Origin: Gracilaria domingensis
Lineage: Eukaryota > Rhodophyta > Florideophyceae > Gracilariales > Gracilariaceae
Assembly (NCBI GenBank): GCA_022539475.1
Contig: VCMS01000066.1
Coordinates: forward strand, 229,531 to 293,530
Length of the DNA stretch: 64,000 nucleotides
Direction of reading: 5' to 3'
Shown here: in pieces, positions 1 to 64,000 of the stretch
Layout of the letters: every line of letters starts with the position of its first letter
Position numbering within the stretch: the first letter of the stretch is position 1
Made by a program: the position numbers and the translations under genes
Notes under the pieces: model-generated
The model's database searches: none
What the model saw: the letters and a program-made list of their open reading frames with translations, nothing else
Told to the model about the DNA's origin: nothing

Positions 1-553
1 CCTTCCACATCTTCGCCACAACTTCCTTCACTGACAGCTACCTCTGTATTTCTTGACTGCTTCGTGACTATCTACGACACCAACCCATATACGCGTCAGT
101 GTATGCTTCCATTTTGACTCTTTCTTGTTTACCGCCATTATCTCATCTTTCCTTTTTCTGTTATTCATTTGTACGGCAATGCGACCCTCTTAATATGTTC
201 ATCTTCTAGGACAGGTTTGCAAGTCTGCGGTCACGTTAGCCTCATTTCTTGATGAGGTGCAAGAAGAGTAAGTATTGAAAGAAGCGTGCAGGGGTTTATG
301 TCCATTGGTTTCTGAAAGTACAAAAAGCGACAGAATTCAGGCTACTCTTGAGGTGCACGTCGTTCCGAGACTAGTCAAGTCGGTCTCGTACTATCTACCA
401 AGTCCCGTCCAGTACCTACTTCAGTTCAGTTCGTCGCAATGCAAGTTCTGGGAAACGTCGCCTGCTGTGATGACCAGCAGACACAAGTGGTTATTGACAG
501 CGGCGCTCTGCGGAGTTCGTGTGCCCTACTTTTTGTGCATGGTGGTGTCTGCG

Positions 554-622
554 ACACGCGCATAACGCGTGTGTCACGCGTGCGCAACGCGGGCAGAACG
601 CGTGCAGGATGACGCGCACTAA
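554..622. promoter_or_regulatory. Cluster of ACGCG boxes
   Basis: About six ACGCG cores, several of them ACGCGT, fall within roughly 70 bp. ACGCGT is the MluI cell-cycle box bound by MBF-type factors in fungi, and a similar core is used by E2F/DP in other eukaryotes. No gene start is visible nearby. It may be a regulatory site or simply a low-complexity CG-rich patch; the regulatory role is inference. Confidence 0.2.
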
Positions 623-690
623 ACTGGGTGGCTGTGGGCCTGCGACACGCCTTTTGCCAAAATGATTTTCGAAAATGATTTTCCAGCACG

Positions 691-717
691 ACGTTAGTCA
701 CTTTGTTTGAGAAGGTA
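691..717 (+). repeat. 27-bp direct repeat, left copy
   Basis: The 27 bases starting ACGTTAGTCA and ending GAGAAGGTA recur perfectly, in the same orientation, at 3215-3241 on the other side of the pogo-like transposase. Both copies are preceded by a CAG, the usual first bases of pogo-family ends. A partial inverted copy (GTACCTTCTCA) lies at about 788-798. The repeat is therefore probably a transposon end, but same-orientation copies do not fit one simple element. Confidence 0.5.
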
Positions 718-1044
718 ACGTTCCGTCAGTAAATCGAAACGGTCAACTTTTGCCTGACTCTGGGGTAAAGAAACATGCATATCTCCGTACCTTCTCACCC
801 TTACGCGTTCGTATTCCGTCAGACGACGTCAAACACGCTAGTTAGCAAGCTCACTGACTTTCACGTCAATTGAAAGTGAGTCTGCGCTTCTACGTGATCA
901 ACACTCACCATGGAAAACAGCATAGTTCCCGAGAAACACAAAAACGGAATTTATTGCAAATCAACAATTGAGCGAGCTCCCCATTCAAGTAAATGCCTCT
1001 CGCTTGCTGACGATCCTCACAAGCTCTATTCAAACCTATTCTGC

Positions 1045-2901
1045 TCACCATGCGTAGCTCGCCATTGCAGCAGCATGAGAAGCGCGGAGCATACGAGCCA
1101 TTCGTCTTCCTCTCCTGTTAGCCTTTAACCTCCAAAAGAGAACACGTCTCCGTGGCGCTATTGCGACCAAGGGCTGCAGCTCAGAAGCAGTCTCTTCTTC
1201 TGTCACTCCCCTCAACTGCTGCGTGCGCAAGCGTATGATACTGCGACGATAATCTCTTCTCTCTTCTAGTCGCTTGCGCAGATTTGCTCGCCGAGGAGCC
1301 AGCTTAACCAAATGACGAACGTCCGCCGGGGTTTCCGTGTCTCGGTCACGACGCAATTTCATTTTCGTCTTTTCACAACTCTTTGTCTTCTTTTGCTCCT
1401 TCGCAACCGTCTTGGCTTTTTTCGCCGCTGCCTTGGCGGCTGCTCGAAAATCGCACTTTTTGAGAGCCTCAATGATCGCGTTGTCTGTTAAGTGGGATCC
1501 TCGTTTGGTGCTGATCTTGATGGTACCTTGCTCTTCAATAACTGCTCCGGCTAGCAGTGATCGCTTCTTCGAATTAAAGGATGTCATGGGTTCATCGAGT
1601 GAAACTTGTACCGGAACGATCTGGTCATTGTGAAACGTCAACGTACGAAGCGGGTCTATGCTAGCTTTTTCACAATCCTGGCACCAAGCGCCGGTCTTCG
1701 TGAAACCGGAAATGATATTCTTTCTCGTAAATGCTTGCTCATATGCATTAGAGATGCAATCGGACACATCGAACACATCGAACACATCCAATTTTGCCAC
1801 CGTACGTGCACGAGAATGAAGTTCCTTCTGCAGATAAGACTTAAACGGCGAAAAGATTCCAACATCCAACGGTTGTAGGACATGCTAAGTGTGCGAGGGG
1901 AGCCCATCGACGACAAATTTGCCTTCCTTCAGGGCAAAGAGAGAGTTGTACTGAACGTGGCTTTTATATCCGTCAAATACCAGCAGAAGCTTCCCGTATT
2001 TGTTCCGCAGCTCCGCGGTCTCCTCGATGAAGTGCTTGACCCAGTCAAAGAAAACTTCTTTGTCCACTCCCGCTGGGTCACGATGGTACACGTACGAGTC
2101 CGGTAAGTACTTGTGTACCGTTTCATATTTTCCATTGACGCGACGAAACCGTGCATTCGTGCCAGGGAATATTACTACGGGTTTAAACTTCTGACCCGCA
2201 GCATTGACGACACCCATCACAGTCACATGGTCCAATGACCCTTTGGTTGCCAGATTTGTTTGTACTAGACGCATGTTACGTGGTCCGATTCCCCTGCGGC
2301 GAGAACGACCGGCTACTCGGACAAAGCTAACGCCACTCTCGTCTATATTAAAGACCTGTTCAGCGCTCTTAATATTATAGCGTTGCATCAGGGCATTAAG
2401 ACGGGAAATGTGCTCAGCCACTTTTTCCTGTGTGACCGCAAGAATGTGCTTATCCTCAATAATCTGAACGGCTTTGATCTCAACATCAGGATGTCGTTTG
2501 ACAAAGTTTGTCACCGATGATAGAGATGGAATTCCGTTCCGCAGTTTTAAGTTTTTCTTTCTGTATTGAGGCATCAGTTGACTTAAATGGCCAACGAGTT
2601 GAGCGACACTCTCGCGGTCGAGGGGGGTTTTGTTGAGTGCGTATTCCTTTATTGCCTCGCAAATAAGCCTTTCTTCGTCTCTATCCAATATCTGCTGTCT
2701 TCCTCGAGTTGGAAGACTCTCAAGATGAACATCTTCAGGTCCAGATGGTTGGGCCTCAGGCATGCGTTCAGTCCACCAGGTGAAGGCGCGAAAAAGGCGT
2801 GATTTAGAAAGAGAATATCGTTTGCTGACGTCAGTAAGTGATGCATCAGGATCGTTGTAAACACCCCAGATTGCGTTCTGCAATGTTTCGTTGTCATTCA
2901 T
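1045..2901 (-). pseudogene. pogo/Tc1-mariner-type DDE transposase, split by one TAG
   Basis: A cut-and-paste transposase of the pogo (DDE_1) family. The N-terminal part begins with a psq-type helix-turn-helix (about residues 8-45), followed by a CENP-B/Tc5-like region. The catalytic core shows the first Asp in NIDESG and the second in VFDGYKSH. The frame then meets TAG at 1885-1887 and continues without any shift into HVLQPLDVGIF, which holds the third catalytic acid. The conserved family motif (HTSH.LQPLDVG) is thus interrupted at one codon, where Ser is expected. The tail (about 1045-1450) is Lys/Arg-rich. Without readthrough the upstream piece (338 aa) lacks the third catalytic residue. 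Full span is about 618 codons. Most likely a recently dead copy. Confidence 0.85.
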
Positions 2902-3214
2902 GACGTGATGACGACAATGATAGCTGATCAGAATGACGTACCTTGTGGATGCACACAGCTTGCTTTAAAGGCGAATTGCTTGCGTCGTAGAGCTCAGCAG
3001 CACCAGAACGCACTGGCTATTGTTGTGTTTGTGTTTGTTCTCGTTTTTGCCGCGCAAATGTTTGACGGTGAAGAACATGAAAACGCTCTAGAGAAGATAG
3101 AGTTCGTTTGTTTCTGTTCTGAGCTCAGATTTGGCGCGAAATGTGCGCTGAAGGGGTCAATTTGCTATTTCGATTTATTGACATCGTTTCAATATATTGA
3201 CGGGACGTTACAGT

Positions 3215-3241
3215 ACGTTAGTCACTTTGTTTGAGAAGGTA
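3215..3241 (+). repeat. 27-bp direct repeat, right copy
   Basis: Perfect copy of 691-717 in the same orientation, beginning just after CAGT. It lies about 300 bp upstream of the transposase start, so the two copies bracket the pogo-like gene. Confidence 0.5.
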
Positions 3242-4408
3242 CATGGTATGTTACATCATGTCAATATGACGTCGTGCTGGATACGCTCGTGAGGCAGCTC
3301 GAGCTCGTTTCGATACGCACACGAGCTCGGGCGCAAACGATTTGTCAGCATTGTGCTAGTTAAGTGAAATCTGTACCCGCCTTCAGGCGCGAGATCAGCG
3401 AGCTCACACGCCGAGCTCCAAACAGTTTGCGAGCATGGCAACAAAGACGGATCACTGCTTGCCTCTGACTCCGTGGAGGAGTCAGAGACACTCTTACAGC
3501 GTTGTCGCGTAAACCTGCGCCTGCATGCGCATGACGTCATCATCACTGACTCTCCTCTTCTTTCGTGGGCACACCGCGTGCGCCCGTCGCGGCTCTAATT
3601 TCTGCGCGCCGACAGCGCGCTCCTAACATCCATTGAGGCATGTACGTGTACACTTATTGGATGTTAACGAAGGCGATGCGTGTAAGCTTACACTTAAGCC
3701 TCGCGACTCTTTTCTCAAGTCCAGACTTGCTAGACGGTATCGTACCGAACTTTGGGACATTCATCGAATTGTCAGCGACCATAATCGTCGCGTGGAGGAA
3801 GATGCCGCCAATTTCACAGACCATCACGTCGAGACGGACAACGTAAGAGTTCTTTGCATGAGAATCTCATTCGAATTCCTAACTGCCATGCAGCCACCGT
3901 GGCTTCGTGACGCTGCGATCATGACTTAGTGTCGAAACAAACAGAGCGGTAACACACTTCTTGCTCATCTTGATCATCATTATCATCATCGTAAAGCTAC
4001 TCCACACCAGCGAGCATACTATGTCGTTAGTGGGCCCCACCGCCACGTTGCGAGCGGGAGGGCGCATGCATGCCATCATGCCCATGATGGGCTCCACTTT
4101 CTTCGCCACGTGCTCCCAGCGAAGCGAAAGCCACTACTGCCGTATGTACTTTATGAAATGTTCTTGCCCTTCGCCGCGGGACACTCGCTCTCAAACGCAG
4201 CACGCGTGTGTATTCCGTTGCACCACCCTTCCTTATCATTCCTCGCCTCGGCACATGATCATACATTACCTTGCCTTGCCTACCGCCAGCGACTGGCTTT
4301 TCGCTCGCAAACCCAATTCGTCCTGAAACGTACCCCCGCTCGCCACGGCCTTTCAGGTACCCTACCCATCCCATCTTCGCGCCATTCGTCGGCACATTCT
4401 TCGGCACT
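3242..4408. other. No convincing gene
   Basis: Short ORFs only. The longest plus-strand one (3633-3929, 98 aa) has no motif I recognise. Minus-strand ORFs here read through low-complexity sequence. The last 150 bp may hold the 5' UTR and promoter of the HORMA gene that follows. Confidence 0.4.
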
Positions 4409-5345
4409 ATGATACCCAATCGCCGTTCATGTCCCCGGCGCACCGTTGCTGTATCACAGAGTAACTCAAGCGTTGATGCGTCCAGCTCAATCACGCCTGC
4501 TCAAAGTGTCACTGTCGTCCAGGACCTGCTGTACGCGTGCTTTTCATCTGTTGCTTACAATCGTAACTTGTTCTCTACAGAAGTACGTTCCACAGATCAA
4601 TCAACTCATTTGCTTCAATTCGTAGTCGCTGACCGACACATCGCGTTCCTACCGCTCTTTCCTGATGCTAAAAGAACTTCACTGAGGCCCGAATCGAACG
4701 CACTGACTTTTACAAACTGAAGGAGGATTGTACCAGTGACGCAGCGCGGTATAGAAGATGGTTACACGAAGGTGTGCACGATGCTCTTGTTGGGAAGTAT
4801 CTGTCGGCTGTTCGAATAGAGATTCATACGCAGCCAAGTGGGCTACGTATGAATGCTGGAAACGCAAAGAACAACACTGCGCGCTCAAGTGCCAAACTTC
4901 TCGAATGTTATGCGTTCCACGTTACATATTTGGGCGATGAATCTTTGTTGGATCTCTTTGCCAACAATGACAATGAGATCAGCAAAATTAGTGTCCAGAA
5001 AGCCTGTTGCTAAACACTGGGTACACTTGAGAAAATTACGCCGGATATGAAAGGATTACCGTCCACGTGCATACTAAGCGTCAAAGTAAGTCATCATCAT
5101 TCTTCCTTCTGTTGTTTCGAAACGGACCTCAGCTTCTGACTCATGCTCGTACTCAGCTTCAATTCACGGAAAACACACCTGATGATTATGAGCCGCCTTT
5201 GTTCAAAACAGCTGACGAGAATGCTTGGTTTGTGGGCGAGACAATCGATTTGGTTGCCGGTGACGTCACGACACCTTTTCATAATGTCAAAATGCATGTT
5301 CACGTACGAGGAACGGAGAACCGTCTGACGAAACTTCATGGTTAA
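4409..5345 (+). CDS. HORMA-domain protein (Hop1/HORMAD-like), three exons, one in-frame TAA
   Basis: HORMA proteins of the Hop1/HORMAD group sit on meiotic chromosome axes and promote inter-homologue recombination. Exons proposed: 4409-4582, 4675-5085 and 5157-5345, with GT-AG introns of 92 and 71 nt (donors GTACGT and GTAAGT) that both join in phase 0. Exon 1 has the family's opening helix (SVTVVQDLLYACFSSVAYNRNLF). Exon 2 has WLHEGVHDALVGKYL, then ECYAFHVTY, where HORMADs have WL..GVFDAL.KKYL and EEY.FSFSY. Exon 3 has TPDDYEPPLF and GDVTTPFHNVKMHV, the end of the domain. About 256 aa, so little beyond the HORMA core. A TAA at 5011-5013 lies in the open frame at a site where Gln would fit (CC*TLGTLEKI). 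It may be a nonsense mutation, or it may fall in a very short unrecognised intron. Start chosen at the ATG 5' of the first HORMA helix. Confidence 0.75.
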
Positions 5346-5730
5346 CTGAGCCTTAGAAGAATCAGCCCTTTGAGAAGGAATCTTTTGAAAAAAGCTCGCA
5401 AACCTCCTCTAATAGAAATTATTTTATTTAATTCTATTTTTGTTTGTTAAATTGCAGAAATAAAACCTTTGATCCTTGGTCTCTGCTATATTTATATATT
5501 TTTATCGTTTCTGTCGTGTCACACAAGGGAATTGCAGGAATCCAGCAAAATAGAAAACATTTTTTCTTTGAAGACTTCGTTTCTTTGAAAGCAACTTTTG
5601 GACAAAGTAAAATGCAACACTACGTAAAACTAAGTATTTAAAACCAAACATATCAATAGTATGTTCGAAAAGAAGTATAGCACTGCAATAATCATTTTAT
5701 GCTTTGAGTGACAGAGTGTGCAGATCTCTT
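5346..5730. other. AT-rich spacer, no gene seen
   Basis: AT-rich sequence between the convergent ends of the HORMA gene and the Harbinger-like remnant. No ORF is worth calling; it probably includes the HORMA gene's 3' UTR. Confidence 0.5.
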
Positions 5731-6602
5731 TTAAGGATTGGACACAGGAAACAGTTTTGCACCACTTTGAAGAGAAACTTGTACAACATTACCAACTGCA
5801 AATAAACATGTCAAATGTCTAAGCCGATTGTGACGATACCTGTGATCAAGTATATTAGACTTCTTAAAATATCAATTTAACGCCTCGTCCCTTGCTCTCA
5901 ATCTTTGATGCACATTTGCCTAATGATTTGAAACATCAGTATTTTTAAAACATCGACAATTACCGTATCCGTTATCTGTGACAACCTTTTCTCCGGCTTC
6001 AAGCCTCTCCTTCACGTTACCGCCAAATATTTGAATGTCTGGAAACGATCCACAAGGATACTCCTCATTGACCCACACAATAAACCCGTTATCCACTCTA
6101 AGTCCAATTTCGTACCGTAAACCTGCTCCGCCGAAATTTATGGGAGTACCATATTTTAGAAAACGGAGAAGGTTCGTTAATGAGACAGTCGGTGCAGTCC
6201 ACGGAACTAAAACAGAAATAGAATTATTTAGAATACAACCTATTCTGTAGCTTAATCTGCATTCACATTTTCAAAATTATTCAAAAATATGTGTAAACGT
6301 ATAAGAGTTTTACGTACAACTTTCAGTTGGGATAAAAATCTCACAAACACCCAAGACCATTTTGAAAATGTCTTGTCTTCTAAACAAGTAATAACGGTAT
6401 TGACTGCCTCAGGGTTGTATTGTTCGAGAAAAAGAAGCGCGCAAAGAAGATGTTTGGGCGATGATTCATCTGGCAGACACGCACGCAGTTTGTTCCATAG
6501 AAGAGAACGAACGTAGTAATCAGTTCCGAATAAACAAATAAATGGCCTGCTTGACTTGATACTTCTTCGTCGTTTCCTAATGCTCGGTAGAGCAAAGAAC
6601 AC
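5731..6602 (-). pseudogene. Harbinger-like (DDE_Tnp_4) transposase remnant
   Basis: Read on the minus strand, the first piece (6602 to about 6252) has the N-terminal signature of PIF/Harbinger-type DDE_4 transposases: PKHLLCALLFLEQYNPEAV then KTFSKWSWVFVRFLSQL. A probable intron ends TTCTGTTTTAG at about 6214. The next piece carries the catalytic part: FGGAGLRYEIGLRVDNGFIVWV, EYPCGSFPDIQIFGGN, then GEKVVTDNGYGNC. After a shift of frame it ends with NVHQRLRARDEALN, an in-frame TGA, YFKKSNILDHRYRHN and VGNVVQVSLQSGAKLFPV. The segment between the two halves is shorter than usual, so the first catalytic Asp is not evident. Dead copy; family assignment from conserved motifs. Confidence 0.7.
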
Positions 6603-7540
6603 ATTGCGAAAAGTAGACCCATTAGCTGGTTAGCCTTTCATTGACCTTTGTCGATGTCTTTCTTGGTAGGAATGGTTAATGTTGGCACTTAAATATTGTA
6701 CTCCTCTTGTTGATACAACATTCTTTCTGACAGAGACTTGAATTTGCTTCACTTACGTGCTTCTTGAGAGCCAAGCAGTATCAAATATTGCACGAGAATA
6801 ATTGTTGCGTCAACATTTTGCTGAACGCAGAGGACAACTGTAAATAGTACATATCATTGTCTTACAAGAGGAAAGACTACTTTGAATTTTTTTAATTTTA
6901 GATAAAAGCACTTCAGGTACTTTCAAGCTTTGGTTTCGCTCTTGAACTTACGGAATTGCCATAGATTCTTATTTTGCAATGAAAGGCTTCTGAACACATC
7001 ACAATGTACTACATGATAACTTACCTATAAAACCCATTTTGTGTCGTCCGAGTGTTCCTTGTACGCCAAAACGGTGCGAATATCACTACGAGCATTAATT
7101 GCGTACACTCTTTTCTTTGCATGAAAGAAGAAAAAACTGATGTCTGGAAACCCATTTCAAATACTCGGGAGCTACAACATTGTTAAATATGAGAAGTTTT
7201 AAATACTTTACTACATGTATGAACAAAAATCTTCTTTCGAAGTGAGAATTCTTCTTATATTCAATATTACTTGTACACCAAAACCATGTGCCATTACAAC
7301 CACAAACGAAAGAGAATAGGGCGCATCTATATTTTGCATAGAAAAAGCTACAGATACCCATCAAAATGCATCAACGGAAAGTGTGTCATGGTGTGTGATG
7401 ACTTCGTAATGTATCACAACATTGTAAGGAAAAGCTCTGTAAGTTGAATGTTTTACACACGTAAGAGTAGTAAGATATTCTTATTGTGTATAAATCCCTC
7501 ACAGTCTCCGACTATCTCAGCATTTATACATATTTCATGG
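6603..7540. other. AT-rich, no gene seen
   Basis: AT-rich stretch with only short, composition-driven ORFs. It lies between the Harbinger-like remnant and the satellite array. No terminal repeat for the transposon could be found by eye. Confidence 0.5.
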
Positions 7541-8578
7541 CCGTATAGGTGTGGTCTGCTCATAATCCGTAGAACTCTTAGCCCCCGACATCCAAGCCCT
7601 TCCGTGGCCATTAACGCTGCAGCGAGATCCAACGGCTCTCTACGGGCGTCTTTGTCTCACATGAATTCTTTCTGGGTACCTAGATCCCTTGTCAACGCTG
7701 CTTGGCACTCGGAATATAGATGTGGTCTCCTCGTAATTAGTGAAACTCCTAGCTGCATACATCCAAGACCTTCGGGAGCCAGTAACGCTCCAACGGGATT
7801 CATCGGCTCTCTACGGGCGTCCCTATCTCCCATGAATTCTTTCTGGATACATAGATCCCTTGTCAACGCTGTTTAGGACTCGGAATATAGGTGGGGTCTC
7901 CTTATAATTAGTAGAACTCCTGGCGGCATACATCCAAGCCTTTCCGGAGCCCGTAACGCTTCTGCGAGATTCAACGGCTCTCTACGGGCGTCCTTGTCTC
8001 ACATGAATTCTTTTGGGGTACATAGATTTCTTGTCAACGCTGTTTGGGACTCCGAATATAAATGTGGTCTCTTCATAATTCGTAGATCGCCTAGCCCCAT
8101 ACATCCAAACCCTCTCGAGGCCATTAGCGCTCCAACGAGATCCAACGGCTCTCAACGGGCGGCCTTGTTTCTCATGAATTCTTTCTGGGTACATTGATTC
8201 CTTGTCAACGCTATTTGGGATTCGGAATATAGGTTTGGTCTCCTCATAATTAATAGAACTCCTGGCGGCATACAGCCAAGCCCCTCCGCAGCCCGTAACG
8301 CTCCCGCGAGATTCCGCGGCTCTTCACGGGCGTCCATGTCTCTCATGAATTCTTTCTGGGGACATAGATCCCTTGTCAACGCTGTTTAGGTCTCGGAATA
8401 TAGGTGAGGACTCCTCATAATTAGTAGAACTCCTGGCGGCATACATCTAAGCCTCTCCGCAGCCCGAAACGCTCCCGCGAGATTCAACGGCTCTCCACGG
8501 GCGTCAATGTCTCTCACGAATTTTTTCTGGGTACATAGATCGCTTGTCAACGCTGTTTGGGACTCGGAATATAGGTGA
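7541..8578. repeat. 171-bp tandem satellite, about six units
   Basis: The landmark CATGAATTCTTTCTGG (or a 1-2 base variant) starts at 7660, 7831, 8002, 8173, 8344 and 8515: five successive steps of exactly 171 bp. Units differ from each other by perhaps 10-20%, so the array is not newly expanded. As 171 is a multiple of three, the array keeps frames open and yields repeated peptides (for example DLCTQKEFM on the minus strand). I treat these as by-products, not a repeat protein. The first unit is partial and the array stops abruptly near 8578. Confidence 0.9.
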
Positions 8579-8585
8579 AAAGTAC

Positions 8586-8965
8586 GTGTGTTGAGGGCCT
8601 GTGGAGCTATCTGGAGTTCTACTCGCCTCGGTGGGTCTTCGATGTTGGCGGCTAGCAACGCTACGATTTATGGACTAACGAGACGTGTCTTCCGAACTCT
8701 GGACACTATGTACGACCTATATCGGACTTTCAATGTGATCAATGTACTCGGAATGAATTCATGTGACAAAAGAAGGCGTGTTGAGGGCCTGTGGAGTTTG
8801 CTGCAGTTTTATTGTGGGCTTGGATGTCGGCCGCTAGGAACGCTACGATTTATGGACAGACGAGACGTGTCTTCCTAGCTCTTGACACCATGTACGACCT
8901 ATATCGGACTTTTATTTTTATCAATGTACTAGTAATGAATTCCTATATTATTGCAATCCTAAGAA
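8586..8965. repeat. Two-copy tandem repeat of about 182-190 bp
   Basis: Two units beginning GTGTTGAGGGCCTGTGGAG at 8588 and 8778 share blocks such as CGCTACGATTTATGGAC and GTACGACCTATATCGGACTT. The step is 190 bp at the left end and 182 bp further right, because of an indel. The sequence is unrelated to the 171-bp unit it abuts. Confidence 0.8.
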
Positions 8966-9801
8966 CTAGTGCAGTCTTGAAATTTATTAAAACTTTGCAC
9001 TCCTAGAGGGCGAGCTAGTAATTTTTCCCATGGCGGAAAGAACCAAATCGCCCTCCGCGCAGTTGCGATATTTCCACTCATGCATGTACTAGGCCTCGTG
9101 AACCCACCGGGAGAAGATGTGTGAGGTCTCGCCTATAGTTGAGGTCTCCCAACAACCAGAATACGTGATCCGCCTGATGTAGGGGATTAGGGCGTCATCT
9201 TTTGTTCAGATTTGGGAACCTGTGAAGTACGTAAATTCATAAACGATAGTAAAGTGTGCAATAATGTTTTTAACCCCAAAACAGAAATATTAAGAACTGC
9301 TGAATTGAGAATTATAACGAGCTATTCTTGGTCAATTAATGCAATAGGCATTGAAAGACTTGAAACTGCATGTCATGAAAAACGACACTGAAGATAGTTA
9401 CTTTAAAAAGTAAAGCAATCCTAAAACTCCGAGTTCAATTCTAGTATGAGTGTTTTCGTCGTTGAAACGGATCCAACCAAATGTAGCTGCTCCGTGGCGG
9501 CTTTCGGGTTCGCGTGCGTCAATGGATCGAACGGTTCGAAGTTGCATCTCGGCCGTCGAAGGAGACTAAACTCTCCTTAGTGATTGCAATTTGTACATAC
9601 TTCGCATCTTAAAGAAGGGCACGCCAGAAAAGGGCGGCGTCGAGAGAAGAGCACTATTTTGCTTCGACTTGAACGACGGGATGTGCTCACGTGCTCTTAT
9701 TTTGTTGGCGTTGCCTTAGCCGCAATATATTCTGGAGGGAAGGGGGTTTAATAAAAATGGTGGAATGGAATACCAGCACATTAGACATTGCCAAATTTAA
9801 A
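8966..9801. other. No gene seen
   Basis: Mixed-composition sequence after the tandem repeats. There is no ORF with recognisable content, and no RNA gene could be seen by eye. Confidence 0.5.
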
Positions 9802-10424
9802 TTATAACATCGCAAAAGGACCAACCCCAACGACATATTGATCAGCATTATTTTCGAGGGCAAACCAATATTTTTCTTGACCTTTCCTTAGTATAGATAT
9901 TTTGAGATCATCTTCATCAGAAAAATATAGGCGAGGTGTCGTAGAAGGATCCTCAGAAATACAGTGCTCCTCAAACAGAACATGAAGCTTGTCCAGGACA
10001 TCCAAGAAAACACGGCGCTCTTTTAAAGAAGAAAGACTCTTTATAAACGTGATCAGCGCATCCGTCTTCTTGTGAAACAATGAATAGTAGATTATCGAAG
10101 ATCCTGGCATAGATGCGCTGCATATTTTCATTTTGTCCGCGATCAACTCTCTTTAGGTTGGTTAGTGTTGTTGTGGAAAAAAATAGTAAAAGCAATAACG
10201 TACCCATTTAAAGTTTCAATAATAAGTTTAAAACTCGATACGTGGCCTGCTGCGGGGGAAAACAAAACGGTTGGGTTTGCTTCACTGTCCATAGAGGTTA
10301 ACATAATGTCATTATATTTTTCCATAGCATGAAGTTCCTTCACCACAATTTTCAGCTTTAGAAAGAGAACAAAAATTTGTTCATTTTCCGAGAGATTTGT
10401 AAATACTGGTAAAGCAGATGGCAC
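9802..10424 (-). CDS. Possible two-exon gene, function unknown
   Basis: Two minus-strand ORFs abut: 10424-10143 (93 aa) and 10146-9802 (114 aa). Between them is an intron-like segment with a GTACGT donor at about 10205, a CACTAAC branch-like motif and an AG near 10153. The obvious AG choices do not carry the reading frame cleanly into the longer downstream ORF, so the exon structure is unsettled. Composition is AT-rich. The predicted peptide is helical and acidic-to-neutral, with no family I recognise. It could be a degraded transposon gene. Confidence 0.3.
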
Positions 10425-11847
10425 ATTACAAAGCGGTTGAAGTCGGCAAGGTATGGTGGTAGAAGATGAGTGAAGTCACAAAAGAATGAGGTCGTCCGCC
10501 TATATATGCCGATTTCGATTCGGGAGAGCTAGCTCAGATAAGTAAAACTAGTTCAGGGTACCAAACCACCTGGATTAATATATATGAAACCAAATTATTA
10601 CAGTGAGATCTAAGCAGATCAGTCTGCAAAAAATATTTCATACGAAAGGCCTAGAAAACAATCAGTGGTGTAAGTGGATTCCCTTCAGCAGTCGAATTTG
10701 CTCCCGAATTAATTATAGAGCGTCAAACTAGTTTTCTAACATATAGAAAACATAAGATGCAGCAGTGGAAGCAACAAATTAAAGGGTAGCCTTACATGTG
10801 CAGTAAAACATATAATTATAAATTATGAAACACGGACCTTTGCATTATTGATTATATTGATGACGTATGTAAAAGTAACATGCAACCAAAAGGTTAAGTA
10901 TATGTAGAAAAGCCTGCATATTAATTGACACAAGTCTGACTGGTACGCATATTGTTCGTCGTCGTTAGATGCGTGTTGTTGTATCCAAATGCGCCACCTA
11001 CAAAGGGCTCGTTTTAAGAACAGGAGGAGTACCCACACTTCTAGTAAATGAGCTGGTAGTTGATATTTTGCAAAGAGAAGGGTAGGAACGCAATGCGTTC
11101 TCAAAATGCCGTGCGAAAATAACATGAGAAGCAAACTATTAATTCTATAATATGTCAACCACATTTTGAAAGGGACACGCATGCAAAATTGTGCTTTTAA
11201 AAATCATAAGAATGTAGAGTTCAATATAAAGCAACAGTACTTTCACAATCTGGAAATAAGCAGTGGAAGGAAACACAAGAGGTTGTCAGCATGACGCTCC
11301 AAAGTTTGAGCAAAGTTGTACTGGAAGCCATAAGTTGTGGTACATAACGCCAATGGCGAACTTATGCAGCGACTAATGTCGGAAAGGCCTTGGTATAAAG
11401 TGTAATTTACAAAGTGCGCAATGAACACAGAAGGAGCTGGCGTAAATTGCTCTAAGCAGCAACATGACATTATAAGACCGTGTTCAGATGAAGCACAGGG
11501 CAGAAGTTTTTTCGGACACGAGCACAAAATAGAGGTTGTTTATGGCTGCATGTAAGCCAGCTACTCGTCGAAACTTTCGTTCACACAGTGTAAATTTGTT
11601 AGACAAGAGGCGGAAGGAATCTGCGTAAAGATTGTTGTTTATGAAGTTATATATGTATAATATCATTATCCAGCAAAAGGATTGCTTCTATAAATTCAGT
11701 TTCTACTAATTGTAGATTGCGTGATACTTTCACTCGAATTTGTTCACTGAATGAAGACTCTTTCAGCCTTAAAACCCGGCTGATGCGACTTCTCTAGCTC
11801 AGAAACCTGTTCATTATGTTGATCCAGGATATCTACATCCATCCCAA
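10425..11847. other. AT-rich, no gene seen
   Basis: AT-rich region with small ORFs only. The end (about 11770-11847) is open in the frame of the following zinc-finger ORF and may be part of it. Confidence 0.4.
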
Positions 11848-12477
11848 ATGGAGATCAATGAAGCAAACGAAGTTCTAAAGTCTTTTTCTATTATCGCCCA
11901 TACCAAAGTACGGCTATCAATTTGTGTGTTGTGTCAAACCGGATTGGGAAGACAGGAAGAACACATTGTTCACCATTTTCGAAAAGAACCCCACAAACTT
12001 GGGACAGAGACTTGTCGTCGCATAAGTGAGGCTCTCAAAACAGTTTGGTGTGACGTTTTTGATGAAAATCTTCAAAGCTTGTACTTGCAAACTAAACCGC
12101 CGCGGACGTCGAGGAGATTATTACCAAAGCTAGAAGGATTACCAGAAATTGATCTCTTCGGTTGTGACCAGTGTCCTTATTTTACTCCCTCTAAACAAAA
12201 TGTACGAAGTCATATACGGTCAAATCACCCCGAAACATCCAACAATTTGATTTGCAACATTAAGGGGGCATCTTTCAAAGGTCAAACGTTTTTCAAAAAA
12301 TGTGACTTAAGATTATACTACCCTACAAGTAATAATGGAGAAAGTAACAGTTGTGAAATAAGTCTGGATCACACTGTACCCCCTGCCGCAAATTGTGAAA
12401 CGGAACTAGAAATGGCCCAGTTTGTAACTATAACCCGTTTCGACAAAAAGTTACGAAATATGGGCATAACCTACTAA
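11848..12477 (+). pseudogene. OrsD-type double zinc-finger N-terminus, orphan fragment
   Basis: 209 aa. Residues about 27-47 hold a CVLCQ...HIVHHF finger-like motif. Residues about 108-130 hold a second C2H2 unit, GCDQCPYFTPSKQNVRSHIR then SNH, followed by GQTFFKKCDLRLYYPTS. The order (finger, LP.LPEID..GC..C, H...H, then Q..F......YY) matches the N-terminus of the large helicase gene at 18297 on the other strand and the OrsD family (Pfam DUF3505/PF12013) that opens many fungal RecQ-like proteins. The recombinase-like and helicase parts are absent: after the stop there is only the motif-rich spacer. Most likely a truncated copy. The frame is open about 60 nt upstream of the first ATG, so the true start is uncertain. 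Confidence 0.5.
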
Positions 12478-12488
12478 TATCTTCGTTA

Positions 12489-12870
12489 TGGAATCAATGA
12501 TTTTAGATGCGTTTGGCCATGTAAGGGAATCAATGGACACTTACGCCGGGCTTTGATTCCAGGCAGTATAGAGCGAATGTTTGATTTTAACCTACTGTAC
12601 GGATGCTGTTTGAATCAAAAGAAATTTCCAATTTTTTGGTCCTGTAAGTAGGGGCCACGGCGCTCCGGTTGATTTGGCTGGAATCAATGATTAATGATTC
12701 AGAGCTCCAGAACCATTGAATGTGAGCTCTCCCGTTATTTCTTCGCCTTGAAATCGCACAAGCGTTTACGCTATGGAATCAAATATAATGTAGGGGCTTT
12801 GAATCGGTGGCAGAACCGGTGGTTGCCTCTTACGTTCAGCTGACAAGCCAGAATCATGTTACAAGTAGTG
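12489..12870. repeat. Cluster of GGAATCAA(TGATT) motifs
   Basis: GGAATCAATGATT occurs at about 12490 and 12679. Related words (GGAATCAATGG, TTTGATTCC, TTGAATCAA, GGAATCAAAT, TTTGAATCGG) are scattered between and after them, in both orientations. One copy forms the palindrome GAATCAATGATTAATGATTC. No coding potential. The meaning is unknown; it could be a binding-site cluster or decayed repeats. Confidence 0.45.
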
Positions 12871-13154
12871 CAATCCATGATTGTTAGTGTCAAGAACTTA
12901 CGTTACTTTAATATTTGACGGAGGATGCCGAAAGCAGTTCAAGCTACCTATATGACATAAACTACAAAGTAAATGTTTAGCCACTTTTGCTGCTGCCTTG
13001 GTGAACTATGTCGCTTTGCCATGTGTGGCAACCACTCTGAATCTTTATTGCAATGATTTTTTGCTATTTGTCGACGATCATGTCGAAACACTCCAGTCAA
13101 CTGAGCTGGGACATTGTCTGAGACCAAAGCCATTTCCCCACAGCTGTCTTTCAG

Positions 13155-13177
13155 AATGGAGGAAAGTTTCCTCCATT
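13155..13177. repeat. Palindrome, left flank of OrsD/RecQ unit
   Basis: AATGGAGGAA, a 3-nt loop and TTCCTCCATT: a perfect 10-bp palindrome, about 230 bp beyond the 3' end of the helicase ORF. The same core recurs with longer arms at 18890-18920 beyond the 5' end, so the pair brackets the gene. Confidence 0.7.
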
Positions 13178-13406
13178 TCAAAATGATCATTAATCACAAG
13201 GATGCTCTCTTGATCTTTGTTACACTTGGCCTTGACTTTGCATTATGTTTCCGTTAATACTCAATCGCATTTGGAACGAACCGTTGTCCACCAAGAACTG
13301 AGAATGAGCAGATTTGGGGTGTCACTCGTTTTCCTACTCATCCACTGTGCCATAAACAAGTCTTCTTGGGAAGATGGAGTGTTCCACTCAGGTTTTCAAT
13401 CGACCC

Positions 13407-14294
13407 CTAACGCTGCGCAGTCAGGTCATCGAAAAGATCTTCTACCACCTTTTTTCTCAATGCTTTGCTTTTGCGCCAGAGACACCATCCTAGAGTTCGC
13501 AGAATCTCAAGCTTACAAGAATTCTCGAAACCCATTTCCTCCGAATGTACCCTGTGACCCTTACTGTAGCCCATTCCACACCGAAAACATGTTCCGTTTG
13601 CAGGCTTCATCTTGTTCGGACATGATCTACATCCGTGATCAGCCGAGTGGCATTGAAAGCAACGACGAGCCTTCCAGGAACAGTAAGAATGGTCGACTAG
13701 ACGGACATACTTTCCAGTAGATATGAAGCAGGGGAGGCACATCATATCAAACTCTGTGGCAATTGATACACACTGCATGATGTTGTGGGACAATGACATT
13801 GCAATGGCACTTGGTTGAGAAACGATCTCAGAGATACGTGCGCTCTGAGATTCTGATAGAATCACAATAGGAAGTGGTAGCTTCTCAAGACTTCTCTCAA
13901 CTTTCTTCGAAGCCTCCATAGATGAACAAAAATATGGAGAGTGTTTTTCTTGTGACAGGTCTGCGTTGCAGAGTTTCAGACATACAACACAGTTGCGAGA
14001 AAGACCATCAAACATGCACATTCCAGGTGACGTTCCATCCATTAAACCATAAAGCCAGTTCTTTCTGCAGAGTGTGGTGTTCTCCATCCAGTTTCTCATA
14101 TCCAACCATTCTACTAGATTCCGATGACTTTCTTGCGAACGTGTTTCCTCATCAATCTTTTGCAGTTGACCTTGAAAACGATCCGCCAAAAGAGGGGAGT
14201 AAAGCACAATACAACGACCCTGTTGTCCATCTTTCCCAGCCCTGCCTGCCTCCTGAGCGTAGTCTTTCAAGGAGGTCGAACCACCGACATGCAA
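13407..14294 (-). CDS. C-terminal part of RecQ-like helicase (other frame)
   Basis: This 295-aa frame completes the helicase begun upstream. It opens with HVGGSTSLKDYAQEAGRAGKD, the last conserved RecQ helicase motif (YYQESGRAGRDG in RecQ). It continues with a Cys-rich zinc-binding section (CRKNWLYGLMDG..., CVVCLKLC) and ends with a second Cys/His cluster (CFQCHSADHGC..C, CFRCG). The same order of parts closes OrsD-type helicases of fungi. It overlaps the 1381-aa frame by about 140 nt, and the shift must fall near 14290-14310. The helicase motif that should precede it (the GID/AFG region) is degraded, so the gene may be inactive, or a small intron may be hidden here. Confidence 0.7.
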   Translation of the reverse strand: MHVGGSTSLKDYAQEAGRAGKDGQQGRCIVLYSPLLADRFQGQLQKIDEETRSQESHRNLVEWLDMRNWMENTTLCRKNWLYGLMDGTSPGMCMFDGLSRNCVVCLKLCNADLSQEKHSPYFCSSMEASKKVERSLEKLPLPIVILSESQSARISEIVSQPSAIAMSLSHNIMQCVSIATEFDMMCLPCFISTGKYVRLVDHSYCSWKARRCFQCHSADHGCRSCPNKMKPANGTCFRCGMGYSKGHRVHSEEMGFENSCKLEILRTLGWCLWRKSKALRKKVVEDLFDDLTAQR

Positions 14295-17200
14295 TCATTA
14301 CTGATCTAGAAGAGTGTTCTTGGGTTCGTGCCCATTTGGGGGTGCGCCAAACTTCATACATTTTTTCTGTAGTTCTCGAATCCATTGCAGCGTGGTATTG
14401 AAGTACACTAACCTTTAAATCAAGGTTTGAATCTGCATCTGTGATAGAAGAGAATACATCGAGGTACGATGTACTCAACACATCTGCGTACTGCTCCACA
14501 TTCTTCCTCTGCATAACATATACGAGAACCCGGAAAAATGGCATGGCCTCACCGTCAGTTCCATAGGCCAGCATTTCAGAACGGGAAATTTTTTCCAGTT
14601 CTTGTTTCAGTGTATACACGGTAGCCTGTAACATTTCTTGCTGAGCGTCCGTATATCTTCCACCAGATGATCGCCCGATGTTTGATGTTCCCAAGTCTTT
14701 GCGGAACACTGAAAACTCCAAATTCTTTCGTACCGTTGGCATAGAGAATAACGTAGCCCGACGTTCCCCATGAACGGCAACGATATCGTTTCTTTCGGAT
14801 GGCGGCACTGTTGCACTTAGAAAAACTTTAGGAATACTGGACGGAATCCTGGCTAGAGCGTAACGTATATCTCGAAGAGCTTGACGGAAGTTGAACCACA
14901 TGCTGGTGAGATGAGCTTCATCTATAACAATCCGTGCCAGTGAGGCTGATTCCAAAAGTTGGGAGATCAGTTGCGTAAACGAATCTCCTCTCAGCTTCTC
15001 TGGTGTCAGTATGTAAAGATCTGCTTGATCAGGGGTGGGAATATTCGTGCAGGTTGAAATATGAAGAGTTGCAGCCCTTAATTCGAACGCCCGCACCAAG
15101 GAGACCAGAGGAACTATGATGATGGTTGAGAGAGAACCATGAGCCATGAAAACTGGTAGTAAAATGCAGAGAGACTTCCCAGCTCCGGTTGGCATCACGG
15201 CAAAAACGTTTTCTCTTCTTTCGGTCACGGCGGCAGTGACGTTGTATTGCGTTTGAGATTTGAACTTTGAACCAGGGTCCTTCATCATTCTTCGCAGTTC
15301 TCCCAATAGGAACGGCAATATATGTTCGTACTTATTGGGGTCCTCTTCAATTAATGTGGTACCGACTGAGCAATGTTGCTTATCAGCGACGAGGAAGTTG
15401 GATCCTCCTCGAAGAACACGACCGTAGTCAAAACTGTTTTGGCTCTGCAGCACACCCATTTCATTTTGGCTTCGTTTAAGGCTAACATCTTCAGCAGAGC
15501 GACCTTGATTTCCATCATGGAAATTTAGGACCGTCTCGTGCTTGCTGTGGGAAAGTTTGGGTTTCTTCAGGACGGTAAGGTCATCAGTGCATAGGTTAGT
15601 CTTACGACCGACCAATAGTCCTAGAAGTTCATGCCACTTGTTTGAAAACTGGCGGTATGTGTAGATTTTGAAGTTGTGCATGTCATAAAGCTCTTCCCGT
15701 GTTCGTGCATAAGCTCTCTCCGCAACTTCGAAGCTATGACCGGCTTGTTCGTGTCCAATAGAGCAAGACTGTTTTCGAATCTCTTCAATAAGACTTTGAG
15801 CTTTACCCTCCGCCACTAAAGGAACCATACCGACGTTATACCCGCGATAGTCATTGAATTTGAATTCAATGTCTTTGAAGAAGAGCTCCTTCGAAATAGC
15901 AGACCGTATCTGAGCCTCTTGGGTCGGCACGCCATTATTGACAAACAATCGCGTCCAATGAAAAGCGGCAGCATCTCTTCCGTGAAACAGTCCCACCAGC
16001 GATGTCTCCAAAGGTCTTATAAGCATTAGATACTTTATGACTAGGTCACTGGTCGTCTGATCTGGAAATCGTGGAATCGGACGAGCAAATCCTTTCACGT
16101 TTCTGTTTTTCGACCATCTGGTGATGATCATTATCCGTCCCTGAGATATGAAGATGTTCCGCATGCCATATGTATCATTCTTTAAGTGCAACGTCGACAC
16201 CTCCGTTGCTCGAGCTGGAGATCCCGAAGAAATGTGAATACAGAATAAAAGCTGTCGCTGGAGCTCCTGACAACGATTGAGCCACTCGATCGTGACTGAT
16301 TTACGCATCTTTGATCCGAAGAGAGTGACGATATCTTCATTTGGAGCAGAACCGTTTACCTCCTTCGAAGTACCAGGGACATGAAGGAAGCGTAGAACAT
16401 GTGCAATATTTTTCTTCATCCAAAGACGTTCTCTTTGGTACGAAAGAAAAGAAAAACCGATAGAATTTTCACTCAGATTATCGTGTAGGGATTCGATCTG
16501 ACTCTGAAATCCATCGGGCATTCCATTGCCAAACAAGAGCTTCGAAAACAGGTCCTCAATTTTCCTATGAGACTTAGAAACCTTTCTTCCAACATCTTTG
16601 AGAGACAAATGAGTATCCCTGACGATTCCACAATATGAATGATGTAGGCATGCCTCAAATGATACATCAATATCTTCTTGATAGAGAAGACCCATAGAGC
16701 AATCGAGCATGCTCCTGACATAGGACGCGACTGTGTTTTGATTGACCATAACAGCATCCTTAATCTTGGTGAATCGAGCCTCATATATCGCGTCATCACA
16801 AGGGTTTGCCTGCAACATTTGGTTGGTAACATGAACCTCGACAATCGCGCAGCAGCTTATAGCGTACTGAAGAGCTGCAAGCGGTTTTGTTATTTCCCAT
16901 GCTTCGTGGAATCTGTACCTTTCTCCACCATCATCCTTCACACATCTACACGAAAAGAATGTCTTCACGTCCATACGAGCTGTAGAGTGACACAAAGGCC
17001 AATGTTTCAGAAGAGTGGATTTGAAAAGCTCATGTAGGGGCTTCAACCTTTCGCAATCACTCTTTTTCGTACTAGGAAGTATGATAGAGACTTTTTTGGA
17101 TGAACACAATGCCATATATTCCTTAAGCACCGCAAGAGTTCCCTGATCCACGATGTCAGGCCGAAGTTGAAGTGCACGGCAAAGGAAAAGTATGAAACGG

Positions 17201-18297
17201 CAAAGCTCTGTGGCGTACTGCTTTCTGTTTTTCTCAGTAAAGGTGCGGAATTGATCACGACGTTCCCCTTTCGATCTCAAATTGCACCTAATAAGGACTG
17301 AGTGCGGAATATCGAGAGTGAGCTTTGGTATGGTCTCCAAATAATTATTGACGTCCGCAGAGATGCAGTGGAAGGGTGGATCGCTCTGTCCGATCGACGC
17401 AAGTGATTGAGCCATATTCATTGATATACTACGTGCCTTCAGAACATCGTCAACTCTTGATATAGACACAAAAGTTGATTTGAGCTTATCTTGAACGTTC
17501 ACTCCTTCTTCGTTACTGTAGAAACCGTTCAACATTTTTTCGATTTCAGATGAAGCCATTGATACACGAGCATCTTCGCCTTGAGTTGAGTTCGAATTAT
17601 CTGCACTGGTATCGTCATGATCTGAAGAGTTCCTGACTTCGTTACGAGTATTTTGTACCAAAATGTCGATAGTGGAGACGACAGTGAGCTCACCTATCGG
17701 TTTGTTCATCGATACAGAGAAGTACCGCCGGAGTCTCCCAGTGGAGAAAATCGTTTGCACTTTCACCTCCTTGTGTTCAGCAATGCCTCCATTTGATCCT
17801 CTGAAAAGCGTAACATTGTGTGCTTTGCGCAGATGAACCGCAAGTGGCTTCTTATCCGTGTACCAAGAAAGACACCTGTCGCATTGAAAGCCATTGCAGA
17901 CATCCAGGCCAAGAAGGGGATCCAAAGTGGGTGGGGAAGGCTCATCCAGTTTTTGAGGTGCTGCGAGGTACGAGGGCCAAAGAGGTGAGCAGACCATGGC
18001 TGACGTCATCTCCTTCTTACCAGCGAAAACAGCTTCGGAAGCATCACGAGACTGGCTTGCACTGATGCAGTGCTTTTGGGTTAGGTGTGTTTCCAATGCT
18101 CGTTGAGAAGAAATTCCACACTTGCACTCAATACAGATCGGAAGCATTCCAATCGTGTTGACTCCGATTGATATTGGTCCACGGTCACCAGACAGTGACG
18201 ATGGAACGACAGCAACGGTTGGCATAGCGTTGGAATAACAGCACGAGAATGAAAATAAATGTAGCGAAACGTGAAGGTGACCCTGACGCCTAATCAA
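14152..18297 (-). CDS. OrsD zinc finger / tyrosine-recombinase-like / RecQ helicase protein
   Basis: 1381 aa. Residues about 45-70 and 130-160 carry two C2H2-like fingers (CIECKCGISS..H; FQCDRCLSWY...H), followed by VQTIFSTGRLRRYFSV, as in OrsD (PF12013) proteins. Residues about 680-860 resemble a tyrosine recombinase: SGSPARATEVSTL (first Arg box), NDYRGYNVGM (second Arg box, with Asp in place of the usual His), then QAGHSFEVAERAYAR (His box and candidate Tyr). From about 1020 comes a RecQ-type ATPase: PTGAGKSLCILLP (Walker A, about 1036), VIDEAH (about 1124) and FLSATVPPSE. The C-terminal helicase motifs lie in the overlapping frame at 13407-14294. Similar three-part proteins are known to me from fungal telomere-linked/OrsD helicases. 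The recombinase reading is by motif only. The start may lie 75 nt downstream at MPTVAVV. Confidence 0.75.
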   Translation of the reverse strand: MIRRQGHLHVSLHLFSFSCCYSNAMPTVAVVPSSLSGDRGPISIGVNTIGMLPICIECKCGISSQRALETHLTQKHCISASQSRDASEAVFAGKKEMTSAMVCSPLWPSYLAAPQKLDEPSPPTLDPLLGLDVCNGFQCDRCLSWYTDKKPLAVHLRKAHNVTLFRGSNGGIAEHKEVKVQTIFSTGRLRRYFSVSMNKPIGELTVVSTIDILVQNTRNEVRNSSDHDDTSADNSNSTQGEDARVSMASSEIEKMLNGFYSNEEGVNVQDKLKSTFVSISRVDDVLKARSISMNMAQSLASIGQSDPPFHCISADVNNYLETIPKLTLDIPHSVLIRCNLRSKGERRDQFRTFTEKNRKQYATELCRFILFLCRALQLRPDIVDQGTLAVLKEYMALCSSKKVSIILPSTKKSDCERLKPLHELFKSTLLKHWPLCHSTARMDVKTFFSCRCVKDDGGERYRFHEAWEITKPLAALQYAISCCAIVEVHVTNQMLQANPCDDAIYEARFTKIKDAVMVNQNTVASYVRSMLDCSMGLLYQEDIDVSFEACLHHSYCGIVRDTHLSLKDVGRKVSKSHRKIEDLFSKLLFGNGMPDGFQSQIESLHDNLSENSIGFSFLSYQRERLWMKKNIAHVLRFLHVPGTSKEVNGSAPNEDIVTLFGSKMRKSVTIEWLNRCQELQRQLLFCIHISSGSPARATEVSTLHLKNDTYGMRNIFISQGRIMIITRWSKNRNVKGFARPIPRFPDQTTSDLVIKYLMLIRPLETSLVGLFHGRDAAAFHWTRLFVNNGVPTQEAQIRSAISKELFFKDIEFKFNDYRGYNVGMVPLVAEGKAQSLIEEIRKQSCSIGHEQAGHSFEVAERAYARTREELYDMHNFKIYTYRQFSNKWHELLGLLVGRKTNLCTDDLTVLKKPKLSHSKHETVLNFHDGNQGRSAEDVSLKRSQNEMGVLQSQNSFDYGRVLRGGSNFLVADKQHCSVGTTLIEEDPNKYEHILPFLLGELRRMMKDPGSKFKSQTQYNVTAAVTERRENVFAVMPTGAGKSLCILLPVFMAHGSLSTIIIVPLVSLVRAFELRAATLHISTCTNIPTPDQADLYILTPEKLRGDSFTQLISQLLESASLARIVIDEAHLTSMWFNFRQALRDIRYALARIPSSIPKVFLSATVPPSERNDIVAVHGERRATLFSMPTVRKNLEFSVFRKDLGTSNIGRSSGGRYTDAQQEMLQATVYTLKQELEKISRSEMLAYGTDGEAMPFFRVLVYVMQRKNVEQYADVLSTSYLDVFSSITDADSNLDLKVSVLQYHAAMDSRTTEKMYEVWRTPKWARTQEHSSRSVMIACRWFDLLERLRSGGRQGWERWTTGSLYCALLPSFGGSFSRSTAKD

Positions 18298-18298
18298 G

Positions 18299-18889
18299 AG
18301 ATCAGGTCATCGTACTGAAACCTAGAGGTGTATCACATGCGTCAACACGGGAATCATGGGCCACAGTGTATCATAACTTTGGCGGGAGATAATTTCCGCG
18401 GGAGAACATCAACAGGTAAGGCGCAGTCGTATCCCCATTACTTCCAGCTCCCAATGTCCAAATAAAATTGGATGGAATATATATGCCGAAAATATAAATA
18501 ATACACAGTCATAATTAACACAGAAGTGTGTATGGAGGGATGATAACCACATATATAGGCGAGGGCTTTCTGATCTTCCGCTGATCCTGATATCATTGTA
18601 GCCGAACGCGATGAAAGGAGCAAAAACCAAGTAATCTAATATGGTCAATGATCTGAAATAGTTGAAATAAAAACGAAGGCGTTGATTATGTGTCCATTTG
18701 CCCAGTAATGACGTCATCTATCCATGCGGAAAAATTAAGAGACAATTTTGAAAATGAATAAATTATCTTCAATGATACAGATTCCCTGGTGCCATTTCGG
18801 GATGGAGAATATATCCATAACTCTTCGATTAAAATGTACCCTTGCGCGCTGTGAATTTTGCAACATTATTGCGAAATTAAGCTTGTTGT
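18299..18889. other. 5' flank of the helicase gene, no gene seen
   Basis: Mixed to AT-rich spacer between the helicase start and the right-hand palindrome. ORFs here are short and lack recognisable motifs. The helicase promoter should lie in the first few hundred bases. Confidence 0.4.
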
Positions 18890-18920
18890 CCAAAATGGAG
18901 GAATGTTTCCTCCATTTTGG
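18890..18920. repeat. Palindrome, right flank of OrsD/RecQ unit
   Basis: CCAAAATGGAGGAA, loop TGT, TTCCTCCATTTTGG: a perfect palindrome with 14-bp arms. Its core equals the one at 13155-13177. The two sites bound a 5.77-kb segment that contains the whole OrsD/recombinase-like/RecQ gene and nothing else. Confidence 0.75.
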
Positions 18921-19070
18921 AACAGGGAGCAAACTCGATATGAGGGCACATCGGAAACAGATAGGGTAGAATTGAACGCTGTAGCTTGACGCTGAAGAGA
19001 ATCAGACCTGAGATAATATGAAATGGGCGCAAAGTTCTCAAGAAAAATACTTCATTTACCACAGTTTCCA

Positions 19071-22058
19071 TTAACTGGGTCTTCTCATCTTCCTCGCCTG
19101 GTCAATAAGACGTTTGGCTTTTTCCATACATTCCAGCCACTCCTTCTGAATGCCTTCAACATCACTCTCCTTGATCAGTAGCACTCCTTCTACAACGGTT
19201 GATGGTACGTCGAAATCCGTGTTAATGTGTTCGGTAGTCGGTTGTACCGCTGTAGTTGTCACCGATGAATGTGGTTCTTTTGATGGTCGCAGGGCATTAC
19301 CCATATCGCTCGTGGCTCTCGAGGTCTCCATAATTCGACGTTGGGCGTCTTTGATATGGCGCTCGATAATTGGAGTAAGATCGGAGATCGATTGAATGAT
19401 GTCATTAGTTTCCGTCCGTGAGTGTGCTGCGCTACGGATTTTGGGGTCTTCCATTACTGTCTTCATGATATCGTTCTGATACAGGCTGTCAATTCCTGTT
19501 CGGATAGAAAAATTAACCAGGGCCTGTACCACGCTACTCTGATTCACCTTTGAAGACCGTCGTAAACTGCCCGCATTCTCCTCTGTCGTTTTTAGCTGAG
19601 GCAAGGCTGAAGAACCATCATGTGCAAACAAGTGCTTTGTCCCTGAATCTGTGCTTTGGGCGTCGTGCTCTACAGCGGGCCTGACCATCTCAGATGTGCC
19701 TAATTTCTGTTTCGGTTCAGTATTTCTGGTTTTGCTTCTTGTGCAGCTGGAAGGATAATCCTTCGCCGTGTTCTTCTGATCTTCATATCTGCCGCCTGCC
19801 AGCTGTGCGTCCTCCCGTGCAGTCTCAATTGCACTGTGCTCAAAGGTATCATCATCCCACAGAAAGACGCTACTTTGGACCGTTTGAAAGCCACCTCTCG
19901 TTTACTTGAAGTGCATTACCCGCATTCGGCTTTGTATTACGTGAGAGTAGCGAGTAAAAGAGTAGTTTTCGTACGAATCAGTAAGAGAATGTCTCCGTTG
20001 CGTTGCATTTGCAATGCGGAATAGCTGCATGTTCCGCAAAACAAGCGAGGCATGGTATGTTGCAAAAAAACCACACTCCGCTCCTCTCTGGAGCTTTCTC
20101 CGATGCTCGTGAACCGTCATGTTTACGAGCAGATCTTCCTCAGTTAGAGTAGGTCCGGGTTTTGCACAGCACAAGTATCGAACGAGATACTTCGTTAACT
20201 TCGAGTGTGGAGAATTAGCTTTGTCAATACTGGCGAAGACTAGGCATCTTGCCAGCTTTGATTTCATTTGTAAAGACGACTTTTCAAAGTCAGAATTGTT
20301 CTGCAAGTGCTCCAAGAGAGTTGGGAGATCGAATAATACGGCCAATGTCCAATGGCTACGTCCACACATGAATATGAACGTTACTTTTGATCTCCAGACA
20401 AGTTCATGTTTGTTGGTTCTCGATAGAGGATGCGTACGCACTCTTACCTCTCTGCTGGAGAACGAATCACTACCAGGTACCAATTCTTTGTCCCACCATC
20501 CCTGCGTGAATACTGGATCCAATACATAGACATCTTTCATGCCGGGTAAAGTCCAGTTACTCAAGAAGAACATGGTGTACAACACGGCTTGAGGGGTGGC
20601 CCAGCTTAGATTAGTGATAGACTTCACATCCCTTCGATTTAACTTAAATCCATCTTGTAGTACTCCGCCATTCACAACCAAGGTACCACTTCTGTCTACT
20701 TCAGATTGTAACTTTGACGCTTCTTCTGTCACAAGCTTTGCAATATCGAATGCAGTCTCGCCTTTCTTCATCCTCGACATCATTGTCTGACGAACGTTCT
20801 CCACGACTTGCAGCTTTTCCTTGATATCGTCAATGACTACAACCGTAGAGCCAATCTCTTTCTTAAACTTATCGTCCTCTTCCTGCAACTTACGACCCAG
20901 TTCGTCCAACATTTCCATATCACCATTTGCAGTCCAGTTCATGTAGTGCTCCCAGCCTACTGGTGGCTTGGATTTCACAACAGCTGTTTCATTGTATGCT
21001 GCTGGAGACGGAGGCGGTTTAGCGGGGGACTGTTTAGCGGAAGACCGCTTTGCCGCACCACCTCTTGATTTGGAGCGCTTCTTCCGATCATCCACAAATT
21101 TGAGCACTGTGCTTCCTCCACTCTCCAGTTCATTGAACATTTTGTTCACTGCGTTTCGTATCTTAACGGCAGACCAGTGGCGTACTGTGTTCAAAGTGAT
21201 GAGGGCAAACTTGGTGTTGGCGAAGCTCTCAAGAAAGCACAAATCCCGCACAACCTTCGCCTTGAGCAACCTGTCTGCTCCGGACATATAACAAACGCGT
21301 GTCTTATGCACCGGGCTACTTAGAAAGGAAATTGCGTGCTTGCGTCTGCACTTTGCGGGCCTGTACAGGATTTTGTACAATGCGTACAGCTTTCGGTGTG
21401 TGATTGCTTTCGGTCTAGTGCTGGGTCTTGTGAGTTGGAGTTTAGCAATGCGCTTCTTCTCCTTCCACAGCCAATATGTGCGAAGTACCCCGTAGAGAGC
21501 TATCTGTTCCATAATTCCATATCCATCTGGACGAGGCTCGGAAGCCTGAAGGTGATGCATGAGCATAAACTCATGTCGGCAGAAGTGTAACGGAGTTCCA
21601 GAGTCCTCGAGATCAGAGAGATCCACTTCTTGATAAGGAAAGAGTAGCATGTTCTTCTGTCTCGCACCGGTAAGCAGGCGGTGACCACCGCCGAGAACCA
21701 GAAGCTTTCCACAAAGATGATCTTCTCTGCATCGTATAACAATCAGCGGTTCAGAAAAGTGATACTCAAGACTGGACCCGATCTCCTGGGCAAGGGATGA
21801 CACCTTTTTTGAAGATGTACTGCGCCCCATCAGAGGCCCAATGAACAGATCTACATATGCGATGCGGATAGCAGAGGTACGCGCCTGTTGAATGCGGCGA
21901 TAGAACTTGTCGGTCAGTGTGGAAAGTTCTTGGGCCATGTCAAGCAGACCTTCATCCTCACTTTCAGCGTCCGACAAGTCACAGTTATTGCTTACCTCCA
22001 TTGAGCCCGATTCGGATGGTAAAGAGATACTTCTACGCAGTAGAAAGATTGCATACAA
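19071..22058 (-). CDS. Ulp1-type (C48) cysteine protease, two exons
   Basis: Exon 1 is 22058-19906 and exon 2 is 19833-19071. The 72-nt GT-AG intron (donor GTAAAC, acceptor GAGCACAG) converts an early stop into about 250 further residues in one open frame. Ulp1 proteases remove SUMO or related modifiers. The fold is shown by SHWTLAVLFD (catalytic His, about residue 567), FASID (Asp, about 609) and RGAECGFFATYHA (Cys, about 660), preceded by LDPVFTQGWW, as in plant and transposon-linked Ulp1 proteins. Residues about 320-345 are basic and Pro-rich; 370-450 look coiled-coil. The spliced C-terminal part is Ser/Thr-rich with two helical stretches and no known domain. Total about 970 aa. The start could instead be MEVSNNC, 19 codons on. 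Its neighbour at 22514 is divergent. Such proteases often ride in transposons, but I see no transposase beside it. Confidence 0.75.
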
Positions 22059-22513
22059 CTACGAGAGAGGCGTGAGCCGAGGAGCCAAAATGTCGGTTCA
22101 ATCGGCCAAGCTGTGCGCAACGAAAAATGCGAGCGGAACGAAGGGGGGTTTGGAAGGCTCCGCCCCCCAACCAGGGGGGGGTCTGTGAGGGGAGGCACAG
22201 GAACTGTAGATATGAGTCTCCTGAATCTATTGGTGGCCTTTTTAAATTGTAAAACGGTCAGGACGTGGGTGAAAAATGAAGATTACTGTGATTAGAAAAA
22301 TTTCCTCACTGTCAAAGAAACTAAGACTGGAAGCTACAGACACCTTTTCAGGAAAAATGGACTCCATGAGTTTCAAGCCAACGCTCTTGGCTTTCGAACG
22401 AACTGCTGCGAAGGTCCTGGGAGTGAATAGTTCCGTGGCGCTGTGCCATTCTTTGAAGTTCTCACTTTCGATACACCTTGATTGTTCCCTCGTTATCCTA
22501 GAATCCGAATCCC
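22059..22513. promoter_or_regulatory. Divergent intergenic region with G/C-run hairpin
   Basis: This 455-bp region separates the Ulp1-like gene from the gene at 22514 and presumably holds both promoters. A run of six C and a run of eight G (22163-22181), spaced by AACCA, can form a tight hairpin. An 86-aa ORF (22276-22536) fills part of the region and overlaps the next start; it may be an upstream exon or chance. Confidence 0.35.
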
Positions 22514-24199
22514 ATGTCTATGCTTATCGGGAGTGACGAGAGACCTCTTGCAATTCTTGCAGATGGCCGAGAAGCGCTTGTTATCGATGGATGTGATGCG
22601 AAAAAATGTGTAAGCGGCGCCTGGAAAGCGTCGTACGAAGGGCTTATTCATGGTTTCGGATACGGAACGGCAATGTTAGATCTATCCTTCGCAGAACTTG
22701 TCGACCTTGCAGAATATTCGGAAATGCTTAAGAAACACGGGGATTTCATGGAAGATCTAAGCTGCTCTCAGTGTCCTTTGGAACTGGAAGAGCAGTACGT
22801 CGGGCTGGCAATTCAGTCTGAGTTGTACGTAATGGGGACAAGACCCGATACTAACGCTATGTTTGAATCCATGTTAGTTGCGCAGCAGCACGTACTGGGC
22901 CTGATTCTGGAGCGCGGGCTGAGGGAGGCACTGTACGGGGCCGACAACGATAGATCTCCGACTTTCCAAGACATTGCATTCGTCTCTAAAGTATGCTGCC
23001 GATTCGGACTTCGTGTCCCAAAGAGCGGCGGGATGCGAGACTTTCTGCGCGTCGTTGAGGCAGGGCGTGATGTTGCAGGCGTCGGGAAGGACGGGGGTTG
23101 GGTGTTCTCAAGATCTGTGGGAGTACCTGAGAGCAGTACTCATGCTTGGGACGGATGGGTGCCGAACCCGAAGTCAGCGTCGGAGAACACAAAGTGTGGC
23201 AGTTTCATTATCTCTACCGTATTACCCTCAGTGGAAGGAGCTCTTTCTGACCAAAGTGTAGAGAGAGCAGGAGTGTTTTTCACAGTAACCGAGAGAATAG
23301 TAAGATGCTATACGGGGTCACAGGGAGAAGACGGTTTGTTCTACGAGTATGTGGCCGCATTTGGGGCAATGGACAAGTCTGCAGTACGCATAATGTTTCT
23401 GACGATCGGTTCGAGCATTGTATTGCCAAGCACTTTCGCAGTTCGTATTGGGGGTCATGATACGCTAACAATTCAAGTGGTTGGATGCGTGATTCGAACA
23501 GAGACTCTGACAAAGGAAGACTACGAATTCTACGCAAAGGAACTTTGTGATTTGGTAGAGAACCTTTGCGAGTATGGAGCGAACGTTACCTTCCTCGACT
23601 CAAGGAGCCTGGAAGAAGGAGAGCTTCTCGCTGGTTACTCAGATGTTGATACGAATGGGTTTATGATTGGAACAATACCGACTCTAGTGAACGTTGAACT
23701 CAACAACGACTTCCGTAGTCGTATGGTGGAAGATATGTATGATGCGCTGCCTGGGGCGTTATCACTCGCACAAGTCTTCATACAAAATCCTATTGTACGC
23801 ATAGACGGTACGAGGGCCGACGAAGAGTGGAAGGAAACAGATGAACTGAGTCAGGAGGGGCAGATAATGATGGGAGTCAATGGAAAAACGCAATGGATCG
23901 TCGACGACGTACCTTTTCATCGCTTTGAAGAGCTCTTGGGAGGAACCTCGGCCTTTCCTTTCAATCTTTGTGACCTGCGTAACAGAGAACTGGAGCGTAA
24001 AGCATTGCGAGAAGAAGAAATGAAGGAACTCGAGGAAGAGGAAGACAGAATGGAGAACTCTCTGACCTCTCCAAAGGAAGTGAAGGGGGTTCTATATTCT
24101 ATAATATATGTGTTCTCGTTTCTACGCCGTAGGTCACTGGCTAGACTAGCAAGGTGCCTAAATTCGCTAGCTCCGCGTTATGCGACAGATAAACAATGA
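22514..24199 (+). CDS. 561-aa protein of unknown function
   Basis: A long uninterrupted ORF with ordinary codon use, divergent from the Ulp1-like gene. I recognise no domain. Visible features: a CSQCP pair near residue 84, a mostly mixed alpha/beta-looking body, and a strongly charged, coiled-coil-like stretch near residues 490-520 (RELERKALREEEMKELEEEEDR). A basic/hydrophobic tail follows that may be a short membrane or amphipathic segment (LYSIIYVFSFLRRRSLARLARCL). The reading frame may run off the true end if an intron lies near residue 525. The first ATG is used; an in-frame upstream exon cannot be ruled out. Its pairing with a Ulp1-like gene could mean a shared mobile-element origin, but that is speculation. 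Confidence 0.6.
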   Translation: MSMLIGSDERPLAILADGREALVIDGCDAKKCVSGAWKASYEGLIHGFGYGTAMLDLSFAELVDLAEYSEMLKKHGDFMEDLSCSQCPLELEEQYVGLAIQSELYVMGTRPDTNAMFESMLVAQQHVLGLILERGLREALYGADNDRSPTFQDIAFVSKVCCRFGLRVPKSGGMRDFLRVVEAGRDVAGVGKDGGWVFSRSVGVPESSTHAWDGWVPNPKSASENTKCGSFIISTVLPSVEGALSDQSVERAGVFFTVTERIVRCYTGSQGEDGLFYEYVAAFGAMDKSAVRIMFLTIGSSIVLPSTFAVRIGGHDTLTIQVVGCVIRTETLTKEDYEFYAKELCDLVENLCEYGANVTFLDSRSLEEGELLAGYSDVDTNGFMIGTIPTLVNVELNNDFRSRMVEDMYDALPGALSLAQVFIQNPIVRIDGTRADEEWKETDELSQEGQIMMGVNGKTQWIVDDVPFHRFEELLGGTSAFPFNLCDLRNRELERKALREEEMKELEEEEDRMENSLTSPKEVKGVLYSIIYVFSFLRRRSLARLARCLNSLAPRYATDKQ

Positions 24200-24834
24200 A
24201 TGAAAAGGACAGAACGCAATGCCCTAACTATAGGTTAATAATTACAGCACATGAATACGGAAGAGAAACAGACAGAAAGCACTTTAATATAAATCGCAGA
24301 AAAGTTTCAAAAAATTTAAAAGGAAATCGAAATATTGAAGTGATAGAGATAGTTTTTTACAGGATAAACAAGAGATATTAATATAGATATTGAGGAGGTA
24401 GTTCTCGTTGGACATAGTTCATTATTGTTGAGAAGAGCGTACAAGACTTTCAATGAAGGAAAATTATGACGTGCAAAATAATATTCCTAGTACGATCTAA
24501 AAATGAAGGAAAGCCGCTGAAAGGTTGAATGCATCTATGAATATCAACTCGAAAACTCTCAAGGTAAATATTGAAATAAAAAGCAATACAAGTTGGAAAA
24601 AATTGTTTGATATTGAATGCCCAGTGAACAATCTCGATATTCACACAAATACAGTTCGAGCATAAATTTAATCTCATCGTGCCCACCAATACTAACTTCA
24701 AAATTTTCCTTTGGAGAAACAGATGGCCACTCTAAATTCATATCTGTATTCTCTTTCTCCGGCATGTTGGTTCGTATTGCAGGCAGCTGCAACATTCACA
24801 AGCATATTTACTTTCTATTCGGTACTGAACTCAT
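24200..24834. other. AT-rich spacer, no gene seen
   Basis: A strongly AT-rich region between two convergent genes. Only short ORFs are present. It probably contains both 3' ends. Confidence 0.5.
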
Positions 24835-25560
24835 CTATTGCTCCAATGTCAGAGCACAGTCCCAGGCGTAATGCTCTCCGTAGTTGAAATACAACTCTTC
24901 TCCCCTCTCGATATCTCTTACTGCTCTACAACGAAGTAGAGCATAGTTAGAAAGGTCGGACCTAAACTGTATCACGGACTTCGCTTCCACCATCTGCACA
25001 TTGGCTATTCGAGTCCTGTTTGACCGGGGCTCCGATAAATCGGGATCCCCGGCATGATATCCGGCGTCGTTAATGTAGCCCCCGATACAAAAAGGCGCCG
25101 GGACAATGTACACTTCGCTCTCCTTTCTGTCCTGAGCCTGTCCTGGTCTGTTCCTCAGGTGCAGAAACTCCGTGCCAGTCACAGTCACCATCATAGAAAA
25201 CAACTTGTACCGCACTGGAGTTGCTCCGAGACAGCCACTTCCATGCGTTAAGTGTCTTTCCTTCCGGTTTGTCAGATCCGTGTATACCAAAGTTCCATAA
25301 AAATGACAGATAGTTTCCCCAGCCAATATCTTATGTTCCGTGAACACCCCCATACCAGCACGGGGATGTCGAATCTTAGAAGATGCTACATGTATGCGAT
25401 AGCGATTGGCTTCAACAGTCAACAGCATATGCGTATCCATTAGTTTCAGAGCTCCTCGGTACTTCTCCTCCCAAAGATCTACAGTATGCTGTCCACACTT
25501 GTCGACAAAGTCCCAGTCCTTCCAGTATCTTCCTAGGAACTGAGCAATATGTGCAGGCAT
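24835..25560 (-). CDS. SET-domain protein, start abutted by an LTR
   Basis: 241 aa from the ATG at 25560 (MPAHIAQFLG). SET domains transfer methyl groups to lysines, usually on histones. Signs of the fold: HPRAGMGVFTEHKILAGE (GxG S-adenosylmethionine loop, about residue 77), HFYGTLVY, CIGGYINDAGYHAG (in place of FINHSC; the His is replaced by Asp) with a short insertion before IANVQM, and AVRDIERGEELYFNYGEHYAWDCA (the EELxFxYG motif). A 45-codon upstream extension of the frame reads into the RT-A LTR, so it is not part of the gene. Only 14 bp separate the ATG from the LTR start at 25575, so the native promoter and any upstream exon are lost or displaced. The changed NHxC motif makes catalytic activity uncertain. 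Confidence 0.75.
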   Translation of the reverse strand: MPAHIAQFLGRYWKDWDFVDKCGQHTVDLWEEKYRGALKLMDTHMLLTVEANRYRIHVASSKIRHPRAGMGVFTEHKILAGETICHFYGTLVYTDLTNRKERHLTHGSGCLGATPVRYKLFSMMVTVTGTEFLHLRNRPGQAQDRKESEVYIVPAPFCIGGYINDAGYHAGDPDLSEPRSNRTRIANVQMVEAKSVIQFRSDLSNYALLRCRAVRDIERGEELYFNYGEHYAWDCALTLEQ

Positions 25561-25574
25561 CACTTGGTACTGGG

Positions 25575-26558
25575 TGTAGAGCAAAACGTGCTCGCCCGAT
25601 ATACGGGGATTGTTTTCATAAACCCCTGGTAAGGATGGTTCCGGGTACTCAGAAGGTATGAATATTGGCCCACTGATGGGATACCTTTTGGCCGCATTGA
25701 GGTATGGCACCCTGAGGGGTCGGCCATGACGTGGCGCGGATGAGTGTTGGTCGCGTGTACGCGTGTGGTTCTTTTAAACCTTTCACAGGAGAATTTGGTT
25801 CGATAGTCGAATAGTTTACTGGCCGCTGCCGCGGGTTGCACACCTTCCACGTGTGTGGACCTGCACAAGCGTGCACTTTATTTATTTAATTTAGTTTAAC
25901 TAAGTAATCGGTTACGATATAAGGAGGTGACCTCGCGGCCACCTCCGCCCCTCAGTAAAGGGTAACCGAGTTCGGCTCTGAACTGTTTCGCCATCGCGAA
26001 GTGTACAACTCCCTCCGGAGAAACACCGCGTACGGTACGACTCAGCTTCATCCCTCGGGATCATTCAGGCAATACTGACCATTGTGGCCGTGCCTCCGGG
26101 CTGTTTTATTCCGTGTCCTCGCACTGTTCATGTTTCTTATTTGTGCAGTTGTACTGCTTTCACCACAATTGGTAGCGTTTCCGTCTCTGTATAGAGTTGT
26201 GCCGCGTGGGCTTAATACACATCGTCGTCTCCCGGCGCCGGGTCTGTTGCCGCTTTCCGCACGTCCCGCCGCGGGATTCCTCCCGTTTCCTCCTCTATTT
26301 CCCTTCTTTCTCCCCTTTTGCCTAGGGCTTACACCGCTCTACGGTACTCTTCCTCCTCGACCATTCCGTCACTTTTCGCCGGATTCCTGGATCAGGCCCG
26401 TTCACCCCCTCAACCTCCGTAGTTATATCCCGTACCACGGGCGGTCTTACACCCGCACTATCCGTGCTCGGAGGGCTCACCACTGAGTTCACCTCGTCTA
26501 GAGGGCAAGGACTCGAACGCCTTGAGAGACGATCCCATCGCTGGGGTTTTGCTCCACA
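25575..26558 (+). repeat. RT-A 5' LTR
   Basis: Starts TGTAGAGCAAAACG and ends CTCCACA, two bases before the primer-binding site. The first 490 bp match the 3' LTR at about 98%; from about 26068 on, similarity drops to perhaps 70-75%. Confidence 0.85.
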
Positions 26559-26560
26559 AG

Positions 26561-26578
26561 TGGTCTCCCGACTTAGAA
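26561..26578 (+). promoter_or_regulatory. RT-A primer-binding site
   Basis: TGGTCTCCCGACTTAGAA starts two bases after the LTR's terminal CA. TGG pairs with the CCA end of a tRNA. RT-C has the same 18 bases with one change at its own 5' LTR edge, which supports both calls. The tRNA species cannot be named from the sequence alone. Confidence 0.8.
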
Positions 26579-26775
26579 CGGGTTGGATTCTTTCTTTCGT
26601 TCTCGTTCTTGTCGAGTAGTCTCACGATTAGTGATCAATTGGTTTTTGGGAACCTACTGTGGAACAGTGGACTCTCTAGAGTGTTTTATTTGTTGTTCGT
26701 TACTTACTCTTTGGAGTATCGAGACCTCTCGTTGTTAATTTGATCTTACCGCTGTTCGGTACACCGTGGCTCGGT

Positions 26776-28872
26776 ATGGCGCCACCTGCGCCGAACCCTC
26801 GAAACGGTGTGGCCAGAGATGCTGGTGTGCCTCCGCCTAGGCCTCCGCGTTCTCGCGCCTCCGTACCCCCAAGGTCGCCTGACAATGAACAGGTCCCGGA
26901 ACCCCGGAGAGCTTCGTCAGTCACGTCGGGTCCGATGGCCGCTTCTACGGCAGGAGCTCCGCCCGTTACGGGTACTCCGGCCACGGAGAGACCAGACGAT
27001 GTGGTTGAAACCCCTGGATACTCGTACCTCGAGGCTCAACTGCGTGTCAGTCAGCTCGCGCAAAACTCGTTGTTCGAGGATCTGCAGTATCTCAGACGGA
27101 AGCTTGACCAAGCTGAAATCGGAGATCCAACCAATGACATTCGTGTCTTACGTCAAGACGTGAATTCCATTTTGGAAAGTCTGGGTGCACCAGCCGCTTT
27201 TGTTCAAGCTTACCATTCCTCTATTCAGGAGCATCGAGCTGAAATCGATCGCCTAACCACTCGGTTGTCTACTCTCGAAGAGATCATCCGGATGGATAAC
27301 GCATCTGATGCGAAGGATGCTAAGGAAGAAGCCTCTAGGCGCTCGGCACGCCATACTCCGCATCACGGAAATCGACGATCCAAAAAGGAACTCCGTTACG
27401 ACTCGGATTCGTCTAGTTCCAATTCTAGCGTTCGCTCTGCGAAATCTACTTCATCCAGTTCTTCGTACAGTGAGGAAGACCGAGAACGGTATGGGAGTCG
27501 TTCCCGCGGAACGAAGTCGAAGGCGACATATGCCACTCAAGGAGTGATTCGCTCTCGCGAGAAAGGTAGACGTCATCTTGGACTCAAGGAGTTGAAACCA
27601 ACCAATCTCCTCTACAGGAAGCTGTTATGGTATCGTTATTACCGATTAGATGATTCATCGTCACGTCGCACCTCGCGAAGCACCGGCAAGGTGAAGGATC
27701 ACATCAGAAGACTGAATATCGTCTTTACGAAGAAATTCGATGGCGAAGATCCGATTCTGTTATTGGACTTTCTGGCCCGCTTTGTGCAGGAAGCCGACAT
27801 TCTCGGTATGAACGAGGCGCAAGCGTTTCTCGCTTTACCCTATTTTCTGTTAGGGATGGCTGAAGATCAGTTTAACTCGGTCCTAGGGTCGTCCCGTGCA
27901 TCTGAGGGAGGTGTCAGTTGTTGGCCGGAAGCGGTCCAATACCTCCTGAGGTCCTATGCAACAGGAAGCGCGATTCACAAGGCGACGCTCGCTCTGCGAG
28001 ATACTAAACAGAAGACTGAAGAGACCGAAACGGTTTACTCAACTCGGTTGAATAAAGCGTTTCATCGCTGTGGGAATGTGTACTCCGCTCAGGAGAGATG
28101 CACCATGTTCGTGGATGGGTTGGACCCTTCTATCAAGGCTTTGGTGGCGCGATATCGCGAAGAGAGACGTAGGATTACATATCTGGAATTGGTCCAGTAC
28201 GCCCAAGCTGAAGGCGAAGTCCTCCATGCTCGACGCCCGCCGAAACCCCGTCGCTCAAGGGCGTTCCTCGTCAACGAGTCATCCCCATCTCTTTCCTTGG
28301 AACGTGGAAACTCCGTGAACCCGGATCTGGATAACGTCCACTTCGTTGGAAGTGCTCCCGATTCGTACGGGTCCTCTGACATTCCGTCGTCGTCGACTCC
28401 GACCTCGGAAGGTGACCCTGCACTCTATATGGGAGGAACACGGGTACAGGCCGCTCCACTCGCTTATGCGAATAACGGAAGCCGTTTCTCACGCCCAGGA
28501 TGGGTGAATGCGCAACCGCAACGACGGCCAGATGGTAATCGATCTTTCGATAAGTCGGTGACGACCATCTGTCACATTTGTTACCGACACGGTCATATTG
28601 CACCTGTGTGCATCTTGCCCGCTCGGGAGTTACCGAAAATTATCGGATGGTATGAATCTCTATCATCAGCTGACAAGGCTCGTGTACCGAGTAAGAATTA
28701 TGAAGCGCAGAAGGCCATGTTTGGCAACCCTGGTACACGACAGAACGTTCGCGTAGACGAAACTCGGATTGCGACCGAACAGATGACTGCGACCAACCCC
28801 GAACCCGGGAATTCTGTTTCCCACTCTGAGCAGAGTTTGCCGTCGCCGGCCAACCCCGCCCAGAAAAACTAA
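26776..28872 (+). CDS. gag: RT-A Gag
   Basis: About 698 aa from MAPPAPNP; a frame extension upstream of this ATG is non-AUG. Gag forms the cytoplasmic particle that packages element RNA. The N-terminal 90 residues are Pro/Ser-rich. A helical part follows, then an Arg/Ser-rich section (about 205-265). The capsid core is at about 320-470 (KKFDGEDPILLLDFLARF..., matching the same region of RT-C Gag). One CCHC knuckle, CHICYRHGHIAPVC, is at about residue 598. The ORF ends CAG AAA AAC TAA, a near-canonical -1 slip site overlapping the stop. A 10-bp stem-loop (28897-28906 with 28919-28928) lies just beyond. Confidence 0.85.
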   Translation: MAPPAPNPRNGVARDAGVPPPRPPRSRASVPPRSPDNEQVPEPRRASSVTSGPMAASTAGAPPVTGTPATERPDDVVETPGYSYLEAQLRVSQLAQNSLFEDLQYLRRKLDQAEIGDPTNDIRVLRQDVNSILESLGAPAAFVQAYHSSIQEHRAEIDRLTTRLSTLEEIIRMDNASDAKDAKEEASRRSARHTPHHGNRRSKKELRYDSDSSSSNSSVRSAKSTSSSSSYSEEDRERYGSRSRGTKSKATYATQGVIRSREKGRRHLGLKELKPTNLLYRKLLWYRYYRLDDSSSRRTSRSTGKVKDHIRRLNIVFTKKFDGEDPILLLDFLARFVQEADILGMNEAQAFLALPYFLLGMAEDQFNSVLGSSRASEGGVSCWPEAVQYLLRSYATGSAIHKATLALRDTKQKTEETETVYSTRLNKAFHRCGNVYSAQERCTMFVDGLDPSIKALVARYREERRRITYLELVQYAQAEGEVLHARRPPKPRRSRAFLVNESSPSLSLERGNSVNPDLDNVHFVGSAPDSYGSSDIPSSSTPTSEGDPALYMGGTRVQAAPLAYANNGSRFSRPGWVNAQPQRRPDGNRSFDKSVTTICHICYRHGHIAPVCILPARELPKIIGWYESLSSADKARVPSKNYEAQKAMFGNPGTRQNVRVDETRIATEQMTATNPEPGNSVSHSEQSLPSPANPAQKN

Positions 28873-28928
28873 ACTTGGGAGTTCCCCCTGCGGGAGGGGC
28901 GTCTCCTGAGCCGAAGTCGGAGACGCCC
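28863..28928 (+). promoter_or_regulatory. RT-A candidate -1 frameshift site and stem-loop
   Basis: GAAAAAC (28863-28869) sits in Gag frame as AAA AAC directly before TAA. A perfect stem GGGCGTCTCC/GGAGACGCCC with a 12-nt loop lies at 28897-28928, with smaller G/C stems between. A -1 shift enters a frame that is open to 29084. The protease is in yet another frame, so a further indel has broken the route. Confidence 0.45.
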
Positions 28929-29038
28929 GAGGCGCCGCCGCTTCGCTCCCCGGTCACTTTCCTTAGAAGGAAGATCCTTACGAGGAAGATGGCTCAATCC
29001 GACGTGGACTCAGAGCTTTTAACGGTTCTCCGTCGTCC

Positions 29039-29713
29039 GTGGGTACGGTCCCGAATTTCCGTAACCCGGATAGAGTCCTTGTGATGGCCAAGAGGAATTA
29101 TAAGGTTTACGCCGACCTCGGCTTATCACACCAGTTTATGGTTCGTCAACTGTCCGTGTTGGACACGGACGCTGCGCCAAATCTTATTCACTCTTGGTTA
29201 GTGCCCCCGGCACTTCGGGAATTCGTTCGCTATGGTCCAGGCTTGGATATCGCTGACGCGAACAATAACCCGTTGCGCACGGTTGGTTACTTAACTCTCA
29301 CAGTGAGACTTGGCACCTACGTGGCGAAACTTGAATTTGTTGTCTGCGATTCACTCGCTGCACCGGTTATACCCGGTTGTGATTTTTGCGACCGCTTTGT
29401 CGAAGCGATACGCCCAAAGGCGAAAAACGTGGAAATGGAAGACGGTACAACCATTCCGATCGTTCGGAAGCCGTTGAGGCGCGCAATCCGGAAGCGCGTG
29501 TCATTACCTGTGGCTCAGGAGGTTCCAAACGTGGATCCGAAATCAACAAAGCTTCGCATAACGAAATCAGTTTCAATCCCGCCGGAATCCCAGGTGTGGG
29601 TGCAGTGCGTCTCCAAACAACGTGGAATTCGACTAGTTGAACCGTCTTCATCGTTATACGATCAGCGACAGCTCGCTTTAGCTAATGGTGTTGTTTCTAT
29701 CGAGCCCGATTAA
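29039..29713 (+). pseudogene. RT-A aspartic protease, active site DTD
   Basis: Retroviral-type aspartic protease that would cut the polyproteins. The line RNYKVYADLGLSHQFMVR..SVLDTDAAPNLI aligns with RT-C's NYKVNVTLGFTSNHLVPCVTVLDTGAGPNLV. The catalytic triplet reads DTD instead of DTG, which should abolish activity. The domain closes with APVIPGCDFCDRFVEAIRP. The frame then stops at TAA (29711-29713) and resumes without a shift as PFKVLVANFGKTTQWLVKH, homologous to the RT-C linker, so the stop is a point nonsense change (Lys expected). The frame is open from about 28967; GTG 29039 is not a claimed start. Confidence 0.75.
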
Positions 29714-29845
29714 CCTTTCAAGGTACTGGTTGCCAACTTTGGCAAAACCACTCAGTGGCTAGTCAAACACCAGGTACTGGGGTCGGTCCTGCCGCACCCG
29801 AAGGCGCTCGTACAGACGAGAATCCCAACTTCCGAGGTTCTTGGT

Positions 29846-32800
29846 GTGCCCGAAGCCAAGGAGGGGGAGGTGCGTCCTGGAAACTCCGTTTTGTCGGATT
29901 CCTCCAGAAATGGAAACTCCGCCGTACCGGAAGCAGTCGCTACTGAAGAGGTGAATCTAGTTAATTCGGGCCACGAACGACCGTTCATTCCGGTTAAAGC
30001 AGCGCTACCCCCTGGCACAGAACAGACGAATCCTGTTGAGGAATTAGAGAAGTTGAATCTGGACCATGTCCCACCGTCTCATCGCGAGAATTTGCGAGAC
30101 ATGCTCAGAGAATTTACTCCCATGTGGGACGGTTCCCTTGGAACAATTGGAATTACGGAGCACCGTATTGATCTGCTCCCAGATACTCGCCCAATCGCGC
30201 AACACCCGTATCGGGCAGGCCCGAAAGCGCGGGAAGAAGAAAAGTCTCAAGTTAAGAAGATGCTACGTGCCGACGTAATTGAGCCAGCTCAGTCGTCATG
30301 GGCATCGCCCGTTGTACTTGTTCCGAAGTCGGATGTATCGTGGCTTTTTTGCATCGATTACAGGCGACTCAACGCCGTTACCGTCAAAGACGTGTATCCG
30401 ATTCCACGGATGGATGAGTACATCGACTCGCTGGGAAGCGCCAGAGTATTTACCGCCCTTGACGCCAATTGGGGTTACTGGCAAGTTCCAATTCGAAAGG
30501 AAGATCGCGACAAGACCGCGTTTGTATGTCACCAAGGACTGTACCGTTTCAAACGGATGCCCTTCGGGCTAACGAATGCTCCCGCTACGTTTCAGCGCGC
30601 GGTTGACATTCTGTTGGCCAGATTCAAGTGGAAGACTTGTCTTGTGTACTTGGACGACATCGTCGTATTTTCCAACAGTATGGATGAACATATGTCTCAT
30701 GTGAAGGAAGTGATGCAAGTTCTGCGTGACGCAGGTGTTACCTTGAAGCTCAAGAAATGCGAATTCTTCACCGACTCGGTGAAATACCTGGGCCACATTA
30801 TTCGCCCAGGGAAACTCTCGGTCGACGAGGTAAGGGTGAAGTCGCTGAAGGAAGCGAAACATCCGACAACTCAAACGGAACTCCGATCATTTCTCGGTTT
30901 GTGTAATGTCTACCGGCGGTTCGTCCCGAATTTCGCTGATACTGCAGCTCCCGTCAATTCTCTCCTCAGGAAAGGACAGCCAGTTAAACTGGAACCATTC
31001 GGCGACGCCGAAGCGTCCGCCTTTTCCGCGCTTGTCGCCGCCGTAACGTCTCCGCCATTCTTGGCATTACTCACTCCTGGGCTTCCTTATGAAGTCGATA
31101 CTGATGCAAGTGAATACCAAGTTGGTTGTGCGCTGTTCCAGGTTTCGGAAGATGGCGTACGACGCCCAGTGGGATACTGGTCCCGTTCCCTGAATGTGCA
31201 TGAACGCAACTACTCGGTTTCCGAGAAAGAATGTCTTGCCGTTGTATGGGCACTCTCAACTCTGAGACTGTACCTCATGGGAACTCATTTTCAGGTGCAC
31301 ACCGATCATTCGGCACTCCGTTGGCTTATGGAGATATCTGAGCCATCAGGCCGCCTTATGAGATGGCGTCTCCGCTTGTCGGAATTTGATTTCGAAGTCC
31401 GTTACAAACGGGGAACCCTGAACTTGCAGGCAGATGCGCTCTCCCGCTTGGGAACTTCTGGTGAAGCAGAACCTGTCGATGACGACGAAATCCCCTGCTT
31501 CTTGGCTGAAGAATTCGAGGAAGAACCAGACTTTCTGGACGACGTCTGCGACGACATACTCGCCACCGGACCAGTGACACCGTTACCCGGTTCGTTTGAA
31601 CCCATTACCGCTGAAGAGGTAATACGTGAACAACACGGGGATCCTTTCTGTACTCAGATAAGGGCCCGACTCAACGGGGGATTCAAGATACCCTTTCTAA
31701 TCAACGATCAGGGATTCCTTGTTAGGATTGTTGGGCCACGCCCTCAAATTGTGGTTCCACACTCCCTACAATGGAGGGTTCTCCATATATCCCACTATGC
31801 AAAGATTGGAGGGCACCCTGGTGGCAGGAAGTTGTATCTAACTCTCCGAAGAGACTTTTATTGGCCAGCTATGGCATTTGACTGCTACGCAGTACGCCGT
31901 TCATGCACGGAATGCGCCAAGAATAACGTCAAACTTCGACGAAACTCGAAATCGATGACGCTGTTCCCAGCCCGGGCTCCTTTGGAGTTCGTCGCTATCG
32001 ACATTCTGGGCGAATCAATTCGAACAACACGCGGTCACAGATATCTCCTGGTTATCACGGACAGGTTTTCGAAGTTAATGCGAACGGTTCCGTTGAAGCG
32101 GATCACTGCAGCAGCAGTTGCACAAGCATTTGTGACGCATTGGGTCTTCACTTACGGGCCACCCGTTAATCTGCTTTCAGACAATCTCTTGCAGTTTGCG
32201 TCAAAGTTCTTTATGGACGTATGCCGTATCTTGGATATCAAGAATTTGTTCACAACAACGTATCATCCCCAGTGTAATGGGCAGGTAGAACGGTTTAACC
32301 GTACGATGCTAAACGCATTGAGATCCTACGTTGCGGATCACCCAAAGGATTGGGACCTGTACACTGATGCGATAACTTACGCATATAACACCCAGGTACA
32401 TCGGGTTACGTCGCTGTCGCCGTTTGAATTGGTCCTCCCAAGGATTCCGCCACCTGTGGCAATTGAAGCTCAAGCGACGCTATCGTCTTTCCCGTCGACG
32501 GGTTTGTACAGGGACACCTGGAAAAATTGGTTGAAGAAGATGATCCCGGTAGCCCGGAAGGCCATGGAGAAGGCTCAACTCGCGTACAAGCGAAATTTCG
32601 ATAGCCGATTACGCGGCAAACAATCAATGGTGAAAGCTAATGACTACGTCTTCCTACGAAAGGAGTATTATAATACTGGGAAGGAACGACGACATAAGCT
32701 GTCTCCGATCGCCGACGGACCGTATCACGTTATTTTTGTCACTCCAGATACCGTCGTGATCGACATTGATGGGCAACACGAGCGTGTATCGCGTGATCGC

Positions 32801-33055
32801 GTCGTACTGGCACCTACTCCGCCTTCCGGACAATCTACAACCAATACCCAATCAGGAGATCCTCTACAGGAAGAAGTTCCGTCAACGGATGCTACGCCAT
32901 CGCGTCCCGCGATTCTTCCGCACCCGGATCGAGGATTAAGAGATCTACCTACAGTAGGTACTTCTGACCACAGAACTGAACGTCCTACTACCTGGACGAA
33001 TTCCAACGACTCTGCACGAGTATTTACAAGAGTCACCCCCCACCCCATCTCCTGA
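29846..33055 (+). CDS. pol: RT-A Pol: RT, RNase H, integrase
   Basis: Reads in the protease frame after the TAA, about 1069 codons. Reverse transcriptase: WASPVVLVPKSD, FCIDYRRLNAVT, MPFGLTNAPATFQR and YLDDIVVFS (about residue 270). RNase H: YEVDTDASEYQVG, YSVSEKECLAVVWAL, HTDHSALRWL. Integrase: HHCC zinc site (HYAKIGGHPGG...CTECAK), EFVAIDILGE (first Asp), LLSDNLLQFASKFF (second Asp; NGSN is altered to NLLQ), GQVERFNRT (Glu). GPY/F-like SPIADGPYHVI follows. The ORF ends TGA, overlapping the next ATG as TGATG. All integrase acids are present, though two neighbouring residues are unusual. Confidence 0.9.
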   Translation: MPEAKEGEVRPGNSVLSDSSRNGNSAVPEAVATEEVNLVNSGHERPFIPVKAALPPGTEQTNPVEELEKLNLDHVPPSHRENLRDMLREFTPMWDGSLGTIGITEHRIDLLPDTRPIAQHPYRAGPKAREEEKSQVKKMLRADVIEPAQSSWASPVVLVPKSDVSWLFCIDYRRLNAVTVKDVYPIPRMDEYIDSLGSARVFTALDANWGYWQVPIRKEDRDKTAFVCHQGLYRFKRMPFGLTNAPATFQRAVDILLARFKWKTCLVYLDDIVVFSNSMDEHMSHVKEVMQVLRDAGVTLKLKKCEFFTDSVKYLGHIIRPGKLSVDEVRVKSLKEAKHPTTQTELRSFLGLCNVYRRFVPNFADTAAPVNSLLRKGQPVKLEPFGDAEASAFSALVAAVTSPPFLALLTPGLPYEVDTDASEYQVGCALFQVSEDGVRRPVGYWSRSLNVHERNYSVSEKECLAVVWALSTLRLYLMGTHFQVHTDHSALRWLMEISEPSGRLMRWRLRLSEFDFEVRYKRGTLNLQADALSRLGTSGEAEPVDDDEIPCFLAEEFEEEPDFLDDVCDDILATGPVTPLPGSFEPITAEEVIREQHGDPFCTQIRARLNGGFKIPFLINDQGFLVRIVGPRPQIVVPHSLQWRVLHISHYAKIGGHPGGRKLYLTLRRDFYWPAMAFDCYAVRRSCTECAKNNVKLRRNSKSMTLFPARAPLEFVAIDILGESIRTTRGHRYLLVITDRFSKLMRTVPLKRITAAAVAQAFVTHWVFTYGPPVNLLSDNLLQFASKFFMDVCRILDIKNLFTTTYHPQCNGQVERFNRTMLNALRSYVADHPKDWDLYTDAITYAYNTQVHRVTSLSPFELVLPRIPPPVAIEAQATLSSFPSTGLYRDTWKNWLKKMIPVARKAMEKAQLAYKRNFDSRLRGKQSMVKANDYVFLRKEYYNTGKERRHKLSPIADGPYHVIFVTPDTVVIDIDGQHERVSRDRVVLAPTPPSGQSTTNTQSGDPLQEEVPSTDATPSRPAILPHPDRGLRDLPTVGTSDHRTERPTTWTNSNDSARVFTRVTPHPIS
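29858..29870 (+). promoter_or_regulatory. RT-A internal polypurine-tract-like sequence 1
   Basis: AAGGAGGGGGAGG in the protease-RT linker. Its core equals the tract next to the 3' LTR (36653-36664). RT-C has the matching tract at the homologous place (57859). A central PPT would prime a second plus strand; that is inference. Confidence 0.45.
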
Positions 33056-33426
33056 TGGAGCCCGTGGCGCCACCTAAGGAGGGGGAGGACACTGCAGTTG
33101 CTGCAACTGGCACTGACGCTCCGGTGTCGCCCGGTTCCCAAACCACGGGAAATGTGAGCCACACTGACAATCCAGTCGCTCCCGTAGGAGAATCTAGTGG
33201 CACGGCCCCCTCGACGCGCCCCAACCGCGGAAACTTCGCCGTATCGTCCGACGATATCACGGAAGATACCCGTACTCCCCGCGAGAGGCAAAGCGTCGCC
33301 GCAGAGGCAGCTGCCCAGCCTGGGATCGCTAACCGCCCGAGATCGCGTAACCGCGTTGAAAAGGACAGTCAAACTATGAAAACCGTTTCCGCGGATCCGG
33401 ACCAGCCGCAACACGCGGAAGAATAG
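33055..33426 (+). CDS. RT-A post-integrase ORF, low-complexity
   Basis: 123 aa, starting in the TGATG overlap with the end of pol. Rich in Pro, Thr, Ser and Glu, with no motif. In RT-C the equivalent low-complexity tail lies in frame with pol, between the integrase and the chromodomain. This is probably the same linker displaced by a -1 indel; reinitiation at TGATG is an alternative. Confidence 0.45.
   Translation: MEPVAPPKEGEDTAVAATGTDAPVSPGSQTTGNVSHTDNPVAPVGESSGTAPSTRPNRGNFAVSSDDITEDTRTPRERQSVAAEAAAQPGIANRPRSRNRVEKDSQTMKTVSADPDQPQHAEE
33076..33089 (+). promoter_or_regulatory. RT-A internal polypurine-tract-like sequence 2
   Basis: AAGGAGGGGGAGGA about 20 bp after the pol stop; a second internal copy of the 3' PPT core. 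RT-C has a matching tract right after its pol stop (61274). Confidence 0.45.
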
Positions 33427-34147
33427 CGCTGCGACTCCGAACTGGGGGATCTCGTGAACGAGTTGTGCCAAATGTGACCATTCATTGTAGATTCCCTTGT
33501 GGGATTTTGAACGCTTTCTTGGAAGCCGTCACTCTACAGTGTGCACCACCTTGGGTGTGGACTGGAGCCCTGGCGCTCCATCGCCGCTGCACGTGTGCAA
33601 TCTCCGTGACACGGGGCCTGACAGAACCAGGCGCGTGCCACGCGGTGGCACGTTACAACGTGGAATGCCCTAATGAGCGATCGGCGACCTTTCGCGAACG
33701 GATGGCCGAGCACGGCACGCGCACGGTTGTCGTGGTCGCCAATCTGTGGCACGGAGCCAATCAGAGCTCATGGCACATGCCCCGTGGACCGGGTGAACCG
33801 CCGCCCTGCCCAGGGAGTGTTGTACATACCTCCGTCAGCGAAACGGTTATCCCCGTGAAGGCCGGGAAGTTCGTCAATCGGAAGTACTACCGTTGTCGGT
33901 CTCTCGACTATCATCTAATAACGTGATACCGTTGTACTCGTCTGTTCGAGAGCTTTGCAACTATCCCTCTAGCTCGAGGACAGGACGTGTAGGACGCGAG
34001 TTACAGTACGGCCGCCGCAGCGGGATTTGGCGAGAAACGCGGAAGTAAGCACGTCTCCAACACTTGGAAAGCCTCACCTGAGGGACGCTAGCGCAATTGC
34101 ACAACCTCTCTAGGTGATACTGCGTCAGCAGGAGTGGCCCATACACC
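33427..34147 (+). other. RT-A segment between pol tail and chromodomain; 153-aa ORF
   Basis: Contains ORF 33465-33926 (153 aa, Cys/His/Arg-rich, no known domain). RT-C lacks a matching segment: there the tail runs directly into the chromodomain. It could be an insertion, or an intron-like piece, since an AG-rich acceptor-like context precedes the chromodomain ATG. Coding status unknown. Confidence 0.3.
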
Positions 34148-34375
34148 ATGGAGGCCCGCGAACGGGAAGTGTTCCCACAGGAATTCGTTATCGAACGCAT
34201 CGTGAGTCACGTCGTGAACCCCGATGGGGAGACTGAATACCAAGTCCTATGGTACGGATACTCCCCTGAGGAGGATACTTTCGAGCCGATCGAACATCTA
34301 CCTCGATCGAAGGTTCTCGCCTACTACCGGCGTAAGCGGCTAGCGCTGCCTCCAGATTTGGATCAGGCCAAGTAG
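34148..34375 (+). CDS. RT-A chromodomain
   Basis: 75 aa with a whole chromodomain: FVIERIVSHVVNPDGETEYQ, then VLWYGYSPEEDTFEPIEHL and a final helix. Chromodomains at the end of the integrase in chromoviruses bind modified histones and guide insertion. The three aromatic positions of the binding cage are only partly clear. It is in the same frame as pol but separated by about 1.1 kb and several stops. RT-C keeps its chromodomain fused to integrase, so separation here is probably secondary. Confidence 0.75.
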   Translation: MEAREREVFPQEFVIERIVSHVVNPDGETEYQVLWYGYSPEEDTFEPIEHLPRSKVLAYYRRKRLALPPDLDQAK

Positions 34376-34866
34376 GGTGACAGTGCCGCCGGGTCGTAAG
34401 GGCAATCGACGGACCCACTCGTGGGAAAATCATTGATGGTACTACCAAGAAGTTTGGTTTGTTCCCAAGGAAGGAAGTATCGAAGGGATGAAGAAGGAAA
34501 GATGATTTCCGTCTAACGGACGCCGAGTTATCGGAAAGAAGCGAACTACCGTCTAACGGTCCATGTGAACATGTCGTGAAGCTACACGCAGTCTGGACGA
34601 TTGTCTTGGAATGACGATACGCGAAGAAGCGTTGAACCGTAAACCGGTTATGAAGGATGTGACCTCGAAGTCGATTTTATTCTAAGGAGAATTTGTACCG
34701 CTAGCTATTGCGGAGTGCGTTGGTCGCAGAGCCTACCACGGCCCATCATGGAGGGAACCCACCGTTGGGATCACTGCCATCCTGTCGAAGGACCGGCACC
34801 TCCAGGGTTGGACGGCCCCGATTGGGGAGGCTAACTCGCGAAGGCCTGCGCTTCCAATGCCAACAG
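34376..34866. other. RT-A non-coding segment
   Basis: No ORF of note. The 11-mer CCGTCTAACGG occurs twice, at about 34509 and 34551. This segment separates the sense chromodomain ORF from the end of the antisense ORF. Confidence 0.4.
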
Positions 34867-36585
34867 CTAGCCGAGGTCGTACATATCCGGTGGAACCGGC
34901 ACCCCAAGTCCGAGGAGTTGGTTGCGCATCGCTATCACGCGAGGGTCAATATTCCCCTGCGAAGGGCCCACGCCCCAACCGATAGGAGCAACTGGCGCAG
35001 CCGCCCCTCCGACAACCGGAACTCCTGCGGAAGCCGCCGACGGTCCCCCCGTTGCCGGGTCTTCCACAGTGTCATCCACCATTGGATCTTCCTCCCCTGC
35101 TACGGAGTAATAGTTGTCGGAAAACATAAACCCAATAGGGTGATCACTCGGATCCACTCGAGGAAGTCCGCGTAGGACGAGGGCACGCTCCTTCGGGACG
35201 GTAACTCCCTCCCAGGGATCGTAGTACACGAAGTCAACGGCACCCGGATGTCTTCGCCCTCGCGAACGGTCGTAGTGCGAACGAGTGCCCCTGGGGACGT
35301 TTTCGGCCGGAACTGTACTCCAATCAATGGAATCGATGAGATCGATAAGGCTGATGACCTCGCTGACGTTGTCGTCCGAACCGAGCGCGGTGTATAAGTC
35401 CAGTGATCTAATCACATTCCGTAACCTCGGAGGCAAATACCAAACACGGTTCTGGTCGTATGCTTCCCATAGCGTAAACGCGGCAACGCGAACGGCCCAT
35501 TCGGCGATGAAGAGCATCCAGTACTCCGAGTGCGGATTCGCAATCATGCGTGACCCCACATAGGAGATGCACGGAGGCAATTCCGGGAAACACCCGCGTG
35601 GTACCTCATAGTGAGCCCACCACGATGGGAGGGGAGCGAATCAACCCGCTAGTGCGTCCGGACGCAAACGTTCAACCTCCATGTTCTGGTGTGGAATCAG
35701 ATACCCGAACCGGGATCGCCACTTGCGTTCGTTTCGCAATCGGTCGAAGAAGCTTCCCTCTCCCGAAGGGCGATGTAGATATCGGAACTCCGCTCGTAGG
35801 ATAGGCCTGTTGAACAGGAGAATGTCCGCCGGCATCGACTCCGGGAAGTTTTCCGCCGCTTGGAAGTCCGCGAGGATCGCGCCATACTTGATCTCTCCGT
35901 AAGTTCGGAACCGGGAAAGGTCGAACCCGTATGACTCGGGGATCCTCTCGGGGAACGAGGCTCGGTCCTTCCGAAAGTACGCCAATCGCGCCATAGCCGC
36001 GCGCGCTTCATCCAGCGTTTCGTACCCACGGCCGCACCGTTTTCGTGACAACACGTGAGGTGCAACCGCCACGCGGTTTCTCCAATCCCAGGAATCCACC
36101 ATATCTCCGTGCAGGCCGCCAGGCAGCATACCGTTCTCGGTGTATGAATCCATCAATGCACTGTTGCGAACCGCTGTCGGGTGAAACCAGGGCGCTCTGG
36201 AACAGGCCCAACTTCCTCCGGTAGTCGGATTTTGAACAAGGAGCGATTCACGCGCTATCCAGCCAGCTGGAGTCGCCAGCAAGGGCACCGCCTGAGCGGA
36301 ATTCCACGCCGCGACGTGGACCGGATTCGGTGTAGACGTGTGGTGTTGACTCTGAGGCAGAGGAGCGGAGGCGAAACCGCCGAGATACCCTGTCGCAGGA
36401 GTTGCGGGACCCGAAACGTTTGGAACCCCGGTTTGGGAAGGCTGCTCGTCGCCCTGGTGAGGGTTCATCGAATCGTCGATCGCAGAAGAAACTTCACGTA
36501 CTGAATCGTCTGAGTACAGAGAAGCTGAGTGCGTGTGCACGTGTGTCTCGTTGTGACGAGGAACCGGAATCTCGGATATGTCCAT
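34867..36585 (-). pseudogene. RT-A antisense accessory protein, split by one TGA
   Basis: About 573 codons on the strand opposite gag-pol, between the chromodomain ORF and the 3' LTR. The first 314 codons end at TGA (35641-35643), and the frame continues unshifted as FAPLPSWWAHYEV. The stretch PSWWAHYEV...LPPCISYVGS...EYWMLFIAEWAVRVAAFTLWEA, and then LPPRLRNVIRSLDL, aligns by eye with PSWWDHYEV..., SEWAVMVAILALQA and IPNDVVGDIRAMGL of the RT-C antisense ORF. The N-terminus is Ser/Thr/His/Pro-rich; the C-terminus (last 70 aa) is Gly/Pro/Ala-rich. No known domain. Plant Tat-lineage gypsy elements also carry extra antisense ORFs, but I see no sequence likeness that I could name. The ATG side starts about 80 bp inside the 3' LTR, so its promoter could be the LTR itself. 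Confidence 0.7.
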
Positions 36586-36652
36586 GGTGGACCACGCTTA
36601 TATGCGAGCTCGCTGATGAGTCTCCGCTTGCAAACCGGATGTTTCCTGCGCT

Positions 36653-36664
36653 AAGGAGGGGGAT
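36653..36664 (+). promoter_or_regulatory. RT-A polypurine tract at 3' LTR
   Basis: AAGGAGGGGGAT directly before the 3' LTR start (TGTAGAGC at 36666). This is the expected position of the plus-strand primer. Confidence 0.8.
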
Positions 36665-36665
36665 A

Positions 36666-37626
36666 TGTAGAGCAAAACGTGCTCGCCCGATACACGGGGA
36701 TTGTTCTCATAAACCCCTGGTAAGGATGGTTCCGGGTACTCAGAAGGTATGAATATTGGCCCACTGATGGGATACCTTTTCGCCGCATTGAGGTATGGCA
36801 CCCTGAGGGGTCGGCCATGACGTGGCGCGGATGAGTATTGGTCGCGTGTACGCGTGTGGTTCTTTTGACCCTTTCACAGGTGAATTTGGTTCGATAGTCG
36901 AATAGTTTACTGGCCGCTGCCGCGGGTTGCACACCTTCCACGTGTGTGGACCTGCACAAGCGTGCACTTTACTTATTTAATTTAGTTTAACTAAGTAATC
37001 GGTTACGATATAAGGAGGTGACCTCGCGGCCACCTCCGCCCCTCAGTAAAGGGTAACCGAGTTCGGCTCTGAACTGTTTCGCCATCGCGAAGTGTACAAC
37101 TCCTTCCGGAGAAACACCGCGTACGGTACGACTCAGCTTCATCCCTCGGGATCATTCAGGTATTTCTGACTAATTGTGGCTGTTGCCCTCGGGTTTTCTT
37201 TCCGTCTTCGGACTATTGTTTTCTCTTATTATCTGCAGGTGTCTGCTTAACCACAATTGGTATTGTTTCCGTCTCTGTATAGAGGTCTTGCCGCGTGGGC
37301 TATATGCACACTCTCCGGATCCCGCCGCCGGGTCTGTTGCCGCTTGTCGCACGCCCCGCCGGGGGATTCCTCTCTCTTTTCCCTTTTCTGCTTAGGGTCT
37401 CTACCGTTCCCGGTCTGTTTCGCTACCGCTCCTCTCCGCTTTCGGATCTCGATCCCATCGAGGCCAAACCCGTTCCCTCAAACTCCGTAGGTATATCCCG
37501 TAACACGGGCGGTCTTACACCCGCACTATCCGTGCACGGAGGGCTCATTCCGCTGAGTCTGCCCTGACGAGGGCAAGGCTCCGAACACCTTGAGTGTATC
37601 TCCCATCCGCTGGGTTTTGCACTACA
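36666..37626 (+). repeat. RT-A 3' LTR
   Basis: Starts TGTAGAGCAAAACG and ends GCACTACA. The first half (to about 37159) matches the 5' LTR with about nine differences; the second half aligns but is clearly diverged. The right flank is a broken exon. Confidence 0.85.
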
Positions 37627-40600
37627 AGTCGTTACACCCGACGAAGACGAAGCAGTTGGAACTTTCTTACGAGTAAGTGCATATGCCGGTGCTCTTTCGT
37701 TTCGTTTGCATCGCAGGATGTTTCGCCTTGGATTGAGAAGCGAGGAGGGTCTCTATCCCCAGATGTTGATCTCTACACAGATGTTATGGAAGACTTGTCT
37801 CTTGAGATAGCGGAAGCTACACATCTTGTGGGTGCTGTAATACAATTTTCGCAAACGAAGTCTACGCCGCAGCATCAGAAGCAGCTTATGCGTCTTTAGA
37901 CGGATCAGATATGACTCTAACTCAAAGGACGAGTCAAACGTTAGGCGATAATCTTCAAATGTCTAACTCTTTGGGCACCGAGAGACCTTGCTCTCTGAGA
38001 AAGCCTGATCCTTTGCAGAGTACTCTGGGTGTAACGGAACAGAGATTAGCGTCGAGGCGACCTTCATTCAGTGGGAAACCTCCAAGGCAACCTACGGCGA
38101 CCACTCCTGGCCGCCCTTCTTCACGAGGAGATCTTTTTACGCTTGCACCCGCCACAAAGCAAGAAGAGAATTCGCAATCTAGAAAAGGAAGAGAAAGCGA
38201 TGAGCATAATTCGAAATCCAACGTTACCACTTCAGAGAATTTGATCGCTTCTTTTGCTACTTTTGTGGCACGTTGTGTTGCTCTCGCTCCGTCAAAACTG
38301 GAAAATGATTCGATTGGTGGTGGTTTGAGATATTGGGTTGGAATTGGGCAAACGAACCTGGTCTTCATTTCGAGAATTGGAGACGCAGTAACTGAATTAT
38401 GGGATACATCCATGAGGAAGGCCTACGCGACAGGAGGTGTAGGAGCAGCATTTCGGGAGGCTCTTGAGAGCTTTCTTTTGCTTTTGAGGAACACCTGAAG
38501 AATGGACTGCCAACGAATGCTGCCGCGGCGTTACGCTACCTGTGTCAGGGTGGTCATCCAGTAGTATCTTTGGAACGTACCGCAGATGCTATGTCATACA
38601 TACCAAGTAATACATAAGCAAATGATTCGCGTAACCTCAGGGAGTCAAAAGGAACTAGATGACGCTGAATCAGAGGCGTTGGGTGGCATTCTTGACGTCA
38701 TTTCGAACGCAGTAGAAGCAGCAGTTCCCAATCAGGTGTTTTGCCGAATCTTGGAGATGCAGGGAAAGAACTTCCCATGCGTATGGGTGCTCTAGTATCT
38801 CTAGATATTCCTGTGAGACTAAAATCAACTTTACTGTCCGCACTAAGAGCTATAGAGAATAGGACTGTAATATCTTTGGTACTGAAGAACTTGGCAAGGG
38901 ATAAGGCTGCATTGCGCCGCAGATTTATAAGAAGCACAGAATCTCAAACGGGGAATTATGTTGTTACATTGAAAGTATTGGAGATGACGAACGAGTCACT
39001 GTTGTGGAATGAGGATAAAGTTCCAGAAACAGCAGTTGAGTCGATTATTATGTGGTTGGTAATCGAGGAAGTTTTGATGTTCTGGAGCCGAAGAAAGTAT
39101 GCGGAAGAAGCTCAGAGATGGAAGCTAATTCATGAAGTAACTAACTTGATCATATCTTCAATCAAACGGGCTCCATCATCTAGGTCGTCAAGGCTTTTGG
39201 CTTGGTTGCTAACGCTAGCAACAGGAACCGGAGCGGCCTCATATGCGTTGAAGGCTCTTTTCCATGCATCTGGGCTTATGAGAACAAGCGACGAGATTGA
39301 GAGCTCTATCTTAGATGAATCGTTGACTCAATCGATTCGAGGCTATCACAAGATTTCTGAAAGTGCCTGAACCATGCAGCAGAGTTGGGCATGGGCGATT
39401 CTTTCAGAGAGATGCAAAAAGCCGCTCGAACTGCCTCTGTTTTTAACAGAATGTTGTTGTCTGTTCCTCCCGGGCGACTAATGATGCCTGGTGTGGTGGT
39501 TGCAGCAGCTTCAGCTCTCATATTGGGAGAGACTAAGGCGCTTATTTCGGCTCCTACCCTAGTCTTTCTAGCCAATGGATTTGAACCTTTGATATCGAAA
39601 GCTGGATACACTCCTTCTGTATGTGGCTCTTTTCTGGCAATGTTGGCAAGAGCAGCCCAGGAATCGTATCAAATTGGCATCGCGCTCACAAGGGACGCAG
39701 CAGATATGAAGGGAACTGCTTCGCAGTTTCGCACTTTCGATCATCGTTAGCTGATTTGATTTCTCAGTCAAGCAGGGAGGTAACTGATGTCAACCATACC
39801 GAAGATTACGAATCCATCGAGCAAACAGCTCCGATTATGCATTCTACCCTTCGCGTTGTTGAGGCTACGATTGGTACTGATGGTGGTGGAGCTCCGGATA
39901 ACCTTCTACTTGGATTAAAATCCGATAATTTGAGTCGATATACCTGCCATGAGTATGGCGTTCTAGGAGCTTTGATAGAGTTGATCGCTGGGTCAATGGA
40001 CACAAGAAATGCAATGGATTCGAAGTCGGCAGCAACTGCTGCCACTTTTCTGGAGCGACTAGCCGCGAATACTACGAATTATACGTCTCTGGCTGTTCTA
40101 GAGCACATACGTGAGATCAGGGAGAAGAATGCTGGCATCAGAGGGGCTGGATTTGGGAACGAAATCCTTTACCGTATCATGGAATGTTATGGGAATTCTG
40201 AGCCGTGAAAACATCGAGAAGATCTCAACTGGTCTGCTTTAAGCGAAGTAATGTCGAGCTGTTTGAGATTAAGTGCGCTTCAGGCCCGTCTCTTCCCGCG
40301 ATATGAACTCGAGAAGATAGCAAATCACATGAGAAGCATGGATAATTTGGCTTCAGAAAGTCGAATGACGAGCGCATTGTGGGAGTCCAGGTTGTGCTTG
40401 CCCTCTCCGTTAGAACTTCTCCGGGCCCTTGCCTCCGTGGCCTCTTCTGAAGAACTTCAAGGCGCGTTTGAGGGCTTGAAAGCCTGGTATCTTCTTCTTG
40501 GAACACGAATTTTGTGCCATGAGATTCACTCCGGGTATTCGTCAGTTCCGTTGCTGTTGAAGATATCGTCAGTCTTGCTTGATGCGATTGCTAGAACAGA

Positions 40601-41929
40601 TTCTAACAGAGGTATGTCGAAACTTGTTTGCAATGGCGGTGGCGAAGTTGCTCCATCTGCAGTGCTGTTGTGTGTGAAGCGGCTTAGGGATTGCGCAAAT
40701 TCCAGCCCACAGGATACTCCACACTTGATTGGCGATGTACAATACGGTTCTTTACTGAACGGTATTGTTCGCGCGATATCCGGTACGATTGGTGTTGTTG
40801 CGAATGCAGTTAAAGCTAGAACTGCCCTGTACAGGGCGTTTGTGATCTGCGGGCCACTTGCACAGACGACTGGATCCGAGGATGTTCTCGTTAGTTCACT
40901 TGGAGCGCGTTTCGGGCAACAGCATGTAAGCGGAACAGAGGGAATAATATCTGCTGATGCAATGCAAAGATGCTGTGTCTGCGCCCACACCGGCTCTCCA
41001 TGTGTGGATATTACCGTGGTATCAGTCAAAACTTTATTAGATCCTGTTCTCGTAATTCCAGCACTCAGGACTCAGAATCGCCTGAGTCGTGTTATTCAGT
41101 ACTCTCTCTTGAATGCAGAAGTTCAGAATGCGATGTTGCAGCCATTTGCTGGCCCCTATGTGCCTCATTCGCAAAAGCTCAACGAAGATTACGCTGCTTT
41201 CGCCTCCGTAGATTCTGCGTTGTGCCTTGTACATTCCTTGGCCGCATCTGGAAGTAGTGCTGGACTGATTGTTGATTCGGGTTGTATGGAAGCATTGGGA
41301 TCCATTTTGCGAATGTTAGAAAGTCGAGATGGGCAGAAGTTTCTATCTTTGGGAAATGATTTCGACATCGGAGCATCTGATGAAGGTGTGCAAGCTTCAA
41401 AGACAGAACAAGAAAAGGGTAATCCTGACTTTGATGAGATGACGGATACTTTCCTGGCTCAAAAGACCCACGAAAAGCCACGTTACAATCCTAGATCCAT
41501 TATTTCTACGTTAGTTGCTGTCAGGAAAACGGTTGCCGCTGTCGTCTGCTGCGGTGGGCCTACTATTTATGAAGGAACGGTGTCTGCCATAGGTGAAGGC
41601 TTGAACTTGTATCTGGGGCTTTTGAAGACAAATCGAATAGCAACGAAGGATCATTTGGAGCTCCAGGTCTCTTTCTACTTGGATTACCAGACGGAGACGA
41701 CAACTCTTGCGTCGCATCCGATTCAGCAAAGCTTTGCTTCTGGGGGAACGTATTTGTTGTTCGACTGTGGGACATTCGCTGTGCATCTTCGGAACCCGTG
41801 AAGTGTTTTAGCTTGCTCTTCTGTGCCGTGTGCGGGTTTGTTCCGCCTCGCGATGGTGTCCCGTGCCCGTGTGGTTTGAGCGCGACTGGCATGGGGGTTG
41901 CGACCATCATCTGTGACTTGTAGCCCTCG
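37627..41929 (+). pseudogene. Large gene of unknown function, cut by RT-A and full of frameshifts
   Basis: A long plus-strand reading path in pieces: an exon end VVTPDEDEAVGTFLR (to 37672), a 44-nt intron (GTAAGT...TCGCAG, 37673-37716), then DVSPWIEKRGG onward. The frame must change near 37846, 38482, 38610, 38739, 39367, 39735 and 41785, and a TGA interrupts at 40206. Four of the changes lie at T3-T4 runs and would vanish with one more T. The joined product would be about 1400 aa, mostly helical and Ala/Leu/Ser-rich. It has a CCVC..C cluster near 40975 and ends in a Cys-rich knuckle (CAVCGFVPPRDGVPCPCG). I recognise no family. Its 5' part is missing: RT-A's LTR ends inside the first visible exon. 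It is either a decaying pseudogene or a gene with homopolymer errors in the assembly. Confidence 0.5.
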
Positions 41930-42053
41930 CAGAGTCAGGAAAGCCGTCAAGATATAGAGCACGAAACGGGATATATCTGACGTAAGAAATGATGAACTCG
42001 AGAAACAGTTTTAGAACAACAAGAAACTCAGACATATCTTTATCTACAAAACG
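41930..42053. other. Short convergent spacer
   Basis: About 120 bp between the ends of two convergent gene remnants; nothing recognisable. Confidence 0.4.
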
Positions 42054-42720
42054 CTACTGCTTCTCATTCCCTCCGTGGCCTGCTGCTTTCATTATATCAT
42101 CCTGCATAGTAAAGGTAAATGCTTTGAGGCTTTCGTATTGCCCTCCAGCAATTGCAACATATTCTGGATCGAAAGATCCTTTCAATGCGTCTTGTTACTT
42201 TTGTTGTGCTCGCTCTAAATTCATAAAGACATTCATGGAAGACGTGACACGCTGCAAACCAGTTTCAAAGGACTCAGTTTGATTCATATTCTTAGAAGAG
42301 TGAGCTTCACCTCGGCATCTTCTAGTCTCTTCGCGTTCCTCCTTATGCATATCTACTTTCTCTCTGTAGCTCGATGCAAACATATTCATTGACGACTGTA
42401 ATCCAGTTATGGCATCCTCCAATACTCCATCACTGCTACCGCGAGCAGATTTCGTTCGCTTTGAAGCAATTGAAGGCTCCCCACCATTTGAGTGTCTGCG
42501 TCGCTTTCCACGAAAGAAATGCAATTCTCTGTTAATCCCCAGACTACCGCTAGCATTTTCAGGGAGCTGCCGAGATAACAACTGGCCAATAATCTTACCA
42601 ACGTCTTCATAATCCAAGCGAAAGACACAGTACGTGAGAAAAGCCCGCCTTCCTACTGCAAAAAGAGCCTTTGTCGTTGGTGTTTTGTGACAGATATCAA
42701 TGAACGGAAGTTTACCATTG
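42054..42720 (-). pseudogene. C-terminal gene fragment interrupted by RT-B
   Basis: Reads from the RT-B LTR edge leftward: FIDICHKTPTTKALFAVGRRAFLTYC, a basic nuclear-signal-like patch (RGKRRRHSNGG), a helical part with repeated SSMN(M/V)F words, then TAA at 42195. The frame continues unshifted for 46 codons (QDALKGSFDPEYVAIAGGQ...) to a TAG at 42054. The upstream 27 codons of the open frame are LTR sequence, so the true N-terminus was cut off by the RT-B insertion at 42721. Function unknown. The pattern (charged linker plus helices) suits a DNA-binding accessory protein of a transposon, but that is a guess. Confidence 0.5.
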
Positions 42721-42874
42721 TGTGGAGGCGGATGCAGGGGAGTGTCCCGCCACCCCAGGGACACTCCCGAACAATTTTTTTCTATATCTCCGACACCTTC
42801 CACCCCTGGACTGCGCCGTCACTCCCGCCGTCTGCGCCCACCGCTGCGCGCCGTGCGCTGCGACGCGGCGGCAA

Positions 42875-43060
42875 GGATGATGAGGTTTCGCGCCGCGCGC
42901 CGCGGCGCGCCCCCGACGGAGATGAAGAAGTCGCGCGCCGCTCGCTGCGGCGCGCCTGAAGAGGAGGATGATGAGGTTTCGCGCCGCGCGCCGCGGCGCG
43001 CCCCCGACGGAGATGAAGAAGTCGCGCGCCGCTCGCTGCGGCGCGCCTGAAGAGGAGGAT
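42875..43060. repeat. 91-bp tandem repeat inside RT-B LTR
   Basis: GGATGATGAGGTTTCGCGCC starts at 42875 and 42966, and a third, diverging start lies at 43057: steps of 91 bp. Rich in GCGCGCC. The same array occurs in the 3' LTR (about 52164-52349). Confidence 0.85.
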
Positions 43061-43355
43061 AATGAGGTTGCGCGTCGCGCGCCGCTGGCTGCGGCGCGCC
43101 CGCCGCTAAACAGTCTTTGGAAGCTCGCGCCCCGCACGTTGCGGCGCGCCAGCTGCAGGGTAGGAAAAGGAACGTGCGCGCAGCACCTGACGCTGGAGGA
43201 CAGTGAGTGGAGCGCTCTCTTCGAGGAAGCTCAGAAAGTTGTGGCGCGCTCTGTCGCGCGCGTCGCAACACATACGACCAGGGGATACAAATCAATTTAA
43301 TCGAGAAGCAGGAGTTCTATGACAAAGAGGCAATCGAAGATACGAGAAATGGATA

Positions 43356-43766
43356 TCAATCAGAGGACAACAAAGCTTTCACAGCGTCATGAACGAGATG
43401 AAGCGCGCGTGCGCGGGAGGGAGAGCGTAGCACCATCATGGAAAGCGCCAACCCAACACCAATCCCGCGCACGAACAGTACTGGGAGCTCGTTAAGATTG
43501 TCTTTGAGCTCATCCATCGATATTCCACGCTTGAAGAGGAAGTCATATAGAGCCTCCTCGCAGGCGAAAAGTTGCGCTTCGGTACGTTCTTCGGTGGCAA
43601 CATCGTCTTCGTTCGCAAATGCGGCGTCCTCCTCGAGCTGAATGGTGTCCGCAGTAACTTCTTTTGCTTCGCTCTCGATCAGGACGGTTGATTTGGCACG
43701 CGGAACATCGGAATGGTCGGTATCGTCGTCGGTCATAGTAGCAATAACTTCGTTTGGAGTTGACAT
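43356..43766 (-). CDS. Antisense ORF in RT-B 5' LTR, acidic 136-aa protein
   Basis: 136 aa starting MSTPNEVIATMTDDDTDHSD. The first 75 residues are strongly acidic. The second half looks helical (ALYDFLFKRGISMDELKDNL, then GVGLALSMMVL). The copy in the 3' LTR (52645-53055) keeps the frame open and differs by one residue. It runs against the element's own transcription. Unknown family. Conservation between the two LTRs alone proves little because they are nearly identical DNA, so coding status needs other copies. Confidence 0.4.
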   Translation of the reverse strand: MSTPNEVIATMTDDDTDHSDVPRAKSTVLIESEAKEVTADTIQLEEDAAFANEDDVATEERTEAQLFACEEALYDFLFKRGISMDELKDNLNELPVLFVRGIGVGLALSMMVLRSPSRARALHLVHDAVKALLSSD

Positions 43767-44937
43767 CGTTCAAAAGATGGACACCTGAAAGGCGGTGGTA
43801 AGATAGGGGAAGCATGGCAGACCTGAGAGGCACCGAAGGGTAACTATAATATCGAATATACCGCCATGATAACTGGTCACGCACGCACAATCGTGATAGT
43901 GCCACGATGGCACGACATGGAAGGTGGATGTCATCCGGAGGACTAGTTGAAAACCTAAATAGCCAGAAGAAATCTGGCCAACCACCGACCTACATAACGA
44001 AGAACCGTACGTTGACATTATTACCTATTATGGACATGGTGAGCAATATTAAGTTGTTTGTCACAAGACGACAATCGGCGCACCGTATCACCAACAGCCA
44101 ATGAACAGGAGACATAACGAAGAACCGTACAACGGTATCACAACCAAGTATATGACCTGGTGAGCCGTTCTGAATGCCTTGGTGAAAGATGATATTAGGT
44201 GTTCGCTTGCGGTGACCATGCATTATCACAATTGTAGATATAAACCCCCGAGTTCGAGCGCTCGCTGCAAACTCAACTCGGGCAGACCACTTCCCCTCTG
44301 GACGACTTCCCCCATCCTTGCCTCTCTCGCCTTTCTTCCTCCCCTTCCGTCGTCGCCAACCTTCTTTCCTTTGGCACTCCCACCTTCCCTCAGCGCAGTC
44401 TGCGCCTCCCTGCCACCAACCTTTCCCCCTACATTTCCTTATTCCCGGCGGCCCGGTCTCCCGCCGTTCCCTACACAGTCGCCTTGTGCTGCCCTCCATT
44501 AGGCTCGTCCGCACATTGCGATCATATCTACATCCCCGTTTTCTCGGACGGACGTGGGCAGTGTTACGCATTGCACTGGTTCCATTCCTGTCGCCACCTC
44601 GCCTGGTTGTTAGGTTTGTGGTGGTATCGACGACAGAATCGAACGCCTTAGCCCTGCCCATTCTACTGTTCCGCCGACAGCCTTGGTTTTTTGGTCTGTT
44701 GGCGCTGCATTCTGTCGTTGTGTTGGCATTCCGCATCGAACGCCGAACCACACTCTCGTTTAATTGCTCTCCCCGCTTCCCGTTAGCGGAGAGTTTCTAC
44801 TATCTTGGGGTTATCTTGTCTGCTCCTGCAGGCATCTGAGCTACGTTAACTTGTCGCCTCTTTTGGGCTGGTACTCTCGAGCATTTATTGTGTCGCTCTC
44901 CTTGGGTTTGTCACCACCCGCGCTGTTTCCCCCAAAA

Positions 44938-47900
44938 ATGGCGTCCACATGGTACTCTCGAGGAGGGCCTGGTTTTCCTGAGTCTGGTGTGATTTCCTTC
45001 GATGGTTCTGCCGTCGACGTAAGGAAGTTTCTGTTTTACTTTGAGAATGTCGCTACCCCCAACGAAGAGGATAGTGTTCGAGCTATGAAGTTGCTCGGCT
45101 ATCTTGAGGGGAAAGCGTTTGACTTCTACTATGACAACTATGCTGTTGATGGCTCTCTTTCGATTGAAGCGAAGGACTATCAGAAGGTGAAGTTTGCTTT
45201 GATCGAACGTTTCGGTGCAATCGAGGAACCGGCGGAAAAGATTCGTCGGGCAGTTTCGGCGCGTTTAGATTATGTCGATCTGCTAGGGTCCCTGAAGAAG
45301 ATGGACTCTTTCTTCGATCAGGCTGGTTTTAACTCGAAAGCTAAGTTCGGGTTACTACGAAACGCTGTCATGGAGTTTGCAGATCTTGCGCAGTTTGTCA
45401 TATTCCGTGGAGCAGATGACTATGAATCCTTGAAGGTCCTCGTTAAGGACTTTGTTGGCGGAAAGAAAGCTCTCGGGTCGTATGGTACCCTTAACGCTTT
45501 CCCACCGGCAAAGCACATTCTTCAACGTGCTAAGGAGCCCGCTCGTCCAAGTCCGCTGGAGTCGAAAGTGGATCAGTTGGCTGACCAGATGGCACAGTTG
45601 CACCTCCTAGTGAAGAAGACTCAGAGTGCTGCGACTGCCACCGGACGTCAGGATACGGAAAAAGTCTGTTCGTATTGCAGCCAACCCGGTCACTTTGCGG
45701 CACGTTGTGAGCTTAATCCACATCGAGGCACTCGATGTGGTAATTGTGGCAAGTTAGGTCACTCTACAGCTACGTGCTGGAGGAAGAATAACACCGATGT
45801 TGTGCGAAAAGTTGCATTTGAAGGTGTGAAATCCGAATCAGAGAGAGAGAGGTTGCTGAGTGAGAAACGAGGTTCCCAGAACACAGGCGAGAACCAAGTC
45901 TCAGTTGTGATTGCTGACCCTTCAGATGATGAAGATCCCGTTACAACCGCAAAAAGAGACGCGGAAGGGGAGCCTCTGCCCAAGCAACCGCGAACTGGCC
46001 CTCTCTCAGGGATTTCACCCGTGATGTTCCCCGAATCCCATACCACCAGGACTGCCTCTCAGCAAGCCAAAAACCCTCTCAAGAAGTCGACAAGACCTAG
46101 GAAGGGCACTGGGAAGAAGTCTAAGGGGAAGTCCCGGAGAGTGAAGATCCAAGAACACGTTGGGAAATATAACATTTACGAAGAATTGGCGAGAGCCCCT
46201 TCTGGCATCACTTTCGGTCAACTAGTCCGCGGTGATGCGGACGAGGCCAAGAAAGACATTCGGCGCATTCTTTCCGGAGGTTTTTCGTCAAGGCGTGTCA
46301 GTTACGCTCATACTCATTCACTCCCTCAAACTCTCAAAGTGGTGAATGTTACTGTCTATGGCTCTAGTTCCCAGGCGTTGCTGGACTCCGGTGCTATCCC
46401 CAATCTTATGTCTATTGCGTTATGCAAGCGGTTATCGTTGGAGATGAAACCGTCGAGTAGGAGGATTGTCGTTGCAGACGGGACCAAATCCTTAGTTCGC
46501 GGAAGCCTGCACGATGTTTCCCTCGAGTTTGGTTCTCTCCGTGTCCCGTTGGATTTCCTGGTCGTTGAGAAGCCTCCCTTCAATGTGATTGTTGGCTGTC
46601 CTGCTCTTGAGTCACTCCAAGCCTGCTTGGACCTGGGTACTCAGCAAGTTTCTATGCAATTTGACGGCGCATCTGTTGTTTTGCCTCTCGATTACCATCG
46701 CCCTGGTGTAGTGTTCGACGAAGAGAATGAACACACCGACAGTGAGGATTTCACTTCCGCTTCAGAGTCGTTCTTCTCTGATAGTTCAGAGAGCGACGAC
46801 GAAGGATACGCGATCGCTTTCTCGAAGGGCAAAGTTGACACGTCAGTATATGCTTTGAATACTATGAATGAAGAACAAAACTCCTTACAACCACCCGAAG
46901 AGGAATCCGCGAACGAACTGGAGAATATTGGTGCTACGAGTCTCAGTCAGGAAAGCCCCTCCCCTGCTGATCCTCAGGATTTGGAGGAAGGTATGAGACA
47001 ATTGAATGTGAATGATGTTGAACCGGAACTTTCTATTGCTACTCCTCACGCCACTGGGGAAGCAAATAGAGAATTTGAGAACGATGAAGAATCGGAGGAA
47101 AGCGCAGACGACAACGACTCCGAAGGTTCTCCATCGGATGGAGGACACGAACGCGATCTCGTTGTCCCAGTCAGGGATGACGTTGTTCTTCTACGAGCCG
47201 AAGATGTGAGACGACAGCCTGATTATCTTATCTTTCGAGTCTACCGTCGTTACCCTCAGCCACCGGATAGAGAACAACTTCATCCACACTCCTCTGAACT
47301 TCCGTACGGAGAAATGGGTGTCCTAGAGCTGGACAACAGTTCCGAACCAATAGTCCGTTTCGGAGTAGGCTGGCCTATACCTGCACCGGCTGATGAAGAA
47401 CCCCTCGCGGTTCCATCGCAAAGCGAAGCCCATGAAGACCATGTGATGGTTATAAGTCTTGACAACAGTAACGATGAGGCCGATAACCAGCTGAGCGGTT
47501 TAGCTGAGCCGAATGACGATCAACGCCGATCGGTCTATCACACCCCGAATCCCTCGTCTTTTCAGAGTTCCACGACAGACACTAGCCTTCAACCACCTGA
47601 TCCTCCCCTTTCGTCATTTGAAAATAATGGAGAAGGTGAAGAGAGGAACTCTGGAAGGGACGACGAAGAAGATGAAGATTGTGTAGAAGTAGAAGAGGAA
47701 GTGGTGAATAATGGAAATGAAGATGATCATGAAGAAGATGAAGATGGTTCCTCACCAGAAGAAGTCGAGCTGTCTGGTACCCCTCTCTACCGCGACCCTG
47801 TCCTCACCATCCCGATTACGGACGAGGTCACTTTGCTACCACCTGAAGAAGGGGAACTTATCAGCGACTTTCTTTTGGTTCGTGTCCAGATTCGGTACCC

Positions 47901-48375
47901 TGTACCCACTCCAGCGCACCCCCCTCACTTCGGCATGCACAACATGCCTTTCGGTCGTACCGGGCTACTGGAGGAGGATGACGACGGCTGCTACGTGATT
48001 GCTTTCGAGGAAGAGCTTCCTCAAGAAGAGTTGTCGACGCAGGTCCCCCCACCACCTGTTAGAGAGTTGGAAGATCAACCCGACCCCTCGCAAACAGAGC
48101 CGCGTACCACTGGCTCTGGTGAAGGACACTCTACTTCACGTGATAGTGAGCCGGAGGTTGCGTGTCCCGCTCCTGAGATCAAATACTCCCTGCTAGATCC
48201 GGTCGCGATTGATGGCAAAGGTCGTATACTGGATCGAAGAGATTACCCTGCTGACACGAGTCACGAAGAAGTCATCCTCAAAAGGCTTTCACACTTGCCC
48301 AGCAGGGAGCAACAGGAACTACTTCGTGTTTTACTTGACCTTGGTGTGGTCGCCTGGTCTTTGTATGATCTTTGA
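44938..48375 (+). CDS. gag: RT-B Gag-protease with duplicated domain
   Basis: About 1145 aa from MASTWYSRGG (the open frame upstream is leader). Capsid-like helices occupy about 20-170. Two CCHC knuckles follow: CSYCSQPGHFAARC (about 243) and CGNCGKLGHSTATC (about 265). Then comes a basic stretch and an aspartic protease with LLDSGAIPNLMS (about 483) and FNVIVGCPAL. After an acidic low-complexity region come two copies of an 80-aa domain: RDLVVPVRDDVVLLRAEDV...YRRYPQPP (about 738-820) and RDPVLTIPITDEVTLLPPEEG...QIRYPVPT (about 950-1030). The ORF ends LYDL TGA; the frame then continues unchanged as PADVPVMHEF into pol. Gag, protease and pol may therefore be one polyprotein joined by readthrough, or the TGA is a mutation. 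Confidence 0.85.
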   Translation: MASTWYSRGGPGFPESGVISFDGSAVDVRKFLFYFENVATPNEEDSVRAMKLLGYLEGKAFDFYYDNYAVDGSLSIEAKDYQKVKFALIERFGAIEEPAEKIRRAVSARLDYVDLLGSLKKMDSFFDQAGFNSKAKFGLLRNAVMEFADLAQFVIFRGADDYESLKVLVKDFVGGKKALGSYGTLNAFPPAKHILQRAKEPARPSPLESKVDQLADQMAQLHLLVKKTQSAATATGRQDTEKVCSYCSQPGHFAARCELNPHRGTRCGNCGKLGHSTATCWRKNNTDVVRKVAFEGVKSESERERLLSEKRGSQNTGENQVSVVIADPSDDEDPVTTAKRDAEGEPLPKQPRTGPLSGISPVMFPESHTTRTASQQAKNPLKKSTRPRKGTGKKSKGKSRRVKIQEHVGKYNIYEELARAPSGITFGQLVRGDADEAKKDIRRILSGGFSSRRVSYAHTHSLPQTLKVVNVTVYGSSSQALLDSGAIPNLMSIALCKRLSLEMKPSSRRIVVADGTKSLVRGSLHDVSLEFGSLRVPLDFLVVEKPPFNVIVGCPALESLQACLDLGTQQVSMQFDGASVVLPLDYHRPGVVFDEENEHTDSEDFTSASESFFSDSSESDDEGYAIAFSKGKVDTSVYALNTMNEEQNSLQPPEEESANELENIGATSLSQESPSPADPQDLEEGMRQLNVNDVEPELSIATPHATGEANREFENDEESEESADDNDSEGSPSDGGHERDLVVPVRDDVVLLRAEDVRRQPDYLIFRVYRRYPQPPDREQLHPHSSELPYGEMGVLELDNSSEPIVRFGVGWPIPAPADEEPLAVPSQSEAHEDHVMVISLDNSNDEADNQLSGLAEPNDDQRRSVYHTPNPSSFQSSTTDTSLQPPDPPLSSFENNGEGEERNSGRDDEEDEDCVEVEEEVVNNGNEDDHEEDEDGSSPEEVELSGTPLYRDPVLTIPITDEVTLLPPEEGELISDFLLVRVQIRYPVPTPAHPPHFGMHNMPFGRTGLLEEDDDGCYVIAFEEELPQEELSTQVPPPPVRELEDQPDPSQTEPRTTGSGEGHSTSRDSEPEVACPAPEIKYSLLDPVAIDGKGRILDRRDYPADTSHEEVILKRLSHLPSREQQELLRVLLDLGVVAWSLYDL

Positions 48376-48393
48376 CCTGCAGATGTACCAGTC

Positions 48394-51300
48394 ATGCATG
48401 AGTTCTCACTGACGACCCAGACTCCGATACACTCAAGAGTTCGTAGGCTTCCGCCGCGACATGACGAAGTCGTCAAGAAGGAACTCGGTAAAATGCTTGA
48501 CGCTGGGATAATCAAACCTTGTACATCGCCATGGTCCTTTCCGATCGTCATTGCGACCAAAAAGGATGGCAAGCCAAGGTTCTGTGTAGACTACCGAGCT
48601 CTGAACCGAGTTATGAAAGCGGGCAGATGGCCCTTACCTCATATTGAACAAATCTTTGATGACTTGGGCGGCTGTTCGTTCTTCACTACGCTTGACCTCT
48701 TCTCCGGATACTGGCAGATCAGAATGTCACCTCGGTGTAAGGAGATGACCACCTTCGTTTGCCGTCAAGGAACCTATCAGTTTGAGGTCATGCCCTTCGG
48801 CTTGATGAACGCCCCCTCAACATTCCAAAGAATGATGGACTCTATCCTCAACAAGTATCCGTTTGTAAGGGTCTATCTGGACGACGTGGTCATCTATTCA
48901 AAAACCTTAGAGGATCACGTCGAGCACATCAAGTTAGTACTAAGGACAATTGCCTCCCATGGGTTGAAGCTGAAGATCTCTAAGTGCGACTTTGCCCATC
49001 CCAAGATTGAACTGCTCGGACATGTTGTCGACCAGAGCGGAGTTGCAGTGGACGTGAAGAAAATAGAGGCCATCAAGGCGGCTCCGATCCCTAAGACAAC
49101 CACTGAACTGAGGAGCTTTCTTGGGCTTGCTGGCTATTACCGCCGGTTTATCAAGCACTTTGCCAAAACTTCGGCAGTTCTCTATGCAGGAACGTCCGGA
49201 AATCGGAAACTAGTGTTCAACAATGAGATGGTTGAAGCCTTCAAAGACCTGAAGGAGAAGCTAACCAGTCCTCCAGTGTTGGCCTTTCCCGACTTCGAAA
49301 ATCCGTTTCGGGTCGAAACCGATGCTTCTTCATTTGCGTTGGGCGCCGTTCTCGCTCAGAAGAAATCTGATGGCATGTTTCACCCAATTCAGTATGCCAG
49401 CCGGACTATGACTGCAGCTGAAAGGAACTACGCGGTCTGTGAGCAGGAGGCGCTTGCTGTCATCTTCGCGTTCAAGAAATTTCGGCTATACCTTCTTGGA
49501 TCAAAGCCATTTCAATTGATTACAGACCATCAGGCGCTGAAGTATGCGTTTCAGAAGAAGGATGTACATGGGCGATTGGCCAGGTGGCTCGATTTCCTAG
49601 CTGAATACGAGTTCGAGGTTGTGTACCGCTCAGGGGATAAGAATTGCGCTGCTGATTATCTTTCGCGCTACTCCACAGTAAGGGGGCATCATGCTCCAGA
49701 GGTGGCGACTACTGTTTCTTCCCCTACATGTGAAGCTTTTTCAGGCCTCGAACCTTATTATGCAAATATTGGTCGATATCTGAGCGCCCTTCCGGTCGAT
49801 GAGCCCAACTCGAGCCTCAGAGGGGCGATCAAAAGGAATTCTAAGAAGTTTATGGTATGGAATGGGCAGTTGTATCGTAGAATGGGGTCCGGGTTACGAC
49901 TCCTTCCTAACGTCAATGAAAGGCGTAAACTCTTGAAAACATTTCATGACGATGTGGGACACTGGGATGTCAGGGCGACCAGAAGGCACGTCATCGATCG
50001 ATTCTGGTGGCCCAATATTCACTCTGATGTCACAACCTACGTCAAGAGTTGTGATGGCTGCCAGTTCATGGGATCTTTTCTTGCTTACCGAGCGGGGCAA
50101 CGAGCCCAGCTGACGGATATCTTCCACACGTTTTCAATTGATTTCGCTGGACCCCTCAGGGTGACGAGGAACGGAAACCGATTCTTGCTCATTGGGGTCG
50201 AGCACCTCACGGGATGGCCGATCGCAGTGGCAACTCGAACATCTACTGCAGTCGACGTAGTCAACTTTATTAGAAGGGAGATCGTCACACCCTTCGGCTA
50301 TCCCCGCACGATTGTCTCCGATAACGCTACCTCCTTTCTCGCGTCAAGTGTCCAAGCTTATCTAATGCGTCATGATATCACTCTCAAACCGGTGCTCGCA
50401 TACGCACCTATGTCTAATGGACGCGCAGAAAGAATGGTAGGGACGATCAAGAGGGCGATCGCGAAAACGATTCATGATCAGAACTCTGATTGGGATGAAA
50501 TACTCCCGGAGGTTCTCTATGGTTATCGCACTCGACAAATGGCCGAAGGATATTCTCCATTTCAGCTCATGTATGGAGTACGGCCCCGAATGCATCCATC
50601 AGATCCTGCTTCCCTGATAGCCACGCCGTCACTTGATCATCGTGAGGTGGAACTACAAGCCTCCACTCTTGGGAGGGCCACAAGGGTATTGCAGCAGCCT
50701 CGCCGTCAAGACGATGAGCGCCGTGGACATCGGTTCGCTGTTGGGGACCAGGTACTGGTAATGCGTGGTGAAGCCCTTAATCTTTCGGTGAAATGGCCAT
50801 CATTCAAATCAAAATTTTATGGACCATGCCGCGTCGTTCGGGCCAATCATCCTCGGTACATATTGGTTTCTCCACACCGACGTATGTCGAGAAGGGGCAT
50901 TCATGCGAGACGCTTAAGACCTTACCGTCCTAGACCAAGGCATATGATCCCGAGAACAGTACGATATGAAAGAAATAATCAGCCCGAAGCGGCATGCCCG
51001 GTCGTGGTACAAGGAGGACCAAATCCAACCAGACCCCCTGCTGACTATCTGAGGATAATTGTGGCTGGATGGAGACTTTCTGAATGGCTTTCCCCTGTCA
51101 GCACGAGTACAAACGATCTACAGAAGGTGGCATGGAACCTATTACATGTTTACCTTGGGACTTTCAAACGACATGGACCCTACATAACCGAGGGTCTTCT
51201 TACTAAGCTGGTCTCATTGACAGGAAGGGTGAACCCTTTCATTATACCGCTTGTGGGTCAGCAGTTTGTCTTTTACTACTATCACTTTGCGGTGGCTCGC

Positions 51301-51954
51301 TATGGACATCTTCCCCCGCAGAGAACTTACGGAGTGGAGGTGTCAAGCTTCCTGCAGCGGATTGAAGCTGGAGAGGCTTTCGAGATCGATCTGGCATATG
51401 ACCAAGATCGCGGTGACGTACCTCCTCCGCTCCAGATTGAAGAAACCACCCCAGTAACGCCGGCTCTTCTTGCAATGCCGATAATTGTTGACTACGAAGT
51501 CTACAACCAGGACGTGAACTACTTGGAAATGGAAATCGGTGGGCGTACACTTGAGAACTGGCTCTCCCCACTAGAATGTGAGGACTGGGAGAAGCATTGT
51601 ATTGTTTGGAATTGCTTTCATCTCTGCTTGAGTATTCATCTCGTATACGGTCAGTATTTTACACAGTATGCCCATGTGATGCTTGGCAGATTGGCTAGAA
51701 GGCTCCATCCGCAGATGAACAGGCTTGGCGCGGATAGGACGATATTCTTTCTATATCACTATGTCATTGGAAAGTATGGACATCTACCAGCTGCTGCGAC
51801 GCACGAAGAGCAGGTGGAAGACTACATTCGTCGTATTGAAAATCATGAAGAGTTCCTCATTGACTTTGAACCAGATCCTGAGTATCCAGAACCTCCACAC
51901 CCTTTCAGGTATACTACCGAAGAGATTTCGCGGGACGGACCCTTGGAACATTGA
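48394..51954 (+). CDS. pol: RT-B Pol: RT, RNase H, integrase, duplicated C-terminal domain
   Basis: 1186 codons from MHEFSLTT, in frame with the preceding ORF. RT: WSFPIVIATKKDG, FCVDYRALNRV, MPFGLMNAPSTFQR, VYLDDVVIYS (about 160). RNase H: FRVETDASSFALGAVLAQ, YAVCEQEALAVIFAF, ITDHQALKYAF. Integrase: FHDDVGHWDVRATR...CDGCQ zinc site (about 515), FSIDFAGPL, IVSDNATSFLA, NGRAERMVG (D, D, E). The last 300 residues hold two copies of a 120-aa helical domain (about 884-1002 and 1042-1165). They share WLSP...W...L, then a YGHLP, a T and a RIE..E.F.ID ending. No chromodomain. All catalytic acids are intact; apart from the TGA upstream, this copy looks functional. Confidence 0.92.
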   Translation: MHEFSLTTQTPIHSRVRRLPPRHDEVVKKELGKMLDAGIIKPCTSPWSFPIVIATKKDGKPRFCVDYRALNRVMKAGRWPLPHIEQIFDDLGGCSFFTTLDLFSGYWQIRMSPRCKEMTTFVCRQGTYQFEVMPFGLMNAPSTFQRMMDSILNKYPFVRVYLDDVVIYSKTLEDHVEHIKLVLRTIASHGLKLKISKCDFAHPKIELLGHVVDQSGVAVDVKKIEAIKAAPIPKTTTELRSFLGLAGYYRRFIKHFAKTSAVLYAGTSGNRKLVFNNEMVEAFKDLKEKLTSPPVLAFPDFENPFRVETDASSFALGAVLAQKKSDGMFHPIQYASRTMTAAERNYAVCEQEALAVIFAFKKFRLYLLGSKPFQLITDHQALKYAFQKKDVHGRLARWLDFLAEYEFEVVYRSGDKNCAADYLSRYSTVRGHHAPEVATTVSSPTCEAFSGLEPYYANIGRYLSALPVDEPNSSLRGAIKRNSKKFMVWNGQLYRRMGSGLRLLPNVNERRKLLKTFHDDVGHWDVRATRRHVIDRFWWPNIHSDVTTYVKSCDGCQFMGSFLAYRAGQRAQLTDIFHTFSIDFAGPLRVTRNGNRFLLIGVEHLTGWPIAVATRTSTAVDVVNFIRREIVTPFGYPRTIVSDNATSFLASSVQAYLMRHDITLKPVLAYAPMSNGRAERMVGTIKRAIAKTIHDQNSDWDEILPEVLYGYRTRQMAEGYSPFQLMYGVRPRMHPSDPASLIATPSLDHREVELQASTLGRATRVLQQPRRQDDERRGHRFAVGDQVLVMRGEALNLSVKWPSFKSKFYGPCRVVRANHPRYILVSPHRRMSRRGIHARRLRPYRPRPRHMIPRTVRYERNNQPEAACPVVVQGGPNPTRPPADYLRIIVAGWRLSEWLSPVSTSTNDLQKVAWNLLHVYLGTFKRHGPYITEGLLTKLVSLTGRVNPFIIPLVGQQFVFYYYHFAVARYGHLPPQRTYGVEVSSFLQRIEAGEAFEIDLAYDQDRGDVPPPLQIEETTPVTPALLAMPIIVDYEVYNQDVNYLEMEIGGRTLENWLSPLECEDWEKHCIVWNCFHLCLSIHLVYGQYFTQYAHVMLGRLARRLHPQMNRLGADRTIFFLYHYVIGKYGHLPAAATHEEQVEDYIRRIENHEEFLIDFEPDPEYPEPPHPFRYTTEEISRDGPLEH

Positions 51955-51994
51955 TCAAAACCGTAAGTTCATGGTCGCCCAGGCGTAGCGACCG

Positions 51995-52009
51995 CTGAGT
52001 TGGGGAGTG
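51995..52009 (+). promoter_or_regulatory. RT-B polypurine tract
   Basis: GAGTTGGGGAGTG directly before the 3' LTR start at 52010; purine-rich apart from two T's. Position fits the plus-strand primer. Confidence 0.6.
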
Positions 52010-54004
52010 TGTGGAGGCGGATGCAGGGGAGTGTCCCGCCACCCCAGGGACACTCCCGAACAATTTTTTTCTATATCTCCGACACCTTCCACCCCTGGAC
52101 TGCGCCGTCACTCCCGCCGTCTGCGCCCACCGCTGGGCGCCGTGCGCTGCGACGCGGCGGCAAGGATGATGAGGTTTCGCGCCGCGCGCCGCGGCGCGCC
52201 CCCGACGGAGATGAAGAAGTCGCGCGCCGCTCGCTGCGGCGCGCCTGAAGAGGAGGATGATGAGGTTTCGCGCCGCGCGCCGCGGCGCGCCCCCGACGGA
52301 GATGAAGAAGTCGCGCGCCGCTCGCTGCGGCGCGCCTGAAGAGGAGGATAATGAGGTTGCGCGTCGCGCGCCGCTGGCTGCGGCGCGCCCGCCGCTAAAC
52401 AGTCTTTGGAAGCTCGCGCCCCGCACGTTGCGGCGCGCCAGCTGCAGGGTAGGAAAAGGAACGTGCGCGCAGCACCTGACGCTGGAGGACAGTGAGTGGA
52501 GCGCTCTCTTCGGGGGAGCTCAGAAAGTTGTGGCGCGCTCTGTCGCGCGCGTCGCAACACATACGACCAGGGGATACAAATCAATTTAATCGAGAAGCAG
52601 GAGTTCTATGACAAAGAGGCAATCGAAGATACGAGAAATGGATATCAATCAGAGGACAACAAAGCTTTCACAGCGTCATGAACGAGATGAAGCGCGCGTG
52701 CGCTGGAGGGAGAGCGTAGCACCATCATGGAAAGCGCCAACCCAACACCAATCCCGCGCACGAACAGTACTGGGAGCTCGTTAAGATTGTCTTTGAGCTC
52801 ATCCATCGATATTCCACGCTTGAAGAGGAAGTCATATAGAGCCTCCTCGCAGGCGAAAAGTTGCGCTTCGGTACGTTCTTCGGTGGCAACATCGTCTTCG
52901 TTCGCAAATGCGGCGTCCTCCTCGAGCTGAATGGTGTCCGCAGTAACTTCTTTTGCTTCGCTCTCGATCAGGACGGTTGATTTGGCACGCGGAACATCGG
53001 AATGGTCGGTATCGTCGTCGGTCATAGTAGCAATAACTTCGTTTGGAGTTGACATCGTTCAAAAGATGGACACCTGAAAGGCGGTGGTAAGATAGGGGAA
53101 GCATGGCAGACCTGAGAGGCACCGAAGGGTAACTATAATATCGAATATACCGCCATGATAACTGGTCACGCACGCACAATCGTGATAGTGCCACGATGGC
53201 ACGACATGGAAGGTGGATGTCATCCGGAGGACTAGTTGAAAACCTAAATAGCCAGAAGAAATCTGGCCAACCACCGACCTACATAACGAAGAACCGTACG
53301 TTGACATTATTACCTATTATGGACATGGTGAGCAATATTAAGTTGTTTGTCACAAGACGACAATCGGCGCACCGTATCACCAACAGCCAATGAACAGGAG
53401 ACATAACGAAGAACCGTACAACGGTATCACAACCAAGTATATGACCTGGTGAGCCGTTCTGAATGCCTTGGTGAAAGATGATATTAGGTGTTCGCTTGCG
53501 GTGACCATGCATTATCACAATTGTAGATATAAACCCCCGAGTTCGAGCGCTCGCTGCAAACTCAACTCGGGCAGACCACTTCCCCTCTGGACGACTTCCC
53601 CCATCCTTGCCTCTCTCGCCTTTCTTCCTCCCCTTCCGTCGTCGCCAACCTTCTTTCCTTTGGCACTCCCACCTTCCCTCAGCGCAGTCTGCGCCTCCCT
53701 GCCACCAACCTTTCCCCCTACATTTCCTTATTCCCGGCGGCCCGGTCTCCCGCCGTTCCCTACACAGTCGCCTTGTGCTGCCCTCCATTAGGCTCGTCCG
53801 CACATTGCGATCATATCTACATCCCCGTTTTCTCGGACGGACGTGGGCAGTGTTACGCATTGCACTGGTTCCATTCCTGTCGCCACCTCGCCTGGTTGTT
53901 AGGTTTGTGGTGGTATCGACGACAGAATCGAACGCCTTAGCCCTGCCCATTCTACTGTTCCGCCGACAGCCTTGGTTTGTTGGTCTGTTGGCGCTGCATT
54001 CTGT
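52010..54004 (+). repeat. RT-B 3' LTR
   Basis: Matches 42721-44715 base for base at an offset of 9289, with about five substitutions (for example near 52136, 52515, 52705 and 53979). The right end meets RT-C's first bases (TGTAG at 54002); the shared TGT blurs the junction. Confidence 0.9.
52645..53055 (-). CDS. Antisense ORF in RT-B 3' LTR
   Basis: Second copy of the acidic 136-aa LTR ORF at 43356-43766, with one residue changed. Same caveats. Confidence 0.4.
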   Translation of the reverse strand: MSTPNEVIATMTDDDTDHSDVPRAKSTVLIESEAKEVTADTIQLEEDAAFANEDDVATEERTEAQLFACEEALYDFLFKRGISMDELKDNLNELPVLFVRGIGVGLALSMMVLRSPSSARALHLVHDAVKALLSSD

Positions 54005-54573
54005 AGTATAGCCCGGCCAGATCAACGGGGGCTCTACAAGACCAAGTGGTGACGTCACGGGCTCCCGGGCACGTGTGCCTATTGTACCACGTGGGACGCG
54101 TAAGCGCAGGCTTGGACAAGACTAATTAGTCTATTTTCGTTAATTTAGAATTAATATTTACTCGGTAGTGTAGATATGTGGCCGGGGTGGTGCACCACAA
54201 ATGCACCTCCCGGTGGCCCACGTGGCACTAGGCCCGTGAGAGCCGGAGGGGCGCTCGGGTGTACTAAACCCCCGAGACGCCAACCTCCCACACCAAATGG
54301 TAAAGTCAAGCACCAACTAGGCTGATTTGACACCAGTTCGGTTCTACAGTCACCAATTGGTAAGTCTAGTAGTCCTCTAATAGTTTTGCTGACCTCGAGG
54401 GTTATACGTGCCTGCCGCACACCAGTGCAGGCGTATTTACCACTTGGTCACCGTGCACTATAGGCAACGGTGGGTGCTGCCGACCTATTAGGTGTCACGC
54501 GTTTCACTCCTCCGCCGGGTCGAGCCCACGCGGGGCTCCCCACTAGCAGCTCGCACCGATCGGTTATACCACA
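54002..54573 (+). repeat. RT-C 5' LTR
   Basis: Starts TGTAGTATAG (as RT-A's starts TGTAG) and ends TATACCACA, five bases before the primer-binding site. The partner LTR is outside the window, so the borders rest on TG..CA, the PBS and likeness to RT-A. Confidence 0.6.
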
Positions 54574-54578
54574 TATTT

Positions 54579-54596
54579 TGGTCTCCCGACCTAGAA
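54579..54596 (+). promoter_or_regulatory. RT-C primer-binding site
   Basis: TGGTCTCCCGACCTAGAA, differing from RT-A's site at one of 18 positions. Confidence 0.8.
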
Positions 54597-54706
54597 TTTG
54601 TGGATTACCAAGTGGTTTTTGGAAAGGGGGGATTTGGAAGTCACGAAATACCTGAGTGGTTTGGTCGCCGTTGCCGAAGCAATGTGCTCCGACACCAGTT
54701 ACCTAA

Positions 54707-56974
54707 ATGGAGAAACGGAGCGTCCGTCACCCGAAAAGGGCGCCGAGCGCTCCACCAAGTGGCCACCCCGTACGGGGTTCGGTGTCCTATCCGGTGTTGG
54801 ATAACCCGGAGGACCTGATTCGGAAGGAACGCCCACCGAGGGGGAAGAAGGTAGACCGAGAGGCTGGGGGCCCCTCGACGCTTCCCCGGGCTGACCAAGT
54901 GGCCGAAGGAGCAGGCTCCGCAACGGAGGAGCCCGCTCCTGTAACAACCCCAGTGGTAGACCAAATGGAGGTGCCAGTCGGACCGCGACTGGACTTGGAC
55001 GAGGTCACCCGAGTGGTAGTTGATCGAGCCTCCCAGGAGGTCCTCGACAAGGTACCTGTGGTGGTGTTACAGTACCTCGAGAACGAGGTACGAGGACACA
55101 TCGACCGATTGGTTATGCTGGCTCTGCAGCAGCAGGGGGCTAAGCTTCAACCTGAGATGGTGGCGCAGGCCGCGCTCATGAAGCAATCTCCCCCGCCTGC
55201 AGTAGACGCCACCACACCACTTGGTATTCTCCACCCTAACCTTCCTACACAACCGACTGGTGAAGGATTTATCGACCGCATGGGGAAAGGGGCCGAGCCT
55301 CCAGGGATGGAGGGCCCGAGGTACGTTTACCTCCCCCAACCTACTGGTGTAGCTCCGTCAGGACCAAGTGGTGGAGACCCTGATGAAGATTCGTCGAGCT
55401 CAGGAGACGAGCGTCGACGTAAACCAAATGGTAAGAAGAAGAAAACCAAAAGGGGAAAGAGAAAGAGTCGCCGGTCGGACTCGGACTCTTCGTCCTCAGA
55501 CACCGATTCGGATTCGTCAGGAGACGACGACCGTACAGGTTCACGACGCAAGAGGAAGGACTCTCGCAAGAAGAAAGGAAAGAATCCCCGTAAGGGTAAG
55601 ACCAAAAGGTATAACGATTCGGACTCAACTTCCGACGAGGAGACTGACCTAGAGGTGCTTACGCCGCTCAATGATTTATTCACCAAAGCGGTTGACTATC
55701 GTACCTATAGGTTAGAGAATAGACAGGCTGAGTATACCAAAGAGGTAGCTCAGAAGATAACGAAGCATCATAGGAAGCTTCGTTTCCAACTTGGTGAAAC
55801 TCGCTTTAGCGGGGATGACCCTATTGCGATCATTGATTTCCTTCAAAGGTTCAAGATCGCTTGTGATCAAAATGGGTTTTCAGAGGCAGCAGCCATGTGG
55901 CTGTTTCAATTCTACCTAACTGGTCAGGCTGGAGCGTTGCTCCACAGCCGCCTCCAAGGAAACACCATGGCGGTGGACGAAGACCAAACGGAAATGTTGA
56001 CAACATACCCACAGGTGGTTAACTTCCTACTGGAAACCTACGCGACCGATGAGGTAATCCAGGAGGCGTACGCAGAGGTGCTTGCGTACCGCCAGCGCGC
56101 GGGACAAACCGAATTGGAATTCGCTCGCTCCTTATGGGCATTAGCCTCCGGCTGTGGAAGCGTCTTTACTACCAAAAGGTTGAAATCGATGTACGCCGAC
56201 AACGTGGCGAAGTCTATCCGATCACAGGTTCGTAACTACCTAGCTACCAACCGCACGGTCGACTACAACGCACTAGCCCGCCATGCACAGGGACTAGGCG
56301 ACACCGTTCGGTCAGGGGCCAGGAAAGACTCCGCACCACTTGGCAAACCATCGAAGGAGAAAGGAAAAACCAGGCGGTCAGTGTTTGACGTAGAGGAAGA
56401 GGAGACCACTACGGGGGAGGCGTCCACACAATACGCCTCCCAGGGTCACCCAGTCCACTTGGTGCATGCACAACCGACAACTAGATCGCACGGTAATACC
56501 TCTTGGTCCAGCTCGCTATCCAGCGAGCCACCCTCGAGACAAACCTCAGCTCCACCATCACAGGTATCCGTACCGGTCAGCCCGGTCCTAGCGGTACCAT
56601 TCAAGCAATATGGTGAACGAGGACCATCCCCGCAGCAACGGAGTGCAGTACCTATTGGAGGCCGTCCCCCATCGCGCGCGTCGTCGCTCGCGATGAAGGA
56701 CCCCACAACCGGCAATCTCCTCTGTTGGTTCTGTTTGTCGCCCCACCACTTGGCAACAGCGTGCCCAAGTGTGGCTCCGCAGAACAGGAACGCTCTCCTG
56801 ACTGCTCGCCAGCAGAACCACCAGGATATATTTGGGCCCACGGCGCGGAGCGCAGGCACGGGACACGCAAATGCGCGACCCAATGCAGCCACACCTCATC
56901 AGGTACACCTCGTTACGGAGCAGGACCAAACGGATCCCGCCCCGCAGGCGGAAAACGCCGAACAGTTGGGATAG
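54707..56974 (+). CDS. gag: RT-C Gag
   Basis: 755 aa from MEKRSVRHPK. The N-terminal third is Pro/Gly/Val-rich. A Ser/Asp then Lys/Arg-rich block follows (about 225-305). The capsid core begins at about 360 (FSGDDPIAIIDFLQRFKIAC, as in RT-A). One CCHC knuckle, CWFCLSPHHLATAC, lies at about 672. The tail overlaps pol by 250 nt. Its last codons, GCG GAA AAC GCC, contain the proposed slip site, and the TAG (56972-56974) falls within the proposed pseudoknot, in the first loop. Confidence 0.88.
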   Translation: MEKRSVRHPKRAPSAPPSGHPVRGSVSYPVLDNPEDLIRKERPPRGKKVDREAGGPSTLPRADQVAEGAGSATEEPAPVTTPVVDQMEVPVGPRLDLDEVTRVVVDRASQEVLDKVPVVVLQYLENEVRGHIDRLVMLALQQQGAKLQPEMVAQAALMKQSPPPAVDATTPLGILHPNLPTQPTGEGFIDRMGKGAEPPGMEGPRYVYLPQPTGVAPSGPSGGDPDEDSSSSGDERRRKPNGKKKKTKRGKRKSRRSDSDSSSSDTDSDSSGDDDRTGSRRKRKDSRKKKGKNPRKGKTKRYNDSDSTSDEETDLEVLTPLNDLFTKAVDYRTYRLENRQAEYTKEVAQKITKHHRKLRFQLGETRFSGDDPIAIIDFLQRFKIACDQNGFSEAAAMWLFQFYLTGQAGALLHSRLQGNTMAVDEDQTEMLTTYPQVVNFLLETYATDEVIQEAYAEVLAYRQRAGQTELEFARSLWALASGCGSVFTTKRLKSMYADNVAKSIRSQVRNYLATNRTVDYNALARHAQGLGDTVRSGARKDSAPLGKPSKEKGKTRRSVFDVEEEETTTGEASTQYASQGHPVHLVHAQPTTRSHGNTSWSSSLSSEPPSRQTSAPPSQVSVPVSPVLAVPFKQYGERGPSPQQRSAVPIGGRPPSRASSLAMKDPTTGNLLCWFCLSPHHLATACPSVAPQNRNALLTARQQNHQDIFGPTARSAGTGHANARPNAATPHQVHLVTEQDQTDPAPQAENAEQLG

Positions 56975-59900
56975 AGGCCTTCCCCAACTGTCCGAAGACG
57001 GAAGGCCTTCCAGAACCAAGTGGTGCAAGTATGGACAATTACCCATTGGTTACAGGGGAGGAGAGCCTCATGGACGGCACCGAACCGATATGCTTTCTCA
57101 AGCATAGTAACTATAAGGTAAACGTCACCCTCGGGTTTACTTCTAACCACTTGGTACCATGCGTCACTGTCCTGGACACCGGGGCAGGACCTAATCTGGT
57201 GAATGCCAAACTATTAACTAACAGACAACTTAATAAGCTTCAGCCATGTACATTAACTAACCCACTGGTTGACGCCAACAACAGACCACTAACCGTCATG
57301 GGAGCGCTTACCATAATGGTATTGATTGACACCATGAGGGTCCGAGTTCGCTTCATAGTCGTTAACCAACTGGCAACAGACTGTATCCTCGGCACAACTT
57401 TTATAGACCAGCATGTCAGGGCAATTTTTCCACGTTCTAAGACAGTTCTGTTCCATAATGGCCCCCGGATCGCCATTATTGGTAACCACAAGGGTGCCTC
57501 TCCGAAAGAGAACCGCACTCGACACCAACCGGTCCCGGAAAACACACTCTCCAACAAGGTGCGATTGGCAAAGGCGGTAACAATACCGCCTATGAACCAC
57601 TTGGTAGTGAAGGTCACATGCCAACAACCTGGCCTGTTATCCGTTCAGAACCATTCACGGTTGGCCGAACGACACATGACCTTAATGGCGAATGGTATAG
57701 TCGACAACATACCGACAAAACCGTTTCAGGTCTACCTGAGTAACTTCAGCAACCGCCCGGTCAAGTTGCCAAAGCACACCGTAATTGGTCTTGCCTTACC
57801 GGCTCCCCGTACGATCTTTACAATTATACCACAATGGTCCCACGAGGTCGTGGATGCTAAGGAAGGGGGGGGCAGTGTCAATTCGTTGAATTCGTCGCGA
57901 ACAGACCATATGGTGCAGCGACTAGCTGAGCGAGAAGACCAGAAACTGGAGCTCGACCCAGTGACCAATTGGAAGACGGAGGTGAATATAGGACTTGAAG
58001 GGGAAGAGCTCAGAGCTCGGATCCTTGGACTCCTGGAGCCATTCAGTACCATGTGGTCGGGTAAGCTGGGAGCCATTAAGGCCACCCAGCACAGGATTGA
58101 CCTCAAACCGGACTCCCGTCCCATCCACCAACAGCCATACCGCGCGGGACATAAGGCCCGTGAGGTAGAGCTGGAGGAGGTAGAGCGGATGCTCCGCGAG
58201 GGGGTTATAGAACCGGCAAACTCGGAATGGGCTAGCCCTGTAGTGCTAGTCCAAAAACGAGGAGAGACCCGTATGAGGTTCTGTATTGACTACAGAAAAC
58301 TTAATGCCGTAACGGTAAGGGACTCGTACCCCATCCCGAGGATGGATGAATGCATCGACTCCCTAGGAGATGCGAACATCTTTACCACACTGGACGCCAA
58401 CTGCGGGTATTGGCAGATCGAAATACCAGAGGGTGACCGTGATAAGACTGCGTTTACATGCCACGCAGGCCTGTATCGCTTCTTACGCATGCCGTTTGGT
58501 TTAAGAAACGCCCCCGCTACCTTCCAAAGGGCGTTAGACATCATACTGTCTAAAGTGAAGTGGACAACCGCATTGGTATACATAGATGACGTAGTCATCT
58601 ACTCGAGGTCCATAGAGGAGCACTTCTCGCACGTCCAAGTGGTACTGCAGTTGCTACAAGAGGCAGGCGTGACCCTCAAACTACGAAAGTGTATGTTCTT
58701 CAACCAAGAGGTAGAGTACCTAGGGCATACAATAAGCCCCGGGAAACTCGAAGTGACCAAACGGAATATCCGAGCGGTACAGGAAGCGAAGCTCCCTACG
58801 TCGCAGACGGACATACGATCCTTTATAGGTCTATGCAACGTCTACCGGCGGTTCATCAAGGGTTTTGCAAAGATAGCCGCACCCCTGAACCGGAGGTTGC
58901 AGAAGGGGCAGCCCACACACTTTGACCACCTGGAAGAGGACGAGGTAGAGGCGTTCTATACATTGAAAGCAGCGCTTCTCTCCCCACCGGTACTGGCATT
59001 GCCCAAAACGGGACTCCCGTATACACTGGACACGGATGCGTCGGACGCCCAAATAGGTTGCTGCCTAATGCAGGAACAGGAGGACGGCAAGCTCGCACCA
59101 ATTGGGTATTGGAGTAGAGCTCTTAACCAAGCGGAGCAGAACTACACCGTAACGGAGAAGGAATGCCTAGCGGTTGTTTGGAGCATGCTCATGCTACGTC
59201 CTTACCTATATGGTGTGCGCTTCACGCTCCGAACGGATCACGACTCCTTGAGGTGGATATTAGGCTTGGCGGACGCATCGGGTCGTCTGGCCCGATGGCG
59301 TCTGAGACTCTCGGAGTTTGAGTACGATGTGCAGTACCGCCCCGGGGTCAAGCACCGAGTGGCGGATGCATTGTCCCGGTTGAATACCGAAGGATTGGAC
59401 ACTGACCCAGTGGACGACGACATCCCATGCTTTACTATAGAACCAGCTAACCACGAGGTCAATGAAGTTCTGAAGGGATACTGGCATGATGACAGTACGT
59501 ACCAAGTGGTAGTGGAGACCCTCCTTCCTGTGGAGGAAGGGGAACACGCTCCAATCACCCGTGAGGAATTCTTACGCGAACAATCGACCGATAGGTTGTG
59601 CAAAACGCTCGCTGACGTACTTGGAAGGAAGGATTCTCATTTCGACGTCGACCACAATGGGTACCTCATCAGACGCTCACCTTTAGACGGAGCTCTCCAG
59701 AAGGTCGTACCTGAGTCATTAAGACAAAGGGTGTTATATCTGTCACACAATCCACGGCTTTCGGGACACCCTGGAGCCACGCGGTTGTACTATACCCTTC
59801 GGAGGCAATTCTACTGGCCGCATATGGCTAACGATGTATATACCTATGTGGCGCAATGCAATTCGTGCATTAAGACCCGAGGTGGTGTGGCGAAGCACAG

Positions 59901-61275
59901 GAAGTACCTAAAGCTATTCCCGGCGGCGGGGCCCCTGGAATTCGTAGCAATCGACATACTGGGGCCCCTGCCCAAGACCTCAGAGGGTTACCGCTTTGTA
60001 GTAGTCATAACCGACAGGTTCACAAAGCTCACCAGAGCCATACCTCTGAAGAACCAAACGGCAACGACACTAGCGACAGCCTTCCTGGAGAATTGGGTCT
60101 ACCCGTACGGTGCTCCCATGTACCTACTGACCGATAACGGTTCGAACCTAGCTTCTAAGTTCTTCGAGGCGGTTTGTACAATGCTAGGGGTCAAGCACTA
60201 CTTTACCACGGCCTATCATCCGCAAACAAACGGCCAAGTGGAACGCTTCAATAAGACCCTAGTGGCACGCCTACGGCACTATGTCGAAGAGCACCAAACC
60301 ACATGGTCGGAGTATGTCCAACCATTGACATATGCGTACAACCTCCAGGTCCACAGGGTCACTCAAACAACCCCATTCGACCTGGTACTTTCGCGAACAC
60401 CACATGGTATTATCGTCCAGCCCGGACCTGACCGCTCGGAAGCGGCCGGGACACTCACACCGGCGAAGGTCAAGAGAAACATACTCCAGAAGTTACGCGC
60501 CGCTTTGGCTGCTGCCAAAGTTAAGATGACAGCAGCCCAAGAACGGTATAAAGCGGACTATGACCGAACGGTGAGCAAAGTGACCAAAGTGGTAGCAGGA
60601 GACATGGTCTTCCTTGACGTGCCACCAAAAGGTAAGCGACCAACCCCAGCGGAGATGGAAGAGGACATCCGCCTTGAGGAGGATATCAATTCTAAACTAC
60701 TACCCAAGTCCACGGGACCATACAAGGTGATTCGCTCCGACGAGCATACCGCTACGGTCATAATGGAAGGTTTGGAGAACACGGTCTCCATCGACAGGAT
60801 TGTCAAGGCCGCACAACCGACGACAGCGAATGCACAACCAATAGGTGAGCCAACGCAGCAAGAAGCGGAGAGGGAGCAAACGTCTCCCATACCCCCTCCT
60901 ATGATGAGTCAGCCGAGCGGTCAACCTTCCACCAGAGCCGTAACGGCTGACCCCACGACCCAAGCGGCACAGGAGATCGAGCCTCGGCAAGACCAACGGG
61001 TCACACCACCCACGGGGAGCCACGCACCCCATGACCAAATGGAAGAGTCACACCCTCAAGTAGACACTCAGGAGTGCGCTATTGACACCATTGTAGGTCA
61101 CGAACACACCACAAAGGGTATGCGCTACCGGGTAAGATGGTATGGATGGTCGCCCGAGCACGACTCTATGGAACCACCTGGTCATATCCCTAACAACTTC
61201 ATCATCCGATACTGGCGCAAACAAGGGCGAACGCCCCCACCAACTGGTATTGCTTCGCGTGGTACGCGTCGCTAA
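56725..61275 (+). CDS. pol: RT-C Pro-Pol with chromodomain (-1 frame)
   Basis: Open frame of 1516 codons; real synthesis probably enters by -1 frameshift near 56956, not at the first codon. Protease: TVLDTGAGPNLV (about 148), intact DTG. Linker: PFQVYLSNFSNRPVKLPKH. RT: WASPVVLVQKRGETRMRFC, MPFGLRNAPATFQR, YIDDVVIYS (about 619). RNase H: YTLDTDASDAQIG, YTVTEKECLAVVW, RTDHDSLRWI. Integrase: LSHNPRLSGHPG...CNSCIK zinc site (about 1004), EFVAIDILGPL, LLTDNGSNLASKFF, NGQVERFNK, then STGPYKVI (GPY/F). Chromodomain: IDTIVGHEHTTKGMRYRVRW, then YGWSPEHDSMEP (about 1450-1500). All catalytic residues are present. This is the best-preserved coding module in the window. Confidence 0.95.
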   Translation: MVLFVAPPLGNSVPKCGSAEQERSPDCSPAEPPGYIWAHGAERRHGTRKCATQCSHTSSGTPRYGAGPNGSRPAGGKRRTVGIEAFPNCPKTEGLPEPSGASMDNYPLVTGEESLMDGTEPICFLKHSNYKVNVTLGFTSNHLVPCVTVLDTGAGPNLVNAKLLTNRQLNKLQPCTLTNPLVDANNRPLTVMGALTIMVLIDTMRVRVRFIVVNQLATDCILGTTFIDQHVRAIFPRSKTVLFHNGPRIAIIGNHKGASPKENRTRHQPVPENTLSNKVRLAKAVTIPPMNHLVVKVTCQQPGLLSVQNHSRLAERHMTLMANGIVDNIPTKPFQVYLSNFSNRPVKLPKHTVIGLALPAPRTIFTIIPQWSHEVVDAKEGGGSVNSLNSSRTDHMVQRLAEREDQKLELDPVTNWKTEVNIGLEGEELRARILGLLEPFSTMWSGKLGAIKATQHRIDLKPDSRPIHQQPYRAGHKAREVELEEVERMLREGVIEPANSEWASPVVLVQKRGETRMRFCIDYRKLNAVTVRDSYPIPRMDECIDSLGDANIFTTLDANCGYWQIEIPEGDRDKTAFTCHAGLYRFLRMPFGLRNAPATFQRALDIILSKVKWTTALVYIDDVVIYSRSIEEHFSHVQVVLQLLQEAGVTLKLRKCMFFNQEVEYLGHTISPGKLEVTKRNIRAVQEAKLPTSQTDIRSFIGLCNVYRRFIKGFAKIAAPLNRRLQKGQPTHFDHLEEDEVEAFYTLKAALLSPPVLALPKTGLPYTLDTDASDAQIGCCLMQEQEDGKLAPIGYWSRALNQAEQNYTVTEKECLAVVWSMLMLRPYLYGVRFTLRTDHDSLRWILGLADASGRLARWRLRLSEFEYDVQYRPGVKHRVADALSRLNTEGLDTDPVDDDIPCFTIEPANHEVNEVLKGYWHDDSTYQVVVETLLPVEEGEHAPITREEFLREQSTDRLCKTLADVLGRKDSHFDVDHNGYLIRRSPLDGALQKVVPESLRQRVLYLSHNPRLSGHPGATRLYYTLRRQFYWPHMANDVYTYVAQCNSCIKTRGGVAKHRKYLKLFPAAGPLEFVAIDILGPLPKTSEGYRFVVVITDRFTKLTRAIPLKNQTATTLATAFLENWVYPYGAPMYLLTDNGSNLASKFFEAVCTMLGVKHYFTTAYHPQTNGQVERFNKTLVARLRHYVEEHQTTWSEYVQPLTYAYNLQVHRVTQTTPFDLVLSRTPHGIIVQPGPDRSEAAGTLTPAKVKRNILQKLRAALAAAKVKMTAAQERYKADYDRTVSKVTKVVAGDMVFLDVPPKGKRPTPAEMEEDIRLEEDINSKLLPKSTGPYKVIRSDEHTATVIMEGLENTVSIDRIVKAAQPTTANAQPIGEPTQQEAEREQTSPIPPPMMSQPSGQPSTRAVTADPTTQAAQEIEPRQDQRVTPPTGSHAPHDQMEESHPQVDTQECAIDTIVGHEHTTKGMRYRVRWYGWSPEHDSMEPPGHIPNNFIIRYWRKQGRTPPPTGIASRGTRR
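56950..57008 (+). promoter_or_regulatory. RT-C -1 frameshift cassette: slip site plus H-type pseudoknot
   Basis: Slip heptamer GGAAAAC (56950-56956; zero frame GAA AAC). Spacer of 5 nt. Stem 1: ACAGTTGGG (56962-56970) with CCCAACTGT (56983-56991). Its 12-nt loop ends in AGGCCTTC (56975-56982), which pairs perfectly with GAAGGCCT (57001-57008) as stem 2. Loops: 4 nt, 0 nt and 9 nt. A -1 shift here leads exactly from gag into pol. The heptamer is near-canonical (GGA instead of three equal bases at the P-site slip). Confidence 0.7.
57859..57872 (+). promoter_or_regulatory. RT-C internal polypurine-tract-like sequence 1
   Basis: AAGGAAGGGGGGGG in the protease-RT linker, the same place as RT-A's tract at 29858. 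It encodes AKEGGG in the pol frame. Confidence 0.45.
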
Positions 61276-61288
61276 GGAAGGGGGGGGG
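61274..61288 (+). promoter_or_regulatory. RT-C internal polypurine-tract-like sequence 2
   Basis: AAGGAAGGGGGGGGG overlapping the end of pol (TAA at 61273-61275) and preceding the antisense module. RT-A has one at the matching place (33076). Confidence 0.5.
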
Positions 61289-61386
61289 TTATCGAAGCCG
61301 TTGAACGCCACGCTACACGAAAAGCTAACTAACTAACCTAACAGGAAAACAAAAGAAGATCAGAGATCACAATGCAAGACACTTTA

Positions 61387-62721
61387 TTAGTCGAGAAGAA
61401 TCCACGAGAGGGAACCACGAGGTGACTTAGGAGGCCTTGGAGGACCCACGGCCACGTCCGCGTCCACGACTGGTTCCACGACCGCGACCACGTCCACGGG
61501 AGGTCCCGCGAGATGAAGCGGAACCTCCACGACCAGAGGACACCGACATAGGTCCGGCGGAGCTTCCGCCCCCGCCGCTAGCCGCGCTCGTGGCGCACCA
61601 CCACTTGGTAAGGGAGCAGAAGTACCAGCAGGTCCCGCAGGGGTACCGCTGCTGACTACCGGCATGGTATTCGCAGGACCAGTGGGTGGATGGAAGGAAG
61701 GCGGTAAGCTAGACGGAGGGATGCCACCAGAGGTCGGAGGAGCAAGACCACTAGACGGCCCTGCACCGGGGGTCAGACCAGTAGGCGGCCTAGGAGCACC
61801 GGACGTCGGCGGAAGCGGAGCCGAACGGAAACCAGTTGAGAAACCACTTGGTGCTCCTGTCCCAGTACTTGCTGGAGGAAGAGGAACGTTGTGAGGACCA
61901 AGCGGAGTATGGAAAGGTGCCGAAGGATCACCACCAGGAGGTCCACCAGGGAGTTGATACGTACCAAGGCCACCAAAGCCTACCATTGGGGTCGCAGGTT
62001 GCTGTGACGCAGGAGCGTACGGGTTGAAACTTTCCACAGGGGGTCGATGTAACGGCGCGTGGCCTTCCACAAGGTTGCTCAACTGACCAACATAGGCTGT
62101 CACCTCACGGTAGAGATTGCGCTGGAAGTAGTCGCGGAACTGTCGCAGCTCAGAAGTGCGCCGCTCGTGGTGAGCAACCACGGGGAGCAAGTTGGTAAGA
62201 GTATCCACAGCGGTGAGGATGTCATTTGGACCAGGACGGTTGAAGTGCACCATCGAGGCGTGGTTGAGACGAGCCAGAGCGCTCCGTATCGCGCCACTAT
62301 CACCACCAGGGGGCACCGGATTCACCGGAAGCGACTGGAAACCAACCCGAAGAGGCCCCTGGGCAGCCCGTCCGGGAGGGTGAGCAGCCGCCTGAGGGTT
62401 CGCCGGACCACTTGGAACAGGCGCAGCCACGCTGGTCGGAGGAGTAGCCTGTACAGGTGCCGACGGAGGCAATGCGGGGGACTCATAGTTCTCGGCAGCC
62501 ACCATCACGGTATCGTCATTACCAAATGGGTCTTCGCCAGCCATGTGCTGCTGTTGGAGAGGCACGATGCTATGAACCTCCGGGTCGTAGACATCCCAAC
62601 CCTGTTCAGGCCCCCAATTGTGGTTACTTACCGCAGTGAGGTAACCATCCAACTGCTGCGCAGTATATTTGGTGCCCTCCACGATGTTGGAGAGCCCCAT
62701 GGCACGAATGTCGCCGACCAC
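61387..62721 (-). CDS. RT-C antisense accessory protein, C-terminal frame
   Basis: 444 codons on the strand opposite pol. It opens with VVGDIRAMGLSNIVEGTKYTAQ, homologous to RT-A's LRNVIRSLDL segment, then becomes Pro/Gly/Ala/Ser-rich for about 300 residues. It overlaps the upstream frame (62628-63563) by 94 nt, and a one-base shift near 62740 would join them. Near its end another frame reads SSRGTSRGRGRGRGTSRGRG, an RGG/GR-type RNA-binding-like tail, which suggests a second indel near 61560. Non-AUG start, so it is a continuation and not a separate gene. Confidence 0.6.
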   Translation of the reverse strand: MVGDIRAMGLSNIVEGTKYTAQQLDGYLTAVSNHNWGPEQGWDVYDPEVHSIVPLQQQHMAGEDPFGNDDTVMVAAENYESPALPPSAPVQATPPTSVAAPVPSGPANPQAAAHPPGRAAQGPLRVGFQSLPVNPVPPGGDSGAIRSALARLNHASMVHFNRPGPNDILTAVDTLTNLLPVVAHHERRTSELRQFRDYFQRNLYREVTAYVGQLSNLVEGHAPLHRPPVESFNPYAPASQQPATPMVGFGGLGTYQLPGGPPGGDPSAPFHTPLGPHNVPLPPASTGTGAPSGFSTGFRSAPLPPTSGAPRPPTGLTPGAGPSSGLAPPTSGGIPPSSLPPSFHPPTGPANTMPVVSSGTPAGPAGTSAPLPSGGAPRARLAAGAEAPPDLCRCPLVVEVPLHLAGPPVDVVAVVEPVVDADVAVGPPRPPKSPRGSLSWILLD

Positions 62722-63563
62722 ATCGTTGGGAATATTGAAGATACGACCAACTGGTTGAGTTCCGCTGATCCGACAGACTTGTCAGGGCAGCGCGTGTCCC
62801 AAGTCACACCTTCCACGGAAGCCTGAAGGGCGAGGATAGCCACCATGACGGCCCACTCGCTGCGCGCGACCGACCAAACGGCATATGCGTTGTTCCTCTC
62901 GAGGGAGATGCTACTACCAAAGTACGCAAGGACCGGCGGGGTCGGCACTTCCAGCCACTGACATACTTCATAGTGGTCCCACCAAGAGGGTCGATTGACA
63001 TACCATGTCCGGCGGTTGTGGTCGCTCTGCGACCAATACTCAACGTTGTGGAACAGGAACATGGTCCGCGTACGGTTGTTACGGTGACGAACACGGCTCT
63101 CAGCCATCGCATCGGTCGCCCACCTCCCACGGTCAGTCCAATAATTGGTATCTAAAGGGCGCTCAAACGCGACGTACTCCAGATCGACCTCGATGTGCGT
63201 AGCAGGTTCGTCCAAGCGGTGAAGGATATCTACCAAACGGCGGAAGTAGTGGACCTCCCCATCGCAGCGGATGAAGGGGAGATCCGACGGTAACGGCCCA
63301 CGGGGGATGTTATGTATAGAAACTGTCGTGCTGTCGCTGTGCCCCGCGCCATGGAAACCTGTTGTGCGACCGAACGGGCTGCCTGCTTTCTCGGCCCTTT
63401 GCGTGTGGAGGTAGGTGCCATAGGCACCGCCTCCAACCGGCGACATCCAACGGGCAATTGCGGTATATTGACTGCGTGAGACCCATGTGGCGGACGCAAG
63501 GGAACTTAGGTGAGGAACTGTGTTATGTGGATAAAGGCCGCAGTTCCCGCAGAAGGCGACCAA
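62628..63563 (-). CDS. RT-C antisense accessory protein, N-terminal frame
   Basis: 311 codons. Contains FHNVEYWSQSDHNRRTWYV, PSWWDHYEVCQWLEVPTPPV, then LERNNAYAVWSVARSEWAVM. These line up with the RT-A antisense product (PSWWAHYEV..., EYWMLFIAEWAVRV). Trp/Tyr/Arg-rich, likely globular, no known family. A further open frame upstream (63891-63523) may continue the N-terminus with a shift. Two related elements preserve this protein on the minus strand despite divergence in DNA, which argues that it is or was functional. Confidence 0.65.
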   Translation of the reverse strand: MVAFCGNCGLYPHNTVPHLSSLASATWVSRSQYTAIARWMSPVGGGAYGTYLHTQRAEKAGSPFGRTTGFHGAGHSDSTTVSIHNIPRGPLPSDLPFIRCDGEVHYFRRLVDILHRLDEPATHIEVDLEYVAFERPLDTNYWTDRGRWATDAMAESRVRHRNNRTRTMFLFHNVEYWSQSDHNRRTWYVNRPSWWDHYEVCQWLEVPTPPVLAYFGSSISLERNNAYAVWSVARSEWAVMVAILALQASVEGVTWDTRCPDKSVGSAELNQLVVSSIFPTMWSATFVPWGSPTSWRAPNILRSSWMVTSLR

Positions 63564-64000
63564 TTCGCGGAGATATGCGCAAAGCTGGCACGCATAGGTG
63601 GGCTATGCGGCTGCCCCGTGCGTCTATTAAGGTCATGAAGGATTCAGCTGTTTGAGTCGCTCCATCCGTACTCTGGCTATAACGCGCAAGAGGGTTTAAA
63701 CTGTTGCTCGGACGCCGCGCGGCGGCTGCGTAGGGATCATACGCCACGCGGAATCGGCGTAAGGGTCTTGACGAGACGCGTATTGCGATCCGTGTGTTAG
63801 GCCTTGGAAGTATTTGCCACCGTGCTGCCATGCGGCCACGCGCTACCCGCCAGGTGGTGCTTGTCAGACATCCCTCGATCCGGGAGGCCAACTAGTTTCG
63901 CGAAACCGAACGGTTGACCTCCGCCGAGGGGGAGAACCTTCAGAAGCGCGAATATCTCTTTTATAGGGTGCGTAGCGCGTCCTGCCAATACCAAGTGGTT
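63564..64000. other. RT-C upstream end of antisense region, cut by window
   Basis: Holds a 122-codon minus-strand ORF (63891-63523) in a different frame from the antisense protein, plus more ACCA..TGGT motifs. The 3' LTR is expected just beyond 64000. Confidence 0.4.

Follow-up and report, generated by a model that had tools for sequence, protein, structure and literature searches.

The window, that is, the whole 64,000-nucleotide stretch of Gracilaria domingensis DNA that was analysed, contains the LTR retrotransposons RT-A, RT-B and RT-C. RT-A and RT-C carry, between pol and the 3' LTR, a gene on the opposite strand, and both are covered by a field of short palindromes. The relevant features are the following:

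25575..37372, no strand: RT-A motif field (TCC-N6-8-GGA and other CC-N6-9-GG palindromes)
25575..26282, + strand: RT-A left LTR (at least this part), 92% identity to 36666-37372
29846..33055, + strand: RT-A pol, with RT, RNase H and integrase
34867..35580, - strand: RT-A antisense ORF P0011, core part
35641..36585, - strand: RT-A antisense ORF P0010, N-terminal part
36666..37372, + strand: RT-A right LTR (at least this part), paired with 25575..26282
42719..54004, + strand: RT-B, a young Ty3 element (LTR pair 99.75%), used as negative control
54000..64000, no strand: RT-C motif field (ACC-N4-6-GGT / CCA-N2-TGG everted palindromes) over LTR, gag, pol and antisense gene
54000..54574, + strand: RT-C 5' LTR remnant (54000-55349 corresponds to C27:1653-3000 at 96%; the C27 LTR ends at 2227)
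54707..56974, + strand: RT-C gag-like ORF (755 aa, no Pfam match), in which a CCHC-like knuckle is visible by eye
56725..61275, + strand: RT-C pol ORF, with RT, RNase H, H2C2, integrase and a marginal chromodomain
61387..62721, - strand: RT-C antisense ORF P0002, C-terminal part of the antisense protein
62628..63563, - strand: RT-C antisense ORF P0003, core of the antisense protein, this copy being frame-broken near residue 267
63533..64000, + strand: start of the RT-C 3' LTR (80% match to C27:11-427), ended by the contig end

RT-C begins near 54000 with the 5' LTR remnant and is incomplete, the contig end cutting the element, which itself holds only parts of its LTRs. It resembles Ty3/gypsy chromovirus-like elements in the order of its pol domains (RT, RNase H, integrase and a terminal chromodomain, the latter marginal with 25.6 bits against a cut-off of 25.1), but differs from them by the additional antisense gene and by its motif saturation. 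Paired LTRs, also characteristic of Ty3/gypsy elements, are present in RT-A and RT-B within the window and in the relative of RT-C on C27 (LTR pair 99.4%). Among the 120 database matches listed for the RT-C reverse transcriptase, the closest by identity (59-68%) are metagenome proteins, many of them with a chromodomain.

Of the 132 matches listed for P0003, 23 lie within a single open frame of 935-946 aa. The antisense protein matches no Pfam family at E values up to 1, and neither a known DNA-binding domain nor the TRP28 domain (PF04195) was found in it by Pfam; the PDB returned one non-significant match to P0003 (E 0.94), and the AlphaFold model from a four-row alignment was of no use (pLDDT 36.7). 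A protein database search with region 240-640 of the RT-C antisense protein alone gave no match among 5270 candidates, while a six-row alignment gave a single one, from Gracilariopsis chorda (7987 candidates sharing most words scored). The protein is thus kept in another genus, and also across clades according to BLASTP. A profile comparison links the version of the RT-A clade to the others (96.5%, E 7.6e-10), as does a single-sequence comparison, with E about 1e-7 against a small set of targets. Its core evolves with dN/dS values of 0.36-0.75, in a set that leaves out L016 (at least 95% identical or unmatched) and L048 (saturated). An RG-rich C-terminus is found in the L043 member of the RT-C family, in F2 and F31 and in the G. 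chorda protein.

A preliminary description of this DNA had proposed that RT-C is saturated with one short motif, estimated by eye at 50-60 copies against about 5 by chance, and this is borne out to a larger extent than proposed. In 54000-64000, CCAANNGG and CCNNTTGG jointly occur 58 times, compared with 7.3 in dinucleotide shuffles (sd 2.8, maximum 18, n=300), which rules out base composition as the cause. Taken separately, CCAANNGG starts 43 times in 54041-63999 against 8 in the other 54 kb of the window, and CCNNTTGG 18 times against 10; in a de novo ranking of 8-mers over both strands, CCAAGTGG comes first (20 against 0.88 expected). Synonymous-codon shuffles, which preserve both protein and codon use, yield 5.2 motifs in gag (17 observed) and 7.1 in pol (25 observed), the observed count being reached in 0/500 shuffles in either case, so that, as had been suggested, sites in all three reading frames are not explained by amino-acid use; such shuffles rule out codon or amino-acid use in the antisense ORFs as well. 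Neither type of shuffle gives counts similar to the real ones. The sites extend through LTR, gag, pol and antisense gene, each with 8 to 16 ACC-N4-6-GGT per kb, against 0.2 per kb in the leftmost 25 kb of the window. Although the enrichment holds, the unit is not a fixed word: it consists of CC/GG half-sites in palindromic arrangement, the spacers being preferred in the order 4 > 5 > 6 (ACC-N4-GGT, 58 against 3.8 in shuffles; the inner symmetric pair CCA-N2-TGG, 42 against 3.3). Once near-overlaps are merged, RT-C contains 124 everted palindromes, about one per 80 bp; helical phasing of these sites was looked for and none was seen.

The motif is not peculiar to RT-C, as had been thought, but a property of a clade that includes RT-A. 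RT-A does show few copies of the RT-C word, yet it is saturated with its own version, TCC-N6-8-GGA (70 against 13.5 in dinucleotide shuffles). The unit shared by the sampled families of this clade is an everted pair CC-Nk-GG, to which each family adds its own flank and spacer; the CC..GG order alone is enriched, GG..CC and CC..CC remaining below z 3. At least five such grammars coexist within one genome: RT-C has ACCA half-sites at k=4, a relative of RT-C (pol 72%) has ACC at k=5, F26 (CCG-N2-CGG, 66 against 4.3) and F31 have CCG at k=4, F169 and F37 have CCG at k=6, and A5 has k=9. Spacer choice is graded rather than strict, and F2 is weak (CCG-N2-CGG, 29 against 6.5; in its antisense gene 11 against 5.2, reached in 3/400 shuffles). 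Every pol tested carries the motif of its own family, amino-acid use being rejected by codon-preserving shuffles; F31, for which no pol match turned up, is absent from the pol alignment.

Among the elements sampled, all 14 that bear the antisense gene have a saturating CC-GG palindrome, compared with 0/6 antisense-free controls, a positive being defined by a CC-containing everted palindrome that exceeds the best of 100 shuffles. The 14 belong to one Ty3 clade and about ten families, with four closely related pairs (RT-C/L043, L040/L042 and A6/A7 from the same families, and F169/F37 with a common pol), and the choice of 11 of them was guided by the motif observation or by the antisense gene. 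The remaining three, representing two families, came out of the 150 places of a reverse-transcriptase search that took no account of this gene; each of them has both gene and field.

The controls comprise two RT-B-type elements and four copia pieces of 2.7-3.7 kb; none of the six yielded an antisense homolog. In RT-B, which encodes protease, RT, RNase H and integrase, there is none over the entire element, and the body (44764-51954 counted) has no palindrome field, in keeping with the earlier statement that RT-B shows few motifs. Its LTRs, however, hold a cluster of palindromes of another kind, GC-rich CGC/GCG ones confined to a tandem, an observation that counts against the explanation favoured below; L059, a downstream piece of an RT-B-like element, is enriched in the same GC-rich type. 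The copia controls carry pol and no palindrome field. One of them, L057, first gave 6 CCGn2CGG against 0.5, but its sites, spaced by 2 or 3, fall within 2779-3618, overlapping or adjoining a stretch that matches F26 and F31 elements, and it was therefore counted over 1-2740; as its bases 1-512 match A5, 513-2740 was rechecked, and neither interval shows palindrome enrichment.

Comparisons between relatives with the same or neighbouring spacers show that site cores are retained more than off-site CC and GG in 6/6 cases, which are not independent (four with p < 0.05, one with 0.053 and one with 0.27). Site conservation from A6 to A1 was not significant (11/31 against 29%). Of the four comparisons between different spacers, two likewise tend towards conserved sites (A1 to A5, p 0.02; A6 to A5, p 0.08); motif retention at the same place was not used for the A5 comparisons, since it is zero by definition when spacers differ.

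RT-C is thus a member of a Ty3-type clade, in a florideophyte red alga, whose antisense protein would bind everted CC-Nk-GG half-sites as a symmetric pair, with family-specific preferences for neighbouring base and spacer. The preliminary description had named this protein as a candidate reader encoded by the element, and the association of gene and field, from which we infer the binding itself, lends support to that proposal. Such sites have accumulated along the entire element, and, given their distribution, the protein could coat the DNA of its own family and tell it apart. The tentatively favoured explanation, by analogy with the VANC proteins of VANDAL transposons, is that this coating would most likely relieve host silencing along the full element. 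A private motif would probably let the element-encoded protein recognise its own copies. It is conceivable, if still short of an even chance, that this amounts to a self-recognition code, in which every family has a private palindromic address, coding sequence included, that is read by its own antisense-coded protein. A shift in the protein's preference for spacing or flank would then be followed by a rewriting of the sites, and families in one genome would thereby become mutually invisible.

According to the portions of the literature used here, VANDAL transposons of Arabidopsis encode VANC anti-silencing proteins (PMC5735166; PMC10398659), and their motifs lie for the most part outside coding sequence, in a single orientation and frequently as tandem repeats (PMC5735166). 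The comparison, already drawn in the preliminary description, holds for the dense, family-specific short motif in copies of a mobile element, and for its change between related families along with an element-coded protein. It does not extend to the sites, which are here palindromic and dispersed in all coding frames, nor to the type of element, VANDAL being a Mutator-like DNA transposon and not an LTR retrotransposon with reverse transcriptase and integrase; furthermore, binding has been shown for VANC, while the protein here is a putative binder with no Pfam match.

In the excerpts of PMC11963269 and PMC7264820 considered, plant Tat/Retand/Grande elements have antisense ORFs between pol and the 3' LTR, for which DNA binding is proposed and no established role is given. 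The conserved antisense gene of the red algal elements occupies the same position. Retand proteins, however, have TRP28 and belong to non-chromoviruses, and motif saturation is not described for plant elements in those excerpts. The red algal elements, with putative binding sites of the antisense protein that number more than 100 in RT-C and differ in version by family, make the function of such a gene directly testable by binding. They also offer a natural series for the joint change of a putative DNA-binding protein and its numerous sites, and show coding sequence shaped by a second, DNA-level code across whole elements. If the self-recognition code is real, it would be an independently arisen LTR-retrotransposon counterpart of VANC and provide a function for antisense retrotransposon genes.

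The same protein might instead act as a reader in another step, such as transcription from the element, the packing of double-stranded cDNA or its entry into the nucleus, or a link that ties new copies to older ones. This is judged unlikely, although the present evidence does not separate these steps from anti-silencing: sites over LTR and body suit a full-length DNA coat as well, and the excerpts of PMC11963269 and PMC7264820 propose a regulator role for retroviral antisense and plant Retand proteins. For a pure promoter role, sites throughout pol would be needless. Just as doubtful is Gag or integrase as the reader, for example packing cDNA or steering integration into the element's own copies. 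Spacers of 4-6 bp are akin to the lengths of target-site duplications made by integrases, and the grammar follows pol as well as the antisense protein. In F169 and F37, gag-pol DNA is 96.6% identical against 49% for the antisense proteins, and the grammar is unchanged; as gag, pol and antisense gene are co-inherited, co-variation does not by itself identify the antisense protein as the reader. Nevertheless, RT-B has an integrase and the copia controls have pol, yet none of them bears a field, and the spacer of 9 in A5 misfits a duplication length.

That the elements evolved to recruit a host protein is much less probable. Some transcription factors typically have CC/GG half-sites arranged as palindromes, but several motif versions in one genome argue against a single host reader, the coexisting grammars would require several host factors, and no enrichment is seen in the leftmost 25 kb of the window.

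A pattern without any reader, produced by mutation, by copying errors (hairpin-templated template switching in reverse transcription) or by deamination, is more improbable still. Quasi-palindrome correction does yield everted repeats with short loops, but the top palindromes are CC/GG half-sites and not the general inverted repeats that such mutation would leave. Deamination of CCGNNCGG to CCANNTGG was rejected, RT-C having neither a CpG deficit nor a TpG excess (CpG observed/expected 0.92; TpG/CpA 1.05). The preferential retention of site cores, the RT-B and copia bodies without pattern, the codon-preserving shuffles and the restriction to the CC..GG order likewise disfavour the mutation bias that had been offered as an alternative.

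Finally, short hairpins of the genomic RNA for packaging, which CC-N4-6-GG could in principle form, are highly improbable: the inner pair is symmetric (as counted above for RT-C and F26), which would leave RNA hairpin loops of two bases, and asymmetric centres are equally frequent in both orientations, ACCAAGTGGT and its complement each occurring 6 times in RT-C.

The saturation of RT-C, the Ty3-type LTR retrotransposon cut by the contig end, with ACCAAGTGGT-like words in all reading frames was proposed in the preliminary description, and direct counts, shuffles and site mapping bear out both points. Between 54041 and 63999, CCAANNGG or CCNNTTGG starts 61 times, versus 18 in the other 54 kb, and in 300 shuffles the CCAANNGG/CCNNTTGG pattern, observed 58 times in RT-C, reaches a mean of 7.3 and a maximum of 18. 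The sites occupy all frames and extend over the LTR, gag, pol and the antisense ORFs. The top over-represented 8-mer found de novo in RT-C is CCAAGTGG (20 versus 0.88), and genome-wide, on both strands, ACCAAGTGGT occurs 1688 times, versus 139 for the same pattern read backwards. The further claim that amino-acid use is not the cause is confirmed by shuffling synonymous codons inside gag and pol, which preserves both protein and codon use: ACC-N4-6-GGT is present 27 times in gag (versus 6.3) and 47 times in pol (versus 11.4), counts reached by 0 of 500 shuffles in each case.

A blind palindrome scan of all 3-base half-sites, with spacers of 0-8 in RT-C and 0-12 in other elements, reveals an everted pair as the motif unit. 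Both ACC-N4-GGT (58 versus 3.8) and CCA-N2-TGG (42 versus 3.5) stand out in RT-C, spacers 5 and 6 are likewise elevated, and the motif reduces to a core CC-Nk-GG, k being the spacer. GG-Nk-CC and direct CC-Nk-CC pairs stay at z < 3 in all 15 stretches examined, and the asymmetric centres AG and CT are equally frequent. This restriction to everted CC-GG, together with the balanced centres, is consistent with two binding units that recognise double-stranded DNA as a symmetric pair.

Motif saturation is a property of the clade. The sample comprised 14 elements of about ten families, including the window elements RT-A and RT-C, representatives of the clades or families C (L043), Cfar (L048), F26 (L040, L042), F31 (L045), F2 (L041), F169 (L046), F37 (L047) and A4 (L044), and L049, L050 and L051, chosen by reverse-transcriptase search alone, the last two being one family. 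A CC-containing palindrome exceeds the best of 100 shuffles in 14/14; the controls, namely the RT-B body, an RT-B-like element (L058) and four copia pieces (L054-L056 entire, the first 2740 bases of L057), do not exceed their shuffles. The earlier statement that RT-A and RT-B show few copies holds for the RT-B body, where the same scan finds no palindrome saturation, but not for RT-A, which is full of its own version, TCC-N6-8-GGA (70 versus 13.5; core spacer 6 to 9). In RT-B, CGC/GCG palindromes are restricted to the LTRs, within a GC-rich 91-bp tandem (42874-43085 and 52163-52374); the same kind occurs beyond pol in a piece of an RT-B-like element (L059). This cluster may be another kind of signal, and its local, tandem, non-coding layout is nearer to that of VANDAL.

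Peak k is 4 in RT-C and F26, 4-5 in F2, 5 in Cfar, 6 in F169, F37, RT-A, A4, A6 and A7, and 9 in A5, while F31 is mixed (bare-core z highest at 9; top palindrome CCG-N2-CGG, i.e. k = 4). The C clade and A4 have A as the neighbouring base; the F clades have G following CC. In pol of RT-A, A5, A6, A7, F26, F169 and F37, and in one piece of A4 pol, synonymous shuffling rejects codon use as the source of the own motif. The F26 element L040 (contig C26) carries a second over-represented word, ATTAGTGTGG (7 versus 0.01), alongside CCGNNCGG.

At homologous pol positions, the four core bases at sites were compared with off-site CC and GG. Retention exceeds the off-site level between families of same or neighbouring spacer, as in A1 to A6 (11/16 sites kept, 33% expected), A1 to A4 (10/15, 25%), A4 to A6 (9/14, 32%), Cfar to C (7/13, 24%) and C to Cfar (8/24, 18%), A6 to A1 not being significant (11/31, 29%). 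Between different spacers there is no excess from A5 to A6 (9/27, 30%) or F26 to F169 (3/29, 21%); A1 to A5 (8/16, 24%) and A6 to A5 (11/31, 23%) lean to conservation despite different spacers. In these small and overlapping samples, selection thus seems to hold sites while the grammar lasts, and less once it changes.

Situated between pol and the 3' LTR, the antisense gene is oriented towards pol. The RT-C ORF matches at least 132 genomic stretches, some being pieces of one copy, and its relatives split among several clades. A single open frame of 935-946 aa is present in 23 of the RT-C family among the matches listed; the window copy is broken into two pieces (P0003 and P0002). The common core shows 30 and 38% identity between clades (BLASTP), and its dN/dS is 0.36-0.75 for the window copy against 28 genomic copies and L043, values that share one broken copy and are non-independent. 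A profile of the other clades alone does not convincingly match the RT-A clade; profile against profile, the two match at 96.5% (E 7.6e-10) in this one comparison, and, searched against a small target set, single A-clade proteins match the RT-C ORF with E near 1e-7. No Pfam family matches the protein, even at E values as high as 1, and a six-row alignment recovered one protein from a 5.8-billion set, BWQ96_10536 of Gracilariopsis chorda (48% identity across 84% of the F26 antisense protein).

An element-coded or host reader of the motif had been suggested, with the antisense protein as one candidate. RT-B, with protease, RT, RNase H and integrase domains, and the copia elements, with pol, lack both antisense gene and CC-GG field, which favours the antisense protein as reader; no antisense homolog was found across whole RT-B, L058, L059 and L054-L057, in a search that recovered four positive controls. 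The gag, pol and antisense genes are, however, inherited together, and Gag or integrase may be the reader instead. The F169/F37 pair, with gag-pol DNA 96.6% identical, antisense proteins 49% identical (L046 5583-7646, L047 949-2832) and identical grammar in both antisense regions, is a case of an antisense gene either swapped as a module or very fast evolving while the motif is unchanged, and is neither proof nor exclusion of this protein as reader. A host protein, also suggested, is made less likely by the presence of several grammars in a single genome. On sequence evidence, the antisense protein is rather probably the reader, in whatever role; the joint proposal that it reads the motif and also acts against silencing, made by analogy, is somewhat less likely than not.

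VANDAL/VANC (PMC5735166) is the nearest system in possible mode of action, although RT-C-type elements fall outside it, since they belong to another element class and lay out their motif differently. The antisense genes of plant Retand and Grande (PMC11963269 and PMC7264820) are nearest in anatomy, but their TRP28 domain is absent from the red algal protein. In searches of an open-access set with few subscription papers, the titles and beginnings of abstracts mention neither motif-saturated LTR retrotransposons nor antisense genes in red algal elements.

RT-C starts within its own 5' LTR at the end of the RT-B 3' LTR (54000-54004), by truncation, rearrangement or an assembly joint; its LTR has no match at 37000-42800. 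The window also contains:
1885-2901, minus strand, DDE_1 transposase-like ORF
14152-18297, minus strand, 1381-aa ORF with a DEAD helicase domain
The genome holds 14 phycobilisome-linker matches, which together with the Gracilariopsis chorda protein mark the host as a red alga, probably of the Gracilariales. On several contigs (C435, C447 and C344), copia copies follow one another closely in runs.
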